Of a stretch of 64,000 nt of DNA, positions 1-64,000 are shown piece after piece; positions within the stretch are counted from its first letter, which is position 1; each line of letters starts with the position of its first letter. The stretch lies in contig NZ_CP041243.1 in assembly GCF_006547065.1 (NCBI RefSeq), positions 62,001-126,000 of the forward strand. Reading direction: 5' to 3'. The notes under the pieces are model-generated. The model was not told the DNA's origin. It ran no database searches and was given only the letters and a program-made list of their open reading frames with translations. The DNA is from Brevundimonas sp. M20. Its GTDB lineage: Bacteria > Pseudomonadota > Alphaproteobacteria > Caulobacterales > Caulobacteraceae. A program made the translations under genes and the position numbers.

Positions 1-2193
1 CGTGACGGGTCGGTGGTCCCGCCCGTCGCCGTGACGCGCTGGGAGGGCGACGATCCCTATCTGGTCGTGGCCGCCGACAAGGGCACCGCGACCTTCTCGG
101 ACATCGCCAACGGCGTGTCGGCCTCCTACGGATTCTGGCTGGATGACGCCTTCGCATCGGGCGGCTCGGTCGGCTACGACCACAAGGTCATGGGCATCAC
201 CGCCCGCGGCGCCTGGGAGGCCGTGAAGCGGCACTTCCGCGAGGAGGGCAAGGACATCCAGTCCGAGCCCTTCACAGTCGTCGGCGTCGGCGACATGTCG
301 GGCGACGTGTTCGGCAACGGAATGCTGCTGTCGAAGCAGATCAGGCTGGTCGCCGCCTTCGACCACCGCGACATCTTCATCGACCCGAACCCGGACCCCG
401 CCTCGTCGTGGGTCGAGCGGGAGCGGATGTTCAAACTGCCGCGCTCGTCCTGGCAGGACTACGACACGTCGAAGATTTCGGCAGGCGGCGGGGTCTTCTC
501 GCGTTCGGCCAAGTCGATCCAGCTCAGCCCCGAGATCAAGGCCGCGCTGGACATCCAGGACGACGTTCTGGACCCGGCGGCCCTGATGAAGGCCATCCTC
601 AAAGCTCCGGCCGAGCTGCTCTACTTCGGCGGCATCGGCACCTACATCAAGGCGCCGAACGAGACGGACGCCCAGGTCGGGGACAAGGCCAATGACGCCA
701 TCCGCATCGACGGCGCCGAGGTTCGCGCCAGGGTCATCGGCGAAGGCGCCAACCTGGGCCTGACCCAGGCGGGCCGTATCGCCTTCGCCCGCAGCGGCGG
801 TCGCATCAACACCGACGCCATCGACAACTCGGCGGGCGTCGACAGCTCCGACCACGAGGTCAACATCAAGATCCTCACCGGGGCGGCCATCGCCTCGGGC
901 GCGCTGAAACAGGAAGACCGCAACGCCCTGCTGGCCTCGATGACCGAGGAGGTCGGCCTCAAGGTTCTGGTCCATAACTACGACCAGACCCTCGCGCTGA
1001 CCCTGCAACAGGCCGAAGGCGCGGCCGCGCTGGATTCCCAGCAGCGCTTCATGCAGTGGCTGGGCGGCAAGGGTAAGCTGGACCGCAAGGTCGAGGGCCT
1101 TCCGGACGACCAGCGTCTGGCCGAGATGAAGGCGTCGGGCACGCCGCTGACCCGGCCGGAACTGGCGGTCCTGACCGCCTACTCCAAGCTGGAGTTGTTT
1201 GACGAGATCGTGACCACCACGGCGCCGGACGACGCCTTCTTCAAACAGACGCTGGTGCGCTACTTCCCCGGTCCGCTGGCGAAGTTCGAGGCCGACATGC
1301 AGCGCCACCGGCTGAAGCGCGAGATCATCTCGACCATCCTGTCGAACGAGATCGTCAACATGTGCGGCGCGACCTTCCCGGAACGTCTGCGCCTGTCGGC
1401 ACAGTGCGACACCGGCGCCATGGTCATCGCCTTCGAGGCGGCCCGCCAGATCTTCCGCCTCGACGAGGCGTGGGACGCGGTTTCGGCGCTGGACGGCAAG
1501 ATCCCGGCCGAGGCCCAGACGGCGCTCTATACGGAAATCTCGACGGTGCTGCGCCGCCAGACCTTCTGGCTGGCCCGCCGGGCGGCCCGTGACGGCGCGA
1601 CCGTGGACGGACTGATCGCGGCCTACCGTTCGGCCGCCGACGCCCTCCGCGCCGCCGGCGGCGCGGTCCTCAGCCGCTTCGAGGAAGGCCGTCTGGAAGC
1701 CCGTGTCCAGAAATTCGTCGGCCTCGGCGCGTCGGAAGAGATGGCCCGCGACTTCGCCATGCTGCGTCCTCTGGTCGCCACCGCCGACATCGGCGATCTG
1801 GCGCGTGAGGCGGGCTGGCCGGAACCGGCCATGGCCATGCTCTACCACCAGGTCGGCGCGGCCTTCGACTTCGACCGCCTGCGCGCGGCGGCGGGCGCCG
1901 TGCCGTCCGTGGATCATTTCGACCGTCTGGCCGTGCGCCGCATGATCGAGGATCTGATGGGTGAGCAGATGATCCTGACCCGCGCGGTGGCCAAGGCTTC
2001 CAGCGTGGCGGTCGGCGCCAGCGAGGCCGCGGCCGAGAAGGCCGTCGATGACTGGATCGGCTCACGTCTGGCCATGGTCGAGGCGGTCCGGGCCTCGGTG
2101 GACGAGATCGAGACCTCGGGCTCGGGCTGGACCTTCGCCAAGCTGACCATCGCCAACGCCTCGATCCGCGAGATCGCGTCCTCGGCCCGCTGA
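1..2193 (+). CDS. gdhZ: NAD-specific glutamate dehydrogenase, large GDH-180 type (5' end outside window)
   Basis: The reading frame is open from base 1, so about 730 C-terminal residues of a protein normally near 1,600 are seen. The family oxidatively deaminates glutamate to 2-oxoglutarate with NAD in the cytosol. Visible marks are the DKGTATFSD segment of the catalytic core (about residue 25 of the visible part) and the Rossmann motif GVGDMSGDVFGNG (about 95-107), followed by the long helical C-terminal region specific to the 180-kDa class. In Caulobacter the orthologue (GdhZ) also acts on FtsZ and links nitrogen metabolism to division; that role here is inferred. An inverted repeat follows the stop. 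Identity is very secure; the true start is not visible. Confidence 0.95.
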   Translation, partial: RDGSVVPPVAVTRWEGDDPYLVVAADKGTATFSDIANGVSASYGFWLDDAFASGGSVGYDHKVMGITARGAWEAVKRHFREEGKDIQSEPFTVVGVGDMSGDVFGNGMLLSKQIRLVAAFDHRDIFIDPNPDPASSWVERERMFKLPRSSWQDYDTSKISAGGGVFSRSAKSIQLSPEIKAALDIQDDVLDPAALMKAILKAPAELLYFGGIGTYIKAPNETDAQVGDKANDAIRIDGAEVRARVIGEGANLGLTQAGRIAFARSGGRINTDAIDNSAGVDSSDHEVNIKILTGAAIASGALKQEDRNALLASMTEEVGLKVLVHNYDQTLALTLQQAEGAAALDSQQRFMQWLGGKGKLDRKVEGLPDDQRLAEMKASGTPLTRPELAVLTAYSKLELFDEIVTTTAPDDAFFKQTLVRYFPGPLAKFEADMQRHRLKREIISTILSNEIVNMCGATFPERLRLSAQCDTGAMVIAFEAARQIFRLDEAWDAVSALDGKIPAEAQTALYTEISTVLRRQTFWLARRAARDGATVDGLIAAYRSAADALRAAGGAVLSRFEEGRLEARVQKFVGLGASEEMARDFAMLRPLVATADIGDLAREAGWPEPAMAMLYHQVGAAFDFDRLRAAAGAVPSVDHFDRLAVRRMIEDLMGEQMILTRAVAKASSVAVGASEAAAEKAVDDWIGSRLAMVEAVRASVDEIETSGSGWTFAKLTIANASIREIASSAR

Positions 2194-2216
2194 CGCCTCG
2201 AGCAGGCTGCTGATGC

Positions 2217-2245
2217 GCCGGTACGTCCAATTTTGACGTACCGGC
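2217..2245 (+). terminator. Inverted repeat after gdhZ, possible terminator or operator
   Basis: Arms GCCGGTACGTC and GACGTACCGGC pair perfectly over 11 bp around a 7-nt CAATTTT loop, 23 bases after the gdhZ stop. No T tract follows, so it is either a non-canonical terminator or 3' stabiliser, or a protein-binding palindrome for the next gene. The rest of the 267-bp gap to the stress-protein gene holds several short TCCGG repeats and no gene. Confidence 0.4.
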
Positions 2246-2460
2246 GTGTCATACTCCGGACTCTGACAGCCGACAGCAGGGCGCCGAGGCGGCTATGTCC
2301 GATATGTCCGGTGTTTTTGATGAGTCCGGTTGAGTAAATTCAACAGGTTGCGGAGTCCGGCCCGGACATGGCGGACTCTTCGGCTCCGGTGGGCGGCAGG
2401 GGCCGTTTCGCGGTCCCCGACCTGATCTGCTAGACGTTGTCGGCTGAGGGAGGGCGAACC

Positions 2461-2931
2461 ATGCCCAGGAAGTTTCTCGTCGTCGTGGACGACAGCCCCG
2501 AGTTCGAGGGCGCCTTGCGTTATGCCTCGCGCCGGGCCCGCTCAACGGGCGGCCATGTCGTGCTGTTGCGCGTCATCCCGCCCGCCGCATCCGACGCCCA
2601 CTGGGCCGGCGTGCGCGAGGAGATCGAGCGCCAGACTCGCGCCGAGGCCGAGGCCGAACTGAACCGCTGGGCCGGGGAGGCCGCCGAACGCTCCGGCTCG
2701 ACCCCCATCCTGCTGATCGAGCGCGGGGAGCCGCAGGGCTGCATCCGCAAGGTCGTCGGGGAAGACAACGACATCAAGATTCTGGTGCTGGCGTCGGGGG
2801 AGGGCAGTCGCGGCCCCGGCCCGCTGGTCGCCGCCGTGGTCAAACAGGGCGCCGCCTTCACGGGTCGCAAGCTTCCCGTCACCATCGTCCCCGGCGCCCT
2901 GACCGAACAGGACATCGAGGACCTGGCATGA
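2461..2931 (+). CDS. Universal stress protein (UspA family)
   Basis: A 156-residue single Usp domain protein. The start MPRKFLVVVDDSPE is chosen because a GGAGGG Shine-Dalgarno lies about six bases upstream; an in-frame codon 24 bases earlier is less likely. The first strand with its Asp-Asp pair, the long helix rich in Glu/Ala (about 60-80) and the final strand PVTIVPG fit the Usp fold. The usual ATP-binding glycine signature is degenerate (SGEGSRGPGPLV), so nucleotide binding is uncertain. Cytosolic. It stands alone, followed within five bases by a copy of the dispersed hairpin element and then by the Nfu gene. Confidence 0.85.
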   Translation: MPRKFLVVVDDSPEFEGALRYASRRARSTGGHVVLLRVIPPAASDAHWAGVREEIERQTRAEAEAELNRWAGEAAERSGSTPILLIERGEPQGCIRKVVGEDNDIKILVLASGEGSRGPGPLVAAVVKQGAAFTGRKLPVTIVPGALTEQDIEDLA

Positions 2932-2935
2932 TCTC

Positions 2936-2977
2936 GGGGCCAACGCTCGCCGCGCGGCGGATCGCTGCTTGAGCCCC
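2936..2977 (+). repeat. Dispersed 3'-end hairpin element, copy 1
   Basis: This lies four bases after the stress-protein stop, in the same sense. It shares the frame CGCTC, stem, GCG loop, stem, TCGCTGCTTGAGC with four other copies. Here the central stem is GCCGC/GCGGA, four pairs plus an outer G-A mismatch, and the outer flanks GGGC/GCCC can also pair. The other copies use different stem bases. Confidence 0.7.
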
Positions 2978-3037
2978 TCACCCTCTCGTTGCCCTGCGGC
3001 TCTTGAATGGGCGGGGCCGGAAGCGCACTTACCCCTC

Positions 3038-3595
3038 ATGTTCATCCAGACCGAACCGACGCCGAACCCCAACGTCCTGAAGTTCCTGCCGGGACGGGAC
3101 GTGTCGGAGGATCCCCGCGACTTCGTCAACATCGACGAGGCCGCCGCCTCGCCGCTGGCCGAGGCCCTGTTCGAACTGGATGGCGTGACCTCGGTCTTCT
3201 TCGGTTACGACTACATCTCCGTGACCCGCGACGCCCAGGGGCTGGAGTGGAACCAGATGAAGGCCCCGATCCTGGCGGCCATCATGGATCACTTCGTCTC
3301 CGGCGCACCCCTGTTCCGCGGCGGGACGTTCGACAGCGCCGACCCGGACGGCGAGGACACCGAGATCGTCGCCGAGATCAAGTCGCTGCTGGACAGCCGC
3401 ATCCGCCCGGCGGTGGCCCAGGACGGCGGCGACATCCTGTTCGACGCCTTCAACGCGGAGACCGGGGTCCTGTCCCTGCGCATGCGGGGCGCCTGCGCCG
3501 GCTGCCCGTCGTCCTCCGCCACCCTCAAGGCCGGGGTCGAGCAGATGATGAAGCACTACGTCCCCGAAGTGACCGCCGTCGAACAGGTCATTTAA
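3038..3595 (+). CDS. nfuA: NifU family Fe-S cluster scaffold/carrier (Nfu type)
   Basis: A 185-residue cytosolic protein with an N-terminal Nfu domain (about 1-90, beginning MFIQTEPTPNPN) and a C-terminal NifU domain (about 108-185). Cys153 and Cys156 form the CxxC that binds a bridging 4Fe-4S cluster between subunits. The family takes clusters from the SUF/ISC machinery to apoproteins such as aconitase or radical-SAM enzymes; miaB, a likely client, lies 3 kb downstream. The start is placed at the conserved MFIQTE, since the longer frame extends through a repeat. Copies of the dispersed hairpin flank the gene on both sides. The family assignment is firm; the symbol is by analogy. Confidence 0.9.
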   Translation: MFIQTEPTPNPNVLKFLPGRDVSEDPRDFVNIDEAAASPLAEALFELDGVTSVFFGYDYISVTRDAQGLEWNQMKAPILAAIMDHFVSGAPLFRGGTFDSADPDGEDTEIVAEIKSLLDSRIRPAVAQDGGDILFDAFNAETGVLSLRMRGACAGCPSSSATLKAGVEQMMKHYVPEVTAVEQVI

Positions 3596-3639
3596 GGGCG
3601 CTACCGCTCGCGACGCGGTCGCTCGCTGCTTGAGCGCGG
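3596..3639 (+). repeat. Dispersed 3'-end hairpin element, copy 2
   Basis: Begins at the base after the Nfu TAA stop. The central stem GCGAC/GTCGC (3610-3614 with 3618-3622) closes a GCG loop; outer GCGCT/AGCGC can pair. Same orientation as the gene. It is nearly identical to the copy at 53964-54007 and differs from the others at paired stem positions in a compensating way. Confidence 0.75.
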
Positions 3640-3713
3640 TTTGGTCCGCGCGCCGGTCTGGAACTTGAAACGATTTCGTTCGCCCTGCCGACCGACGCGG
3701 GCCATAAGACATC

Positions 3714-4298
3714 ATGCCCCGGTTTGAGAGTGACAGTGACGCCCTGCGTCTTGGCGAAGCGCTTGCCGCCCTGCGTCGCGCGCGCGGGTTGAGCCAGGCC
3801 GAGGCGGGCGCCCGGGTCGGCATGACCAGTCAGGGCTGGGGCCTGTATGAGGCGGGCAAACGCCCCGGCCTGTTCCGCCCTGATGTCCAGCGCCGCCTGA
3901 CCGGCGCGGTCGATGCGACCCCGGAGGCCCTGGCCCTGCTGCTGTCCGATGCGTCCGCCCGGTCGCCGTCCACGCCTGACGGTCTGGAGAGCGCGGGCAG
4001 GGATTTCGCGGCGGCCGCACCGACCGCCCTTCGCCGTGTCCAGCTCTCCACCGATGATCTCGCCCCCTGGGCCGCATCCGGCGTGACGCTGGAGTACGCC
4101 CCCGGTCGCTGGCCGCGCCGGGATCAGGGCTGTGTGATCGACCTCGCGGACGGCGCCCGTCTGATCCGGATCTACGACCGGTCCGAGGGGGAGGATCTGA
4201 TCGTTCGCGGCGGCCCCGGCGGTCTGTCCGTCGAGGAACGGTTACCACGCGCGCGGATCAGGGCCGTCTCCGCCGTCGTCGCCCGGCTGGATCTCTGA
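3714..4298 (+). CDS. XRE-family regulator with degenerate repressor-like C-terminal domain
   Basis: 194 residues. Residues about 11-65 form a lambda-repressor-type HTH (RARGLSQAEAGARVGMTSQ, then LYEAGKRP). A low-complexity linker leads to a C-terminal half (about 110-194) that reads as short beta strands (CVIDLADGARLIRIYD...LIVRG), resembling the fold of S24/LexA-type repressors. I see no Ser-Lys peptidase dyad, so self-cleavage is unlikely. It may bind DNA as a dimer and sense a ligand; targets are unknown. A second XRE gene follows 66 bases downstream on the same strand. HTH assignment is strong; the C-terminal fold is inference. Confidence 0.75.
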   Translation: MPRFESDSDALRLGEALAALRRARGLSQAEAGARVGMTSQGWGLYEAGKRPGLFRPDVQRRLTGAVDATPEALALLLSDASARSPSTPDGLESAGRDFAAAAPTALRRVQLSTDDLAPWAASGVTLEYAPGRWPRRDQGCVIDLADGARLIRIYDRSEGEDLIVRGGPGGLSVEERLPRARIRAVSAVVARLDL

Positions 4299-4336
4299 TG
4301 AAACTCTTTTGTTGCAATCTTGGGGTGTTTGTGAAA

Positions 4337-4354
4337 CTGTTCGGTATCGAACAG
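4337..4354. promoter_or_regulatory. Palindromic operator candidate upstream of XRE gene
   Basis: CTGTTCG-GTAT-CGAACAG is a perfect 7-4-7 inverted repeat ending ten bases before the ATG at 4365 and running into its GGAG ribosome site. Position and symmetry suggest autorepression by the XRE protein it precedes, which is common for this family. This is inferred from symmetry alone. Confidence 0.55.
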
Positions 4355-4364
4355 GAGAGCCGCC

Positions 4365-4745
4365 ATGGCCCGCGCCGCCGCCCCGGATCATATCGACGCC
4401 TATGTGGGCGCCCGCATCAGCCTTCGGCGCTCGGCGCTCGGTCTCTCGCAGGCCGCGCTGGCCCAGCGCATCGGCGTCAGCTTCCAGCAGGTGCAGAAAT
4501 ACGAGACCGGCCAGAACCGCATCTCCGCCTCGCGCCTGCATCGGACGGCGGTGGTGCTGGGCGCCTCGGTGGACGCCTTCTTCCCGGCGATCGAGGGCGC
4601 CGCGGCGGGCGAGGCGGACATGCTGCGCGCGCTGGGCAGCACGGCCGACGGGCGCGCCGTGGCGATGGCCTTCCCGCGTATTCCCGACAAGGGCTTGCGG
4701 CAGGCTCTGGCCCGGATTGTAACGGCGCTGGCGCCCGCATCCTGA
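4365..4745 (+). CDS. SinR-like XRE transcriptional regulator
   Basis: 126 residues: an HTH of about 55 residues near the N terminus (LGLSQAALAQRIGVSFQQVQKYETGQNRISASRL), then a short alanine-rich helical tail. It is clearly paralogous to the XRE protein at 11032, sharing the FQQxQKYExGxNRISAS stretch. Such proteins are common in Caulobacterales. The start has CAGGAG upstream, overlapping a palindrome that is a likely autoregulatory operator. The next gene, tsaB, starts 37 bases after the stop. Function in DNA binding is secure; regulon unknown. Confidence 0.85.
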   Translation: MARAAAPDHIDAYVGARISLRRSALGLSQAALAQRIGVSFQQVQKYETGQNRISASRLHRTAVVLGASVDAFFPAIEGAAAGEADMLRALGSTADGRAVAMAFPRIPDKGLRQALARIVTALAPAS

Positions 4746-4782
4746 ACCCGGTCCTGTGCGGCGCGCCCGGGGAAGGTCGCGC

Positions 4783-5469
4783 ATGAAGGTTCTGGTGATT
4801 GATACGGCGCTCGGCCTGTGCACCGCCGGTGTTTTCGAGGTTGAGAACGGGACTGCGCGCCCGCTCGGCCTGCGCTCCGAAGCCATGGCCAAGGGCCACT
4901 CCGAACGACTGGGCGGCCTCGCCCGCGACGCCGTCGCCGAGGCGGGCGGGTTCGACGCCGTCGACCGGATCGGCGTGACCGTGGGGCCGGGCTCCTTCAC
5001 CGGCCTGCGGGTCGGCCTGGCCTTCGCCCAGGGACTGGGCGCCGCCCTGCATCGCCCGGTGGTCGGGGTCTCCACCCTTGATGCGCTCGCCGCCTCCGTG
5101 GACGGACCGACGACGGCCGCCCTGATCGACGCCCGTCGGGGGCAGGTCTACGCCCGGTTCTGGCGCGACGGCGCGGCGGACGGTCCGCCCGAGGCCCTGT
5201 CTCTGGAGCAGGCGGCCGAGCGGGTGGCCGCCCTCGGCGCCGGCGCCACCCTCGTCGGGACAGGCGCCGCGCTGTTGGCGGCGGCCGCGTCCGGCCTGAT
5301 CGTGACGGACCTGCCCGGCGCCTCTCCCGAGGCGCTGGCGCGTCTGACCGCCGCCGCCCGCCCCGATCAGGCGCCGCCGTCGCCCCTGTATCTTCGGGCG
5401 CCCGACGCCACGCCGCCGACCCGCTTGCCGGGCCAGCCCCGAGGTCAGCCCCGGGCGGCGTCCGCGTGA
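4783..5469 (+). CDS. tsaB: tRNA threonylcarbamoyladenosine biosynthesis protein TsaB
   Basis: 228 residues of the ASKHA-fold TsaB family, the dimerising partner of TsaD and TsaE in making t6A at position 37 of ANN-decoding tRNAs. Visible marks are the N-terminal VIDTALGLCTAG strand pair, the GHSERL segment (about 39-44) and VTVGPGSFTGLRVG (about 66-78). The start ATGAAGGTTC is taken because a GGAAGG ribosome site lies upstream; a longer frame adds nine unsupported residues. The stop overlaps the GTG start of rimI, as in many alphaproteobacteria, so translation is probably coupled. Confidence 0.92.
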   Translation: MKVLVIDTALGLCTAGVFEVENGTARPLGLRSEAMAKGHSERLGGLARDAVAEAGGFDAVDRIGVTVGPGSFTGLRVGLAFAQGLGAALHRPVVGVSTLDALAASVDGPTTAALIDARRGQVYARFWRDGAADGPPEALSLEQAAERVAALGAGATLVGTGAALLAAAASGLIVTDLPGASPEALARLTAAARPDQAPPSPLYLRAPDATPPTRLPGQPRGQPRAASA

Positions 5470-5903
5470 CCGGCGCGCCGGAGGGACAGGCGGAGCGGCT
5501 CGCGGCCCTGCACGCCACCGCCTTCGACGCACCGTGGGACGCCGCCGCCTTCGCCGCCCTGCTGGACCAGCCGGGCGTCTTCGCGGTGGAGCAGGACCAC
5601 GGCTTCATCCTGATGCGGGCCGTCGCCGACGAGGCGGAAATCCTGACTCTGGCGGTCCGGCCCGAGGCGCGCAGGGGCGGGGAGGGGACCCGTCTGGTCG
5701 CCGAGGGCGCCGCCGCCGCCGCCCTCGCCGGGGCGGATCGGGTCTTCCTCGAGGTGGCGGAAGACAACGTCGCCGCCCGCGCCCTGTACGCCCGCGCGGG
5801 CTTCACCGAGGCCGGTCGTCGGCCCCGCTATTATGCGCGTCCGGACTGTTCGCATGTCGACGCCCTGCTTCTCGCGCTGAACTTGCCGGGGCGGCTTCCC
5901 TAG
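5466..5903 (+). CDS. rimI: Ribosomal-protein-alanine N-acetyltransferase, RimI-like GNAT
   Basis: 145 residues forming one GNAT domain. The acetyl-CoA pyrophosphate loop is seen as EARRGGEGTRLV (about 62-73), preceded by the LTLAVRP strand and followed by the EVAEDNVAARALYARAGF motif typical of RimI. The family acetylates the N-terminal alanine of ribosomal protein S18; other substrates are possible. The GTG start overlaps the tsaB stop by four bases (GTGA). The tsaB-rimI-fur order is conserved in this lineage. Confidence 0.85.
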   Translation: MTGAPEGQAERLAALHATAFDAPWDAAAFAALLDQPGVFAVEQDHGFILMRAVADEAEILTLAVRPEARRGGEGTRLVAEGAAAAALAGADRVFLEVAEDNVAARALYARAGFTEAGRRPRYYARPDCSHVDALLLALNLPGRLP

Positions 5904-5932
5904 AGCGCCGACGCCGCCTATTCTCCTGCGCC

Positions 5933-6412
5933 ATGGACCGGATCGAAAAACTCTGCGCCGACCGCGGCATGCGCATGACCGAGCAACGTCGCGTGATCGC
6001 GCGGGTGCTCTCCGCCGCCGCTGACCACCCGGATGTGGAGGAGCTGTACCGCCGGGCCTCGGCCATCGACCCGCACATCTCCATCGCCACCGTCTACCGC
6101 ACGGTCCGCCTGTTCGAGGAAGCCGGCGTGGTCGAGAAGCACGACTTCGGCGACGGCCGCAGCCGCTATGAAGAGGCCGGCGACGATCACCACGACCACC
6201 TGATCGACACCAAGTCGGGCGAGGTCATCGAGTTCTTCGACGCCGAGATCGAGCGCCTGAAGACCGAGATCGCCGAACGCCTCGGCTTCAAGCTGATCGG
6301 CCACAAGCTGGAACTGTACGGCACGCCCATCGAGGGCGCCGAGCCGTCGAACCGCGAAGGCCTGATCTTCACCCGTCACGCCGCCCGGGTCGATCCGGCG
6401 GATATCGGCTAG
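5933..6412 (+). CDS. fur: Ferric uptake regulator Fur
   Basis: 159 residues. A winged-helix DNA-binding domain (about 1-82, with the ISIATVYRTVRLFEEAGVV recognition region) is followed by the metal-binding dimerisation domain with the His cluster DDHHDHL (His86, 87, 89). Unlike E. coli Fur there is no CxxC after this cluster (DTKSGEV instead), so the structural zinc site is absent, as reported for several alphaproteobacterial Fur proteins. It represses iron-uptake genes with Fe(II); a Fur-like box lies before the TonB receptor at 26057. The start at 5933 is the conserved MDRIEKLCADRGMRMT. Confidence 0.92.
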   Translation: MDRIEKLCADRGMRMTEQRRVIARVLSAAADHPDVEELYRRASAIDPHISIATVYRTVRLFEEAGVVEKHDFGDGRSRYEEAGDDHHDHLIDTKSGEVIEFFDAEIERLKTEIAERLGFKLIGHKLELYGTPIEGAEPSNREGLIFTRHAARVDPADIG

Positions 6413-6445
6413 CTGGAAGGCGCGTCGGGCGGTAAAAGCCCGTCC

Positions 6446-7822
6446 ATGACCGATACCCTCGTCCCGCCGTCGGGGAAGCAGGCCGCGCCCAAGCGCCTGT
6501 TCATCAAGACCTACGGCTGCCAGATGAACGTCTATGACTCGGAGCGCATGGCCGATGTGCTGCGCCCGCTGGGCTATGCCCCGACGGACAGCGCCGAGAC
6601 CGCCGACTTCGTCATCCTGAACACCTGCCACATTCGCGAGAAGGCGGCCGAGAAGGTCTATTCCGAGCTCGGCAAGATGCGCGAGCTGAAGGACGCCAAA
6701 AACGGCGCCATGACCATCGCCGTGGCGGGCTGTGTCGCCCAGGCTGAGGGCGAGGAGATCATGAAGCGTCAGCCGGCGGTCGATCTGGTGGTCGGCCCGC
6801 AGGCCTATCACCAGCTGCCGGAACTGCTGACCCGCACCGCCCGCGCGCGCGGCGAGCGGATCGGCGCCGACTTCGCCCCGGACGAAAAGTTCGACGCCCT
6901 GCCCGCCGAACGCGGCGTCGAGGGCTTCACCGCCTTCCTGACCGTGCAGGAGGGCTGCGACAAATTCTGCACCTTCTGCGTGGTGCCCTACACCCGCGGC
7001 GCCGAGTGGTCGCGCCCGGTGGCGGCCATCCTGTCCGAGGCCCGCGAACTGGCGGCCAAGGGCGTGCGCGAGGTCACCCTGCTGGGCCAGAACGTCAACG
7101 CCTATGACGGCGAGGGGCTGGACGGGAAGCCGTCGACGCTGGCCCGTCTGGCTTATCTGCTGGCCGAGGTGCCGGGGCTGGACCGCATTCGCTATACGAC
7201 CAGTCATCCAAACGACATGTCGGGCGATCTGATCCAGGCGCACCGCGATCTGGACGTCCTGATGCCCTGGCTTCACCTGCCGGTGCAGTCCGGCTCGGAC
7301 CGCATCCTGCGGCTGATGAACCGAAAGCACGGTCGTCAGAAGTATTTCGACCTCATCGAGCGCATCCGCGAGGCCCGGCCCGACATGGCGATGTCCGGCG
7401 ACTTCATCGTCGGCTTCCCGGGCGAGAGCGACCGGGACTTCGAGGACACGATGGATCTGGTCCGACGGGTGACCTACGCCTCTGCCTTCTCGTTCATGTA
7501 CTCGCCGCGTCCCGGCACGCCCGCCTCGACCATGGGGGCGCAGGTCCCCGCCGAGGTCTCGCGCGAACGGCTGCAGGCGCTGCAGGCCCTGCTGTTCGAA
7601 CAGCAGACCGCCTTCAACGAGTCCCGCGCGGGCATGACCATCCCGGTCCTGTTCGAGCGTCCGGGCAAGTTCGACGGCCACGTCACCGGCCGCTCGCCCT
7701 GGCTTCAGCCGGTGTATGTTGACGGCGTCGCGGATCAACTGATCGGCCAGATCGTTCCGGTGAAGATCGAGAGCGGCGGCCTGAAGTCCCTCAGCGGCAC
7801 ACTTCTGAAGAAAGCGGCCTAG
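6446..7822 (+). CDS. miaB: tRNA-2-methylthio-N6-dimethylallyladenosine synthase MiaB
   Basis: 458 residues, full length. The N-terminal MTTase domain carries Cys25, Cys61 and Cys96 (TYGCQMN, NTCHIRE, AGCVAQ) for the auxiliary 4Fe-4S cluster. The radical-SAM CxxxCxxC is Cys171, Cys175, Cys178 ([10 protein letters not shown]). A C-terminal TRAM domain ends the protein. It adds the methylthio group to i6A37 of tRNAs reading UNN codons. Its TAG shares a base with the GTG of phoH, starting a chain of overlapping genes to lnt. Confidence 0.96.
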
Positions 7823-8811
7823 TGGCGAGAGAGAGTGAATTTCTGGCTTTGGGCGATGAAGCCCTTCACGCGGTCATCGGTCCGAACAGCCGGCACATCG
7901 CCCTGATCGAGGACCGCTTCAAGGTGCTGGTCGAAACGCCCGGCGGCGGGGTCTCCATCAACGGCTCGGCGCGGGACCGCGCCCAGGCCAAGCGGGTCAT
8001 CGAGGTCCTGGCCGACCGCGCCGATCAGGGTGTGGAGATCACCGAGGCCGACGTCCGGACCGCGCTGGGCGCCGCCGTGGCCCAGCCGCGCGCCGGTCAG
8101 GGCTCGGTCGCGCCCGACGCCGTGGCCCTGCCGGTTGGTCGGCGTGGCGCCATCGCGCCCAAGACGGCGGCCCAGGCCCGCTATCTGGAGCTTCTGTCCC
8201 GCTGCGAGCTGACCTTCGGGGTCGGTCCGGCGGGGACGGGCAAGACCTTCCTCGCGGCCGCCTACGGCGCCTCCCTGCTGCGGCGCGGACAGGTGGACCG
8301 GCTGGTCATCACCCGCCCGGCGGTGGAGGCAGGGGAGAAGCTTGGCTTCCTGCCCGGCGATCTGAACGAGAAGGTCGATCCCTATCTGGCCCCCATCTGG
8401 GAAGCGCTGAACGACATCCTCGGTCCCGACGACGTCCGTCGCCGTCGCGACAAGGGCGAGATCGAGGCCGCGCCGATCGCCTTCATGCGGGGCCGCACGC
8501 TCAGTCACGCCTTCATCATCGTCGACGAGGCGCAGAACCTGACCCGCCTTCAGATGAAGATGGTCCTCACCCGTCTGGGCGAGGGCGCGCGGATGGTCGT
8601 CACCGGCGACCCCTCGCAGATCGATCTGGTGAACCGCCGGGATTCCGGCCTGCCCCATGCCCTGCGAATTCTGGACGCGGTGCAGGGGGTCGGCGTTCTG
8701 AAGTTCGAGGCGCAGGACGTGGTCCGGCATGCGATGGTCGAGCGCATCGTGCGGGCCTATGACGCCGATGCGGCGGCCCCGTCGCCCGATCTGGAAGAGC
8801 CGCGCCGGTGA
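7822..8811 (+). CDS. phoH: PhoH-like ATPase (YbeZ)
   Basis: 329 residues. An N-terminal KH-like region (about 20-65, VLVETPGGGVSINGS) precedes the PhoH P-loop domain with Walker A GPAGTGKT (135-142) and Walker B FIIVDEAQN (about 232-240), then TGDPSQID. PhoH/YbeZ works with the RNase YbeY in RNA handling and ribosome quality control. It starts with GTG overlapping the miaB stop by one base and its own stop overlaps the ybeY start, so stoichiometric translation is likely. Cytosolic. Confidence 0.92.
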   Translation: MARESEFLALGDEALHAVIGPNSRHIALIEDRFKVLVETPGGGVSINGSARDRAQAKRVIEVLADRADQGVEITEADVRTALGAAVAQPRAGQGSVAPDAVALPVGRRGAIAPKTAAQARYLELLSRCELTFGVGPAGTGKTFLAAAYGASLLRRGQVDRLVITRPAVEAGEKLGFLPGDLNEKVDPYLAPIWEALNDILGPDDVRRRRDKGEIEAAPIAFMRGRTLSHAFIIVDEAQNLTRLQMKMVLTRLGEGARMVVTGDPSQIDLVNRRDSGLPHALRILDAVQGVGVLKFEAQDVVRHAMVERIVRAYDADAAAPSPDLEEPRR

Positions 8812-9269
8812 TCGAGATCGAGGTCGAGGACGAGGCCTGGTCCGCCGCCCTGCCGCAGGTCGAGGCGGTGGTGAACCGTGCGGCTTCGGCGGCGCTGGGA
8901 ACGATCAAGGGCGACATCGTCGTTCTGCTGACCGACGATGAGAGCGTGCGCGAAATCAACGCCCGTTTCCGCGACCGCGACCGGCCGACCAATGTCCTGT
9001 CCTTTCCTGCGGCCGGGAGCGCCTTTCCGCATCTGGGCGATCTGACCCTGGCCTACGGCGTCTGTGCGCGGGAGGCGGTCGAACAGGGCAAGACCCTGTC
9101 GGATCACCTGTCGCATCTGACCGTCCACGGCGTCCTGCACCTGCTGGGCCGCGACCACGAGGACGACGCCGAGGCGGAGGAGATGGAGGCCGAGGAGCGA
9201 TCCATCCTTGCCAGTCTGGGCGTCGCCGACCCATACACGGTGGATGAGCATTCTCCCGACGACGCCTGA
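8808..9269 (+). CDS. ybeY: Endoribonuclease YbeY
   Basis: 153 residues. The zinc motif HGVLHLLGRDH supplies His107, His111 and His117, exactly the family pattern. YbeY is needed for 16S rRNA 3'-end maturation and late 70S quality control. A GTG start overlaps the phoH stop (GTGA). The lnt gene begins 26 bases before the ybeY stop in another frame, so the corC/hlyC gene that usually sits between ybeY and lnt is missing here. Confidence 0.94.
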   Translation: MIEIEVEDEAWSAALPQVEAVVNRAASAALGTIKGDIVVLLTDDESVREINARFRDRDRPTNVLSFPAAGSAFPHLGDLTLAYGVCAREAVEQGKTLSDHLSHLTVHGVLHLLGRDHEDDAEAEEMEAEERSILASLGVADPYTVDEHSPDDA

Positions 9270-10857
9270 TGCCGACAGCCCCCGCGCGCGGTTGATCCTG
9301 CGTTTCGGCCGCATCGGTCTGGCGTTGGCCGCCGGCGCGGCGGCGGCGCTGGCCCATCCGCCGTTCGGCATCCTGCCCGGCCTTCTGGGTTACGCCCTGC
9401 TGATGTTCCTGTCGGAGCGCTCCACAACGGTGCGCGGCGCCTTCTGGATGGGCTGGCTGGCCGGGTTCGCCTACTTCTTCATCAGCTGCTGGTGGGTGGC
9501 CGAGGCGTTTCTGGTCAACCCGGCGCAGGCGTGGATGGCGCCCTTCGCCGCCTCCGCCCTGCCGATCGGTCTGGCCCTGTTCTGGGGAACGGCGACGGCC
9601 CTGTATCGCCGCTTCCTGCCGTCCGGCATGACCCGGGTTCTGCTGTTCGCCGCCCTGTTCTGCCTTCTGGAATGGCTGCGGGGGCATGTGCTGACCGGTT
9701 TCCCCTGGAACCCGGCCGGGGCCAGCTGGAAGGCGGGATCAGCGGCGTCGCAGTTCGCCGCCCTGGCGGGGATCTATGGCCTCAGCTTCGTCACCGTGGC
9801 GGCCGCCGCCGCCTTCGGCCCGCTGCTGAACGCCGGGTCGCGGAAGGCCCGGATCGTCACGGCGGTTCTCGGCGCCCTGACCTTCGCGGTGCTGATGATC
9901 GGCGGCGCGGCGCGCCTCTCGTCGGCCCGGCTGGAGTTGACCCCGACGGTGGTGCGCATCGTTCAGGCCGACGTGCCCCAGGCGACCAAATGGACGCCCG
10001 AGGCCTATCAGGGGATTGTCGACCGCTATGTGAACCTGACGGCCCGTCCCGGCGCGGTGACCCCCGATCTGATCATCTGGCCGGAAGGGGCCCTGCCGGC
10101 CTCGGCCAACGATGTCTTCGCGCCGGGCGCGCCCGAGGCCCTGGCCATCGCCCGGGCGGTCCAGCCGGGCCAGAGCCTGATCCTGGGTCTCGGGCGAGGC
10201 GAGGCCGATCCCTCGGCGCGGGAAGGGGCGCGCTATTTCAACAGCCTGTTCGCCCTGACGGATCAGGGCGGCGAGGGGCTGCGGGTGTCCGCTGTCTATG
10301 ACAAATACCGGCTGGTTCCGTTCGGCGAGTACCTGCCCGCAGGCGGGGTGATGAGCGCCCTGGGTGTTCGCGCCCTGACCCATATGCCGCTGGACTTCAG
10401 CCATGGACCGAAGCCTGCGCCCATCAACATTCCCGGCGTCCCGCGGGCCCAGCCGCTGATCTGCTACGAAAGCCTTTACCCGGGCTTCACGCCCGGCGCG
10501 GCGGGGCGGCCCGGCTGGATCGTCAACATCTCGAATGACGCCTGGTTCGGGCGGACGTCAGGACCGGTCCAGCACCTGAATCTGGCCAGCTATCGCGCCA
10601 TCGAGACCGGCTTGCCGGTGGTCCGCTCGACCCCGACCGGCGTGTCGGCGATGATCGACCCTTGGGGTCGTGTGATTGACGGCCAGAGACTGGACCCGGG
10701 CGAGAGCGGCGTCATTGACGCCCGCCTTCCGGCGCCGACCGGTGTGACCCTGTACGGCCGTGTCGGGGACCTGTTGTTCTGGCTGGCCGTTCTCGGCGGA
10801 TTGCTTGTCACGGCTCCGTGGCGTCGGCTGATTCGTTCCAAGACCGTTGTTCCTTAA
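9244..10857 (+). CDS. lnt: Apolipoprotein N-acyltransferase Lnt
   Basis: 537 residues with about six or seven N-terminal membrane segments and a periplasmic nitrilase-type domain. The catalytic triad can be assigned as Glu281 (WPEGALP), Lys354 (YDKYRLVPFGEY) and Cys407 (ICYES). It transfers the third acyl chain to the N-terminal cysteine of mature lipoproteins in the inner membrane; several lipoproteins are encoded in this window. The start MSILPTTPDADS lies inside the ybeY 3' end; a longer frame would begin deeper within ybeY and is less likely. A C-terminal membrane segment precedes the stop. Confidence 0.95.
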   Translation: MSILPTTPDADSPRARLILRFGRIGLALAAGAAAALAHPPFGILPGLLGYALLMFLSERSTTVRGAFWMGWLAGFAYFFISCWWVAEAFLVNPAQAWMAPFAASALPIGLALFWGTATALYRRFLPSGMTRVLLFAALFCLLEWLRGHVLTGFPWNPAGASWKAGSAASQFAALAGIYGLSFVTVAAAAAFGPLLNAGSRKARIVTAVLGALTFAVLMIGGAARLSSARLELTPTVVRIVQADVPQATKWTPEAYQGIVDRYVNLTARPGAVTPDLIIWPEGALPASANDVFAPGAPEALAIARAVQPGQSLILGLGRGEADPSAREGARYFNSLFALTDQGGEGLRVSAVYDKYRLVPFGEYLPAGGVMSALGVRALTHMPLDFSHGPKPAPINIPGVPRAQPLICYESLYPGFTPGAAGRPGWIVNISNDAWFGRTSGPVQHLNLASYRAIETGLPVVRSTPTGVSAMIDPWGRVIDGQRLDPGESGVIDARLPAPTGVTLYGRVGDLLFWLAVLGGLLVTAPWRRLIRSKTVVP

Positions 10858-11031
10858 GAGCGATTCCCCTATCGGTCACTGCGCTTGCGAAAGGATTCCC
10901 GCCCAGCGGGAAAGACGGCGCCTTAAGGGCAACTAACCGTCTGTGGCCGCCCTGATTTCTGCGTTTTTTGGTGACACAGCCCCGCTGGCGGCGCATTCAG
11001 GCTTGGCCGATTATCGACTTCCAAAAGGCAT

Positions 11032-11454
11032 ATGACTATGGCGAGAGGCAAGGGCGAGGATGGTCCTCATCCCGTGGACCGGCATGTTGGCCGGCGTGTC
11101 TGCGAGAAGAGGCTGGCCCTCGGCTATAACCAGAGCGATCTCGGTCGCGCCCTGGGGCTGACTTTCCAGCAGATTCAAAAGTACGAGAAGGGCGCTAACC
11201 GCATCTCGGCTTCGAAGCTCTGGGACATCGCGCGGTTCTTCAAGGTGGACATCGGCTACTTCTTCGAAGGTCTGACCGGCGCCCAGCTGGCCGGTATGGC
11301 CGAAGGCGAAACCGCATTCGAGCACGACTTCCCGGCGACCCGCTATACGATCGAGATCGGCCGTCTGGCGCCGCAGCTGTCGACCCGGCAGCAAAAGCTG
11401 GCGCTTGAGCTGATCCGTGATATGGCCGACCGCAAGGAGACCGACGAGGACTGA
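11032..11454 (+). CDS. SinR-like XRE transcriptional regulator
   Basis: 140 residues. The HTH (about 22-75) contains LGYNQSDLGRALGLTFQQIQKYEKGANRISAS and is paralogous to the protein at 4365. The tail (about 85-140) is helical, ending in an acidic stretch. In many alphaproteobacteria an XRE gene sits between lnt and metK; here the expected metK-trmB does not follow and the next gene is on the other strand. The start is ATGACTATGGCG; the second ATG six bases later is also possible. The 174-bp gap before it contains no other gene and is its probable promoter region. Confidence 0.85.
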   Translation: MTMARGKGEDGPHPVDRHVGRRVCEKRLALGYNQSDLGRALGLTFQQIQKYEKGANRISASKLWDIARFFKVDIGYFFEGLTGAQLAGMAEGETAFEHDFPATRYTIEIGRLAPQLSTRQQKLALELIRDMADRKETDED

Positions 11455-11468
11455 GGTCCTCGTCGCCT

Positions 11469-11999
11469 TCAACCGCCGCCCTCGTTGCCCGTTGACCGCC
11501 GCCGACCAAAGTCGGGGGCCGCAGCCTTCTGCTCAGCCCAGTAGGCGGCGCCGTCACGTGGCTTGAACATGGTCTTGGCCACGCCGTCGCGCGAGACGAC
11601 CGCGAAGGTGTTTGTCGAGGCCTGATACAGCAGCACATCGCCGTTGGGGCGCTCAGCCCGATCCACGTCCGCCGGCGGCCGGCTGGTGAAGGCCTTCACC
11701 CTGGTCAGATAGTCCTCGGCCGTGCGCGCGCCGAAATCCGCGCCGTTGCGTTCGAACAGTCGCGCCACCTTGGCGTCCACCGTCTCGCGTCGGTTGGCGG
11801 TCAAAACCGGGCGGGCCTTTTCGACCGGCGCTTCAACAGCCTCCATCGGGCCTTCGGCGGAGGTCAGCGTCGCCGCCGCGCCCTCCGCCGCCCGGTCCCG
11901 GGTCTCGACCGCCGAGCCCCCGTCCCCGCAACCGGCCAGTCCCGCCGATCCCACCACCAATGCGGCCCCCACGGCCACGATCATCGTCGTTCTGCGCAT
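11469..11999 (-). CDS. Lipoprotein with C-terminal domain resembling polymorphic-toxin nucleases
   Basis: 176 residues. The signal sequence ends in a lipobox LAGC (Cys24), so it should be a lipid-anchored envelope protein. After a low-complexity linker (25-70), residues about 77-157 follow a pattern I recognise from BECR-fold/CdiA-type tRNase toxin domains: FERNGADFGARTAEDYL, then RPNGDVLLY, NTFAVVSRDG and MFKPRDGAAYW. Toxin versions usually open with histidines (HxxKHG); here the positions read Leu81 and Asn85, so catalysis may be lost. GGAGGG precedes the ATG. No adjacent immunity gene is seen. The domain match is from memory and needs a profile search; the lipoprotein call is firm. Confidence 0.6.
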   Translation of the reverse strand: MRRTTMIVAVGAALVVGSAGLAGCGDGGSAVETRDRAAEGAAATLTSAEGPMEAVEAPVEKARPVLTANRRETVDAKVARLFERNGADFGARTAEDYLTRVKAFTSRPPADVDRAERPNGDVLLYQASTNTFAVVSRDGVAKTMFKPRDGAAYWAEQKAAAPDFGRRRSTGNEGGG

Positions 12000-12121
12000 C
12001 GCACCCTCCTACGTTGAAACCCACCGGAAACAAGCCTAACCACAGGTTAACAGTTCTTGCAATGTTCTCTTTCGCTGAAGCGTCACTCGACGGCGGTGGA
12101 CGGCGTCGCTAGATCAAGGGG

Positions 12122-13348
12122 ATGACCACGGCATCGCTGTCCGGACGCAAGGTCCTGCTCATCGTCGGCGGCGGCATCGCCGCCTACAAGGCGCTGGAGC
12201 TCGTGCGCCTTCTGAAGAAGTCGGGCGCCGAGGTGATGAGCCTGCTCACATCGGCGGGGGCCGAGTTCGTCACCCCCATGTCGCTGGCGGCCCTGACCGG
12301 CCATCCGGTGCGGCAGGCCCTGTTCATGCCCGAGGACGAGACGGCCATGGGCCATATCGAGCTGTCGCGCTGGGCCGATCTGGTGGTGGTGGCGCCGGCG
12401 ACGGCGGGGCTGATCGCCAAGGCGGCGAATGGCTTCGCCGACGATCTGGCGTCGACCACCCTGCTGGCCACCGACAAGAAGGTCCTGCTGGCCCCGGCGA
12501 TGAACGTCCGCATGTGGCTGCATCCGGCGGTGCAGGCCAATGTGGAGCGCCTGAAGGGCTTTGACGGCTTCCACGGTGTCGCCGTCGTCGGCCCGGATGA
12601 GGGCGAAATGGCGTGTGGCGAGTTCGGACCGGGCCGCATGGCCGAGCCCACCGCCATCCTGTCGGCCATTCAGGGTCTGCTGGCCGGTCCCGATGGGCGC
12701 CCTCTGGCGGGCCGTAGGGCCGTTGTGACCGCCGGTCCGACCTTCGAGCCCATCGACCCTGTTCGGGGCCTGACAAACCGCTCCAGCGGCAAGCAGGGCT
12801 ACGCCATCGCCACGGCTCTGGCCGAACTGGGCGCCGAGGTGACCCTCGTATCAGGCCCTGTCGCTATCGACGCCCCCGTCGGCGTTACGCGCATCTGGGT
12901 CGAGAGCGCGCGCGAGATGCAGGCCGAGGTCCAGAAGTATCTGCCCGCCGACATCGCGGTGATGAGCGCCGCCGTCGCCGACTGGCGCGTTGACGGCGTC
13001 GCGTCCGGCAAGATCAAGAAGGCTCCCGGCGGCCCGCCGTCGCTGGCCCTGATCGAGAACCCGGACATTCTGGCCGGCGTCTCCAAGCCCGGTAAGGCGC
13101 GTCCGAAGCTGGTCGTCGGCTTCGCCGCCGAGACCTCGGACCTTGAGGCCAACGCCCGCGCCAAACTGTCCCGCAAGGGCTGCGACTGGATCGTCGGCAA
13201 CGACGTGTCGGACGACGTCTTCGGCGCCGACGGCAATGCGGTCACCCTGTTCACGAAGGACGGCGGCGCCGACGTCTGGCCGCGCCAGTCCAAGACCGAG
13301 GTGGCCCGCAAGTTGGCGGCCAAGATTGCTGACCATTTCAAGGCCTGA
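12122..13348 (+). CDS. coaBC: Bifunctional phosphopantothenoylcysteine decarboxylase/phosphopantothenate-cysteine ligase
   Basis: 408 residues. The N-terminal CoaC flavoprotein half (about 1-185) shows [14 protein letters not shown], the [17 protein letters not shown] segment and the PAMNVRMW motif, with the catalytic Cys loop in [16 protein letters not shown]. The C-terminal CoaB half (about 195-408) shows [25 protein letters not shown] and the KKAPGG loop. It performs two successive steps of coenzyme A synthesis in the cytosol. dut follows 19 bases after the stop; the coaBC-dut pairing is common in alphaproteobacteria, but ubiB-ubiE, often adjacent, are here 23 kb away. Confidence 0.95.
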
Positions 13349-13367
13349 GCCAGAAAGACCCGCGCCC

Positions 13368-13817
13368 ATGACGACCGTCCGCGTCGAACGCCTGCCGCAC
13401 GCCGAGGGCCTGCCGCTTCCGGCCTATGAGACCACCGGTTCGGCGGGGATGGATCTGCGCGCGGCCCTGCCGGAGGGGGAGCCCCTGACGCTCGCCCCGG
13501 GGGCTCGGGCGCTGGTTAAGACCGGCCTGAAGATCGCGCTGGAGCCGGGCTATGAGGCCCAGGTGCGGCCCCGTTCGGGCCTGGCGTTGAAGCACGGGAT
13601 CACCTGCCTGAACTCCCCCGGCACGGTCGACAGCGACTATCGCGGCGAGGTCGGGGTCATCCTGATCAACCACGGTCAGGAGCCCTTCGTGATCCAGCGC
13701 GGCGAGCGCATCGCCCAGATGGTCATCGCCCGCCACGAGCAGGCGACCATGATCGAGGTTGAGGCGCTGGACCAGACGATGCGCGGGGCGGGCGGTTTCG
13801 GCTCCACGGGGCGCTGA
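13368..13817 (+). CDS. dut: Deoxyuridine 5'-triphosphate nucleotidohydrolase
   Basis: 149 residues, normal trimeric dUTPase length. Motifs visible are [10 protein letters not shown] (I), [11 protein letters not shown] (II), [14 protein letters not shown] (III), RGERIAQM (IV) and the C-terminal arm [10 protein letters not shown] (V). It hydrolyses dUTP to dUMP and pyrophosphate, protecting DNA from uracil and feeding dTMP synthesis. The start [18 protein letters not shown] is taken because the longer open frame lies within coaBC. Confidence 0.95.
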
Positions 13818-13882
13818 TCCGGCCTTCGGGAGCGATTCCGCGAGACCGGCGTTAACCCTGCGAACGGGCCAGGCTTGGCCGT

Positions 13883-14269
13883 ATGCAGACGGAGACCTTC
13901 GGTATGGAGTCCCTCATCGATTCAATCACCGCCTTCCTGTCCGGTCTCTTCGGTCTGGCGCAGGGCGGGTTCGACGGCGTCAATCAGGTCATGGGCCTGC
14001 TGATCGCGGTGATCGCGGCTCTGGTCATGCCGGCGTGGAGCCGTCTGTGGGCGACCGCGCTGGGCGCGGCCTTCGTGCACATCCTGATCGGGGTGATTCG
14101 CCCGGTGCTGGACGGCGCCGCCCTGACCCTGCCGCCGCTGCTGACCCTGAGCTTCTGGATGACCGTGCTGGCCCTGTTCCTGGGCTATGCGATCGTCATC
14201 GCCGTCTTCTTCTTCATCAAGACGCTGTTCACCGGCGGCCGCCACCGCCACCGGGTGCACGTGCACTGA
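13883..14269 (+). CDS. Small inner-membrane protein of unknown function
   Basis: 128 residues with three hydrophobic segments (about 30-50, 52-72 and 85-112) and a short histidine-rich cytosolic tail (RHRHRVHVH). No enzyme motif is visible. A second possible start lies seven codons in (MESLIDSIT). It follows dut by 65 bases and faces dapB convergently, with a hairpin-rich region between. The His-rich end might bind metal; this is speculation. I do not recognise the family. Confidence 0.65.
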   Translation: MQTETFGMESLIDSITAFLSGLFGLAQGGFDGVNQVMGLLIAVIAALVMPAWSRLWATALGAAFVHILIGVIRPVLDGAALTLPPLLTLSFWMTVLALFLGYAIVIAVFFFIKTLFTGGRHRHRVHVH

Positions 14270-14308
14270 GCCCTGACGGGCTCAATGCATTCCTTTTGGG
14301 CCGCGGTC

Positions 14309-14325
14309 AGAAGGCTCAGCCTTCT
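14309..14325. terminator. Short hairpin between convergent genes
   Basis: AGAAGGC-TCA-GCCTTCT, a 7-bp stem with a 3-nt loop, lies 40 bases after the small membrane-protein gene. No T tract. It may end either convergent transcript. Confidence 0.35.
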
Positions 14326-14371
14326 CGACCCGACGCGGCCTGGCTAGCTGGCGGAAGAAGATGATCCTGAT

Positions 14372-14412
14372 GCGCTCAAGCAGCGAGGCTCCGCGAGCCG
14401 AGCGATAGCGCG
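14372..14412 (-). repeat. Dispersed 3'-end hairpin element, copy 3
   Basis: On the minus strand this reads GCGCTATCGCTC, stem GGCTC, loop GCG, stem GAGCC, then TCGCTGCTTGAGCGC. It lies 24 bases after the dapB stop in the dapB sense. The stem matches the copy at 22279. A separate perfect 8-bp hairpin (GACAAGCC-GTCA-GGCTTGTC, 14428-14447) overlaps the dapB stop itself. Confidence 0.75.
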
Positions 14413-14436
14413 CCGCGAAACGGTGCGGACAAGCCG

Positions 14437-15186
14437 TCAGGCTTGTCTGAAACCAAGAACGTCCTGCATGTCGTACAGCCCCGGCTTGCGGTTGCGGACC
14501 CAGGCGGCCGCCGCCACGGCGCCGCGCGCGAACAGCGAGCGGTCGATGGCCGAGTGGCTGAGGGTCAGCATCTCGTCGTCCGAAGCGAACAGGACGGTGT
14601 GCTCGCCGATGATCCCGCCCGCGCGCACGGACGAGAAGCCGATCTTGCCGCTCTCGCGCGGGCCGGTGATGCCGTCCCAGGGGGCGGCGCGGACGTCCTC
14701 GAGGTCCTCGTTGCGACCGCTGGCGGCGGCCTCGCCCAGCATCAGGGCGGTGCCCGAGGGCGCATCGACCTTGCGGCGGTGATGGGCCTCGGTGATCTCG
14801 ATATCCCAGTCGCGCGCGTCCAGACGCAGGGCGGCGTGCTCGACCAGACCGATCAGGATGTTGACGCCGAGCGAGAAGTTGCCGCTGCGCACGATGGCGA
14901 CCGTCTCGGCGGCCTTGAGGATTTCGGCATCCTGCTCCGGCGTGAGGCCGGTGGAGCCGATGACCAGCGCCGGGCCGCCGCGCGCCGCGCAGGTCTGCGC
15001 CAGTTCGACGGAGGCCTCGGGGGTCGAGAAGTCGATCACCACGTCGCACAGCGACAGGTCCGGGGTCTCGCCGCGATCAAAGCGGGCGGCGACGACGACG
15101 TCCTCACGGGCGTCCAGAACGGCCGAGACGGCCCGGCCCATACGGCCCCGCGCTCCGGAGATGCCGGCGTGGAAGATGGCGCTCAA
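14437..15186 (-). CDS. dapB: 4-hydroxy-tetrahydrodipicolinate reductase
   Basis: 249 residues. The N-terminal nucleotide fold has GISGARGRMGRAV, and the substrate site is EAHHRRKVDAPSGTA (about 147-161), with the catalytic His and Lys. It reduces the cyclic product of DapA with NAD(P)H on the route to diaminopimelate and lysine, hence peptidoglycan. It lies 30 bases downstream of dnaJ; dnaK-dnaJ-dapB in this order is familiar from Caulobacter relatives. The stop overlaps a hairpin and is followed by the dispersed element. Confidence 0.95.
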   Translation of the reverse strand: MSAIFHAGISGARGRMGRAVSAVLDAREDVVVAARFDRGETPDLSLCDVVIDFSTPEASVELAQTCAARGGPALVIGSTGLTPEQDAEILKAAETVAIVRSGNFSLGVNILIGLVEHAALRLDARDWDIEITEAHHRRKVDAPSGTALMLGEAAASGRNEDLEDVRAAPWDGITGPRESGKIGFSSVRAGGIIGEHTVLFASDDEMLTLSHSAIDRSLFARGAVAAAAWVRNRKPGLYDMQDVLGFRQA

Positions 15187-15216
15187 ATCAGTTCCCCCAA
15201 GGACGGAAATCCCACC

Positions 15217-16401
15217 CTATTGGGCCGTTTCCTTGCTGTCGCCAAGGATGTCGGCCCAGAACCGCTTGGCCTTGCCCGCGAAGGAGGAGTTCCGCGGCGT
15301 CTGGGTCTCGCCCAGTGAGGCGGCGAGCTCCTCCAGCAGTTCCTTCTGGCGCGCGGTCAGATCGGTCGGGGTCTCGACGAACAGCTCGACCACCAGATCG
15401 CCGCGCTGGCGGCCGTTCAGGTGGGGCATGCCCTTGCCCTTGATGCGGACGGTCTTGCCGGTTTGCGAGCCCGCCGGAACGTCCACCGCCGCGCGGCAGC
15501 GCCCGTCACACGCTTCGGACACCAGACAGGGGGCGTCGATCTCGCCGCCCAGGGCCGCGACGGTCATGGGAACCGGCACAGTGACCAGAAGGTCCAGATT
15601 GTCCCGTTCGAACAACTCGTGAGGGGTCACTGACAGGAAGACATAAAGGTCGCCGCGCGGCCCGCCGCGCTGACCGGCGTCGCCCTCGCCCGACAGACGG
15701 ATGCGCGAGCCGTCGTCCACGCCCGCGGGGACCTTCAGCTGGAGCTTGCGGTTTTTGCGGACCTGACCGTGGCCGTGGCACGTCCCGCAGGGCTCGGCGA
15801 TCATTTTGCCGTTGCCGCCGCAGCGGGGGCAGGTGCGCTCGACCTGGAAAAAGCCGTTGGCGGAGCGGACGCGCCCGGCGCCCTGACAGGTGGTGCAGGT
15901 GGTCGGCTGGGTGCCCGGCTTGGCGCCCGAGCCCTCGCAGGTGTCGCAGGTCGCGGTGGTGGGGACCGAAATCTCCACGTCGGCGCCCTTGTAGGCCTGC
16001 TCCAGCGTGATCTCGAGATCGTAGCGCAGGTCCGAGCCGCGACGCGGCCCGCCCTGTCGTCCGCCGCCCTGACGGCCGCCGAAGGCGTCTCCGAACGCGT
16101 CGCCGAAGACCTGGGAGAAGATGTCGTTGAGGTCGTGGAAGCCCTGGCCGCCGCCGGCGCCGAAGGGATTGCCGCCCGCGCCTCCGCCCGCGTGGCCAAA
16201 GCGGTCATAGTGGGCGCGCTTCTGATCGTCGCTGAGGACGCTGTAGGCCTCGGAGATCTCCTTGAAGATCGCCATGGACTCTTCCGAGCCGCCGTTGCGG
16301 TCCGGGTGATGCTGCATGGCCAGCTTGCGATAAGCCGACTTCAGCCCCGCCGCGTCGATGGTCCGCTCGACCCCCAGAATCTCGTAATAGTCCCGCGCCA
16401 T
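15217..16401 (-). CDS. dnaJ: Chaperone protein DnaJ
   Basis: 394 residues, a full type I J-protein. The J domain (1-70) has the HPD triad (HHPDRNGG); a Gly/Phe-rich linker follows (about 75-125). Four zinc-finger repeats are seen: [24 protein letters not shown] and CGTCHGHG, then the two client-binding beta domains. It delivers clients to DnaK and stimulates its ATPase. It is 172 bases downstream of dnaK, with a strong terminator in the gap, so dnaJ probably also has its own transcription. Confidence 0.97.
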
Positions 16402-16511
16402 CCGGCGATCGTCCTCTTACTCTGGCCCCGTCCGCACGCCTGTTCCCGGCGTTTGCGTCAAAGGGCTGACCGGGCTGACATGGGCGCCCGATCCTGTGAT
16501 GCAAGTTTCAT

Positions 16512-16547
16512 GAAAAGACCCCGCCCGTCGCAGGACAAGCGGGGTCT
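16512..16547 (-). terminator. Rho-independent terminator after dnaK
   Basis: Minus strand AGACCCCGC ... GCGGGGTCT, a 9-bp stem with a 14-nt loop, followed by TTTT, 26 bases past the dnaK stop. It should reduce readthrough into dnaJ. Confidence 0.8.
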
Positions 16548-16573
16548 GGTTCAGCTCACACGAAAGCCGTGGC

Positions 16574-18475
<1,902 letters not shown>

Positions 18476-18619
18476 ATTTTTAGTCTCTCACTCCATATCA
18501 GCGGGCGGTGCGGCGGCCTTTTAAAGCGAAGCGCCGCGCGTGACCGCCCCCGATTTCAGGGTCTGCGGGATTTTTGGAAAGCCCCACGTCTTGCGGGGTT
18601 TTCCGGGGATTGACGCCGA

Positions 18620-18650
18620 TATGGGAAACACCCCCCTGCCTGCAAGGGCT
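18620..18650 (-). promoter_or_regulatory. Heat-shock (sigma-32/RpoH-type) promoter of dnaK
   Basis: On the minus strand CCCTTGCA is followed, 17 bases after CTTG, by CCCATAT, close to the alphaproteobacterial RpoH pattern CTTG-N17-CYTAT. Transcription would start near 18613 and give a leader of about 135 bases before dnaK. It is the only such pair I noticed in the divergent 275-bp gap. Pattern-based. Confidence 0.55.
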
Positions 18651-18750
18651 TTGGGCGATTCAGTCGTCAGGCTCCGTCAGGAGACGACCGCGAAAAGAGA
18701 GCACATCACACTGTTATTCGGAGCCGGGGGACGGCTCGGGGAGACATGAG

Positions 18751-19149
18751 ATGAAAAAGACCCTCACCATCATCGCCGGCGCCGCCCTCCTGGCGGCCGC
18801 CTTTGGAACCGCCCCGGCGACCGCCGCCGCCGAGCCGCGTATCGCCGCACAGCCGGTGACCACCATTGTGGTCCAGTCGCGCGACGGTCAGAATCGCCGC
18901 GTCCGCATCCACAACCAGACCGGCTGGACGATGACGCATTTCTACGCCTCGGACTCGCGCGTCGACGACTGGGAGGAAGACATGCTGGGCTCGGGCGTGC
19001 TGGCCAACGGCGCCAGCGTCATGATGAACATCGACGACGGCAACGGCGGCTGCCTCTACGACTTCAAGGCCCGCTTCACCAACGGTCAGGAGTTGACGCG
19101 GATGCGCATCAACGTCTGCCAGATCGCGGACTATTATTACACGCGCTGA
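18751..19149 (+). CDS. Small secreted protein of unknown function
   Basis: 132 residues. A Sec signal peptide (MKKTLTIIAGAALLAAAFG, cleavage probably after ATAAA, about 30) leaves a mature domain of about 100 residues. This holds an RRVRIHNQTGWTMTHFYASDSR stretch in beta style and two cysteines (in GGCLYDF and INVCQI) that could form a disulfide. It is probably periplasmic. I recognise no family function. It is divergent from dnaK, so the two may share a regulatory region. GGGGAGA precedes the start. Confidence 0.7.
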   Translation: MKKTLTIIAGAALLAAAFGTAPATAAAEPRIAAQPVTTIVVQSRDGQNRRVRIHNQTGWTMTHFYASDSRVDDWEEDMLGSGVLANGASVMMNIDDGNGGCLYDFKARFTNGQELTRMRINVCQIADYYYTR

Positions 19150-19207
19150 TTTTTTCGGATCAGACGCCCTGCCGCCTCGCCGTTCTTGCGGGGAGGCGGT
19201 CCGCGGT

Positions 19208-20689
19208 TCAGGCGGCGCGGCGGGCGAAGGTCTGTTCCGGCGCGGTCGCGAGGCGGAAGCGGTCAACCGATCCGGACAGGCTTTCGGCCTGCTGGAGCAG
19301 GGAGTGGCTGGCGGCCGTGGTCTGTTCGACCATCGCAGCATTTTGCTGCGTGACCTGATCCATCTGGTTGATCGCGGTGTTCACCTCGCGCAGACCGAGG
19401 GCCTGTTCCTGCGCCGAGGCGGCGATCTCGGAAACGAGGGTGTCGATCTCCGCGACGCGGCTGACGATCCGCTGCAGCGCCTGACCGGTCTGGCCCACCA
19501 GATCGACGCCCGAGGCCACCTGAACGCTGGAGGCCGAGATCAGGGTCTTGATCTCCCTGGCGGCGTCGGCGGACCGCTGGGCCAGGGCCCGCACCTCCGA
19601 CGCCACGACGGCGAAGCCGCGTCCGGCCTCGCCCGCGCGGGCGGCCTCGACCCCGGCGTTGAGGGCCAGCAGATTGGTCTGGAAGGCGATCTCGTCGATC
19701 ACCCCGATGATCTGGCCGATTTCCTGCGAGGACTTTTCGATGGCGTCCATGGCGTCGACGGCCTTCCGCACGACCTGCCCGGAGGTCTCCGCGTCGCCGC
19801 GGGCGCCCAGAACCACGTCCGAGGCCTGACGGGCGCCCGAGGCGGTCTTGTTCACCGTGGCGGTGATCTGGTCCAGGGCGGCGGCGGTTTCCTCCAGCGA
19901 GGCGGCCTGTTGCTCGGTGCGGCGCGACAGGTCATCGGCCGCCTGACTGATTTCGCTGGAGCCGGTGCGGATCGATCCGGCGTTGCGGGCCACGGCGACC
20001 ATGGCGCGGTTCAGCTGGCTTACTGCGGCGTTGAAATCGTCCTTCAGGGGGCGATAGGCCTCGGTGAACTCCTCATCGACCGTCGTCGCCAGGTCGCCCT
20101 GCGACAGGCCGGTCAGGGCATGCCCGACCACGGCGACCGCATGGGCCTGGACGGCTTCAGCCTCGGCGCGCGCGGTTTCGGCCCGATCCCGTTCCTCGGC
20201 CAGCACGTCCAGATAGGTGGAGATGGCCAGATCCATGTCCAGCATGACCCGCTGGGTCAGTTCGGCCACCGCTTCCGAGGTCACCCGATCGTGGTCGGCG
20301 GCCTTTTCGCTCCATTTGCGGGGACGCCGGGTGACCCGGTCGATCAGATGGGCCAGCAGCACGCTGTAGCCGCCGATGTACCAGCTCGGCTCCAGACCGA
20401 TCCGGGCGTGGACCTGCCCGATGGTTCGCACGGACTGGCCGTAGTCGGCGTCGATCCGGCCGTCGATGATCGCTGACCAATGCTTCTGCTGCGCCGCGCT
20501 GGCCGCCGAGATGTGGCCTTCGTCCCGGAAGAAGCGTCGCATCTCCGGGGTCGCGCGAACCTGTTCGTAGAAGGCGCCCAGCGCCCCCGGCACGGCGTCG
20601 CGCAAGATCGGGCCGATGGACCGGTAGGCGTCCGAAGGCGTCCCGAGGTTCATGAAGGCGAGGCGCCTGCGCAGGGGATCGTTGGACAT
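19208..20689 (-). CDS. Globin-coupled methyl-accepting chemotaxis protein
   Basis: 493 residues without membrane segments. Residues about 1-160 are a sensor globin: the proximal histidine is His94 in QVHARIGLEPSWYIGGY, the hallmark of HemAT-like sensors binding haem and O2. A linker helix and HAMP-like segment (about 195-245) lead to the MCP signalling domain, whose tip reads DEIAFQTNLLALNAGVEAARAGE. It should report oxygen or redox state to CheA/CheW as a soluble receptor. No che genes are in the window. Conserved methylation-type Glu/Gln positions flank the tip. Confidence 0.92.
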   Translation of the reverse strand: MSNDPLRRRLAFMNLGTPSDAYRSIGPILRDAVPGALGAFYEQVRATPEMRRFFRDEGHISAASAAQQKHWSAIIDGRIDADYGQSVRTIGQVHARIGLEPSWYIGGYSVLLAHLIDRVTRRPRKWSEKAADHDRVTSEAVAELTQRVMLDMDLAISTYLDVLAEERDRAETARAEAEAVQAHAVAVVGHALTGLSQGDLATTVDEEFTEAYRPLKDDFNAAVSQLNRAMVAVARNAGSIRTGSSEISQAADDLSRRTEQQAASLEETAAALDQITATVNKTASGARQASDVVLGARGDAETSGQVVRKAVDAMDAIEKSSQEIGQIIGVIDEIAFQTNLLALNAGVEAARAGEAGRGFAVVASEVRALAQRSADAAREIKTLISASSVQVASGVDLVGQTGQALQRIVSRVAEIDTLVSEIAASAQEQALGLREVNTAINQMDQVTQQNAAMVEQTTAASHSLLQQAESLSGSVDRFRLATAPEQTFARRAA

Positions 20690-20783
20690 GTCGGGTCTCG
20701 CAGAGGAAGGTTAGTTTGCTAACAATCCGGCGTTCCGTCAGCGTTAACGGCCATCCACGGGATTTCCCTTAGTTCTGGTGTGG

Positions 20784-20803
20784 ATATAAGGATATCCTTA
20801 TAT
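20784..20803. promoter_or_regulatory. Perfect 20-bp palindrome upstream of ahcY, probable repressor operator
   Basis: ATATAAGGATATCCTTATAT is exactly self-complementary and lies 63 bases before the ahcY ATG. An AT-rich perfect palindrome in this GC-rich setting is a strong operator signal. It resembles AT-rich sites of ArsR-type regulators of S-adenosylhomocysteine and methionine-cycle genes (SahR type) in proteobacteria. The regulator is not in the window. A GGGGC/GCCCC hairpin (20818-20841) follows in the leader. Confidence 0.7.
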
Positions 20804-20866
20804 GTTTCTTGCCCGATGGGGCGCGGCGGTCTATAGGCCCCGCAAACCTTCGATCAGGACCGACCC

Positions 20867-22258
<1,392 letters not shown>

Positions 22259-22322
22259 GGGCGCCTTGCGCCCTTGAGGCGCTATCGCTCGGCTCGCGGA
22301 GCCTCGCTGCCTGAGCGCGAGG
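22259..22322 (+). repeat. Compound 3' hairpin: GGGCGC hairpin plus dispersed element, copy 4
   Basis: Immediately after the ahcY stop, GGGCGC-CTT-GCGCCC (22259-22273) is followed by the dispersed element from 22279: stem GGCTC/GAGCC around loop GCG, outer GCGCT/AGCGC. Same sense as ahcY. The stem equals that of the copy at 14372 and differs from those at 3596 and 2936. Confidence 0.75.
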
Positions 22323-22387
22323 CTTCCGGGCTGAAGTGGAAGATCAGAGAGGGGGCCGGGAGCGTCATGCTTCTGGCCTTTTCGTTG

Positions 22388-23509
22388 TCAGGCGGCGAGG
22401 AAGCGCTGGCCCAGTTCCTGATCGCGGTCGGCCAGACCCGTCTCGAAGTCCATGAAGACGTCGATCAGCTCGTCCACCCCCACCGGGGCGGCGCCGGGGG
22501 AGAAGCGGAAGCGCCAGAAGCTGACCACATGCTGTATCGCGCCCAGCTGTTCACCCAGCCGGGTGAACAGGCGCGGGGCCTGCAGCAGGAAGTCCCGGAA
22601 GGCGCCGGGACGGGCTTGCTCGGTCAGGGCCTTGTAGGCGTTCTCGTAGATCAGCAGGGTTCTCGACGCGTCGTCGCAGACGGCGATGATCCGGTCGCGC
22701 AGGACCTGACGGCCCCGGTCCAGATATTCGCGGGCGTTGCGGTCGACCTTGCCCAGCGGCTTCACCGTCGAGACGGCGTCGGCCACTCCGGCCACGTCGC
22801 TCATGAGGCTGGTCAGCACCCATTTGTAATAGAGGAAGCCCTTCCAGCAGAAGATGCCCTCCTGATATTCCTCGGGCTTCAGGTGCAGGGTCTGGCGCAG
22901 GGCCTCCATCCGGTCGCCCGGATCATTGGACAGGATCTTGCCGGCCAGACGACGGGTCGAGCCGACCGCCTCGATCCCGGCGCCGAGGCTCAGGGTCACC
23001 AGCGGGCGGATTTCCGCCTCCACGAACTGCACCATCCGCATCAGGTCGCCGTCGCTGATCGAGAAATAGCAGGCCGCCGGCTCGATCCCGGCCCGCTTCA
23101 ACTGTTCGCGCAGCAGGAAGGGGTCCAGCGAGGGCAGGGCGTCCATCAGGCGCAGGGTGGCCAGATCGGGATGGTCGGGTTCCAGCCCGAAGGTCTCCTG
23201 CATCATCCGCTCGAAGCCGCGCTGATCCACGAAGACGAAGCGACCGCCGGTCTTCAGGTCGTCAGAGTCGATCGGGATCACTACCTTGGTCGCCACCTGA
23301 CGGCGCAGGTGGAAGGCGTCCAGTTCGTCGCGGCGGAGGCGGTGTTTGATGATCAGGGCGCTGTTCAGCGCCGGGGTCCGGAACACGGGGTTCGCGCGCC
23401 AGTCCGCCTCATGACCATGCTCATGAGTGACCTTCAGCAGATTCAGCACCCGCGCGGTCGAGGCCGAGCGGCGCAGGTGTGCCAGATTTCGGATCGCGCG
23501 GTCGGTCAT
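22388..23509 (-). CDS. Conserved-looking protein of unknown function
   Basis: 373 residues from the ATG at 23509, chosen because AAGGGG precedes it; a longer frame adds 29 arginine-rich residues without support. No signal peptide or membrane segment. The sequence is rich in Leu/Arg/Asp helices; distinctive stretches are ALNSALIIKHRLRRDE, VVIPIDSDDLKTGGRFVFV and EGIFCWKGFLYYKW. I see no catalytic or nucleotide-binding motif and do not recognise the family. It points toward ahcY (convergent) and lies 140 bases from the TonB receptor gene on the same strand. Confidence 0.6.
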   Translation of the reverse strand: MTDRAIRNLAHLRRSASTARVLNLLKVTHEHGHEADWRANPVFRTPALNSALIIKHRLRRDELDAFHLRRQVATKVVIPIDSDDLKTGGRFVFVDQRGFERMMQETFGLEPDHPDLATLRLMDALPSLDPFLLREQLKRAGIEPAACYFSISDGDLMRMVQFVEAEIRPLVTLSLGAGIEAVGSTRRLAGKILSNDPGDRMEALRQTLHLKPEEYQEGIFCWKGFLYYKWVLTSLMSDVAGVADAVSTVKPLGKVDRNAREYLDRGRQVLRDRIIAVCDDASRTLLIYENAYKALTEQARPGAFRDFLLQAPRLFTRLGEQLGAIQHVVSFWRFRFSPGAAPVGVDELIDVFMDFETGLADRDQELGQRFLAA

Positions 23510-23648
23510 GAATCCCCTTGGGTAAGGGGAAACCCTGACACGCAAAGATGACCAACGGCTTAGCCTGTAACCGATTACCGGGCCGGTCCGTCTCAACGCG
23601 AACGGGCCGCCCCGCCAAGGGCTGGACCGCCCTGTCGTCAGCTCCGGA

Positions 23649-26057
23649 TCAGAACCGGGCGTTGAGGCTGAGCCAGACGCTGCGCCCCTTGTCCTTGTTG
23701 TTGTAGTGATCGAAGAACAGGGCCTCGTTTGTGTCCTGATAGTCGCCGTCCGAGTTCAGGTCGCGGAACTCGGTGTCGTAGGTGGTGAAATCCTCGTCGA
23801 GCAGGTTGTTCACCCGACCGTTCAGCGTCAGCCACGAGGTCAGCTCGTATGAGCCGCCCAGGTTCAGAACCGCATAGCTCTTGTAGAACAGCTCCTCGCC
23901 GGTGATCGTGTGGAGGCCGCGATAGCGGTCCGAGCGTGTCTCGCCGGTCAGCAGAAGGTTGAACCGGTCGGTGACCCGCCAGTCCAGCGAAGCGTTGGCC
24001 ATGTGCCGGGCGCTGTTGCCGAGCGGACGGCCGATCTCGGCGCCGCTCTTCTGTTCACTGTCGGTCCAGGTGTAGTTCCCGCGCAGGCTCAGCCCGCTCA
24101 GGATGCGCCAGCGACCGGCGACCTCGATGCCCTGGATCTCGACCTCGTCGATGTTGGTGGCGCGGCTGCTCGAGCCGTAGCCGAGGTCCGCGTACTCGCC
24201 ACTGCTGGCGCAGGCCAGTGTCAGGCCCGGCCCGCAGGGCTGGTTGGCGATCTTGTCCTCGAAGGTGTTGTTGAAGGCCGTGATGTTGAAGTTGTGGCCC
24301 GCCGGGGATTCCCAGTAGACGGCGATTTCGGTGCTGACGCTGGTTTCGGGCTTCAGGTCCGGATTGCCGAACATGGGGGAGGTGCCCTGACCGCCGAAGC
24401 CGGTGATGCCGTCGTACAGCTGGGTCGTCTTGGGCGTCTTGAAGCCGGTCGAGACCCCGCCCTTGATGGTCCACCGGTCGTTCAGGCTGAACACCCCGTA
24501 CAGGCGCGGGCTGAGGTGGTCGCCGAACACCTCGTGGTCGTCGTAGCGGACGCCGAAGGTCAGGGCGAAGGGCTCGACGATCCGCCAGGTGTCCTCGGCG
24601 AACAGGGACCACATATTGTGCTCCTGCTTCAGCCCCGGCGTGCCGCTTTCCAGCCCGAAGACGCCGTCCGTCAATTCGCCGCGAATGACCTGCAGGCCGG
24701 TGACGACGGTGTGGTCGCCCGCCGCGTGGAAAGGTACGGTCAGCTGCGCGTCCAGGGTGTACTGGGCGCTTTCGAGGGTCCGCTTCGGACGCGGCAGGAA
24801 GGTCGCCTCGGCCGCCGCGCGGCGGTCCGTCAGGCTCATCCCGGCATAGGCGCCCGTGCCGTCGATCATGGTCAGCAGCAGCTCACGCTCGGCGACCGTG
24901 AAGGGCAGGGTGCGGCCGTCGTTGTTGGTCGCCACGTGCGACAGGGTCACCTGGCTTTTTCCGAAGCCCCATTCGCCCTGATGGCTCACCGACCAGAAGT
25001 CGCGGGTGAATTCCTGGGCCGGGGCGTAGCCGACGCGCGGATTGGCCCGACGCGTCCAGGTCCCGCCCGAGGTGGTGCAGGTCGCGGCGCTGGAGCCCGT
25101 CCCGTTCAGGCAGAAATTCCCCGCGCTCCAGATGCTGTCGATGTTGTCGACCGTGCCGACCGGATACTCCAGCCCGCCCGCGTCATTGGTCTGGATGGCG
25201 TTGTCATACTCCTGCCGCGAGGTGTCGTAGTCGACGGTCACGGTCTGGTTGGCCGTGGGCGTCCAGGTCAGGGTCAGGCCGCCGGCGAGGTTTTCGTTGT
25301 CCACGGTCTTGCCGCCGCCGCCGAAGCCCAGCGAGCGGACATGCTCGAACCCGGACGGGTCGGTGACCGTGTCATAGACCGGGTTGGAGGCGTTGCGCTG
25401 ATACCAGCTGCCGCGCGCGCTGAGGTTCAGCACGCCGGGCATCAGCGGTCCGCTGGCGTAGAAGTCGACAGTGGTGTCGTCGCCGTACTCGTCATTGGTC
25501 TCGAAGGTCCGGGCGGTGGTCAGCGAGCCAGCCCAGCGATCCAGATTGCGCTTGGTGATGATGTTGATGACGCCGCCCATGGCGTCGGCGCCGTACAGGG
25601 TCGAGGCAGGACCGCGTATGACCTCGATACGCTCGATCGAGTCCAGCGGCGGGATGTGGTTGAACTGGTTGCCGCCGAAGCTGTTCGGATAGATGTCGCC
25701 GTGGTTGTTCTGGCGACGGCCGTTGATCAGGATCAGGGTGTAGTCCGATCCCATGCCGCGCATGGAGATGGAGCCCTGACCGGTCTTGTCGCGGGTCTCG
25801 CCGATGTCGACGCCTTCCAGATCGCGCACCGCGTCCAGCAGGGTCATGTAGGGCCGGGTCTGCAGCTCCTCGACGGTGATGACGCTGATGCTGGCCGGGG
25901 CGTCGGTGATCTTCTGCTCGAAGCCGGCGGCGGTGACGACCACCTCGTCCAGCTGGGTCGGCTGATCCTGTTGCTGCGCCAGCGCGGGCCCTGCGGCCGC
26001 CATGAGCGCCGTGGCCGAAACCAGCGCGCGGATGGTCTGTTTGCGAGTAATGATCAT
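23649..26057 (-). CDS. TonB-dependent outer-membrane receptor, catecholate-siderophore/FepA-CirA-like
   Basis: About 802 residues. A signal peptide ends at ALAQQQ; a TonB box (DEVVVTAAG) and plug follow, with RDLEGVDIG, GMGSDYTLILINGRR and IEVIRGPASTLYGADAMGGVINI, typical of FepA/CirA receptors. The 22-stranded barrel fills the rest and ends in a terminal aromatic (NARF). It imports an iron chelate with TonB-ExbB-ExbD energy. The start at 26057 has GGGGG upstream; a start 15 bases earlier is possible. A Fur-like box precedes it, supporting an iron role. Exact ligand unknown. Confidence 0.9.
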   Translation of the reverse strand: MIITRKQTIRALVSATALMAAAGPALAQQQDQPTQLDEVVVTAAGFEQKITDAPASISVITVEELQTRPYMTLLDAVRDLEGVDIGETRDKTGQGSISMRGMGSDYTLILINGRRQNNHGDIYPNSFGGNQFNHIPPLDSIERIEVIRGPASTLYGADAMGGVINIITKRNLDRWAGSLTTARTFETNDEYGDDTTVDFYASGPLMPGVLNLSARGSWYQRNASNPVYDTVTDPSGFEHVRSLGFGGGGKTVDNENLAGGLTLTWTPTANQTVTVDYDTSRQEYDNAIQTNDAGGLEYPVGTVDNIDSIWSAGNFCLNGTGSSAATCTTSGGTWTRRANPRVGYAPAQEFTRDFWSVSHQGEWGFGKSQVTLSHVATNNDGRTLPFTVAERELLLTMIDGTGAYAGMSLTDRRAAAEATFLPRPKRTLESAQYTLDAQLTVPFHAAGDHTVVTGLQVIRGELTDGVFGLESGTPGLKQEHNMWSLFAEDTWRIVEPFALTFGVRYDDHEVFGDHLSPRLYGVFSLNDRWTIKGGVSTGFKTPKTTQLYDGITGFGGQGTSPMFGNPDLKPETSVSTEIAVYWESPAGHNFNITAFNNTFEDKIANQPCGPGLTLACASSGEYADLGYGSSSRATNIDEVEIQGIEVAGRWRILSGLSLRGNYTWTDSEQKSGAEIGRPLGNSARHMANASLDWRVTDRFNLLLTGETRSDRYRGLHTITGEELFYKSYAVLNLGGSYELTSWLTLNGRVNNLLDEDFTTYDTEFRDLNSDGDYQDTNEALFFDHYNNKDKGRSVWLSLNARF

Positions 26058-26072
26058 GACGCCCCCGAACAA

Positions 26073-26087
26073 TGCGAGCGCTTCTCA
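26073..26087 (-). promoter_or_regulatory. Possible Fur box before the TonB receptor
   Basis: Minus strand TGAGAAGCGCTCGCA matches 10 of the 14 specified positions of an alphaproteobacterial-style TGAGAATNATTCTCA site, 16 bases before the receptor start. Modest match, supported by the gene type it precedes. Confidence 0.4.
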
Positions 26088-26195
26088 ATATCGTTCACAG
26101 CTACGCCGCAACCGGGTGTGCGCTTTGACCGCAGGTGTCGCGGGGGGCGATCCGCCGCTCTGGCGCACGAGCAGACAGGGGCCTAGAACGCGTTC

Positions 26196-26399
26196 ATGGA
26201 ACTCTTCGACATCCTCGTTTTCGCGTCCGTGCTGGCCGTGGCGGTGACCCTGGCCCTCGGCCTGCGCCAACTTTACAAGGACGGACCCGAGGCCCGGTCG
26301 CGCTCGAACAAGCTGATGCGGCTTCGCGTCGCACTGCAGGCGCTGGCGGTGATTCTGCTGGTCACGGGCCTGTGGTGGAAGTCCACGCACGGGGCCTGA
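26196..26399 (+). CDS. Twin transmembrane (HIG1-type) small protein
   Basis: 67 residues with two membrane helices (about 5-24 and 43-62) joined by a short charged loop (RQLYKDGPEARSRSNKLMRLR). This is the pattern of the bacterial HIG1/hypoxia-induced N-terminal family, which in alphaproteobacteria often lies directly before the cobalamin adenosyltransferase gene, as here (six bases apart). Mitochondrial relatives associate with respiratory complexes; a similar role is inferred. Inner membrane. Confidence 0.8.
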   Translation: MELFDILVFASVLAVAVTLALGLRQLYKDGPEARSRSNKLMRLRVALQALAVILLVTGLWWKSTHGA

Positions 26400-26404
26400 G
26401 CCCG

Positions 26405-26977
26405 GTGGTGGTCCTGAACCGCATCTATACCAGGACCGGCGACGGCGGTCAGACGCGTCTCGCCTCGGGCGCGCCTGTGTCCAAGACCGACCCCCGGGTC
26501 GAGGCGATGGGCGCGGTGGACGAACTGAACGCCGTCATCGGCGTGGCCCGGCTGCATTCGGGTCAGAACGACCGCATCGACGCCATGCTGGGCCGCATCC
26601 AGAACGAGCTGTTCGATCTGGGCGCCGATCTGGCGACCCCGCTGGAGCCCGCGCCCGCATGGGAGGCCCTGCGCATCCTCGACAGCCAGGTCGAACGACT
26701 GGAGCAGGAAATCGACTGGATGAACGAGAGCCTGAAAGCCCTCGACAGCTTCATCCTGCCCGGCGGCTCGCCGTTGTCGGCGCATCTGCATCTGGCCCGA
26801 ACCGTGGCGCGGCGGGCCGAGCGCGATGCGGTCCGTCTGGTCGAGAGCGGAGAGACGGTGAACGGCGCGGCGGTGCGTTATCTGAACCGCCTGTCGGACC
26901 ATCTGTTCTGTGCGGCCCGCCGCGCCAACGCCAACGGCGCGGGCGACATCAAATGGAAGCCCGGCGCGACGCGGTAG
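26405..26977 (+). CDS. Cob(I)yrinic acid a,c-diamide/cob(I)alamin adenosyltransferase, PduO type
   Basis: 190 residues. It opens MVVLNRIYTRTGDGGQTRL, the ATP-binding signature of PduO-type enzymes, and later shows FILPGGSPLSAHLHLARTVARRAERDAV and the DHLFCAARRAN helix. It transfers adenosyl from ATP to reduced cobalamin, giving coenzyme B12. GTG at 26405 is chosen as start from the family N terminus; GTG at 26408 is equally possible. It is likely co-transcribed with the HIG1-type gene. Confidence 0.9.
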   Translation: MVVLNRIYTRTGDGGQTRLASGAPVSKTDPRVEAMGAVDELNAVIGVARLHSGQNDRIDAMLGRIQNELFDLGADLATPLEPAPAWEALRILDSQVERLEQEIDWMNESLKALDSFILPGGSPLSAHLHLARTVARRAERDAVRLVESGETVNGAAVRYLNRLSDHLFCAARRANANGAGDIKWKPGATR

Positions 26978-26980
26978 GGA

Positions 26981-27328
26981 TCAGCGGGTCGCTTCAGCCA
27001 GCGCCTTTCGCTGACGTTCGGCGTCGGCGTCGCGGGCGGTCTGTTCGGCCTGCAGCCGGTCTTCGATCTCGATCAGCTCGCGATTCTTGCGGTCAGAGGC
27101 CTGGGCCCGCGTCTCGCCGGGCTTCCGTCCGGTGATGCCCTCGATCTCGGCGATCGACAGGGGGCGGGCGCAGACTTCCTGATCCGGATCCCACCAGCCG
27201 CCGTCGGCGACGCAGCGATCCCCCGGTTCTTTCACCAACACCTGCCAGGCCAGGGTGGCGCCCACCAGAACGGCGAAGGTGCACAGAAACAGCACGCTGA
27301 GCCGTTTCATCGTCAAAAGGCGGTGCAT
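26981..27328 (-). CDS. Small membrane-anchored protein of unknown function
   Basis: 115 residues. One N-terminal hydrophobic segment (about 10-30) anchors or exports it; the rest is periplasmic and includes two cysteines (DRCVADGG, QEVCARP) and a charged C-terminal helix (about 75-115) that may be coiled coil. GGAAG lies before the ATG at 27328; an ATG six codons in (MKRLSVLF) is an alternative. Convergent with the adenosyltransferase and divergent from etfB. No family recognised. Confidence 0.6.
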   Translation of the reverse strand: MHRLLTMKRLSVLFLCTFAVLVGATLAWQVLVKEPGDRCVADGGWWDPDQEVCARPLSIAEIEGITGRKPGETRAQASDRKNRELIEIEDRLQAEQTARDADAERQRKALAEATR

Positions 27329-27435
27329 CTGGAGCTTCCCGTGATCCGGCGTGTTGACGCCGCGTTACGTTGACAGGCCGGGTCAGGCGTACCTATTGCC
27401 TGACCCAACATTCCGGCGACTTTGTGGATAGCGCA

Positions 27436-28200
27436 ATGAAGGTTCTAGTCCCCGTCAAACGGGTGATCGACTACAACGTCAAGGCCCGCGTGAAAGCGGA
27501 CCAGAGCGGCGTCGATCTCGCCAACGTCAAAATGAGCATGAATCCCTTCGACGAAATCGCCGTCGAAGAGGCCGTGCGCCTCAAGGAAGGCAAGGAGCAC
27601 CATGCCGCCGGCACGGCGACCGAGATCGTGGTCGTCTCCATCGGCGTGACCCAGGCCCAGGAAACCATCCGCACCGCCCTGGCCATGGGCGCGGACCGCG
27701 GCTTGCTGATCCAGTCGGACGCCGACCTCGAGCCGCTGGCCGTCGCCAAGCTGCTGAAGGCGGTGGTCGATGAGGAAAAGCCCGACCTCGTCCTGATGGG
27801 CAAGCAGTCGATCGACGGCGACAACAATGCGGTCGGCCAGATGCTGGCCGCCCTGCTGGACTGGCCGCAGGCGACCTTCGCCTCGAAGATCGTCATCGGC
27901 GACGGCAAGGCGACCGTCACCCGCGAAGTGGACGGCGGGCTGCAGACCATCGCCTCGACCCTGCCCGCCGTGGTCACGGTGGACCTGCGCCTGAACACGC
28001 CGCGCTACGCCTCCCTGCCGAACATCATGAAGGCCAAGAAGAAGGAGATCGCCACCAAGGCGGTCGCCGACTACGGCGTCGACGTCGCGCCGCGCCTGAA
28101 GGTGCTGAAGGTCACCGAGCCGCCCAAGCGTTCGGCGGGTGTGAAGGTGGCTGACGCCGCCGAACTGGTTTCCAAGCTCAAGTCCGCGGGGGTTCTGTAA
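27436..28200 (+). CDS. etfB: Electron transfer flavoprotein subunit beta
   Basis: 254 residues, typical for EtfB. It begins [16 protein letters not shown] and contains [16 protein letters not shown], the AMGADRG segment and the adenine-nucleotide loop [15 protein letters not shown], then the domain tail [11 protein letters not shown]. With EtfA it carries electrons from acyl-CoA and other dehydrogenases to ETF-ubiquinone oxidoreductase. The longer upstream frame is not used because the conserved start is at 27436. The TAA shares its last A with the etfA ATG. Confidence 0.95.
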
Positions 28201-29129
28201 TGGCCGTTCTCGTCATCGCCGACCACGACGGCTCGGCCGTTCGCGACACCACCCACAAGACCGTGACCGCCGCCCTCGCCCTGTCGTCCGACGTGGACGT
28301 GCTGGTCGTGGGCGCCGGCGCGCAGGCCGCCGCTGACGCGGCCGCGAAGATCGCGGGCGTCCGCAAGGTTCTGCTGGCCGACAACGCCGCCCTGGGCCAT
28401 CAGCTGGCCGAGGCCGTCGCGGCCACGATCGTCGATCTGGCGGGCGGGTATGACGCCGTCCTGTCGCCGGCCACCACCGACGGCAAGAATTTCATGCCGC
28501 GGATCGCCGCGCGTCTGGACGTCGCCCCGATCTCGGACATCGTCGAGGTCGTCAGCGCCGACACCTTCGTGCGCCCCATCTACGCGGGCAACGCGCTGGA
28601 GACCGTGCAGTCCTCGGACGGCAAGAAGGTCATCACCGTGCGCGCCACCGCCTTCGCCCCCGCTGCCGAAGGCGGCTCGGCCAAGGTCGAGGCTGCCACC
28701 GGAGCCGGCGAGGGCAAGACCGCCTTCGTCAGCGAAGAGATGGTCAAGTCGGACCGTCCGGAACTGGGCGCGGCGAAGATCGTCGTCTCGGGCGGTCGCG
28801 CCCTCGGCTCGGCCGAGGAGTTCCACGCCGTCATGGACCCGCTGGCCGACAAGCTGGGCGCCGCCGTCGGCGCCTCGCGCGCGGCCGTGGACGCCGGCTA
28901 CGCCCCGAACGACTACCAGGTCGGCCAGACCGGCAAGGTCGTCGCCCCGGCGCTCTATATCGCCATCGGCATCTCGGGCGCCATCCAGCACCTGGCCGGC
29001 ATGAAGGACTCCAAGGTCATCGTCGCCATCAACAAGGACGCCGACGCCCCGATCTTCCAGGTCGCCGACTACGGTCTGGTCGCCGACTACAAGACCGCCG
29101 TGCCGGAGTTGATGAAGGCCCTCGGCTGA
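28200..29129 (+). CDS. etfA: Electron transfer flavoprotein subunit alpha
   Basis: 309 residues. The C-terminal FAD domain is intact: [48 protein letters not shown] and [20 protein letters not shown]. It forms the FAD-binding half of the heterodimer with EtfB and overlaps etfB by one base, so translation is probably coupled. A strong terminator follows 25 bases after the stop. Confidence 0.96.
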
Positions 29130-29154
29130 GGGCTGCTGCAGGTTGAATGAAGAG

Positions 29155-29185
29155 GGCGCGGTTCCGGACGGAGCCGCGCCTTTTT
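29155..29185 (+). terminator. Rho-independent terminator of etfBA
   Basis: GGCGCGGTTCC and GGAGCCGCGCC form an 11-bp stem (one G-T pair) around a GGAC loop, followed by TTTTT. A textbook terminator for the etfBA transcript. Confidence 0.9.
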
Positions 29186-29258
29186 CGTTGTCGGAGAAGC
29201 TTGGCCTTGGCAGACAGGATCGACCGGCCGAGATTTCGGCTATGGAGCTCGCGTTTGG

Positions 29259-29636
29259 ATGACACCCCTTAAAGCCGTCAGTCGTGGCCACTGGACCGTC
29301 AACGGTGGCGTCATGCTTGTCATGCTGGGGCTGCCCGCATTGGTCTGGGGGATCGTCGCCTTATTGGGGCGTGGCGAATGGTCCGCGATCACGGCAGCGG
29401 CCAGCCTGCTGATCAGTTGGCCGGCGTCCTGGCTGACGTGGTCCTTTCTCGTGACCCGTTGGAGACTCTGGGCCTATGAACGCGTCGAGAATCTCGACGA
29501 GTTGAAAGCCGTTGCGGTGGAGGCCAAGCTGATCTGGCCTGAAGGCCACGCTCGGGAACGCACCGAAATCCGGTCGCCCTCCCAGAAGCAGCGTATCAGT
29601 GAGTACGAAGCAGCTTGGGCCCGGAAGCGCGGGTGA
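29259..29636 (+). CDS. Small inner-membrane protein of unknown function
   Basis: 125 residues with two hydrophobic segments (about 17-38 and 44-66) and a charged cytosolic C-terminal half ending RISEYEAAWARKRG. Tryptophans cluster near the membrane edges. No Shine-Dalgarno of note precedes the ATG. GC content at third positions appears a little lower than in flanking housekeeping genes. No family recognised; the next gene encodes a SUKH-type protein 92 bases on. Confidence 0.55.
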   Translation: MTPLKAVSRGHWTVNGGVMLVMLGLPALVWGIVALLGRGEWSAITAAASLLISWPASWLTWSFLVTRWRLWAYERVENLDELKAVAVEAKLIWPEGHARERTEIRSPSQKQRISEYEAAWARKRG

Positions 29637-29728
29637 CATCAGTTTCTGGTCGCCCCCCTCGGTCCAGGGATGCGCCGAGGACAGCCTTGGCTGTTCGCTT
29701 CGGCCCGGTGGAGACGTAGGGTGGCGGC

Positions 29729-30235
29729 ATGACCATCGCCTGGACAACCGGCTATTCCGCGGACGAGCTGGACCGGGCGCAGCAGCGCTTCCGGCTGACG
29801 TTCCCGTCCGATCTGGTCGCCCTGTTGCGCGACCGACGTCCGGTCGGCGGCTCCGACTGGAATGATGAAACGGAGATGCGCTCACGGCTGGCCTGGCCGT
29901 TCGAGGGGCTGCTGTTTGATGTCGAGGCCAACAGCCTGTGGTGGCCCGAATGGGGAAATCGTCCCGACGCGCCCGAGGCGCGCGCCGAGGTTTTGCGGGA
30001 TGTTGTCGGTCGCGCGCCGCGCCTCATCCCGATCTTCGGCCATCGCTATCTGCCTGCGACCCCGAACCTGCCCGGAAACCCGGTCTTTTCGGTCTATCAG
30101 TCCGACGTGATCCACTATGGCGCAGACCTGCAGGACTACGTTGATCGGGAAGAGAACGGCCGGGACCATACGCCATGGCCCGCCGTCATTCGCGAGATAG
30201 ACTTCTGGTCAGAACTCGTGCGGCGGAACGTCTGA
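29729..30235 (+). CDS. SMI1/KNR4 (SUKH) family protein
   Basis: 168 residues, cytosolic. The family pattern is clear in FGHRYLPATP..GNPVFSVYQSDVIHYGADLQDY (about 107-143), preceded by the FPSDLVALLRD and FEGLLFDV segments. SUKH proteins are frequent immunity proteins against polymorphic toxins, and others are housekeeping. No toxin gene adjoins it, so it may be a solitary immunity relic or have a different role. GTAGGGTGG precedes the start. It is followed by yggU-type DUF167. Confidence 0.75.
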   Translation: MTIAWTTGYSADELDRAQQRFRLTFPSDLVALLRDRRPVGGSDWNDETEMRSRLAWPFEGLLFDVEANSLWWPEWGNRPDAPEARAEVLRDVVGRAPRLIPIFGHRYLPATPNLPGNPVFSVYQSDVIHYGADLQDYVDREENGRDHTPWPAVIREIDFWSELVRRNV

Positions 30236-30245
30236 CCACCTGTCC

Positions 30246-30524
30246 ATGACCACACTCGCCATCAAGCTCACCCCCGGCGCCGCGTCCGACCGCATCGACG
30301 GCTGGGATGTGGACCCTGACGGCCGCCCGGTCCTCAAGGTCCGGGTGCGCGCCCGGCCGGTCGAGGGTGAGGCCAATGCCGCCTTGCTCAAGCTGCTGGC
30401 GAAGACCCTCGGCGTCCCGAAGTCCGCCGTGTCGTTGGAGCGGGGCGGGCAGTCGCGGTTGAAGCGGATCGCCATTGACGGACTGTCGCCGGACGAGGTG
30501 CGGGACCGTCTTTCCGCACCGTGA
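30246..30524 (+). CDS. DUF167 (YggU) family protein
   Basis: 92 residues, the size of this family. Marks are LAIKLTPGAASDRIDGW at the start, LKVRVRARPVEGEANAALLKLLAKTLG and a basic SRLKRIAIDG end. Structure is known for homologues but function is not. It starts ten bases after the SUKH stop and may be co-transcribed. Confidence 0.85.
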   Translation: MTTLAIKLTPGAASDRIDGWDVDPDGRPVLKVRVRARPVEGEANAALLKLLAKTLGVPKSAVSLERGGQSRLKRIAIDGLSPDEVRDRLSAP

Positions 30525-30619
30525 CGAAATCGGCCTTTGACGGATCGCGCGACTGCCCCCTTTAATCCGGTCCGAGTTCGCGCCCCTATTATCCGGGCGG
30601 GCGCACAGGGGAGCTTTTC

Positions 30620-32098
30620 ATGAGACTTCGACGCCTGGGGGGCGCCAGCCTCGCCACTATCGCCGTGCTGGCTCTGGGGGCCTGCGCCACCAACGGAAAC
30701 ACGAGCCCGCAGACCGAGACCGCCGCCGCGCCGCGCGCCCGGGCCGCCCTGCCGCCCGGTCTGGACGCCGCCGCCAATCCCGACCCCTTCCCTTCGACCT
30801 ATCGCGGCCTGCCGCGCGAGAATTTCGCCATCGTCGGCGGCACTGTCTATGACGGCGCGGGCCGCAAGTTCGAGAACGGCGTGGTCGTGGTCACTGACGG
30901 GCGCGTGGCCGCTGTCGGCGACGCCTCCACGGCCATTCCGGCCGGCTATCGCACGGTGCAGGCCAACGGCCGCTTCGTGACCCCGGGCATCATCGACGTC
31001 CACTCGCACCTGGGCGTCTATCCCTCGCCGGGCGTGCAGGGGATGAGCGACGGCAACGAGGCCACCAGCCCGAACACCGCGCAGGTCTGGGCCGAGCACA
31101 GCCTGTGGCCGCAGGACCCGGGCTTCAACACCGCCCGCGCCGGTGGGGTGACCACCCTCCAGATCCTGCCCGGCTCGGCCAATCTGTTCGGCGGGCGCGG
31201 CGTGACCGTGCGCAACATTCCGTCGGTGACCATGCAGGGAATGAAATTCCCCGACGCCCCCTACGGTCTGAAGATGGCCTGCGGCGAGAACCCCTCGCGG
31301 GTCTATGGCGGGCGAAACCAGAGCCCGGCGACGGGCATGGGCAATATGGCCGGCTATCGCGCAGCCTTCATCGCCGCGCGCGACTACAAGGACAAATGGG
31401 ACAAGTGGCGTCAGTCGGGCGAGGGCTCGCCGCCCACCCGCAACCTGCAGCTTGAGACCCTCGCGGGGGTGCTGGACGGCTCGATTCTGGTGCAGAACCA
31501 CTGCTACCGCGCCGACGAAATGGCGATGATGATCGACCTGTCGAAGGAGTTCGGTTTCCGCATCACCGCCTTCCACCACGCCATCGAGGCCTACAAGCTG
31601 GCGCCGCAACTGGCCCGTGAAGGCATCTGCGCCGACATGTGGACCGGCTGGTGGGGCTTCAAGATGGAGGCGCTCGACGCGGTCGAGGCCAACGCCGCCC
31701 TCGTCGACGCCCAGCCGGGCTCCTGCGCCGTCATCCACTCGGACGACGCTGAACTGACCCAGCGCCTCAATCAGGAGGCCGCGGCCGCCCTCGCCGCCGG
31801 TCGCCGCATCGGCATGAACATTCCGGAGGAGCGGGCGATCAGCTGGATCACCCTGAACCCGGCCCGGTCCCTCGGCATCGCCCACGAGACCGGCTCGCTG
31901 GAAGCCGGCAAGCGCGCCGACGTGGTGATCTGGAGCGCCGATCCCTTCTCGATCTACGCCCGCGCCGATCAGGTCTTCATCGACGGCGGTCTGGCCTTTG
32001 ACCGCGCCAACCCGGCCTACCAGCCGGTGTCCGACTTCGAACTGGGCCAGCCCGGCTACGGCCTGCGCGCCGCCAACGTCCCGCAGGGAGCCCGCTGA
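30620..32098 (+). CDS. Lipoprotein amidohydrolase with intact metal site
   Basis: 492 residues. A signal peptide with lipobox LGAC (Cys about 21) predicts an envelope lipoprotein. The amidohydrolase fold follows: strand pair AIVGGTVYDGAG, metal ligands His128 and His130 in DVHSHLG, later AFHHAIEAYK and IHSDDAELTQRL (metal Asp), and the closing SLEAGKRADVVIWSADP. It probably hydrolyses a cyclic amide, peptide or similar bond in the periplasm; substrate unknown. Its stop overlaps the start of a second amidohydrolase-fold gene (TGATG), implying a paired complex. Confidence 0.88.
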   Translation: MRLRRLGGASLATIAVLALGACATNGNTSPQTETAAAPRARAALPPGLDAAANPDPFPSTYRGLPRENFAIVGGTVYDGAGRKFENGVVVVTDGRVAAVGDASTAIPAGYRTVQANGRFVTPGIIDVHSHLGVYPSPGVQGMSDGNEATSPNTAQVWAEHSLWPQDPGFNTARAGGVTTLQILPGSANLFGGRGVTVRNIPSVTMQGMKFPDAPYGLKMACGENPSRVYGGRNQSPATGMGNMAGYRAAFIAARDYKDKWDKWRQSGEGSPPTRNLQLETLAGVLDGSILVQNHCYRADEMAMMIDLSKEFGFRITAFHHAIEAYKLAPQLAREGICADMWTGWWGFKMEALDAVEANAALVDAQPGSCAVIHSDDAELTQRLNQEAAAALAAGRRIGMNIPEERAISWITLNPARSLGIAHETGSLEAGKRADVVIWSADPFSIYARADQVFIDGGLAFDRANPAYQPVSDFELGQPGYGLRAANVPQGAR

Positions 32099-33450
32099 TG
32101 CGCCTCAAGAGCCTGATCCTCGCGGCGGCCTCCGTCGTCGCCCTGACCTCTCCCGCCGCCGCGCAGGAGCTGACCGCCATCACCGGCGGCCGCGTCCTGA
32201 CCGGTTCGTCCGTCATCGAGAACGGCACGGTGGTCATCCAGAACGGTCGCGTCGTCTCGGTCGGAACCGGCGCAGCTCCGTCCGGCGCCCGCGTCATCGA
32301 CGCGCGCGGCAAGGTGGTCGCCCCCGGCTTCGTCGCGGTCGATTCCGGCCTCGGCGGGTCGGAGATTTCCTCCGTCGGCGGGTCGGATGACCTGTCGAAC
32401 GGCGCCAACACCATCAGCGCCGCCTTCGACGTCTCCTATGGCCTCGATCCCTGGTCCTTCACCCTGCCGGTCGCCCGTCTGGGCGGCATCACCCGCGCGG
32501 TGGTGGTCCCCAACCATCCGGGCGGCTCGAGCGGTCACAACCACCAGGACGACAGCGATTTCGCTGGGGTCGGCCATGCCGGGCTCCAGTCGCCCAGCCT
32601 GTTCGCCGGTCAGGCGGCGGTGATCCACCTGGGCGCGGGCAACGACATTCTGGTGCGCGCCCGCGTGGCCCAGGTCGCGCCCTTCGGCGAAGCCGGCGCC
32701 GGTGTCGCCGGCGGCGCCCGGGGTGCCGAATTCACCCAGTTCCGCGAAACCCTGAACGAGGTTCGCCTCTACGCCCGCAACAAGGCCGCCTATGACCGGG
32801 GCGGCATCCGCGAGCTCAGCCTGTCGCGCGCCGATCTGGAGGCCCTGATCCCTGTGGCCAACGGCTCCATGCCGCTGATCGTCACCGTGCGCCGCGCGGC
32901 CGACATCCAACAGGTTCTGCGTCTGGCCAGGGAAGAGGGGGTGAAAATCATCCTCGACGGCGCCGAGGAAGGCTGGCTGGTCGCCGACCAGATCGCCGCG
33001 GCCAATGTGCCGGTCCTGCTGAACCCGATCTCCAACCTGCCGGGCAACCTGGAGACGCGCGGCGCGCGGATGCAGAACGCGGCGGCGCTGGATGCGGCGG
33101 GCGTGGTCATCGCCATCAAGGGCAATGAGGGCTCGATCCATCGCGCCCGCGAGACCCGCTACAACGCGGGCAACGCCGTTTCGCACGGCCTGCCCTATGA
33201 GGCGGCGATCGAGGCGATCACGGTCAATCCGGCGAAAATCTTCGGTCTGGCCGGCCAGTTCGGGGAGCTGCGCCCCGGCGCCGCCGCCGACGTGGTCATC
33301 TGGTCCGGCGACCCGCTGGAGCCGCTCAGCCTGGCCGAGCAGATCTGGATCAACGGGCAGGAGCAGGCCCCGACCAGCCGTCAGTTCCTGCTGCGCGACC
33401 GCTACCGCGACGGCGGCGAAGGCGCGATGCCGCCGGCCTACGGTCGGTAG
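32098..33450 (+). CDS. Amidohydrolase-fold protein lacking the metal-binding residues
   Basis: 450 residues with a Sec signal peptide ending AAAQE. It has the same layout as the upstream protein (ITGGRVLTGSSVIENGTVVIQNGRVVSVG; LRPGAAADVVIWSGDP), but the HxH position reads AVDSGLG, the FHHA position reads DGAEE and the HSDD position reads KGNEG. All visible metal ligands are therefore replaced, so it is likely catalytically dead and structural or regulatory, perhaps partnering the active enzyme with which its start overlaps. The stop is followed at once by a large inverted repeat. Confidence 0.85.
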   Translation: MRLKSLILAAASVVALTSPAAAQELTAITGGRVLTGSSVIENGTVVIQNGRVVSVGTGAAPSGARVIDARGKVVAPGFVAVDSGLGGSEISSVGGSDDLSNGANTISAAFDVSYGLDPWSFTLPVARLGGITRAVVVPNHPGGSSGHNHQDDSDFAGVGHAGLQSPSLFAGQAAVIHLGAGNDILVRARVAQVAPFGEAGAGVAGGARGAEFTQFRETLNEVRLYARNKAAYDRGGIRELSLSRADLEALIPVANGSMPLIVTVRRAADIQQVLRLAREEGVKIILDGAEEGWLVADQIAAANVPVLLNPISNLPGNLETRGARMQNAAALDAAGVVIAIKGNEGSIHRARETRYNAGNAVSHGLPYEAAIEAITVNPAKIFGLAGQFGELRPGAAADVVIWSGDPLEPLSLAEQIWINGQEQAPTSRQFLLRDRYRDGGEGAMPPAYGR

Positions 33451-33553
33451 GGATTGGGGAACAGGGATTAGGGACTAGGTTTGCGCGTTAGGCAGTCAGG
33501 CGATGAGCGGGTATCTCTTCGCCCAATCCCTAATCCCTAGTCCCTAATCCCTC
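33448..33553. repeat. Large stem-loop built of GGGATTA-like units against the yaiI start
   Basis: The left arm (33463-33479, AGGGATTAGGGACTAGG) and right arm (33537-33553) are a perfect 17-bp inverted repeat with a 57-bp loop; further TAGGGATT/AATCCC units extend both sides. The right arm ends one base before the yaiI ATG, leaving CCCTCC as leader and no Shine-Dalgarno. A related structure lies at 41802-41885. Confidence 0.8.
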
Positions 33554-33554
33554 C

Positions 33555-34016
33555 ATGTCCTCCCCCCGGATCTTCATCGACGCCGACGCCTGCCCGGTGA
33601 AGGACGAGGTCTATCGCGTGGCCGAGCGCTATGGGCTGAAGGTGTTCGTCGTCTCCAACGGCTGGATCAACACCCGTCGCGATCCGTGGATCGAGCAGGT
33701 GGTGGTCGATGCGGGCCCTGACATCGCCGACGACTGGATCGCCGAGAGGGCGGGCAAGGGCGACATCGTGGTGACGCAGGACATCCCGCTGGCCGACCGC
33801 TGCCTTCAGGCGGGGGCGCAGGCGCTGAAGTCGAACGGCACGCCCTTCACCCCGGACTCCATCGGTTCGGCCCTGGCCGGGCGGATGGTGGGCGAGCATA
33901 TGCGCTCGATGGGCTTGCAGACCTCCGGCCCGCCGCCCTTCGGCCCCAGGGATCGCTCCGCCTTCCTGCAGGCGCTGGACAAGGCGGTGGTGGTCGCCAA
34001 GCGGGCGCTGGCATGA
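33555..34016 (+). CDS. yaiI: UPF0178/DUF188 (YaiI) family protein
   Basis: 153 residues. The start IFIDADACPVKDEVYRVAERYGLKV and the later TQDIPLADRCL and GTPFTPDSIG segments are family signatures; the acidic residues suggest a PIN/NYN-like nuclease fold, but function is not established. The start codon follows directly on the right arm of an inverted repeat, so ribosome binding does not use a purine-rich site. It overlaps arfB by four bases (ATGA). Confidence 0.88.
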   Translation: MSSPRIFIDADACPVKDEVYRVAERYGLKVFVVSNGWINTRRDPWIEQVVVDAGPDIADDWIAERAGKGDIVVTQDIPLADRCLQAGAQALKSNGTPFTPDSIGSALAGRMVGEHMRSMGLQTSGPPPFGPRDRSAFLQALDKAVVVAKRALA

Positions 34017-34414
34017 CCGTCATCCCCGAGGACGAGCTGGAGTTCCGCTTCTTCCGCGCGGGCGGGCCGGGCGGCCAGAACGTCAACAAGGTCTCGACCA
34101 GCGTCCAGCTGCGATTCGACGCCCGCAACTCCCCGTCCCTGACCGATCCGGTGCGGGAGCGGCTGCTCAAGCTGGCGGGCAGCCGGGCGACCCTGAACGG
34201 CGAAATCCTGATCACCGCCGTCCGCTTCCGCACGCAGGAGCGTAATCGGGCCGACGCTGTCGGCCGTCTTCAGGAACTGGTGGATCAGGCCTCGATCAAA
34301 CCGGTCCATCGGGTGCCGACCAGACCCACCCGCGCCTCGAAGGAGCGGCGGCTGGAGGGCAAGTCCAAGCGGTCCACGATCAAGAGCGGGCGGGGCAAGC
34401 CCCGCCTCGACTGA
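34013..34414 (+). CDS. arfB: Alternative ribosome-rescue factor / peptidyl-tRNA hydrolase ArfB (YaeJ)
   Basis: 133 residues. The GGQ motif (GGPGGQNVNKVSTSVQLRF; Gly20-Gln22) catalyses peptidyl-tRNA hydrolysis on stalled ribosomes, and the basic C-terminal tail (KERRLEGKSKRSTIKSGRGK) fits into the empty mRNA channel. Release-factor domain 2 is absent, as usual for the family. It serves as trans-translation backup; related proteins are important in Caulobacter when tmRNA is lost. Overlap with yaiI suggests coupling. Confidence 0.93.
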   Translation: MTVIPEDELEFRFFRAGGPGGQNVNKVSTSVQLRFDARNSPSLTDPVRERLLKLAGSRATLNGEILITAVRFRTQERNRADAVGRLQELVDQASIKPVHRVPTRPTRASKERRLEGKSKRSTIKSGRGKPRLD

Positions 34415-34416
34415 GC

Positions 34417-35166
34417 CTAGCGACGGCGCGCGGCCGCCGCTTGCGCCGGCGTGACGGGCAGGGTGGCCAGCGTCAGCTTTCCGTCCCGATCCGTATCCAG
34501 CGAGTAGAACCAGCGCTGGGTCGCCTCGGCCCATTCCTGTGACGTCACGCGCTGATCGAGATTGGTGTCAGCCGACTTCACCGGTTGCGGCAGGTTGAAG
34601 AAGCCGGAATCCGCCACCGGTCCGTAGCCGGCCGGACGTCCGCCGCGTCCGCGCGAACGGCGGCTCCCCGGCTGCCCCTGTTGCGGTGCGACGCCAAGGG
34701 TTGAGGTGTCCGCCAGCGGGATAGCCTCGCCGCCGCCCGCCGGACCGGGGACATTGATCGTGGGGAAGCCGACCGGACCTTCACCGCCGGCGCGCCGGCC
34801 CATCCCCATGCCCCCGAAGCGGCGCAGGTCCTGCTCATAGGCCGTCAACTCGGTCTGGTTCAGTCGGCCATCGCGGTCGGTGTCCAGAAGCGCGAAATAG
34901 CGCAAGCCGTCCGCAGTGAACTCCGCCAGCGTCACCGCGCCGTCATTGTCCGTATCAGCGCCCGCGAACCAGACGGCGGACGGATAGGGCTGATCCGCCG
35001 GGGCCACGAAGGGCTCGCCGAAGGGGCTGATGAACAATGACGGCCGGGGCGGTCCCTGCGGCGCGAACGGGGTCTCCCGACCGCCGATGCCTGAGGCGCA
35101 GGCCGTGAGCAGGACCGCCAGTCCCGCTACGGCCACCGGGGTCAGGGTCACCTTGAATGCACGCAT
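34417..35166 (-). CDS. EF-hand domain lipoprotein
   Basis: 249 residues from the ATG at 35166. The lipobox LLTAC places it on the envelope. Four EF-hand-like loops are visible: DTDNDGAVTLAEF, DTDRDGRLNQTEL, DTNLDQRVTSQEW and DTDRDGKLTL. A Gly/Arg-rich insert (RRSRGRGGRP) separates the two pairs. It probably binds Ca2+ in the periplasm; partner unknown. It converges with arfB, two bases apart, and lies downstream of another secreted protein gene on the same strand. Confidence 0.82.
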   Translation of the reverse strand: MRAFKVTLTPVAVAGLAVLLTACASGIGGRETPFAPQGPPRPSLFISPFGEPFVAPADQPYPSAVWFAGADTDNDGAVTLAEFTADGLRYFALLDTDRDGRLNQTELTAYEQDLRRFGGMGMGRRAGGEGPVGFPTINVPGPAGGGEAIPLADTSTLGVAPQQGQPGSRRSRGRGGRPAGYGPVADSGFFNLPQPVKSADTNLDQRVTSQEWAEATQRWFYSLDTDRDGKLTLATLPVTPAQAAAARRR

Positions 35167-35197
35167 GGGGACGGTCTCCGAAGACGCCAGGGAGGGG

Positions 35198-35668
35198 CTA
35201 TTGAGCGGGACGGAACAGCAGGGCGTCGATCTTGCCGGCATCGTTGAAACCGATGACCCACTGGGTCGCGGCGTTATCGAAGGTCACGACGAACATGTCC
35301 GCCCCTTCCTGCGAGCCGACGAAATCCACGGCCCTAACGGCGCCGAAGCTGCGGATGAGGGGCAGGACACGGGGTTCCTGCTCGCGCATCCGGGTGACCA
35401 GACCCTCCTCCATCAGCGAATAGTCGATCGTGCCCGCCTGGGCGTTCTGGATGACCGTGCGCAGGGTGTCTTCGGACTGGGGGTTGGCCGGTTCCGTCGC
35501 GGGGGCGATCGGCGCCGGACGGGGCGCGGCGGGCGCCGGGGTGTTCGACGGGCGAGCCGGGGCGTCAAAGCTGTTGGGAACGCTGCCCGCGGCCACCTGG
35601 GCCTGAACAGCGGCGGGTGCGGTGATGGTGGTCAGGCCGACAGCGGCGGCCAGAACGAGCAGTTTCAT
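35198..35668 (-). CDS. Secreted protein of unknown function
   Basis: 156 residues. The signal peptide is MKLLVLAAAVGLTTITAPA with likely cleavage after VQA (about 23); a Pro/Ala-rich linker (about 35-65) leads to a compact C-terminal domain (about 68-156) with alternating strands (VDFVGSQEGADMFVVTFDNAATQWVIGF...LLFRP), resembling small cystatin/NTF2-like folds. Probably periplasmic. Longer upstream frames run into ubiB, so the start at 35668 (GGAG upstream) is preferred. It starts 20 bases after the ubiB stop and may belong to the ubiE-ubiB transcript. Confidence 0.7.
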   Translation of the reverse strand: MKLLVLAAAVGLTTITAPAAVQAQVAAGSVPNSFDAPARPSNTPAPAAPRPAPIAPATEPANPQSEDTLRTVIQNAQAGTIDYSLMEEGLVTRMREQEPRVLPLIRSFGAVRAVDFVGSQEGADMFVVTFDNAATQWVIGFNDAGKIDALLFRPAQ

Positions 35669-35688
35669 CGGCGGTTCTCCGGAAGCGC

Positions 35689-37290
35689 TCAGACGATGGT
35701 GGGCCAAAGCGACAGAACGAGGGCGGCCACCGAGGCGCATATTGCAACGGTGACACAAACAATGACCCAGACCGGCGTCCGGGCCTCGCGCACGATAACG
35801 GTCCGGGCCTGAGGCGGGTTCTGCGCCAGCTTCGACAGGGCCTTCAGTGTCGCGCGCAGTTCGTCGACGGCGTCGCGGATCTGGGCCTGCGGCCCCAATT
35901 CGCGACGAATCCAGCGCTCGACCACCGGCTGGGCGGCGGCCCACAGGTCGTGATCGGGGTTCAGGCGACGGGCCACGCCCTCGACCGACACCATGGTCTT
36001 CTGAAGCAGGATCAGCTCGGGCCGCAGGTGCATGTCGAACAGGTCGGTGATCTCGAACAGCTGGCCCAGCAGACGGCCCATCGACACCTGCGACGCCTGC
36101 TTGCCGATCACCGGCTCGCCGACCGCGCGCAGGGCCTGGGCGAAGGCCTCGATCGAATGTTCGGGCGGCACATATCCGGCCTCGAAATGCACCCGGGCGA
36201 TGCGGTCATAGTCGCGGCTGATGAAGCCCCACAGGATTTCGGCCAGATAGCGCCGCTCCGCCGGCCCCAGCCGCCCCACGATGCCGAAATCGATCGCCGT
36301 CAGCTCCGCCGGGGCGTGGCAGAACAGATTCCCCTCATGCAGGTCCGCGTGGAAGGCGCCGTGGTCCAGCGCCTGCGACAGGAAGGAGCGCACGACGTTG
36401 TCGGCCAGCGCATTGACGTCCAGACCCGGCTGAAGAATCGCGTTCGGATCGGTGAGCGGCAGTCCTGTCGCCCATTCCAGCGTCAGCACCCGTTTGCCGA
36501 CCCCGTCCCAGATCACCGCCGGAGCGTCCATATGGCCGGTGACGCCCTGGGCGTCCGGCTTGGCCATGATCTCCTTGAGCTCGGACGCGGCCGCGGCCTC
36601 CAGCCGCATGTCCAGTTCCAGCGTCAGGGCGCGGGCGATGGTCTCGACGAAAGCCGAGGGTTGCAGCCGGCGCGACAGAGGCACGAAGCGGACAGCCAGT
36701 CGCGCGGCCAGTCGCATCGAATCCAGTCCCTGCGCCACGCGGCGCTCGACGCCGGGTCGCAGAATCTTGACCGCCACCTTGCGGCCGTCGGCCAGTCGGG
36801 CGGGGTGGGCCTGCGCCAGCGAGGCGGCGGCGACCGCCGGACCGAACTCGGTGAACAGGGCCTCGACCGGACGGCCCAGCGACCGCTCGACCTCGCGCCG
36901 GGCCTGATCCACCGGGAAGGCGGGCAGGGCGTCTTTCAGGCGGCCCAGATCGCGGGCGAACTCGACGCCGAAGATGTCGGCCCGGGTGGCCAGCACCTGT
37001 CCCAGCTTGATGGCGACCGGGCCCAGATGTTCAAACGCCTTGCCCAGGCGCTGGCCCGGACGCCCCTCACGGCCTTCACGCCCCGCGAACAGGTGCAGCA
37101 GCCGGGCGATCCAGCGCGCCCAGACCGGCAGCAGGGGGGTGATCTCGCGCGGCGTCAGGGCGTCGTGGCGGATCAGCACGCCCAGCCAGCCCAGCAGTCG
37201 CAGGGCGGCGCTCACGGGCGCGCGGACGGGCACCGTGGCCGGCGGAGGCGGAGGCGTGCCGGGATCGACCTTCAAGCTCAGATCGCCCAT
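35689..37290 (-). CDS. ubiB: Ubiquinone biosynthesis protein UbiB (ABC1/ADCK kinase-like)
   Basis: 533 residues. The atypical-kinase features are [15 protein letters not shown] (KxGQ), [16 protein letters not shown], the catalytic [10 protein letters not shown] and the DFG-like [10 protein letters not shown] hydrophobic C-terminal segment (about 508-530) anchors it to the inner membrane. UbiB supports coenzyme Q synthesis, probably by extracting or handling lipid intermediates. The ATG at 37290 overlaps the ubiE stop by 13 bases; earlier in-frame starts lie well within ubiE. Confidence 0.93.
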
Positions 37291-38069
37291 CCGTGGTGGA
37301 TGGCCGCGACCCCGCCCGACAGATTGGTCACGGTGACGCGCTTGAAGCCCGCCTCCTCGATCATCTGCCTGAACGTCGGCTGGTCCGGGAAGCGGCGGAT
37401 GCTCTCGACCAGGTACTGATAGCTGTCGCGATCCTTCGCCACCCACTCGCCGATGCGCGGAATGGCGTGGAAGGACCAGGCGTCATAGGCCTTGCGGATG
37501 GCGCCGGAGGTCGGGCGCGAAAACTCCAGACACAGGAATCGTCCGCCGGGCTTCAGCACCCGGCGCGCCTCGCGCAAGGCCTGCGGCACGTCGGCCACGT
37601 TGCGAATGCCGAAACTGATCGAATAGGCGTCCACCGAGGCGTCCGGCAGCGGCAGGGCCATGGCGTCGCCGACGGTCCAGGTCATCTCGGGTTCGCCGCC
37701 CTTGTGCACCCCCGCCATGATCATCTCGGCGTTGTAGTCCAGAACAATGACCTTCGCGTCGTCGCCGCCCATGCGCAGCTGTGCCGCGCGCGCCATCTTC
37801 GAATAGCGCCGCGACATGTCGCCGGTGCCGCCCGCGACATCCAGAATGGTCTCGCCCGGACGGGGATTCAGCTTCGCCGCGGCGGCGTCCTTCCACAGCC
37901 GGTGCACGCCGCCGCTCATCAGGTCGTTCATCAGGTCGTAGCTGGAGGCCACGCTGTCGAACACGCCGCGCACCATGCGGACCTTCTCCTTCGCGTCCAC
38001 ATCGCGAAAGCCGAAGGAGGAGGTCTTGCCGGCGTCTTGGCCGGACGGGGTTCGGGAGGCGTCGGTCAT
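37278..38069 (-). CDS. ubiE: Ubiquinone/menaquinone biosynthesis C-methyltransferase UbiE
   Basis: 263 residues. The SAM-binding motif I is [15 protein letters not shown], and UbiE-specific stretches are [55 protein letters not shown] and [10 protein letters not shown]. It methylates the benzoquinol ring in CoQ synthesis. The start has the alphaproteobacterial N-terminal extension. ubiB follows with overlap. In many relatives coaBC-dut lie next to this pair; here they do not. Confidence 0.96.
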
Positions 38070-38132
38070 GCCACCGCTCTACCCCTTCACCGGGGCCGCG
38101 TCATCTGCCTGTGTGGCCGCAGCCTCGTCGTT

Positions 38133-38837
38133 TCAGTTGGCGGTGTTCGGCCTGGGCACGCCGAGGTCCTTCATCACCGACGAGATCATCCGGTAACAGC
38201 CGCAGGCGGCGGCCTCCAGACCGGGCCGGTCCAGCACCTCGACCCAGCCCCGTCCGCGCCGGATCAGCTTCTGGCCCTCGATCTCGGACCCGATCTCCGA
38301 AACAGTCGCCCGGCGCACGCCCAGCATGCCCGCGATGTCTGACTGGGTCAGCTTGATACGGTCGCCGTCACTGCGATCGTGCAGGGTCAGAAGCCAGCGG
38401 GCCATCCGTTCGTCCAGTCGGTGCTGGGCGTTGCAGGCGGCGGTTTGCTGCACCTGGGCGAACAGGCTTTCGGTGAAGCGGGACAGGGCGTCGCGCATCG
38501 CCTCGCTGGATCGCAGGGCATCAGAGAAAACATCCGCCGGGCAGCACGCCGCCGTACCTTCGATCTGGGCGATGGCGCGGCTGGAGGCGCGGGCGTTCAG
38601 CGGCCCACAGGTCACCCCCACCAGCCCTTCTCGGCCGATGGCGGCGGTCTCGACCATGTGATCGTCCGCCAGCACGGTCATCAGGGAGACCACGCCCGTC
38701 ATGGGGAACCAGACCTCACCCAGCGCCTCGCCGGCGTCGTACAGCATCTGGCCCTGCGCGAAGGGACGCTCGTTCAGATGCGGCTCGATCCGTTTTCGGT
38801 CGGCGGCGGGAAGGGCGTTGAGCCAGAGATTGTCCAT
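38133..38837 (-). CDS. Crp/Fnr-family transcriptional regulator
   Basis: 234 residues. An N-terminal cyclic-nucleotide-type beta barrel (about 18-115, with EVWFPMTGVVSLM) and a C-terminal Crp-type HTH (about 150-215, KLTQSDIAGMLGVRRATVSE) are clear. There is no Fnr cysteine cluster, so it is not an O2-sensing Fe-S protein; the effector is unknown. The ATG at 38837 has a perfect AGGAGG and is preferred to an upstream ATG. It is divergent from phhB across 131 bases; shared control is possible. Confidence 0.88.
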   Translation of the reverse strand: MDNLWLNALPAADRKRIEPHLNERPFAQGQMLYDAGEALGEVWFPMTGVVSLMTVLADDHMVETAAIGREGLVGVTCGPLNARASSRAIAQIEGTAACCPADVFSDALRSSEAMRDALSRFTESLFAQVQQTAACNAQHRLDERMARWLLTLHDRSDGDRIKLTQSDIAGMLGVRRATVSEIGSEIEGQKLIRRGRGWVEVLDRPGLEAAACGCYRMISSVMKDLGVPRPNTAN

Positions 38838-38968
38838 GCCGTCCTCCTGTGTCGAATGGCGACGCTCGATAACGCCCAAGCTTCCTTCAACGTTCCCGCT
38901 CCGCTTGGGCGGTCGCGCGCTTGTGGAGCGGCGAACGGCGGGCTACGCCGGAAAAAACGGAGGGAACG

Positions 38969-39268
38969 ATGCCGGAACAGATTGACGTCGCGGAAGCGCT
39001 GAAAGGCCTCCCCAACTGGCGAAAGGCGGACGACGAACGCCCGGCCATCGCCCGCTCCCTGACCTTCGCCGACTTCAACGCGGCCTTCGGTTTCATGACC
39101 CGCGTCGCCCTTCTGGCGGACAAGGCTGACCACCATCCGGAATGGTCGAACGTCTACAACCGTGTAGAGGTGCTGCTGACCACCCACGACGCGGGCGGGG
39201 TGACGATCCGGGACACCGACATGGCGCGCTTCATCGATGAAGCCGCCGCCGCGATGGGAGCGAAATGA
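38969..39268 (+). CDS. phhB: 4a-hydroxytetrahydrobiopterin dehydratase (pterin-4a-carbinolamine dehydratase)
   Basis: 99 residues. The active-site signature [17 protein letters not shown] (about 68-84) and the [13 protein letters not shown] helix identify the family. It recycles the pterin cofactor used by aromatic-amino-acid hydroxylases; no phhA is in the window, so the partner is elsewhere or the enzyme has a moonlighting role. GGAGGG precedes the start. The end overlaps the SDR gene by four bases (ATGA). Confidence 0.92.
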
Positions 39269-40050
39269 TGGGCGGACGGGTTGCGAACAAGAAGGTCCTG
39301 ATCACCGGCGCCGCAGGCGGGTTGGGCACGGCGATGGCCCACAGGCTGGCTCGCGAGGGGGCGAAGGTCGCCGTGAGCGACATCAATCTGGACGGCGCCC
39401 GGGCCTTGGCCGACGCCATCAACGCCGACCATCCCGGCAGCGCCTTCGCCTTCGCGCAGGACGTGACCAGCGAAGAGCAATGGATCGCGGTGATCGACGC
39501 CGCCACCCGGGCAATGGGCGGTCTTTCGGTGCTGATCAACAACGCGGGCATCGGCGGCCCTCTGGCCTTCGTCGAGCAGGACACGGTCGAGAACTGGCAG
39601 CGCCAGTACGAGATCAACCTGCGCTCGATCATGCTGGGAACCAAGCACGCCATGCCGCATCTGCGCGACGCTGCCCCGGCCTCGATCATCAATATTTCCT
39701 CGGTGGCCGGCCTCGCCGCCGCGCCGGGCATGGGCGCCTACAACGCCACCAAGGCCGGCGTCTGGATGTACTCCAAGACCATCGCGCTGGAGGCGGCCAA
39801 GATGGACTGGAACGTCCGCTGCAACTCGGTGCACCCGGTCTTCATCAAGACCCCTATCCTCGATCCCTTCATCGCCATGGCGGGCGGGGATGAGGGCAAG
39901 GCGCACGAGCGGCTGGCCCGAGGCATCCCGCTGAAGCGGATCGGCGAGCCGGACGATGTCGCCTACTGCGTGGTCTATCTGGCCTCGGACGAGTCCAAAT
40001 TCATCACCGGGACCGAGTTCGTCATCGACGGCGGCATGCTGGCGCAATAG
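39265..40050 (+). CDS. Short-chain dehydrogenase/reductase
   Basis: 261 residues, classical SDR. NAD(P) motif TGAAGGLG (about 13-20), an Asp after the second strand (VAVSDINLD, suggesting NAD preference), NNAGIGG, the catalytic Ser (NISSVAG) and YNATK (Tyr-x-x-x-Lys), and the terminal [10 protein letters not shown]. Substrate cannot be told. Its overlap with phhB suggests a joint transcript; whether the functions are linked is unknown. A start one codon later is possible. Confidence 0.9.
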
Positions 40051-40072
40051 GCGCCTGATCGCTGGCGGGACG

Positions 40073-40549
40073 TCAGTCGACCGCGATGATCTCGACCGAT
40101 TGGCCCGCCACCACCGCCTCGTCCCCCACCCGCTTGCCGATCAGCGCCCGGGCCAGCGGCGAGACGTGGCTGACCGAACCCTTCGCGGGGTCGGCCTCGT
40201 CCTCGCCCGTGATCCGCCAGGTCTGGGTGCGGCCGTCCTCACGTTCGATGGTGACGGAGCCGCCGAAACGCGCGCGCCCGTCGGGCCTGGTCTCGACCAG
40301 CTGGGCCGAGGCCCGGCGAGCGGACCAGTACCGCAGGTCCCGCGCCGCCCGCGCCATGGGCGTGCGGTCCGTCTCTATGGAGCCCGCCGCCTGCGCCGCC
40401 GCATAGGCGGCCCGCGCCTCCGTCAGGGCGGCCTCGATCCGCGCCAGCCCTTCGGGTGTAACGAGGTTGGCGTGCGGGGAAATGGGACGGTCCGGAAGAT
40501 CGGCGGCGGTGGCCTCCAGATCTTCCTCACGGGTGAAGGCGACGCTCAT
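40073..40549 (-). CDS. GreA/GreB-family transcription elongation factor
   Basis: 158 residues. The C-terminal FKBP-like Gre domain (about 80-158) shows FGGSVTIEREDG, the GEDEADPAKGSVSHVSPLARALIGKRVGDEA signature and the final VEIIAV strand. The N-terminal half is a helical hairpin (about 30-80) of Gre type, though its tip is rich in Arg (ARDLRYWSARRASAQ), unlike the acidic tip of GreA. It likely binds the RNA polymerase secondary channel; cleavage stimulation is uncertain. Convergent with the SDR gene. Confidence 0.82.
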   Translation of the reverse strand: MSVAFTREEDLEATAADLPDRPISPHANLVTPEGLARIEAALTEARAAYAAAQAAGSIETDRTPMARAARDLRYWSARRASAQLVETRPDGRARFGGSVTIEREDGRTQTWRITGEDEADPAKGSVSHVSPLARALIGKRVGDEAVVAGQSVEIIAVD

Positions 40550-40595
40550 GGTCTCAGCCTATGACGATTTCCGGCGGGGTGGTCCACCGGACATG

Positions 40596-40626
40596 AAAAA
40601 GGCCGTGATCGGATGACCACGGCCCT
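40596..40626 (-). terminator. Rho-independent terminator after the DUF1328 gene
   Basis: Minus strand GGGCCGTGGTC...GATCACGGCC followed by TTTTT, 24 bases after the DUF1328 stop. It would end the small-membrane-protein transcripts before the Gre gene. Confidence 0.8.
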
Positions 40627-40649
40627 TTTGATCACGAGACGACAGGTCG

Positions 40650-40814
40650 TCAGACCCGTCGCCCTCGGCCCATGATGAAGTTCACCACGAGCAGGATCAG
40701 GAAAACGACGAACAGAACGTAGGCGATGTTCATCGAAATACCCGCGACGCCACCGATGCCGAGAGCGCCGGCGACGAGGGCGAGCACGAGAAAGATAAGG
40801 GCCCAGCGAAGCAT
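40650..40814 (-). CDS. DUF1328 (YtjA) family small membrane protein
   Basis: 54 residues from the ATG at 40814, supported by GGAAGGAA upstream. MLRWALIFLVLALVAGALGIGGVAG and a second helix ending NFIMGRGRR are the family pattern: two membrane helices. Relatives are induced by envelope or osmotic stress; function unknown. It is transcribed after the holin-like and DUF883 genes, with about a 90-base gap. Confidence 0.88.
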   Translation of the reverse strand: MLRWALIFLVLALVAGALGIGGVAGISMNIAYVLFVVFLILLVVNFIMGRGRRV

Positions 40815-40907
40815 GAGCGGTTCCTTCCAGAGCGGTTGTTCCAAAGGGGGCGGCTCAGCACCGCTCCTGTGAAACCAACCGCCGGGAAGCGAAGCGGTTC
40901 CCGACCT

Positions 40908-41312
40908 CTAGCGGCGACGCCTCGTGTGCGATTTCTCGGTGAAAGCCGCAGCAACAAGACTGGCAAGCGCCGGATTTCTCAGGAAAATCCAGCCTCCCGC
41001 CAAGGCCGCCGCCGTACCCAGGATCGGGCGTTCGCGGAACAGGGCGAAGGCCCGCTCACCCATTCCCATCGGTTCGTCTTCCTCGTCATCATCCGCACCT
41101 TCCGTTCGCAGGAAGACGAGGGCGACGACCGCCGCCACGAGGGCGAACAGCAGGAAGGTGATCGAGGCCGCCGCGAGGGACGGCATCACCATGCTCAGGG
41201 CGTAGAAGATCGCCACGCCCAGAAAAATCACGGCGACCAACGCCGCGCCCGCCGCGACGGCGGCCGCGATCGCCTTCTTCACCAGACCTCTGGCCAGCCC
41301 CCCGCCGAACAT
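40908..41312 (-). CDS. Holin-like (phage holin superfamily / DUF1469-type) membrane protein
   Basis: 134 residues. Two N-terminal hydrophobic segments (about 12-37 and 44-68), an acidic loop (TEGADDDEEDEPMG) and a third amphipathic segment (GTAAALAGGWIFLRNP). Such proteins pair with DUF883/ElaB-like proteins in many proteobacteria and are not phage genes in this setting. Its start overlaps the DUF883 stop by one base, so the two are co-translated. Function unknown; envelope stress role inferred from neighbours. Confidence 0.7.
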   Translation of the reverse strand: MFGGGLARGLVKKAIAAAVAAGAALVAVIFLGVAIFYALSMVMPSLAAASITFLLFALVAAVVALVFLRTEGADDDEEDEPMGMGERAFALFRERPILGTAAALAGGWIFLRNPALASLVAAAFTEKSHTRRRR

Positions 41313-41692
41313 CAGCGGCGACGACCGGCGAGCAGCAGGCCGAGCACGACGCCGACGCCGAGCGCGATGGCGGTCGATTGCAGCGGGCGTTCCTGCACCC
41401 GCTCGGTCAGATAGCGCTGGGCTTCATCGAAGCGCTCCGACGCATCATCGTAGTACTCGCGGCCCTTCACACGGGCTTCGTCGTAGTAGCCGCGGGCGCG
41501 TTCGCGCAGGACATCAGCCTGCTCGCGCAGCCGGGTCTCGGCTTCAGCGGCCTTGGCGCGGATGCGGGCGTCGGCGGCGGACGCCTTCTCCCGCAGCGCG
41601 GCCTTCTCTTCGGCGCCGAGGACCTTCAGGTCGTCCTTCAGCGTGTTCAGATCGTTCTTAACTGCGGCGCGGGCCGCCTTGGTCGTCGCCAT
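41312..41692 (-). CDS. DUF883 (ElaB/YqjD-like) C-tail-anchored protein
   Basis: 126 residues. A long charged amphipathic helix (about 5-105, rich in Lys/Glu/Ala/Arg) ends in a single membrane segment with a glycine pattern (IALGVGVVLGLLLAGRRR). E. coli YqjD/ElaB proteins of this design are stationary-phase, inner-membrane ribosome-associated proteins. It starts the three-gene module with the holin-like and DUF1328 genes. The 202-bp gap upstream holds its promoter region and the second tandem-unit stem-loop. Confidence 0.85.
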   Translation of the reverse strand: MATTKAARAAVKNDLNTLKDDLKVLGAEEKAALREKASAADARIRAKAAEAETRLREQADVLRERARGYYDEARVKGREYYDDASERFDEAQRYLTERVQERPLQSTAIALGVGVVLGLLLAGRRR

Positions 41693-41801
41693 GATGCGCG
41701 CTCCGTTTGGTCAAGCTTGACGGTTAGATAAAGAACCCTGAGCCGGAACGCTACTGTGACCTCGCGGTTCCCGCGGTGCAGCATGGGGGAAGGGAGAGAG
41801 C

Positions 41802-41891
41802 AGGGCTTGGGAATTAGGAATTAGCGAGATCGCGCGGGCGGCATCCGCTACGCCGTCTCTTCCTAATTCCTAATTCCTAAGCCCTACTCCC
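41802..41891. repeat. Stem-loop of GAATTAG/TAATTCC units against the FAH-gene start
   Basis: The left arm (41802-41824) and right arm (41863-41885) pair over 23 positions with one mismatch around a 38-bp loop, each arm made of GAATTAG-type tandem units flanked by AGGGCTT/AAGCCCT. CCCTCC then ATG follow, as at 33548-33557. No Shine-Dalgarno is present for the downstream gene. Confidence 0.78.
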
Positions 41892-41894
41892 TCC

Positions 41895-42545
41895 ATGACC
41901 TTCCTCTTCCCCCCCGCCCCCACCCCCTCCCTGCCGATCGAGGGTTCCGACGCCCGCTTCCCGGTGCGGCGCATCTTCTGTGTCGGCCAGAACTACGCCG
42001 CACACGCGCGCGAGATGGGCCATCATGAGCGGGCCGATCCCTTCTTCTTCACCAAGCCCGCCGATGCGGTGGTCACGGACGGCGCCGATCCGCTCTATCC
42101 GACGGCCACCCAGGACCTGCATCACGAGGTCGAGCTGGTCTGCGCCGTCGGTCCGGACGGGGCGCTGGGCTGGGCGGTCGGCTGCGATCTGACCCGTCGC
42201 GACCTTCAGGCCGAGGCCAAGCAAAAGGGTCGTCCGTGGGACGCGTCCAAGGGTTTCGATCAGTCCGCGCCCTGCGCCGCCATCCATCTCGGCGCCCTGC
42301 CTGATCCGACGGCGGTCATTGAACTGCGGGTCAACGGCGAGGCGCGCCAGACCGGCCGTCTGGACGACATGCTCTGGAGCCCGGACGAAATCCTGACCAA
42401 GGCCCGCGAGCTCTGGGACATTCAGCCGGGTGACCTGATCTTCACCGGCACGCCCGAGGGCGTCGGCCCTCTGGCTCCCGGCGACCGGGTCGAGGCGACC
42501 ATCGGCGGCCTGCCCGCCCTCCGCTTCACGGTGGCGGCGCGATGA
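41895..42545 (+). CDS. Fumarylacetoacetate hydrolase-family protein, short (fumarylpyruvate hydrolase-like)
   Basis: 216 residues, one FAH catalytic domain. Metal ligands lie in HHEVELVCAVG and the GCDLTRRDLQ segment; the motif FTGTPEGVGPLAPGD is characteristic. The length matches acylpyruvases/fumarylpyruvate hydrolases rather than the 420-residue tyrosine-pathway FAH. Paired with a zeta-class GST it could act on fumarylpyruvate (gentisate route) or fumarylacetoacetate (tyrosine route). The ATG follows a repeat arm. It overlaps the next gene by four bases. Confidence 0.87.
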   Translation: MTFLFPPAPTPSLPIEGSDARFPVRRIFCVGQNYAAHAREMGHHERADPFFFTKPADAVVTDGADPLYPTATQDLHHEVELVCAVGPDGALGWAVGCDLTRRDLQAEAKQKGRPWDASKGFDQSAPCAAIHLGALPDPTAVIELRVNGEARQTGRLDDMLWSPDEILTKARELWDIQPGDLIFTGTPEGVGPLAPGDRVEATIGGLPALRFTVAAR

Positions 42546-43186
42546 TCCTGCACGGCTACTGGCGCTCGGGCGCCGCCTACCGCACCCGCATCGCCCTCGC
42601 ACTCAAGGGGCTGTCCTATGAGCAGCAGGGGCATGACCTGCGCACCGGCGCCCAGAAGGACCCGGCCTATGTCGCGCTGAACCCGCAGGGCATGGTCCCG
42701 GCGCTGGAGGTCACTTCAGACTCCGGGGGCGCCGTCCTGACCCAGAGCCCGGCCATCCTCGAATGGCTGGAGGAGACGTATCCGGCCCCCGCCCTGCTGC
42801 CGTCCGACGCCTTCGGCCGCGCCCACGTCCGGGCTATGGCCGCCCTGATCGGCTGCGACATCCACCCGTTGAACAACCTGCGCGTCGGCAAGGCCTTGCG
42901 CGAGGGCTTCGGCGCCGATCAGGCCGCCGTCGACGCCTGGGCCGCCCGCTGGATCCTCCCCGGTTTCGAGGCGCTGGAAGCCCTCGTCGCCCGCCACGGC
43001 GCCGGCTGGAGCTACGGCGACGCCCCGACCCTCGCCGACTGCTACCTGATCCCGCAAATCTATTCGGCGGGACGGTTCAACGTCCCGCTGGACGCCTTCC
43101 CGCGCCTGCTGGCGATTGATGAAGTGGCGCGGGCGCACCCGGCTTTCGTCGCCGCGCATCCGGACAACCAGCCGGACGCGGGGTGA
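42542..43186 (+). CDS. maiA: Maleylacetoacetate/maleylpyruvate isomerase (zeta-class GST)
   Basis: 214 residues. The N-terminal thioredoxin-like domain has the glutathione site RSGAAYRTRIALALKG; the usual SS pair reads SG. NPQGMVPALEV and LTQSPAILEWLEETYP follow, then a helical domain with the zeta signature CDIHPLNNLRV. It isomerises the cis to trans double bond using glutathione, giving the substrate for the hydrolase encoded just upstream. The ATGA overlap supports a two-gene operon. Which of the two substrates is used is open. Confidence 0.88.
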   Translation: MILHGYWRSGAAYRTRIALALKGLSYEQQGHDLRTGAQKDPAYVALNPQGMVPALEVTSDSGGAVLTQSPAILEWLEETYPAPALLPSDAFGRAHVRAMAALIGCDIHPLNNLRVGKALREGFGADQAAVDAWAARWILPGFEALEALVARHGAGWSYGDAPTLADCYLIPQIYSAGRFNVPLDAFPRLLAIDEVARAHPAFVAAHPDNQPDAG

Positions 43187-43192
43187 TACGCT

Positions 43193-43858
43193 ATGCGCGG
43201 TCTTTCGGAACTGGTGGAGCAGCGCGAGCCGGCGCTCCCTCTCCTGCAAGGCTGGATTGAAGACCCCGCAGGCAACAGCGCGGCGCTGCTTCCACCAGAC
43301 GAAGCCTTGCGGGCAGACACCCTGTTGGCTCTGCAGGTCACAACACGCTCCATGCTCGGCGCTATGGCCTATGAGACGGGCGGGGTCTCGGTCGCCGACG
43401 GTTTTCTGCGGCTTCTGGGTTCAGGCAGCGGCCGGTCGCTTCTTCGAACCGCCGAGGCGGTCGGTCGCCCGCTCGATGGGCAGTATCCCGATGTCCTCGT
43501 CGTGGCCGACGATGTTCTTGGCGGCCTGTTCGCGCTCAACGGCGGACGATTTGGCGCCGCTGGGCAAGGAGAGGTGTTCCATCTCGCCGCCGACGATACG
43601 GTCTGGGTCCCGCTCGGCGTTGGTCATACAGACTTTGTGTCTTGGTGCCTGATCGGCGACTTGGCCCAGCTCTACGGACCGTTGGCGGACCTGCCTGAGT
43701 ATACGGCGTTGCCGCGACCGGCATTCGACGAGACCTTTTCCTTCTACCCCTTCCTGTGGACGCGGGAAGCGAAGTCGGGTCGACCGAGCGTGCGCATCGT
43801 GGATGCCGAGGAAAGCCTGAGGCAACGCCTCGACATCTGTGGTTTCGGCGTCGGCTGA
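43193..43858 (+). CDS. DUF2625 family protein
   Basis: 221 residues, cytosolic. The pattern LQVTTRSMLGAMAYETGGVSVADGFLRLLGSG, then DVLVVADDVLGGLFALNGG and FHLAADDTVWVPLGVGHTDFVSW matches DUF2625 proteins. Function unknown; the fold may resemble SMI1-like proteins. It begins six bases after maiA but its composition is less GC-biased, suggesting later arrival. The final 25 residues are hydrophilic. Confidence 0.78.
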   Translation: MRGLSELVEQREPALPLLQGWIEDPAGNSAALLPPDEALRADTLLALQVTTRSMLGAMAYETGGVSVADGFLRLLGSGSGRSLLRTAEAVGRPLDGQYPDVLVVADDVLGGLFALNGGRFGAAGQGEVFHLAADDTVWVPLGVGHTDFVSWCLIGDLAQLYGPLADLPEYTALPRPAFDETFSFYPFLWTREAKSGRPSVRIVDAEESLRQRLDICGFGVG

Positions 43859-43886
43859 GGATCGGCAGTCGGGCTGGAGATCGCCC

Positions 43887-44780
43887 TTACCCCATGAACC
43901 GGTCCACCGCCGCGACGAACCGGGTCGGCTGGTCGATCATCACCATGTGCTCGGCGCCCTCGATCCGCTCGAAGGTCGCGGGGCTGGGCAGGCGGGCGTA
44001 GGCGTCGCGGAAGACGCTGTCGGCGTGGCCGCGCGGCGAGTTGCGGTCGGGGCTCCAGCCATAGACGACGGTCACCGGGGCGCTGATCCGGGGCAGGCGG
44101 GGGCGCAGGTCGACCGTCATCACCTCATACAGGGACTGGGCCAGCACCTGCCGGTCGCCGCCCTGCCAGCCGATGCCGCTGAACAGGCTGTCGGCCGCTC
44201 CGCCCAGCTCGACGCCGAACTGCCGTCCCTGTGACCGCAGGGCCTCGTCGCCCAGCAGCTGGATCGCCTGATAGGCCACCTGCGCCAGAGGCTGGACGTC
44301 GCGCACCGTCGCCTGCGGGCTGATCAGGGCCGCGAAGAAGGGCGAGGAATCCACCGTCATCAGCCGCCCCACCGCCCACGGCCAGTCCGAGGCGACGCGC
44401 AGGCCGATCTGGCCGCCCATCGAATGGCCGATGATGGCGGGCCGGTTCAGGCGGGTCTCGGTGATGTAGCGCAGCACCTCCCCGGCGACAGGCGGCAGGA
44501 CTCCGCCGTCGCTGTTGGCCTGCGCCGGCAGTTCGCCGAAGCCGCGCACCGAGACCAGATGCAGCCGGTATCGTCCCGCCAGCCGGTCGGCGGTCGAGCG
44601 CCAGATGGCGGCGGTCGAGGCGAGGCCCGGGATCAGGATCAGGTCGGGCCCGCTCCCGCGCGTCTCCACCGTGATCCGGCGCGAGGCGAAACCGGCTTGC
44701 GCCCATGCGCCGGTCGGGGCCGCCAGCATCGCCGCCGCGCCCGCCGCCTTGATCAGGATGTCCCGTCGTGAGCCTTGCAT
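43887..44780 (-). CDS. Exported alpha/beta hydrolase
   Basis: 297 residues. A twin-arginine-like leader (SRRDILIKAAGAAAMLAAP) ends near AWAQ (about 28). The hydrolase fold shows the oxyanion strand ILIPGLASTAAIW, nucleophile GHSMGGQ (Ser about 120), a catalytic Asp near VVYGWSPDRNS and the late His in IEGAEHMVM. Periplasmic esterase or lipase-type activity is likely; substrate unknown. It converges with the DUF2625 gene. Confidence 0.85.
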   Translation of the reverse strand: MQGSRRDILIKAAGAAAMLAAPTGAWAQAGFASRRITVETRGSGPDLILIPGLASTAAIWRSTADRLAGRYRLHLVSVRGFGELPAQANSDGGVLPPVAGEVLRYITETRLNRPAIIGHSMGGQIGLRVASDWPWAVGRLMTVDSSPFFAALISPQATVRDVQPLAQVAYQAIQLLGDEALRSQGRQFGVELGGAADSLFSGIGWQGGDRQVLAQSLYEVMTVDLRPRLPRISAPVTVVYGWSPDRNSPRGHADSVFRDAYARLPSPATFERIEGAEHMVMIDQPTRFVAAVDRFMG

Positions 44781-44816
44781 GCGCCTGTTCTCCCGGCGGA
44801 TTGCGGCGCCATGATG

Positions 44817-44848
44817 AAAAAGGCCCGGAGCGGCGAACCGTCCGGGCC
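44817..44848 (-). terminator. Rho-independent terminator after the M23 endopeptidase gene
   Basis: Minus strand GGCCCGGA...TCCGGGCC, an 8-bp stem, followed by TTTTT, 27 bases beyond the M23-gene stop. Confidence 0.85.
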
Positions 44849-44875
44849 TTGATGTTCATCAATCCGCTGGCCGGA

Positions 44876-46225
44876 TCAGGCCGCCGGGCGCAGACCTGCG
44901 CTCAGGGTCGGCTGCTGGGTCCGCTTTTCGCCGCCCGCCGCGATGATGCGGTCGATGCGGGCCTTCTCGGCGCGGAAGGCGGCCAGGTCGGCGCCCGCCA
45001 GAACGGTGCCTTCCTGGGTGCGCACGCCGGCCGGATTGATCCGTTGGCCGCCGCGCCAGATTTCATAGTGCAGATGCGGACCGGTCGAGGCGCCGGTCGA
45101 GCCGACATAGGCCACGACCTGGCCCTGACGGACGCGCTGGCCGGCGCGAATGCCCGAACCGTAACGCGACAGGTGGCCATAGCCCGTCTCGAGGCCGTTC
45201 GGGTGACGGATGCGCAGCCAGTTGCCGTAGCCGCCCCAGCGACGGGCCTCGACCACCACGCCGTCAGCCGGAGCGACGACCGGCGTGCCCATGCCCGCGG
45301 CGAAGTCGATGCCTTGGTGCATCTTGCGGAAGCCCGCGATCGGGTGACGGCGGAAGCCATAGGACGACGAGATGCGGAAGCCCCTCTCCAGCGGCGTGCG
45401 CATGAAGGCCGAACGGGTGTTCTTGCCGGTGGCGTCGAAATACTGGGCTTCGCGGGCCCCGGCGGGCTTGAAGCGATAGAAGGTCACGCCCTTCAACTGG
45501 GCGTAGAGCAGGTCGCCGGAGCCGATGGTGCGGCCGTTCTCGGTGACCGTGCGGTCAAAGACATAGGTGAACTCGTCGTCCGACCTGATGTCCCGATCCA
45601 TGTCGAACTTGTGCGAGAACAGACGACCGGCGGTGCGGGCGATCCCGGCTGGCGCGCCTTCGCGACGGGCGGTGCGCGACAGCGAGCCCTCGACCTTGCC
45701 GGTCAGGACCACGGTTTCGTGTGTCACCTTCTCTTCCAGCGCGCGCAGACGCAGGGCGCCGTCGAAGCTGCGTGACACCGTAACCTGGCTGGCCGGTCCG
45801 GTGCGCATGGTCAGGCCGATCAGACGGGCGTCGCCCCGACCGCCACGCGGCTTGGAGATGGCGGTCTCGAATTTCTGGCCCGCGCGGATCGAACCGACGT
45901 CCATCGCGTTGGAAAGGGTGGCGGCGACGGCCGAGGCTTCCTCGGCGGCGATGCCGGTGCGACGCACGGCCTGCTCGAAGGTCTCGCCGCGACGGATCTG
46001 GACGGGAATGGCTTCCGGGGCCGTCATGCCGACGGGCGCGCCGCCGGCGGCGAAGGCCTGGGCCTCAAGCTGGGCGATTTGCCCGGCGGTAAGCATGGGT
46101 GCTTCTTCAGCCTGCACAGGTTGATAAACGCGCCCGGCGAGCAGCGCCACCGAGACCGCGGCCACCGCCGTAAGGGCGTGAGGCGCGATGCGCATCGGCT
46201 GGCGGCGTGGATCGAACTGAGCCAT
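44876..46225 (-). CDS. M23-family (LytM) peptidoglycan endopeptidase, membrane-anchored
   Basis: 449 residues. An N-terminal hydrophobic segment (about 12-35) exports it; a middle region (about 75-260) looks like the OapA/Csd3-type inhibitory part (QIRRGETFEQAVRRTGI). The LytM domain (about 295-400) keeps the zinc ligands: HPIAGFRKMHQGIDFA and PHLHYEIW, with GYGHLSRYG. It should cut peptide cross-links in the periplasm during growth or division. All catalytic residues look intact. A terminator follows. Confidence 0.92.
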   Translation of the reverse strand: MAQFDPRRQPMRIAPHALTAVAAVSVALLAGRVYQPVQAEEAPMLTAGQIAQLEAQAFAAGGAPVGMTAPEAIPVQIRRGETFEQAVRRTGIAAEEASAVAATLSNAMDVGSIRAGQKFETAISKPRGGRGDARLIGLTMRTGPASQVTVSRSFDGALRLRALEEKVTHETVVLTGKVEGSLSRTARREGAPAGIARTAGRLFSHKFDMDRDIRSDDEFTYVFDRTVTENGRTIGSGDLLYAQLKGVTFYRFKPAGAREAQYFDATGKNTRSAFMRTPLERGFRISSSYGFRRHPIAGFRKMHQGIDFAAGMGTPVVAPADGVVVEARRWGGYGNWLRIRHPNGLETGYGHLSRYGSGIRAGQRVRQGQVVAYVGSTGASTGPHLHYEIWRGGQRINPAGVRTQEGTVLAGADLAAFRAEKARIDRIIAAGGEKRTQQPTLSAGLRPAA

Positions 46226-46647
46226 CGAACCCCGATAAACGACGACGCCGGATCGGCGCCCAAGCCACTAAAAGCAAGGATCGCGCCGGATTGCCCCCCG
46301 AAGGAACCATCAAACGCGAAGGGGGCCGTATAGCCCGTCTGCCCCATCATGGGAAGCCAGATCGTTACAGGCCGTTAACCGGAGCCGTAATCGGCCCGGT
46401 CATCGCTGGTAAAGCCTTTGTGAGCGATCAGATGATCAGAGGTCAGCGCGACAGTATTCGTGCTGTATCCGATTTCTATTGGCGCGCGGTGGGCATGGTC
46501 GGTTGCGACCGACTCTCGCTTCACTCAAAGTTGCCGCCAAGACACTATCCTGTTGCGACGCAGCAACGGTGAATTTGCTCAAGTCGCCATGTCTTTTCCT
46601 CATCGCTCTTCCCGCCTCCCCGCCTGTGCCGCTAAAGGACGACGGGT
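46226..46647. other. 422-bp divergent intergenic region, no gene seen
   Basis: It separates the M23 gene (minus) from ydbH (plus) and must hold both promoters. Open frames here lack ribosome sites and coding bias. A 6-bp inverted repeat (ATCGCT...AGCGAT, about 46403-46429) and an AT-richer stretch (46440-46590) are the only features noted. No tRNA-like or riboswitch-like structure is evident. Confidence 0.6.
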
Positions 46648-49600
46648 ATGAGCGACACGGCCTCACCCCCGCCCGGAACCCCCCGTCCGGACAAACGCCG
46701 CGCCCGCCCGGTGGTCCGCCGTGTCCTCGGTGTCGCCGGGATCGTGCTGTGCGTGCTTCTGGTCCTTCTCGCCCTGACCTGGCTGAATCGCCGCGCGGTC
46801 ACTCGCCAGGTGCTGGTCGGGTGGCTGGAGCGCGAGGGCGTTCCCGCCGATGTCGACATCGAACAGATCGAGCTGGACAGCGTCGTCGCGCGCATTCGCA
46901 TCGGCGATCCGCGCAATCCGGATGTGACCGTTGAACGGGTCGAGGTCGACTATGTGATCGGCGCGCCCTGGTCCGCCAGGGGGCTGGGTGTGACGCCGAG
47001 CCGCATCCGGCTTCTGCGTCCGGTCGCCCGCGTGAGCCTGCGGGGCGGTAAGGTCTCCTTCGGCTCGCTTGATCCCCTGATCGACAAATTCACCGGCCGT
47101 CCGCCCGGTCCCGACAGCAAGGCGCCGCTGGTGCTGGTCGAGGACGCGCGGGTGCGCCTGGATACCGACTACGGCCCCGCCGACATTCTGGGCGATGCCC
47201 GGGTCGAGGACGGCAAGCTGATGCGGCTGGTCGCCCGGCTGCCCGAAACGGCCCTGCGCAGCGGCGACCGGATCGACGCGCGCGGACTGGCCGCGACCGT
47301 CGATATGACCACCACGGGCGACCGGATCGCGCTGCGCGCCACCGCCTCCGCCGCTTCGGCCCGTCTGCCGGGCGTGGGCGGGGAGGGCGTCGGCCTGACC
47401 CTGACCGGGAATCTGCCCTATCCGGACCTGAAGACCCGCCGTGGCGACGGTCAGGTGCGGCTTGACGTCCGTGCGACCGCCGACCGTCTGATGACGGGTG
47501 AGAACAACGCCCGACAGGTCGAGACCGCGCTCAACTTCGTCGGAACCACGACCGGCTGGCTGGAGGCCTTCCGCATCGAGGGCCGCACCACCTCCGATGT
47601 CCGCGCAGCGGGACTGACCGGCGTCGTCGCCGGACAGGGCGCGCGCCTGCGCCTGACCAATGCCGCCACGGTGGTGGACCGGAACGCCGACGGCGTCGGC
47701 TGGCGGATCGAAGGTCCGGCCGAGGTCGTCGCCGCTCGTATCGAGGGGGTGGGGCTGAGCGGCTCCGGCGTCCGTCTGACCACCACGAACCTGATCGCGG
47801 GCGGGCGGGGCGCGGCCGTGGAGGCGCAGGGCGCGCTGGCGCTCGCCGCCGACCGCTTCGTCGCCGGGGATCTGTCCCTGACCGGCGCGCGCGGGAACGC
47901 CCGGCTGGATCTGGTCGCCGACGGCGCCCTGCGCGTGGAGGTTCAGGGCGGGCTGCGGGCCGCGCGCGGCGCCTGGCCCCTGTTCGGCGCGCCGGCCCGC
48001 GACGACATCGCCGAACTGGCGGGCATGAAGCGCGCCCTGTCCGCCTTCGCCGTCGATATTCCTGCCTTCACCGTCACGACCGGCGGCGGCGGCACACGGG
48101 TCACGCTGGATCGGCCCGCCGTCCTGACCCCCGCCAACGGCGGCGTCCTGACGATCCGCGCCGGAAGCGGCCCGATCTTCGCCGCGACGCGCGGCCAGCA
48201 GGGCGGCGGCAGTCTCTCGCTGACCGCAACCCGTGGGCAGGGCCTGCCCGAGGCGGCTTTCAATATTCCGCGCTGGTCCCTGACCGAGGGGGGCTTTACC
48301 GCGACCCTGGACGGGCGGGCCGCGCTGGACTTCGATCTGGCGCGCGGCATCAGCCTGCAGACGAAGGGCGAGCTGGCCTCTTCGGGCGGCCGCCTGACCT
48401 ATACGGCGGCCGACTGCATTCCCCTGACGGTCGAACGGCTGGAGCTGGACGAGAGCGACGTCACCGATATCTCGGGCCGCTTCTGTCCGACCAACCGCCC
48501 GCTGATCGAGGTGCGCGACGGCGCTTGGCGGGCTGACGGTCGTTTGTCGGGCGTCAGCGCCTCCGCCCCCTTCCTCGCCCTGCATTTCCGCGACGCCGAG
48601 GGCGCCCTGACCGCGACCGGCGGTCCGCGGGGCGTCGGCATGGAGGCGCGCGTCAGGTCGGCGACCGTGGTGGACGCCACCGATCCGGCCCGGTTCAACC
48701 CCATGACCGCCGTCGGCTCGGCCCGTCTGGCGGACGAAAACTGGAGCGGGGCCTTCGACCTGTCGCACGGCGAGACCTTGCTGGGCCGGCTGACGGTCGC
48801 CCATAGCGGCAAGGCGGGCGCCGGCGGGCTGACCATCGACGCCCCGTCCATCGTCTTCGCCGAGGGCGGGCTTCAGCCGTCAGACCTCAGCCCCATGGCG
48901 GCCGGCATCGCCGGTTCGCCCGCGACCGGCTCTATCGGCTTCACCGGCCGGGTCGACTGGCGCGCCGACGCCGAAGGAACCAGCTCCGGCCGTCTGACCA
49001 TCCCCGGCCTCGATTTCACCAGCCCCGCCGGGCCGGTGAAGGGCCTGCGGGGCGTGGTCGACTTCACCAGCCTTGCCCCGCTGGAGGCCGCGCCGGGCCA
49101 GACCCTGCATGCTGACCTCGTCGAGGCCGTCGCCCCCCTGACCGACGTCAATCTGGTGTTCGGTCTCGACAAGGCCTCCCTCAGCGTCGAGGGCGCGAAC
49201 CTCGCCATCGCGGGCGGTGTCGTGCGGGTCGAGCCGCTGTCCGTCCCGCTCGACATCAATCAGGGGTTCACCGGGGTCATCCTGCTGGAAAACGTCCAGC
49301 TGGGTCAGGTCGTCACCGACGCCGGGTTCGGCGACAAGGTCAGTCTGGACGCCGTGGTCTCGGGCCGCCTGCCGTTCAGCTGGAACCCGCGCGACGGCGT
49401 CCGCATCGTCGGCGGCGATCTCCAGGCCGTCCAGCCGGGCCGCCTGTCCATCCCCCGCTCGGCCCTTGTCGGGCTGGAGGCTGAAGGCGGCGGCGAGGCC
49501 CTGCCGCCCAACACGGTTCAGGATCTGGCCTATCAGGCGATGGAGAACCTGGCCTTCGACATCCTGTCCGCCCAGGTGGACAGTCAGGATGAGGGGCGTC

Positions 49601-49848
49601 TGGGCGTCGTCTTCCGTATCCGGGGCCGCCACGATCCGCCCCGGCGGCAGGAGCTGCGGATTCCGCTGGCCGAGTTCATCAGCCGCGAGTTCCTGAACCG
49701 CGAGCTTCCTCTGCCGTCGGGCACCCAGATCGACCTGACGCTGGACACCTCCCTGAACCTGAACCAGCTGGTCGGTGACCTGATGCGGCTGGATCGCGCC
49801 CGCAACGGGCAGATTGACGAAGAACAGCAGGACGAAGCGTCGCCTTGA
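46648..49848 (+). CDS. ydbH: YdbH-type AsmA-like intermembrane lipid-bridge protein
   Basis: 1,066 residues. A cytosolic start leads to one membrane helix (about 30-50, VLGVAGIVLCVLLVLLALTW) and then about 1,000 periplasmic residues of repetitive beta strands, as in AsmA-like bridge proteins. The C-terminal DctA-YdbH region contains LDINQGFTGVILLENVQLGQV and later LRIPLAEFISREF and IDLTLDTSLNLNQL. In E. coli YdbH and lipoprotein YnbE form a bridge carrying phospholipid to the outer membrane, with YdbL modulating it; both partners follow here. AAGGACG lies before the start. Confidence 0.88.
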   Translation: MSDTASPPPGTPRPDKRRARPVVRRVLGVAGIVLCVLLVLLALTWLNRRAVTRQVLVGWLEREGVPADVDIEQIELDSVVARIRIGDPRNPDVTVERVEVDYVIGAPWSARGLGVTPSRIRLLRPVARVSLRGGKVSFGSLDPLIDKFTGRPPGPDSKAPLVLVEDARVRLDTDYGPADILGDARVEDGKLMRLVARLPETALRSGDRIDARGLAATVDMTTTGDRIALRATASAASARLPGVGGEGVGLTLTGNLPYPDLKTRRGDGQVRLDVRATADRLMTGENNARQVETALNFVGTTTGWLEAFRIEGRTTSDVRAAGLTGVVAGQGARLRLTNAATVVDRNADGVGWRIEGPAEVVAARIEGVGLSGSGVRLTTTNLIAGGRGAAVEAQGALALAADRFVAGDLSLTGARGNARLDLVADGALRVEVQGGLRAARGAWPLFGAPARDDIAELAGMKRALSAFAVDIPAFTVTTGGGGTRVTLDRPAVLTPANGGVLTIRAGSGPIFAATRGQQGGGSLSLTATRGQGLPEAAFNIPRWSLTEGGFTATLDGRAALDFDLARGISLQTKGELASSGGRLTYTAADCIPLTVERLELDESDVTDISGRFCPTNRPLIEVRDGAWRADGRLSGVSASAPFLALHFRDAEGALTATGGPRGVGMEARVRSATVVDATDPARFNPMTAVGSARLADENWSGAFDLSHGETLLGRLTVAHSGKAGAGGLTIDAPSIVFAEGGLQPSDLSPMAAGIAGSPATGSIGFTGRVDWRADAEGTSSGRLTIPGLDFTSPAGPVKGLRGVVDFTSLAPLEAAPGQTLHADLVEAVAPLTDVNLVFGLDKASLSVEGANLAIAGGVVRVEPLSVPLDINQGFTGVILLENVQLGQVVTDAGFGDKVSLDAVVSGRLPFSWNPRDGVRIVGGDLQAVQPGRLSIPRSALVGLEAEGGGEALPPNTVQDLAYQAMENLAFDILSAQVDSQDEGRLGVVFRIRGRHDPPRRQELRIPLAEFISREFLNRELPLPSGTQIDLTLDTSLNLNQLVGDLMRLDRARNGQIDEEQQDEASP

Positions 49849-49924
49849 TCGGGCCGCCTTCACCGTTCAGAACCCGTTCACCCTGGATCGCGTTTAGTCG
49901 CCGCGGATCAATTGGAGTGTCCTC

Positions 49925-50122
49925 ATGACCCGGACGAAGTCTCGCAGAACCGTCGCCCTGCTCGGCGTTGCCGCCATGGCCATGGGCGCCGCCGCCTGCA
50001 CCCCCACGGTCCGGCTGCAGGTCGATCCGATCCAGATCAACGCCAAACTCGACGCTGACATCCGCGTCCGTCTCGACCGGGAGCTGCAAAATCTCCTGGC
50101 CGAAAACCCGAACCTGTTCTGA
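49925..50122 (+). CDS. ynbE: YnbE-like outer-membrane lipoprotein
   Basis: 65 residues. Signal peptide with lipobox GAAAC (Cys25). The mature part VRLQVDPIQINAKLDADIRVRLD is the YnbE signature; it completes a beta-strand pairing with the YdbH C terminus at the outer membrane. It begins 76 bases after ydbH, and its TGA shares a base with an upstream ATG of ydbL, so the three genes are one operon. Confidence 0.88.
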   Translation: MTRTKSRRTVALLGVAAMAMGAAACTPTVRLQVDPIQINAKLDADIRVRLDRELQNLLAENPNLF

Positions 50123-50139
50123 TGCGAAAGGTCCACACG

Positions 50140-50508
50140 ATGTCATTCCGCAAAGTCTTCGTCATGATCGCCGCCGTCGCGGCTCTGGGCGTCGCCGCGG
50201 GCGCGGCCTTCGCCCAGACCTCGCAACAGAAGGCCATGATCGATGCGGCCAAGGCAGAAGGCACGGTCGGCGAGCAGGCTGACGGCTATGTCGGCTTCCG
50301 CGTCCCGTCGTCCGACTCGGCCCTGACGGCCGCCGTTCAGGCCACCAATGCCGGCCGCCGCGCGGCCTATGCCCGTTCGGCCGCCGAGGCCGGCGGGGGC
50401 GCCACCGCCGCCGACGCCGGGGTTCGCATGTTCGAGACCCAGCTCCTGCCGCGCGTCAGCTCGGGCCAGTGGTATCGCAACGCCCAGGGCCAGTGGGTCC
50501 AGCGCTAG
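50140..50508 (+). CDS. ydbL: YdbL (DUF1318) periplasmic protein
   Basis: 122 residues from ATGTCATTCC, chosen because AAAGG lies upstream; an ATG 18 bases earlier overlaps the ynbE stop. Signal peptide MSFRKVFVMIAAVAALGVA with cleavage near AFAQ. The mature region has the DUF1318 pattern QQKAMIDAAKAEGTVGEQADGYVGF and ends GQWYRNAQGQWVQR. In E. coli it helps YdbH-YnbE assemble correctly. Periplasmic. Confidence 0.87.
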   Translation: MSFRKVFVMIAAVAALGVAAGAAFAQTSQQKAMIDAAKAEGTVGEQADGYVGFRVPSSDSALTAAVQATNAGRRAAYARSAAEAGGGATAADAGVRMFETQLLPRVSSGQWYRNAQGQWVQR

Positions 50509-50568
50509 GCGAAAGCGGGTCGGCGGCGGCCTCTTGAGCCGCCCGCCCCGCCGGGCGATACCGTCGCC

Positions 50569-51366
50569 ATGACCGACACCGCGCCGATTACCTACGCCAG
50601 CTATCTGGCCCTCGACGACCTTCTGGCGGCCCAGCATCCGCGGTCCGACCAGCACGACGAAATGCTGTTCGTCATCATCCACCAGACCAAGGAACTGTGG
50701 CTCAAGCAGATCCTGCATGAGGTGGCGCTGGCCCAGTCGCTGGTCCGCGCGGGCGATCTGGTTCCCGCCTACAAGTCGCTGGCGCGGGTGAGCCGCATCC
50801 AGACGGTCATGACGCTCAGCTGGGATATCCTGGCCACCATGACGCCCGCCGACTACCTGCGTTTCCGCGGTTCGCTCGGTTCGTCGTCCGGCTTCCAGAG
50901 CGACCAGTTCCGGCGTTTCGAGGCGGCTTTGGGTCTCAAGGACGACCGCTTCCTGCGCTTCCACGAAGACCGGCCCGAAGCCCACGCTGCGCTCAGGGCC
51001 GCCATCGACGCCCCCAGCCTCTATGACGACGCCCTGGCCCAGTTGGCCCGGGCGGGGCTGCCCATCCCCGTCGAAGTCCTGAACCGCGACGTGTCGAAAC
51101 CCTATGAGCCGTCGGAGGCCGTCGAGGCCGCCTGGCTGGAGGTCTATCGCGATACTGAACGCTGGTGGCCGCTCTATCAGTTGGCCGAGAAGCTGGTCGA
51201 TCTGGACGACGCCCTGCTGACCTGGCGGCACAAGCATGTCGTGACAGTCGAACGGATCATCGGCCGTCGTCGGGGCACGGGCGGCACCGACGGCGTGGCC
51301 TATCTGACCGAAACGCTCCAGCGTCGCTGCTTCCCGGAGCTGTGGTCCATCCGGACAAGGCTCTGA
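50569..51366 (+). CDS. kynA: Tryptophan 2,3-dioxygenase
   Basis: 265 residues, normal for the bacterial haem enzyme. The substrate-site segment DEMLFVIIHQTKELWLK (His38), the RFRGSLGSSSGFQS loop and WRHKHVVTVERIIGRRRGTGG are intact; His223 should be the proximal haem ligand. It opens the indole ring to N-formylkynurenine, first step of the kynurenine route. No kynB or kynU is nearby. It starts 60 bases after ydbL and may be read from its own promoter. Confidence 0.95.
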   Translation: MTDTAPITYASYLALDDLLAAQHPRSDQHDEMLFVIIHQTKELWLKQILHEVALAQSLVRAGDLVPAYKSLARVSRIQTVMTLSWDILATMTPADYLRFRGSLGSSSGFQSDQFRRFEAALGLKDDRFLRFHEDRPEAHAALRAAIDAPSLYDDALAQLARAGLPIPVEVLNRDVSKPYEPSEAVEAAWLEVYRDTERWWPLYQLAEKLVDLDDALLTWRHKHVVTVERIIGRRRGTGGTDGVAYLTETLQRRCFPELWSIRTRL

Positions 51367-51455
51367 CCGGGCTCTGACAATCCCGTGTAGACCACGCTGA
51401 CGGGCAACCTTCGCCGCAGGCGAGCGCTTTACAGACCTCTCCCCGGAGGATCGAC

Positions 51456-51938
51456 ATGAGCAACGCCAACCGTCACGACATTCAGGTTCTCAACGGCCTG
51501 ATCCGCACCGTCATCGACAGCGCGGACGGCTATCAGGATGCGCGGGACACTACCGCCGACGCCGGCCACCGCGATTTCTTCGCCCGGCGTGAGGCCGAGC
51601 GCCGGGTGATCGCGCAGGATCTGTCCTCCGATGTGAGGGGACTGGGGGGTGAACCCGATACGGAAGGGTCCATTCTCGCCAAGGCCCAACGCGCCTTCAC
51701 GGACGTGAAGCACGCCCTGCTGCGCGACGAGGCCTCCATGGTGGGGGCCGTCGAGGGCGCCGAGGATCAGGTCCGGAACCGGTTCGAAAAGGCGCTGGAA
51801 GACTCGAATATCTCCGCCACGACCCGCGAAACGATCCGTCGGGCCTTCGCCCGTGTTCGCGGCGGCGATGAAGTCCATGACCTTCGACACAGCCTCGAAG
51901 GTCAGCGCGACGCCAACAATCCGCTGTATCCGCAGTAG
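51456..51938 (+). CDS. PA2169-type four-helix-bundle protein (DUF2383)
   Basis: 160 residues, helical throughout. LNGLIRTVIDSADGYQDARD, FFARREAERRVIAQDLSSDVRGLGGEP and the LLRDEASMVGAVEGAEDQVRNRFEKAL helix match ferritin-like DUF2383 proteins. Acidic and His residues might bind metal; role unknown, often stress-induced. GGAGGA precedes the start. A bidirectional terminator separates it from rplS. Confidence 0.85.
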   Translation: MSNANRHDIQVLNGLIRTVIDSADGYQDARDTTADAGHRDFFARREAERRVIAQDLSSDVRGLGGEPDTEGSILAKAQRAFTDVKHALLRDEASMVGAVEGAEDQVRNRFEKALEDSNISATTRETIRRAFARVRGGDEVHDLRHSLEGQRDANNPLYPQ

Positions 51939-51976
51939 GCTGGCGTTCTCCGGGCATCGGCCCGGACGCCCCAATG

Positions 51977-52004
51977 AAAAGGCCCCGGCGTTTCCACCGG
52001 GGCC
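51977..52004. terminator. Bidirectional terminator between DUF2383 gene and rplS
   Basis: GGCCCCGG...CCGGGGCC, an 8-bp stem with an 8-nt loop, flanked by AAAA on the left (TTTT for the minus-strand rplS transcript) and by TT on the right. It serves rplS well and probably the plus-strand gene too. Confidence 0.85.
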
Positions 52005-52031
52005 TTCGTCATTCTAACGACCTGAAGCGGC

Positions 52032-52454
52032 TTAGGCTTCGGTGTCGGCGGCTTCCGTCTTGCCGGTTTCCGGCACGGCCACCTTCGGCGCGCGGACGGT
52101 TTGCTTCTCGGCGATACGGGCCGACTTACCGCGACGGTCGCGCAGGTAGTACAGCTTGGCGCGACGCACGACGCCGCGACGCTTCACCTCGATCGACTCG
52201 ATCATCGGCGACAGGATCGGGAAGACGCGCTCGACGCCCTCACCGAAGGAAATCTTGCGGACGGTGAAGTTCTCGTTCACGCCACCGCCGGCGCGGGCGA
52301 TGCAGACGCCTTCGAAGGCCTGAACGCGCTCGCGCTCGCCTTCCTTGATCTTCACGTTGACGCGCAGGGTGTCGCCCGGCTGGAAGTCGGGGATCGCGCG
52401 GGTTTCGATCAGACGGGCCTTCTCTTCGGCCGCCAGGGTCTGAAGGATGTTCAT
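52032..52454 (-). CDS. rplS: 50S ribosomal protein L19
   Basis: 140 residues. [34 protein letters not shown], then [18 protein letters not shown] and [24 protein letters not shown] are L19 signatures; the tail after about 115 is a lineage extension rich in Ala/Pro/Thr. L19 sits at the interface of the subunits. GAGGAG lies before the ATG. It follows trmD by 59 bases that contain two hairpins. Confidence 0.97.
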
Positions 52455-52467
52455 TCTGTTCTCCTCG

Positions 52468-52511
52468 GGCTTTCGCGCCCTTTAGCTGTGAGTTGGCGGA
52501 GCAAGCTCCGC
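52468..52511 (-). promoter_or_regulatory. Two hairpins in the trmD-rplS intercistronic region
   Basis: GCGGAGC-TT-GCTCCGC (52496-52511 on the minus strand) directly follows the trmD stop, and GGGC-GCGAAA-GCCC lies just before the rplS Shine-Dalgarno. They may process the message or balance the high output needed for L19 against TrmD. Inference from structure only. Confidence 0.4.
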
Positions 52512-52513
52512 GT

Positions 52514-53221
52514 TTAGTCCTTCGCGGTATGGGCGGCCCAAAGGTCGGGTCGCCGTTCCCGCGTCGTGATCTCCCGCTGCTCCTGACGCCACTGAGCGAC
52601 CTTTTTGTGGTCGCCCGACAACAGGACCTCCGGGATCTCCTGCCCCTCGAACTCCCGCGGTCGCGTGTACTGCGGATATTCCAGAAGCCCGTCCTCGAAA
52701 CTCTCGGACGACAGGCTTTCCGCCGCGCCGAGCACTCCGGGGATCAGTCTGACGCACGCCTCGATCGCGACCATCGCCGCCGCCTCGCCACCGGCGAGAA
52801 CCGCGTCTCCGACCGAGACCTCCTCAAACCCGCGCGCGTCCAGCACGCGCTGATCCACCCCCTCGAAACGACCGCAGAGAACGACGATGCCGTCCGCCTT
52901 CGCCCATTCCTTCACCCGCGCCTGGGTCAGGGGCCGACCCCGGGCGCTCATATACAAAAGCGGCCGTTTGGGTCCCGAGAGGCTATCCACCGCCCGGGCC
53001 ACAACGTCCGCCTTAAGCACGGCTCCTGACCCGCCACCCGCGGGGGTGTCGTCCAGGAAGCCGCGCCTATCGTCGGAGAACGCCCGGATGTCAAGCGTTT
53101 CAAGGCTCCAGAGGCCTCTCTCACGCCACGCGGTCCCGATCAGCGACACGCCGAGCGGCCCCGGAAACGCGTCCGGAAACATGGTCAGGACAGTGGCGGT
53201 GAACGGCGGGCGGGGGGACAT
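52514..53221 (-). CDS. trmD: tRNA (guanine-N1)-methyltransferase
   Basis: 235 residues. The trefoil-knot SAM site is seen in [35 protein letters not shown] and [16 protein letters not shown]; the C-terminal [11 protein letters not shown] is the usual end of the catalytic domain. It makes m1G37, preventing frameshifting. trmD-rplS is the conserved pair, but the usual upstream rpsP-rimM are not present: the next gene upstream is divergent. Confidence 0.96.
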
Positions 53222-53338
53222 GGCGGGGGGACATACAGGAAAGGGGCGGGGGAGTCAGGCGGTTGCACGGGCGGTATCGCACGCTTGACCTTTTACGGCT
53301 TGAGCCCTCACTGTTTGAGGCGCTCCGGGGGACCACGA

Positions 53339-53962
53339 ATGCGACTGCTGCTTTTCGCCGTTACGGCTCTGGCGCTTTCGTCGTGTTCGACCCTGCCGGA
53401 ACCCGCCGTCGAACCGGTCCGCCTTGAGACGGTAAGGATTGATCCGGAAGGGGATCTCTCCCTGACGGCGGGAGGCTATGTCGATGTGGAGGGCTTTGCG
53501 TTCGACATCTGGTTCGAGAACGACGCCACCGATCTCTCGACGCCGAAGTCTGTGACCTGGTCGATCATTTTCAACAACTACTGCCGCGATCGGGACAGTT
53601 GGATCCAGTCCGTCGTCCTTGGTCCCGAGGGTCAGGTTTGGCGCGGCTATCGCACGTTTGTTCCTGCAGGCCCGGATCACCCCCAGAACTGGTCAAGCGG
53701 CGGCAGCGGGGCGGACGAATACGGCGGTCCCGCAACCCCGGGCCTGATGGAGGCCATTGTCCGCGGCGGTCGTTTCACGCTCGCCGCGGAAGATGACACG
53801 GGGCAGCGCTGGAATGCGGTCGTCATCGACACGCTGACGCCGGACGCGCGGAACCGCCTCTTCGCCGCCCAGGCGCCGTCGGCTCCGCGCCAGACCGAAA
53901 TGCTGGTCATGGTCGACGGGAAGCCCCCGGCGGCGACCCAGGCGCCCCGGTCCTGTCCCTGA
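53339..53962 (+). CDS. Lipoprotein of unknown function
   Basis: 207 residues. A short signal MRLLLFAVTALALSSC predicts lipidation at Cys16. The mature domain has mostly beta character (GGYVDVEGFAFDIWFENDATD, TWSIIFNN, WIQSVVLGPEGQVWRGYRTFVP) and one internal Cys (NNYCRD). No enzyme motif. The upstream in-frame ATG at 53285 lacks a ribosome site, whereas GGGGG precedes 53339. Divergent from trmD and convergent with the YhiN-like gene. Confidence 0.7.
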   Translation: MRLLLFAVTALALSSCSTLPEPAVEPVRLETVRIDPEGDLSLTAGGYVDVEGFAFDIWFENDATDLSTPKSVTWSIIFNNYCRDRDSWIQSVVLGPEGQVWRGYRTFVPAGPDHPQNWSSGGSGADEYGGPATPGLMEAIVRGGRFTLAAEDDTGQRWNAVVIDTLTPDARNRLFAAQAPSAPRQTEMLVMVDGKPPAATQAPRSCP

Positions 53963-53963
53963 G

Positions 53964-54007
53964 CCGCGCTCAAGCAGCGAGCGACCGCGTCGCGAGCGTT
54001 AGCGCCC
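53964..54007 (-). repeat. Dispersed 3'-end hairpin element, copy 5
   Basis: On the minus strand it begins at the base after the TAG of the YhiN-like gene: GGGGCGCTAACGCTC, stem GCGAC, loop GCG, stem GTCGC, TCGCTGCTTGAGCGCGG. It is nearly the same as the copy after the Nfu gene 50 kb away and again in the sense of the preceding gene. Confidence 0.75.
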
Positions 54008-55228
54008 CTAGCACACCTGCCCCGCCGCCCAGCCCGACGACCAGGCCCACTGGAAATTATACCCGCCCAGCCAGCCGGTGACGTCCGCCGCCTCGCCGAT
54101 GACGAACAGGCCGGGGACCGACTTCGCCTCCATCGTCTGCTGGTCCAGTTCGTCGGTGGCGACGCCCCCCAGGGTGACCTCGGCGGTGCGATAGCCCTCT
54201 GATCCGACCGGCTTAACGGTCCAGCCGTTCACCGCCTCGTCCAGACGGCGCAGGACCTTGTCGCCGACCTCGGCCAGCTTGCCCTTCACGCCTTCACGCT
54301 CGCAGACGCTCTCGGCCAGACGGCGCGGGACGATGTGGCCCAGCGCCGTATGCACCATCTGCTTGCCGTTCTCCTCCTTGGCGGCCTTAAGCGTCGCATA
54401 GACGCTCTCGTCCGGCGCCATCCGCACCGTGATCGCCTCGCCCTCGCGCCAGTAGCTGCTGATCTGCAGGATCGACGGCCCGGACAGCCCCCGGTGTGTG
54501 AACAGCAGGCCCTCGGCGAATTTGGTGTCGCCCGTCGGTCGTCCCGGCGCTCCGCCGTCCGCCGGGACGCGATGGCTGACCACCGCCTCGACGGACAGGC
54601 CGGCCAGCGGCGCCAGCTTCTCCAGCAGGCCCGGCTCGAACGTCAGCGGGACCAGCGCCGGGCGCGTGTCCGTGATCCGCAGACCGAAGGTTCGCGCCGT
54701 CTCATAAGCCCAGCCCGTCGCGCCCATCTTCGGGATCGATTTGCCGCCGGTGGCCAGCACCAGCGACGCCGCCCGCACCACGCTTCCGTCTGACATTGCG
54801 GCCTCGAACCCGCCGTCCACGCGGCTGATCCGGTCCACCGCCACACCCATCGACAGGGTCACGCCCGCCTCGCGCATGCCGTCCGTCAGCATACGGACGA
54901 TCTGCTTGGCGCTGTCATCACAGAACAGCTGGCCCAACGTCTTCTCGTGCCAGGCGATGCCGGCCCTGTCGACGCGTTTGATGAAGTCGTGCTGCGTGAA
55001 CCGCTTGAGCGCGCTGGTCGCGAAACGCGGGTTCTCACCCAGGAAATTGGCCGGGCTCGTCCCCGTATTGGTGAAGTTGCAGCGCCCGCCGCCCGAGATG
55101 CGGATTTTCTCGCCGGGGTTCCGCGCGTGATCGACTACGCGCACGGACCGTCCCCGCCGCCCGGCCTCGATGGCGCACATCATTCCGGCGGCGCCCGCGC
55201 CGACGATCAGAACGTCGATGGTCTTCAT
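54008..55228 (-). CDS. NAD(P)/FAD-dependent oxidoreductase, HI0933/YhiN family
   Basis: 406 residues. FAD-binding VLIVGAGAAGMMCAIEAGRRG at the N terminus, then the family hallmark KIRISGGGRCNFTNT, LVLATGGKSIPKMGATGWAYETAR and the C-terminal GLFVIGEAADVTGWLGGYNFQWAWSSG. A flavoprotein of unproven reaction; soluble. It lies 21 bases downstream of a hybrid kinase gene on the same strand, possibly co-transcribed. Family assignment strong, function open. Confidence 0.9.
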   Translation of the reverse strand: MKTIDVLIVGAGAAGMMCAIEAGRRGRSVRVVDHARNPGEKIRISGGGRCNFTNTGTSPANFLGENPRFATSALKRFTQHDFIKRVDRAGIAWHEKTLGQLFCDDSAKQIVRMLTDGMREAGVTLSMGVAVDRISRVDGGFEAAMSDGSVVRAASLVLATGGKSIPKMGATGWAYETARTFGLRITDTRPALVPLTFEPGLLEKLAPLAGLSVEAVVSHRVPADGGAPGRPTGDTKFAEGLLFTHRGLSGPSILQISSYWREGEAITVRMAPDESVYATLKAAKEENGKQMVHTALGHIVPRRLAESVCEREGVKGKLAEVGDKVLRRLDEAVNGWTVKPVGSEGYRTAEVTLGGVATDELDQQTMEAKSVPGLFVIGEAADVTGWLGGYNFQWAWSSGWAAGQVC

Positions 55229-55249
55229 CCGCCCGCTATAGCGTCGGGA

Positions 55250-57025
55250 TCAGGCCGCGTCCCGTTCCGTATCCGGGCCCGTGTCGGGAGGTGTCGGGTG
55301 GATGGCCTTGTCCAGCGCCGCATACAGCCTTGCGGGCTCCAGAGGCTTGGCCAGCCAGTCGTTCATCCCCGCCGCATGGCAGGCCGCGATCTGGGCCGCC
55401 TCGGTCCCGGCGCTGAAGCCGATGACAGGAACGGCCGCATTGATCCCCTCCGAGGCGCGCAGCCGTCGCGTCGTTTCATTGCCGTCGATGCCGGGCATGT
55501 TCACGTCCATCAGAACCACGTCGAACGTCCGGGTCGCCAGCGCCTCCAGCGCCATGTGCCCGTCGCTGGCCGTGACCAGTTCGACGTCCAGCGGCTGCAG
55601 CACCAGCGACAGGGTCCGGCGGTTGATCTCATGGTCATCGACGGCCAGCACCCGCAGGCGACGATCCAGCCGCGGCGAGGCCGTGTCGGCTTCGGTCTGA
55701 GCGGCCACGGCCACGCCGGTCGGCAGGCTCAGGGACAGGGTGAAGGCGGCGCCTTCTCCGGCCACGCTGGCGGCGGTCAGTTCTCCGCCCATCAGGCGGG
55801 CCAGATCGCGGCTGACCACCAGCCCCAGCCCGGTCCCGCCATAGGTCCGCGCCACTTCAGCCGAGCCTTGCGCGAAGGGCGTGAACAGCCGGCTCATGGC
55901 CTCGGGCGCTATGCCCGTGCCCTGGTCCCGCACCGTCAGGGTCACGGTCCGGCGCTCGCCCTCCCCCTCGACCGTGGCCTCCAGCGCCACCACGCCTTTC
56001 TCTGTGAACTTGATCGCATTCGAGATCAGGTTGTTCAGGATTTGCCGCAGCCGGTACGGATCGCCCTTGAGCCACAGCGCCTCGCCGTCGCCCGGCGCCG
56101 TCAGGGTCAGCCCCTTCTCCTTCGCCGGCGCGCTCCAGAACCGCGCCGTGTCGGCCAGCAGGGCGCTCAGGTCGAAGTCCCGGGTTTCCAGCGTCATCGC
56201 CCGCGCCTCGATCTTCGAGTGGTCCAGCAGGTCGTTCAGCATCCCCGTCATCAGCCGCCCGGCGTCGATGATCAGGTCCGCCGTCTCGGGCGTGGCCTCG
56301 GGCCGGTCACCGTGGCGGATCACATGCGCGCCCGCCAGAATGGCGCTGACCGGCGTGCGAAGCTCATGGCTGACGATGGCGGCCATGGCGGCGCGATCGG
56401 CCATCGCCGCCTCTGCCTGCTCCAGCCGCACGCTCGCCTCGCCCAGCGCGGCGATCTCGGCCATCCGCGCCGCGTGCACCCGGCTCCAGACGCTCAGAAT
56501 GGCCCCGAAGAACAGCAGCACGCACCCGAACAACAGAGGCAGTTCGCCCGTACCTCCGTTCAGCCAGCGGGTCACCGGCATGGCCACCAGAGCCGCCGCA
56601 TAGGGGGTCGTGCCGATCAGGAACAGGATCCGGCTCTCGATGCCGGAGGCCAGGTTGTTGATCGTTCCTCCGACGACGATCAGCACCGCCGTCGTCGACA
56701 GGATCTGGTCGCCGCTGCTCCAGATCACCACCGCCGCGCCCGCATGAATTCCGGCCATCAGCGCGGTTGAGCCGATCGCGGGCAGCATGACCGCATGCCG
56801 CTCGACCTCGGGCCCGGCCCCCGCGCGGAACGGCGCCAGGGCCCACCACTCCAGCACCTGAACCGCCGCGGTCAACGCCAGCCAGGGGCCGATCAGCGGG
56901 CTCCATCCTGCGGCGTGCAGCATCCAGCAGATCATCGCGCCGAGAATGATGCGCACCAGAACCTGCCCCCGCCGCTCGCGCGCGCTGGTGGTCAGATGGG
57001 GGGCGATGGTGGCGTACAGACCCAT
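55250..57025 (-). CDS. Hybrid sensor histidine kinase/response regulator
   Basis: 591 residues. About five or six membrane helices (about 25-165) form the input, without a large periplasmic domain. HisKA carries His220 in VSHELRTPVSAI; HATPase_c has NLISNAIKFTEKG, DQGTGIAPEA and GGTGLGLVVS. The C-terminal receiver (about 455-575) has the phospho-acceptor Asp507 in VVLMDVNMPG. There is no PAS or HPt domain, so it likely feeds a separate phosphotransferase. Input signal unknown; membrane-embedded sensing is likely. Confidence 0.92.
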   Translation of the reverse strand: MGLYATIAPHLTTSARERRGQVLVRIILGAMICWMLHAAGWSPLIGPWLALTAAVQVLEWWALAPFRAGAGPEVERHAVMLPAIGSTALMAGIHAGAAVVIWSSGDQILSTTAVLIVVGGTINNLASGIESRILFLIGTTPYAAALVAMPVTRWLNGGTGELPLLFGCVLLFFGAILSVWSRVHAARMAEIAALGEASVRLEQAEAAMADRAAMAAIVSHELRTPVSAILAGAHVIRHGDRPEATPETADLIIDAGRLMTGMLNDLLDHSKIEARAMTLETRDFDLSALLADTARFWSAPAKEKGLTLTAPGDGEALWLKGDPYRLRQILNNLISNAIKFTEKGVVALEATVEGEGERRTVTLTVRDQGTGIAPEAMSRLFTPFAQGSAEVARTYGGTGLGLVVSRDLARLMGGELTAASVAGEGAAFTLSLSLPTGVAVAAQTEADTASPRLDRRLRVLAVDDHEINRRTLSLVLQPLDVELVTASDGHMALEALATRTFDVVLMDVNMPGIDGNETTRRLRASEGINAAVPVIGFSAGTEAAQIAACHAAGMNDWLAKPLEPARLYAALDKAIHPTPPDTGPDTERDAA

Positions 57026-57127
57026 GGAAACTCTCTCCCTGGGTCAACCTTTACCGCACCGCACCCAAACGATTGGTAACCGTGGTTGTTGAGTTTGAAG
57101 AAATTCGCGTCTGTCTCGTTAGCGCTC

Positions 57128-60037
57128 TCAGTGCGCCTCGTCCCAGTTCGTCGCCGCCCGGGCGTCCACCACCAGCGGCACCGACAGGGCCACGGCGGGT
57201 TCGGCCGCGCCCTCCATCACGCGTTTGATCTCGACGATCGCCCGCTCCGCCAGTCCTTCGGGGCATTCGAACACCAGTTCGTCGTGCACCTGCAGCAGCA
57301 TCTTCACCTCTGACAGGCCGGCGGCCTCCAGAGCGGCGGGCATGCGGATCATGGCGCGGCGGATGATGTCGGCGGCGGCGCCCTGGATGGGGGCGTTGAT
57401 GGCGGCGCGTTCGCCGAACTGGCGCTCGGCGCCCGACTTGGAGTGGATGGCCGGGATGTGGATGCGGCGGCCGAAGACGGTCGAAACCGTCCCCGTCTCG
57501 CGCACCTGCGCCTTCGTCGCGTCCATATAGGCGCGGATGCCGGGGAAGCGCTCGAAATAGGTCTTGATGTAGGCTCCGGCCTCGCCCTGGTCGATGCCCA
57601 GCTGGGCGGCCAGACCGAAGGCGGAGATGCCGTAGACGATGCCGAAATTGATCGCCTTGGCGCGGCGGCGGGTCTCGGGGTCCATCTGGTCCAGCGGGAC
57701 GTTGAACATCTCGCTGGCGGTGGCGGCGTGAATGTCGAGGCCCGCCTTGAAGGCGCGCTTCAACTCCGGAATGTCCCCGATGTGGGCCAGCAGGCGCAGT
57801 TCGATCTGGCTGTAGTCGGCGCTGATCAGGACATTGCCCGGCCCGGCGATAAAGGCCTGACGGATCTGGCGGCCGGTGGCCGTGCGGATCGGGATATTCT
57901 GCAGGTTCGGATCGCTTGAGGCCAGACGGCCGGTCGTGGCGGCGGCCAGCTGATAGCTGGTGTGCACGCGGTCGGTCCGGTCGTCGGCGGCCTCGATCAG
58001 GGCGTCCGTATAGGTGCCTTTCAGCTTGGCCAGCTGGCGCCAGTCCAGCAGGACGCGCGGCAGTTCATGGGTCAGGGCCAGCTCTTCCAGCACGCTGGCG
58101 TCTGTGCCCCACTGGCCGCTGGCGGTCTTCTTGCCGCCGGGCAGATTCATCTCGCCGAACAGGATGTCGCCCAGCTGTTTGGGGCTGCCGATGTTGAACG
58201 GGTGCCCGGCCAGGTCGTGGGCCTTCTGCTCCAGCTCGGCCATTTTCAGCCCGAACTCGCTGGACAGGGCGCGCAGACGGACGGGATCGACCCGGACCCC
58301 CTCGCGCTCCATCGCCGCCAGCGTCGCGGGCATGCCGCGCTCCAGCGTCTCATAGACGGTGACCAGCCCCTGCTCCGCCAGCTGCGGCTTGAGGATGCGC
58401 CACAGACGCAGGGTCACATCGGCGTCCTCGGCCGCATACTGCGTCGCCGGCTTCAGTTCGATATGCTTGAAGGACTTCTGGTTCTTGCCCGTGCCGCAGA
58501 CCGCCTTGAACGGGATCGGCTCGTGGCCGAGGTGAAGGCGGGACAGCTCGTCCATCCCGTGCCCGTGCAGCCCGCCCTCGAGCACATAGCTGATCAGCAT
58601 GGTGTCGTCGTAGGGCGCGACGGTGATCCCGCGCCCGGCCATGACGGCGATGTCGTATTTGATGTTCTGGCCGACCTTCAGGACCGCAGGGTTCTCCAGC
58701 AGGGCTTTGAGGCGGCCCAGAGCCGTCGCCTTGTCGATCTGGACGATGGGCTCGCGCGTATCGACCGCGTCGCCGAAGTCCAGACCCCCGCCGCCCGCCG
58801 GCGGCTCCAGCTCATGGGTCAGGGGAACGTAGCAGGCGTCGTTGGGCCCCAGCGCCAGCGATACGCCGCACAGGCCCGCATGGGTGGCGCTCAGGGCGTC
58901 CGTCTCGGTGTCGAAACCCACCACCCCGGCTTCGGTCGCGCGGGCGATGAAGGCGTCGAGCGCTTCAAGGGTCTGCACGACGACATAGGCCTCGTGGTCA
59001 AACGGCTGGACCGCAACGTCGGTCGAAACCGCCTGCGGGGCATAGCGGGGCGAGATGACGGGGGCGGTCATCGCCTTCGGTCGCGCCGCGAAGGCCGAAC
59101 CGTCCTTGGCCGGAGCCTTGCCGTCGCCGACACGGTTGCGAAGGCTGCGGAACTCCATCTGGTCCAGGAAGGCGCCCAGGATTTCCGGATCGGGATCGCG
59201 CACGGCGAAATCACTGATCGGCTCGGGCGCCGGCGCGTCGCAGTCCAGCTTCACCAGCTCGCGGCTCAACCGGATCTGGTCGGCGAAATTGATCAGGGTC
59301 TCGCGACGCTTGGGTTGTTTGATTTCACTCGCCCGGGCCAGCAGGGTGTCCAGATCGCCGTACTCGTCCAGCAACTGCGCCGCCGTCTTGGGCCCGATGC
59401 CCGGCGCGCCCGGGACGTTGTCGACGCTATCCCCGATCAGGGCCTGCAGGTCGATCATCTTCTCCGGACCGACACCGAACTTCTCAAAGACGGCGTCTTC
59501 CGCCAGCCGTCGGTCCTTCATCGGGTCCCACATCACCACAGACGGCCCGATCAGCTGCATCAGGTCCTTGTCGGACGACACGATCACGGCCTCGCCCCCG
59601 GCGTCCCGCGCCTTGCAGGCATAGGTCGCGATCAGGTCGTCCGCCTCGAAGCCGGGCAGTTCGACACAGTGCACGCCGAATGCCGCCGTCGCTTCACGCA
59701 CCAGCGGGAATTGTGGAACCAGATCCTCGGGAGGCGGCGGCCGGTGGGCCTTGTACTGATCGTACAGGCTGTTCCGGAACGTCTTCTCCGAATGGTCGAA
59801 GATAGCCACCAGATGGGTCGGCCCGTCCTCGCCCTTCATGTCCCGCAGCAGCTTCCACAGCATGTTGCAGTAGCCCTGCACCGCGCCCACCGGCAGGCCG
59901 TCCGACTTGCGCGTCAGGGGCGGCAGGGCGTGATAGGCGCGGAAAATGTAGGCCGAGGCGTCGATCATCCACAGGCGCACGGGGCCGCCTTCCACGGGCG
60001 TGTCAGGGGCGGTGGTCTCGGGCGTCGCGTCGGTCAT
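57128..60037 (-). CDS. polA: DNA polymerase I
   Basis: 969 residues with all three domains. The 5'-3' nuclease (about 20-330) shows MIDASAYIFRAYHALPPL, LPGFEADD and the GDSVDNVPGAPGIGPKTA helix-hairpin-helix. The 3'-5' proofreading domain keeps the DxE (GFDTETDALS), so editing is probably active. The polymerase domain has motif A (SADYSQIELRLLAHI), motif B (RRRAKAINFGIVYG) and motif C (QVHDELVFE). It acts in Okazaki-fragment processing and repair. Confidence 0.97.
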   Translation of the reverse strand: MTDATPETTAPDTPVEGGPVRLWMIDASAYIFRAYHALPPLTRKSDGLPVGAVQGYCNMLWKLLRDMKGEDGPTHLVAIFDHSEKTFRNSLYDQYKAHRPPPPEDLVPQFPLVREATAAFGVHCVELPGFEADDLIATYACKARDAGGEAVIVSSDKDLMQLIGPSVVMWDPMKDRRLAEDAVFEKFGVGPEKMIDLQALIGDSVDNVPGAPGIGPKTAAQLLDEYGDLDTLLARASEIKQPKRRETLINFADQIRLSRELVKLDCDAPAPEPISDFAVRDPDPEILGAFLDQMEFRSLRNRVGDGKAPAKDGSAFAARPKAMTAPVISPRYAPQAVSTDVAVQPFDHEAYVVVQTLEALDAFIARATEAGVVGFDTETDALSATHAGLCGVSLALGPNDACYVPLTHELEPPAGGGGLDFGDAVDTREPIVQIDKATALGRLKALLENPAVLKVGQNIKYDIAVMAGRGITVAPYDDTMLISYVLEGGLHGHGMDELSRLHLGHEPIPFKAVCGTGKNQKSFKHIELKPATQYAAEDADVTLRLWRILKPQLAEQGLVTVYETLERGMPATLAAMEREGVRVDPVRLRALSSEFGLKMAELEQKAHDLAGHPFNIGSPKQLGDILFGEMNLPGGKKTASGQWGTDASVLEELALTHELPRVLLDWRQLAKLKGTYTDALIEAADDRTDRVHTSYQLAAATTGRLASSDPNLQNIPIRTATGRQIRQAFIAGPGNVLISADYSQIELRLLAHIGDIPELKRAFKAGLDIHAATASEMFNVPLDQMDPETRRRAKAINFGIVYGISAFGLAAQLGIDQGEAGAYIKTYFERFPGIRAYMDATKAQVRETGTVSTVFGRRIHIPAIHSKSGAERQFGERAAINAPIQGAAADIIRRAMIRMPAALEAAGLSEVKMLLQVHDELVFECPEGLAERAIVEIKRVMEGAAEPAVALSVPLVVDARAATNWDEAH

Positions 60038-60082
60038 GGCGCGAACATAGGGGCGCCCGGCCTTCCAGTCACCGGGGCGTTG

Positions 60083-60553
60083 TCAGGAGATCCAGGTGTT
60101 CTCGCACTGGCCCGCCAGCGTCCAGCCGGCGATGCCCGAAACCACCCGGCAGCGCACGCCCATTCCGGCCAGCGGCCCGTGCAGGATGCCCGCCTCGATG
60201 GTCGCGCCGCGCCCGTCGTAGACCGGCTTCCGGAACTGCACCCACTGCACCCGGTCGCCCGGCTGATGCGGACGGTTCGGATCATAGGTGGTCGGGAAGC
60301 TGACGCCGTACCGGCTCCACTCGCAGACCGGCTTCCAGTCGCCGCCCTCGCTGAACAGCCACAAGGGCGGCGGGGTGTTGCCCGCACCGAACTGGTAGTG
60401 CCCCTTGGCCACCGCGGCGATCACCGCGCAGTCGTTCTGGTTGGCCGCCTGCTCGCCCTGCGTCCCGGGCAATCCGGGAAGCCCCGGTTCGCCGGGCGTG
60501 CTCACGCAACCGGCCAGAGCGACGAGGGCGGCGGACAGGGCGGCGATGCGCAT
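60083..60553 (-). CDS. Lipoprotein with short collagen-like tract
   Basis: 156 residues. Lipobox LAGC (Cys16). Directly after it comes GEPGLPGLPGTQGEQ, five Gly-X-Y triplets that may form a stalk. The mature domain (about 40-156) has four cysteines (NDCAV, KPVCEW, VRCRV, GQCEN) likely paired in disulfides, and aromatic-rich strands. Outer-membrane or surface lipoprotein of unknown role. Its start lies eight bases after the stop of the TPP-enzyme gene, so the two may be one transcript. Confidence 0.72.
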   Translation of the reverse strand: MRIAALSAALVALAGCVSTPGEPGLPGLPGTQGEQAANQNDCAVIAAVAKGHYQFGAGNTPPPLWLFSEGGDWKPVCEWSRYGVSFPTTYDPNRPHQPGDRVQWVQFRKPVYDGRGATIEAGILHGPLAGMGVRCRVVSGIAGWTLAGQCENTWIS

Positions 60554-60561
60554 GGCGGTTC

Positions 60562-62223
60562 CTACTTCGAACGCAGGCCGGTGATCGTCCGGGTGGGGGC
60601 GATGTCCTCGGCCGAGGTGATCAGGTGAACGACGGCGGGCCGTCCGGCGTTCCGGGCCGCGGCGAAGGCGGCGGGGAAGTCTTCGGTGCGTTCGCAACGC
60701 ACGCCGAATGCCCCGAACGCCTCGGCGTATTTCACGAAGTCGGGGTTCTTCAGATCGGTGGCCATGACCCGCTCCGCACCCGGATAGTGCGTCTCCTGAT
60801 GCATGCGGATGGTGCCGTAGGCGCCGTTGTCGACGATCACCGCCACCGCGTTGATGCCGTACTGGACCGCCGTGGCGATCTCCTGCCCGGTCATCAGGTA
60901 GTCGCCGTCGCCCGCGATGCAGACCACGTCGGTGTCGGGCAGGACGCTCTTGGCCGCCAGCGCCGCCGGATAGCCGTAGCCCATGGCGCCCGAGGTCGGG
61001 GCCAGCTGGGTGCGACGGGCGTTGTGGCGGTGGAAGCGGTGCAGCCAGGCGGCGAAGTTTCCGGCCCCGTTGGTCAGGATGGCTTCGGCGGGCAGAACCT
61101 CGGTGATGTGGCGGATCACCTCGCTCATGTTCACCGCGCCGGTGACGGTCACGGGCGCGATGAAGGCCTCATAGTCCGCGTGCGCCTCGGCGGCCTGGGC
61201 GTGCCAGTCGCGGCCCGGTTCTATGGTCGAGATCGCCAGCGCCGCCAGCGAGTTGTCGGCCACCCCGCCCAGCGCCGCCGGCCAGACGCGGCCGATCTCC
61301 TCGGCGCCCGGATGGCTGTGCACCAGCGTCTGCGCCGTGCCCTCGCGGGTCAGCAGGGTGTAGCCGAGGGTCGGGTTCTCCCCCAGCCGCGCGCCGATGG
61401 CGACGATCAGGTCCGCCGCCTTCACCCGCGCGATCAGCTTCGGATTGGGGCCGAGGCCCAGGTCGCCCGCATAGTTGGGGCGGTCGTTGGCGATCAGGTC
61501 CTTGCGGCGGAACGACAGGGCGACCGGCAGGCCCAGACGCTCGGCCCAGTCGCCGATGGCGGTGGTCGCCTCGTCGGTCCAGCCCGAACCGCCCAGCACC
61601 AGCAGGGGGCGCTCGGCCTTCGCCAGCCTCTCCGCCAGGGCGGCGATGAAGGCGGGGTCCGGCGCGGCCTTCGCCGGGACGACCGGGCGCATCGGGGCGG
61701 GGCCGCCGTCCTCATGCAGGATGTCCTCGGGCAGGGCGATGACCACCGGTCCCATCCGGCCCTGCAGGGCGGTCGAGAAGGCGCGCTCGACCACCTCGAC
61801 GGTGCGCGCGGGGCTTTCCAGCTCGGTCGCCCATTTGGCCAGTCCGCCGAATACCTCGCGGTAGTCGACCTCCTGGAAGGCGCCGCGGCCCCGGTCGGTC
61901 AGGGCGATCTGGCCGACGAACAGGATCATCGGGGTCGAGTCCTGATGCGCCGTGTGCACGCCGATGGAGGCGTGGGTCGCGCCCGGCCCGCGCGTGACCA
62001 TGCAGACGCCCGGCTTGCCGGTCAGCTTGCCATAGGCCTCGGCCATGTTGGCTGCGCCCGCCTCGTGGCGGCAGGCGATGACCTGAATCCGGTCCCGCAC
62101 ATCGGCCAGCGCGTCCAGCACGGCCAGATAGCTTTCTCCCGGCACGCAGAAGACGCGATCAATGCCGTTCACGATCAGGGTTTCGACAAGGCGGCGGGCG
62201 GCGGTATTCGCGGGCTGGGTCAT
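60562..62223 (-). CDS. Thiamine-pyrophosphate enzyme, acetolactate-synthase-like
   Basis: 553 residues with three domains of the TPP family. The catalytic Glu lies in CRHEAGAANMAEAYGK (about 52-67); the middle domain (about 195-325) has LLVLGGSGW; the C-terminal PP domain has GDGDYLMTGQEIATAVQYGINAVAVIVDNG for Mg-TPP. It lacks clear features of ilvB-specific regulation and has no small subunit next to it, so it may be a decarboxylase or carboligase of another 2-oxo acid. Cytosolic. A secreted lipoprotein gene follows. Confidence 0.87.
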   Translation of the reverse strand: MTQPANTAARRLVETLIVNGIDRVFCVPGESYLAVLDALADVRDRIQVIACRHEAGAANMAEAYGKLTGKPGVCMVTRGPGATHASIGVHTAHQDSTPMILFVGQIALTDRGRGAFQEVDYREVFGGLAKWATELESPARTVEVVERAFSTALQGRMGPVVIALPEDILHEDGGPAPMRPVVPAKAAPDPAFIAALAERLAKAERPLLVLGGSGWTDEATTAIGDWAERLGLPVALSFRRKDLIANDRPNYAGDLGLGPNPKLIARVKAADLIVAIGARLGENPTLGYTLLTREGTAQTLVHSHPGAEEIGRVWPAALGGVADNSLAALAISTIEPGRDWHAQAAEAHADYEAFIAPVTVTGAVNMSEVIRHITEVLPAEAILTNGAGNFAAWLHRFHRHNARRTQLAPTSGAMGYGYPAALAAKSVLPDTDVVCIAGDGDYLMTGQEIATAVQYGINAVAVIVDNGAYGTIRMHQETHYPGAERVMATDLKNPDFVKYAEAFGAFGVRCERTEDFPAAFAAARNAGRPAVVHLITSAEDIAPTRTITGLRSK

Positions 62224-62322
62224 GGAGGCGATCTAGCAGACTGCGCGATGCATTGACCATGCAACCGCACGGCCACGCTTGCGTTTACGGCGCAGGTTCA
62301 ACGTTTCCCCGGAGACTTTCCC

Positions 62323-62460
62323 ATGAAAAAGATCATCGCCCTGACCATCGTCGCCGCCGCCCTGGCCGTTTCGGCCTGCAACACCGTCTCGGGCGTCGGC
62401 CGTGACGTGTCCGCCGCCGGCAGCGCCGTCACCACCGGCGCCGAACGCGCGAAGAACTGA
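62323..62460 (+). CDS. Entericidin-like small lipoprotein
   Basis: 45 residues, easily missed because of its length. MKKIIALTIVAAALAVSAC is a lipoprotein signal with Cys19; the mature 27 residues (NTVSGVGRDVSAAGSAV, then TTGAERAKN) are the entericidin A/B pattern. GGAG lies upstream. Such lipoproteins are linked to stationary phase or membrane stress; here there is a single copy rather than the antidote-toxin pair of E. coli. A strong hairpin follows 24 bases after the stop. Confidence 0.85.
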   Translation: MKKIIALTIVAAALAVSACNTVSGVGRDVSAAGSAVTTGAERAKN

Positions 62461-62480
62461 TCCTTCGGATCGCGCGAATG

Positions 62481-62512
62481 AAAAGGCCCGCCGGTGCGTC
62501 CGGCGGGCCTTT
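62481..62512. terminator. Bidirectional terminator between entericidin gene and truA
   Basis: GGCCCGCCGG-TGCGT-CCGGCGGGCC, a perfect 10-bp stem with a 5-nt loop, with AAAA before and TTT after, lying between convergent genes. It can terminate both. Confidence 0.9.
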
Positions 62513-62525
62513 GTGTTTCTGCGCC

Positions 62526-63263
62526 TCAATACACCACGCCGGTCAGATACAGGCCGTCCGACGGGGCCACGGGGCCACAGGCGGCGCGGTCCTTCGCCTC
62601 CAGCGCCCTGGCCACATCCTCCACCGTCCAGCGGCCCAGCCCGACCTCGCACAGCGTCCCGGTCATCGAGCGCACCTGCCGGTGCAGGAAGCTGCGCGCC
62701 TCGAACACCAGATGCACCTCCTCGCCAACGCGGGTGACGCGGGCCACGTCCAGCGTCTTCTCCGGCGACTTCGACTGACAGTTCACATCGCGGAAGGTGG
62801 TGAAGTCGTGCAGGCCCACCAGCGTCTGCGCCGCCGCGTGCATGGCTTCGGCGTCCAGCGGCTTCTTCACATGCCAGACCCGACCCAGATCCAGCGCCGG
62901 GCGGCCCGGGCGGTTCAGGATGCGATACAGGTATTTGCGCCCGGTGGCCGAGAAGCGGGCGTGCCACTCGTCATCGACCGCCACACAGTCCAGCACCGAC
63001 ACCGCCTCGGTGATCAGGTGGGCGTTCATGGCGTTCATGACCGTGTGCTCGGGCCAGTCCTTCTCCAGATCGAAGCTGACCACCTGACCGGTCGCATGGA
63101 CGCCGGTGTCGGTGCGACCCGCCGCCGCCAGCCGGATGGTCTGGCCCGAGAAGGCCTTGATCGCCGCCTCCAGCGCGCCCTGCACGGTCGGCTGTCCGGC
63201 CTGCACCTGAAAGCCGTTGTAGCCCGAGCCGTCGTATTCAACGGTCAGCCGGTAGCGGGGCAT
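62526..63263 (-). CDS. truA: tRNA pseudouridine synthase A
   Basis: 245 residues. It begins [21 protein letters not shown]; the catalytic Asp52 lies in AAAGRTDTGVHATGQV. Later KYLYRILNR and FLHRQVRSMTGTL are family motifs. It makes pseudouridine at 38-40 of the anticodon arm. The ATG overlaps the fmt stop by one base (TGATG), the usual def-fmt-truA arrangement. The longer open frame upstream lies within fmt. Confidence 0.96.
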   Translation of the reverse strand: MPRYRLTVEYDGSGYNGFQVQAGQPTVQGALEAAIKAFSGQTIRLAAAGRTDTGVHATGQVVSFDLEKDWPEHTVMNAMNAHLITEAVSVLDCVAVDDEWHARFSATGRKYLYRILNRPGRPALDLGRVWHVKKPLDAEAMHAAAQTLVGLHDFTTFRDVNCQSKSPEKTLDVARVTRVGEEVHLVFEARSFLHRQVRSMTGTLCEVGLGRWTVEDVARALEAKDRAACGPVAPSDGLYLTGVVY

Positions 63264-64000
63264 CAGGCCAGAACCGTTCCGGCGGGCAGGCTGAACCCAC
63301 GCAGCATCTCGTCCGCCGCCTGCTGGGCCTTGCCCTCGCGCTGAACGCGGATCAGGCGCACGGCGCCCTCGCCGCAGGCGATACGCAAGCCGTCGCCGTC
63401 CAGCACCGTTCCGGGCGCCCCCGATCCCTCGGTCAGACCTGACAACAGCGCCTTGATCCGCACCGGCCCCTCGACGCCGGGCGCCTCGAACCAGGCGCCG
63501 GGGAAGGGCGACAGGCCGCGAATGTGAGCGTCCACCTCGGCGGCGGAGCGGGACCAGTCGATGCGGGCCTCGGCCGGGGTGATCTTGCGGGCATAGGTCG
63601 GCTCCCCGACCTGCGGCGTGCCCGCGGCGCCGCCGCGGTCGATGGCGGCCAGCGCACGCGGCCACAGGCTGGCGCCGGTGTGCGACATGCGTTCCGACAG
63701 GGTGGCGGCGGTGTCGTCGGAATGGATGTCCATGATCTCGGACAGCAGGACGTCACCCTCGTCCAGACCTTCGCTCATCCGCATGATCTGTACGCCTGTC
63801 TGTTTGTCCCCGGCCATGATGGCGCGCTGGATCGGGGCGGCGCCGCGCCACCGGGGCAGCAGCGAGCCGTGCAGGTTGAAACAGCCCAGACGCGGCGCCT
63901 CCAGCACCTCCGTCTTCAGAATCTGGCCGTAGGCGACCACGCAGGCCGCATCCAGATCGAGGCTCTGGAAGTCGGCGATGGCCTCGGGCGACTTCATGGA
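63263..64000 (-). CDS. fmt: Methionyl-tRNA formyltransferase (5' end outside window)
   Basis: About 245 C-terminal residues of a protein near 310; the frame is open past the window end, so the ATG at 63997 is internal. Visible are [14 protein letters not shown], the catalytic [21 protein letters not shown] and [13 protein letters not shown] segments and the C-terminal OB-like domain ([16 protein letters not shown]). It formylates initiator Met-tRNA. truA follows with a one-base overlap; def probably lies beyond the window. Confidence 0.95.

Follow-up and report, generated by a model that had tools for sequence, protein, structure and literature searches.

A short palindromic and probably mobile DNA repeat with two covarying stems dispersed through Brevundimonas genomes

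A hairpin of 45 model positions is dispersed in 71 copies through the genome of Brevundimonas sp. M20, as counted by covariance-model search, and five of these copies lie in the 64-kb stretch of DNA analysed here (the window). Our preferred reading, at a probability of about 0.7, is that of a short palindromic DNA repeat that is dispersed in Brevundimonas, is mobile-like and acts in the manner of REP or RPE elements. The repeat carries neither a terminal GTAG nor a terminal CGTC tag, has no recognisable RAYT and is probably mobile. This interpretation is based on copy number, spread in the genus, indifferent orientation, covariation of two stems, differences between sites, changes in tandem number, a T-rich 5' side and in-frame copies; the indifferent orientation and the in-frame copies are also why we regard it as a DNA element. 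The preliminary description of the window had favoured a selected RNA structure, with a REP- or MITE-like element with a preferred insertion site as an alternative, and it is this alternative that fits best.

The five copies in the window

A two-half sequence pattern with at most one substitution matched at five places in the 64-kb window and nowhere else in it, and covariance-model matches placed these copies within a few bases of where they had been described. Copy 1 (plus strand, 2935-2979; G000:C1:64935-64979) gave 54.2 bits and lies 3 nt past the stop codon of a universal stress protein gene (plus strand, 2437-2931; Pfam Usp, E 2.2e-11), which is outside the element. Its inner stem, GCCGC/GCGGA, contains the single inner-stem mismatch that had been claimed for the five copies. 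Copy 2, the index copy (plus strand, 3596-3640; 71.4 bits), begins immediately past the stop codon of a gene for an Nfu/NifU-type scaffold protein (plus strand, 3038-3595; Pfam Nfu_N and NifU), likewise outside the element. On the plus strand it consists of outer arms at 3598-3602 and 3633-3637, the 5' loop side at 3603-3609, inner arms at 3610-3614 and 3618-3622, a GCG loop at 3615-3617 and the 3' loop side at 3623-3632. Copy 3 (minus strand, 14369-14413; 66.1 bits), copy 4 (plus strand, 22277-22321; 64.1 bits) and copy 5 (minus strand, 53963-54007; 71.8 bits) are each located in a space between convergent genes.

All five copies follow a stop codon in the sense of the gene, 0-23 nt past the called stops, as had been noted. 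The fixed orientation that was read from them stands on two informative copies, because between convergent genes, where copies 3-5 are found, either orientation is a sense orientation. With five copies the window is denser than the genome average of ~1.4 per 64 kb (71 in 3.315 Mb).

Two covarying stems around an asymmetric loop

The exact core pattern matched 36 times in the 3.315-Mb genome, compared to once for the same pattern read backwards. A covariance model built from these 36 copies gave 72 genome matches at E ≤ 1, from which 71 were kept (E up to 0.0011) and a partial 72nd match (E 0.66) was dropped. The inner stem of the preliminary description proved real, and an outer 5-bp stem, NNNCT/AGNNN, which is absent from that description, covaries as well. 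Between the outer stem and the 5-bp inner stem with its GCG loop lies a nearly invariant, asymmetric internal loop, with AN-CGCTC as its 5' side and TCGCTGCYTG as its 3' side.

Both stems are strongly supported by compensating changes. Among the 36 exact-pattern copies, 94.7% of 360 stem cells pair, and 62 cells hold double changes, where shuffles give 16.3; when the partner is shifted by 1-3 columns, pairing falls to 36-48%. In other records, 100 loci were chosen by sequence pattern and then searched with the covariance model, and the resulting 146 matches have 96.7% of 1418 stem cells paired and 267 double changes against 72.7 in shuffles. The covariation first noticed in five copies lies far above shuffles in both data sets, and stem changes that disrupt pairing are fewer than those that preserve it. 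In a set of 200 full-length copies (66 own and 134 other, after omission of 5 of the 71 own and 12 of the 146 other ones whose length is not exactly 45 nt), the inner stem is fully paired in 168, with 31 distinct sequences, and the outer stem in 163, with 21 distinct sequences. Inner and outer stem types occur in 58 combinations; a few stem types are common to many copies, so that the double changes are not all independent. Folding energy was mostly no better than that of shuffles among the copies tested (z above -1.2 except in locus L024). As judged from the aligned sequences, the evidence for the hairpin is covariation and not stability.

Position and orientation relative to genes

Genes were called with a simple codon-usage caller trained on 23 long ORFs of the window, and expected counts were taken from a background of 361 kb of the Brevundimonas sp. 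M20 genome. Six of the 71 own copies overlap a called gene and 65 lie outside. Between convergent genes there are 27 of these 65 intergenic copies (8.2 expected by length), between divergent genes 12 (20.1 expected) and between co-directional genes 26 (36.6 expected). For the 146 matches in other records, 13 overlap genes and 14 lack a called neighbour to one side, which leaves 119, divided into 35 in convergent (16.2 expected), 11 in divergent (31.5 expected) and 73 in co-directional spaces. Copy position is therefore non-random, with a two- to three-fold excess in convergent spaces and a deficit in divergent ones. In the co-directional spaces, 11 own copies run with the genes and 15 against them (p 0.56), and in other records 39 run with and 34 against (p 0.64). 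The link to stop codons and strand that the preliminary description had drawn accordingly survives for position and fails for strand: the gene-sense orientation of the window copies is not fixed genome-wide, and a role of the RNA at gene 3' ends is left unsupported.

The two sides of the element differ in their surroundings. Its 5' side is closer to a gene than its 3' side, with median distances of 20 and 106 nt in the own genome (p 2.7e-4) and of 55 and 79 nt in other records (p 0.027); in the own genome this 5' side points toward a gene end 38 times and toward a gene start 27 times. The 5' flank is T-rich: in 62 own copies T makes up 34-52% at positions -9 to -2, and for 93 copies from other records it accounts for 43-54% at -6 to -2. 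A terminator-like hairpin with a T-rich tail precedes 9 of 63 copies, and the T-rich flank is then that tail; hairpins of any kind are not commoner upstream of the element (18 of 63) than downstream (22 of 63). In several antisense copies the flank looks like the complement of a Shine-Dalgarno region. The idea that a T-rich leader is part of the element was weakened by a copy in lysA without such a leader.

Close pairs in the own genome comprise nine in the same orientation, at 36-54 nt, and seven in opposite orientation, all with their 3' ends facing; opposite pairs in other records have the 3' ends facing in four cases and the other way in one. Along the own contig, copies are concentrated toward the start and the end (17, 7, 4, 4, 3, 1, 3, 4, 18 and 10 in ten bins), and clustering near the contig start is strong (51 sites, KS p 3.5e-6). 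An uneven spread was not clear in six other genomes, and strand bias relative to the assumed terminus was not significant (41-43 of 71).

Distribution in Brevundimonas and turnover at orthologous sites

Copies are present in 128 of 131 Brevundimonas genomes; none was found in G006, G094 and G118, and G074 gave one weak match only. Since ~48 candidates were scored per genome, the per-genome counts are lower bounds. In a sample of the family, matches were obtained in 85 of 259 genomes and 4 of 22 genera, with weaker E-values outside Brevundimonas (best 2.7e-12) and 1-9 copies in most matching genomes. Pattern matches in Microvirga, Bradyrhizobium, Corynebacterium (two) and an actinomycete MAG (L075, L154, L142, L165, L136) gave no model match and were taken as chance. 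Several copies occur in records titled Bordetella sp. MAG (L121, L125). The title of L125 is probably wrong, because this record shows 89-90% identity over 4.9 kb to Brevundimonas sp. 357 (L162).

The 45-nt copy at 3596-3640 had no match in plasmid and phage records. In viral contigs, 29 stretches matched the pattern and 15 of the 29 contained model matches. One IMG/VR contig of 45.6 kb, filed as viral, holds eight model matches in three stretches that possibly overlap (L405, L423, L426); it represents either host DNA or a prophage region with many copies of the element.

The Usp-Nfu locus was compared in the 30 best-matching genomes, with copies counted by reading the sequences. Downstream of Nfu, recognisable copies occur in 15 of 30 genomes, in both orientations (minus in L226, L227, L228, L231 and L246), and five genomes have two copies. 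At the Usp site, upstream of Nfu, copies are found in 12 of 30 genomes, all 12 in gene sense, which would speak against a mobile element unless these copies are shared by descent. Tandem number differs as well: in pairs of loci with 88-92% identity, a single copy in one corresponds to two or three in the other (L166/L171, L048/L052, L111/L144). Orthologous sites hence vary in presence, orientation and tandem number when their sequences are compared. Mobility is judged probable from such comparisons, in which no clean empty site between near-identical strains appeared. As for MITE features, the outer stem might act as short inverted repeats, and the compared sites were too divergent for a target-site duplication to be read.

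Segments of ~3 kb are duplicated within G104 (L214/L215, 99.9% identical) and within G119 (L216/L217, 98.2%). Each holds three or four hairpin copies, and the G104 segment resembles type II secretion genes.

Copies within genes

The best-documented copy within a gene is located in lysA (3032825-3032869; Pfam Orn_Arg_deC_N), whose protein has diaminopimelate decarboxylases as its closest solved structures, and the element there encodes SLKQRATASRAVATP. It occurs at the same place in 9 of the 30 best-matching loci. The stretch that matches the query is 399-401 nt long in eight of these element loci and 440 nt in L369, which has extra inserted residues beside the element; short alleles of 372-374 nt are found in 20 of the 30 loci, and one allele is intermediate at 389 nt. 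Among 120 listed LysA homologs, out of 7998 found, a fuzzy pattern detected the peptide in 42. Three further homologs that were missed by this pattern (P0009, P0118, P0119) carry 14 additional residues flanked on each side by native-like ones. Both the locus list and the homolog list favour relatives of Brevundimonas sp. M20. Paired double changes were read from the sequences at this site in the outer arms of L344 (TCCCT/AGGGA) and in the inner arms of L369 (GAGAC/GTCTC), and one-sided changes that break pairing in L346 and L347 (L141 being like L347). LysA represents a case of such an element turned into part of a housekeeping enzyme.

Taking own and other copies together, 19 overlap called genes, some of these calls being weak, and in 17 of the 19 the gene is on the opposite strand. 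According to Pfam, the overlapped genes include an ABC transporter (linker), ThiC (N-terminus) and, at their C-termini, SelO, aconitase, Mur ligase, formyl transferase and SpoU methylase, with an AFG1-like ATPase on the same strand. In six of eight C-terminal overlaps the protein terminates within the element. The element reads SLKQRATASRA in one frame, and APQAASDRGASD or SSSEPPRGER-stop in others. In-frame copies in conserved protein genes were found in lysA and in the ABC transporter, ThiC and SelO genes assigned by Pfam.

Search for a transposase and comparison with known repeats

The Y1_Tnp model (PF01797), which was positive in the E. coli and Caulobacter vibrioides controls, had no match in the Brevundimonas sp. 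M20 genome and matched in only 4 of 131 Brevundimonas genomes. No hairpin copy was present in the loci fetched for these four Y1 genes, which total 11,845 bases. Thus, a RAYT, which had been suggested as a possible companion of the element, is not recognisable in this genome, and no Y1 (HUH) transposase flanked by the repeats was found in it or in the 131 genomes of the genus.

The repeat resembles the GTAG REPs that are associated with RAYTs in E. coli and Pseudomonas in being a short, intergenic, imperfect palindrome that is present in many copies, often beyond gene 3' ends, as single elements or dimers. It shares their dispersed and mainly intergenic occurrence (65 of 71 copies outside called genes, 94.7% pairing). 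It differs from them in having no GTAG at the hairpin end, two stems around a larger asymmetric loop, common head-to-tail pairs, and no RAYT, either in this genome or in 127 of the 131 examined. A GTAG (or GTGG) foot tag was not present in the aligned consensus, whose bottom strand, read as a consensus and not copy by copy, has NTAG inside the outer stem on the 3' side. The stems of E. coli REPs have conserved mismatches that are needed for TnpA-REP activity (PMC8266576).

In PMC3733652, the CGTC REPs of alphaproteobacteria are described as lacking a dedicated transposase and as lying mostly between convergent or co-directional genes, with some in genes; they carry CGTC at one end and have an 8-9-bp stem that starts with A-T pairs, a 4-5-base loop and predominantly head-to-head dimers. 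By that account, orphan status and genomic setting are as in the Brevundimonas repeat, which differs in its consensus without CGTC, its two 5-bp stems and its GCG loop and so does not belong to the CGTC REPs described there. The same article describes the Rickettsia palindromic elements (RPE) as palindromes in frame within protein-coding genes, a likeness to the in-frame copies reported here; host and sequence differ, and most Brevundimonas copies (65 of 71) are intergenic. The CcrM-associated intergenic structured repeats (CIR) of Caulobacter, of ~110 bp and with a GANTC site (PMC2229807, PMC10969869), are likewise structured intergenic repeats of the same bacterial order. Identity with CIR was ruled out, as none of the 71 copies contains GANTC. 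No report of the Brevundimonas element was found in a search of mainly open-access literature that took in parts of long result lists and little of the subscription journals.

Alternative explanations and proposed mechanism

A selected RNA structure at gene 3' ends, read on the strand of the preceding gene and acting as a terminator, 3' stabiliser or protein-binding site, would agree with the strong covariation, the excess between convergent genes (27 against 8.2 expected) and the gene sense of all five window copies and of all 12 copies at the Usp site. We rejected such an element on orientation and consider it very unlikely, given the ratios of 11:15 and 39:34 in co-directional spaces, the 12 own and 11 other copies between divergent genes and the mostly antisense copies within reading frames. 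Transcription may moreover end before the element where a T-tailed hairpin precedes it (9 of 63 copies). An intrinsic terminator is a GC-rich hairpin followed by a T run on the gene's strand; in this element the T-rich stretch lies before the hairpin, and copies 1-3, the three within window positions 1-20000, are absent from the 13 terminator-like sites listed there. Model scores showed no clear difference between gene-sense and other copies (medians 61.8 and 57.0, p 0.11). Rfam gave no match in the window at the gathering score and none at E ≤ 1 for window positions 2800-3800. As this repeat shows, strong two-sided covariation in bacterial intergenic hairpins does not by itself imply a functional RNA. 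A duplex DNA site for a host protein (a nucleoid, replication or segregation factor) could use the near-invariant loop bases as its recognition sequence and would suit the uneven spread in the own genome. It appears most improbable, as a duplex has no need of compensating arm changes, the uneven spread is unclear in the six other genomes and the strand bias is not significant.

A classical REP family whose RAYT has been lost or falls outside the Y1 model, its copies being fossils or rare movers, would explain the REP-like size, setting, dimers and bulged hairpin together with the rarity of Y1_Tnp (4 of 131 genomes), and CGTC REPs are likewise described as orphan (PMC3733652). We hold this to be decidedly unlikely: 36 exact-core copies persist in a genome with no Y1 gene, the loci of the four Y1 genes hold no copy, the repeat has no terminal tag in common with known REPs, and loss would be required in nearly all 131 genomes. 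Another explanation concerns the matching of the stems and is compatible with mobility, namely that the stems stay paired through a mutational process, either template switching in an imperfect palindrome or conversion between copies, and not through selection. The paired double changes at one orthologous place in coding lysA (L344, L369) and the discrete classes of stem types point in this direction, which we nonetheless regard as unlikely, because one-sided changes occur in lysA too (L346, L347, L141), L344 and L369 could be separate insertions, the latter with extra residues beside the element, and the numbers are small.

For the mobile palindromic repeat that we favour, we hypothesize that one strand would fold into a bulged hairpin, and that copies would spread through an enzyme that reads both the shape and the loop bases of the folded strand, by analogy with TnpA-REP and the REPs of E. 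coli. The putative enzyme may not be a Y1 (HUH) transposase. Insertion would take place beside pyrimidine-rich DNA, and the surviving copies would be those just outside genes, i.e., in convergent spaces, beyond a terminator or ahead of a Shine-Dalgarno region, or those lying in frame inside genes. A bolder version is tentative, and we lean against it while thinking it possible: a self-standing class of bulged-hairpin mobile elements that a non-Y1 enzyme has spread through the genus, with both stems re-matched in place even in reading frames, and that repeatedly donates a ~14-residue peptide to housekeeping proteins. As an orphan REP-like family that spans the genus and offers abundant data for comparison, the repeat makes the movement of tag-less REPs without a RAYT testable.

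A larger dispersed repeat

A second dispersed structured repeat of ~500-700 nt (core TTTACCGTTTCGACGA) was observed in 81 of 131 Brevundimonas genomes, with five matches in Brevundimonas sp. M20. Four own copies (L333-L336; G000:C1:3084151-3084271, 2766220-2766341, 228681-228802 and 2548675-2548796) are 88-97% identical over 499-700 nt, and no convincing hairpin was found in the stretches around them. Rfam gave no match in two loci holding this repeat (L267, L279). The larger repeat is a candidate, though unproven, parent element of the hairpin, as judged from its occurrence in relatives (L271, L279, L046, L054, L065, L098, L262), where the 45-nt hairpin often lies in or beside it.
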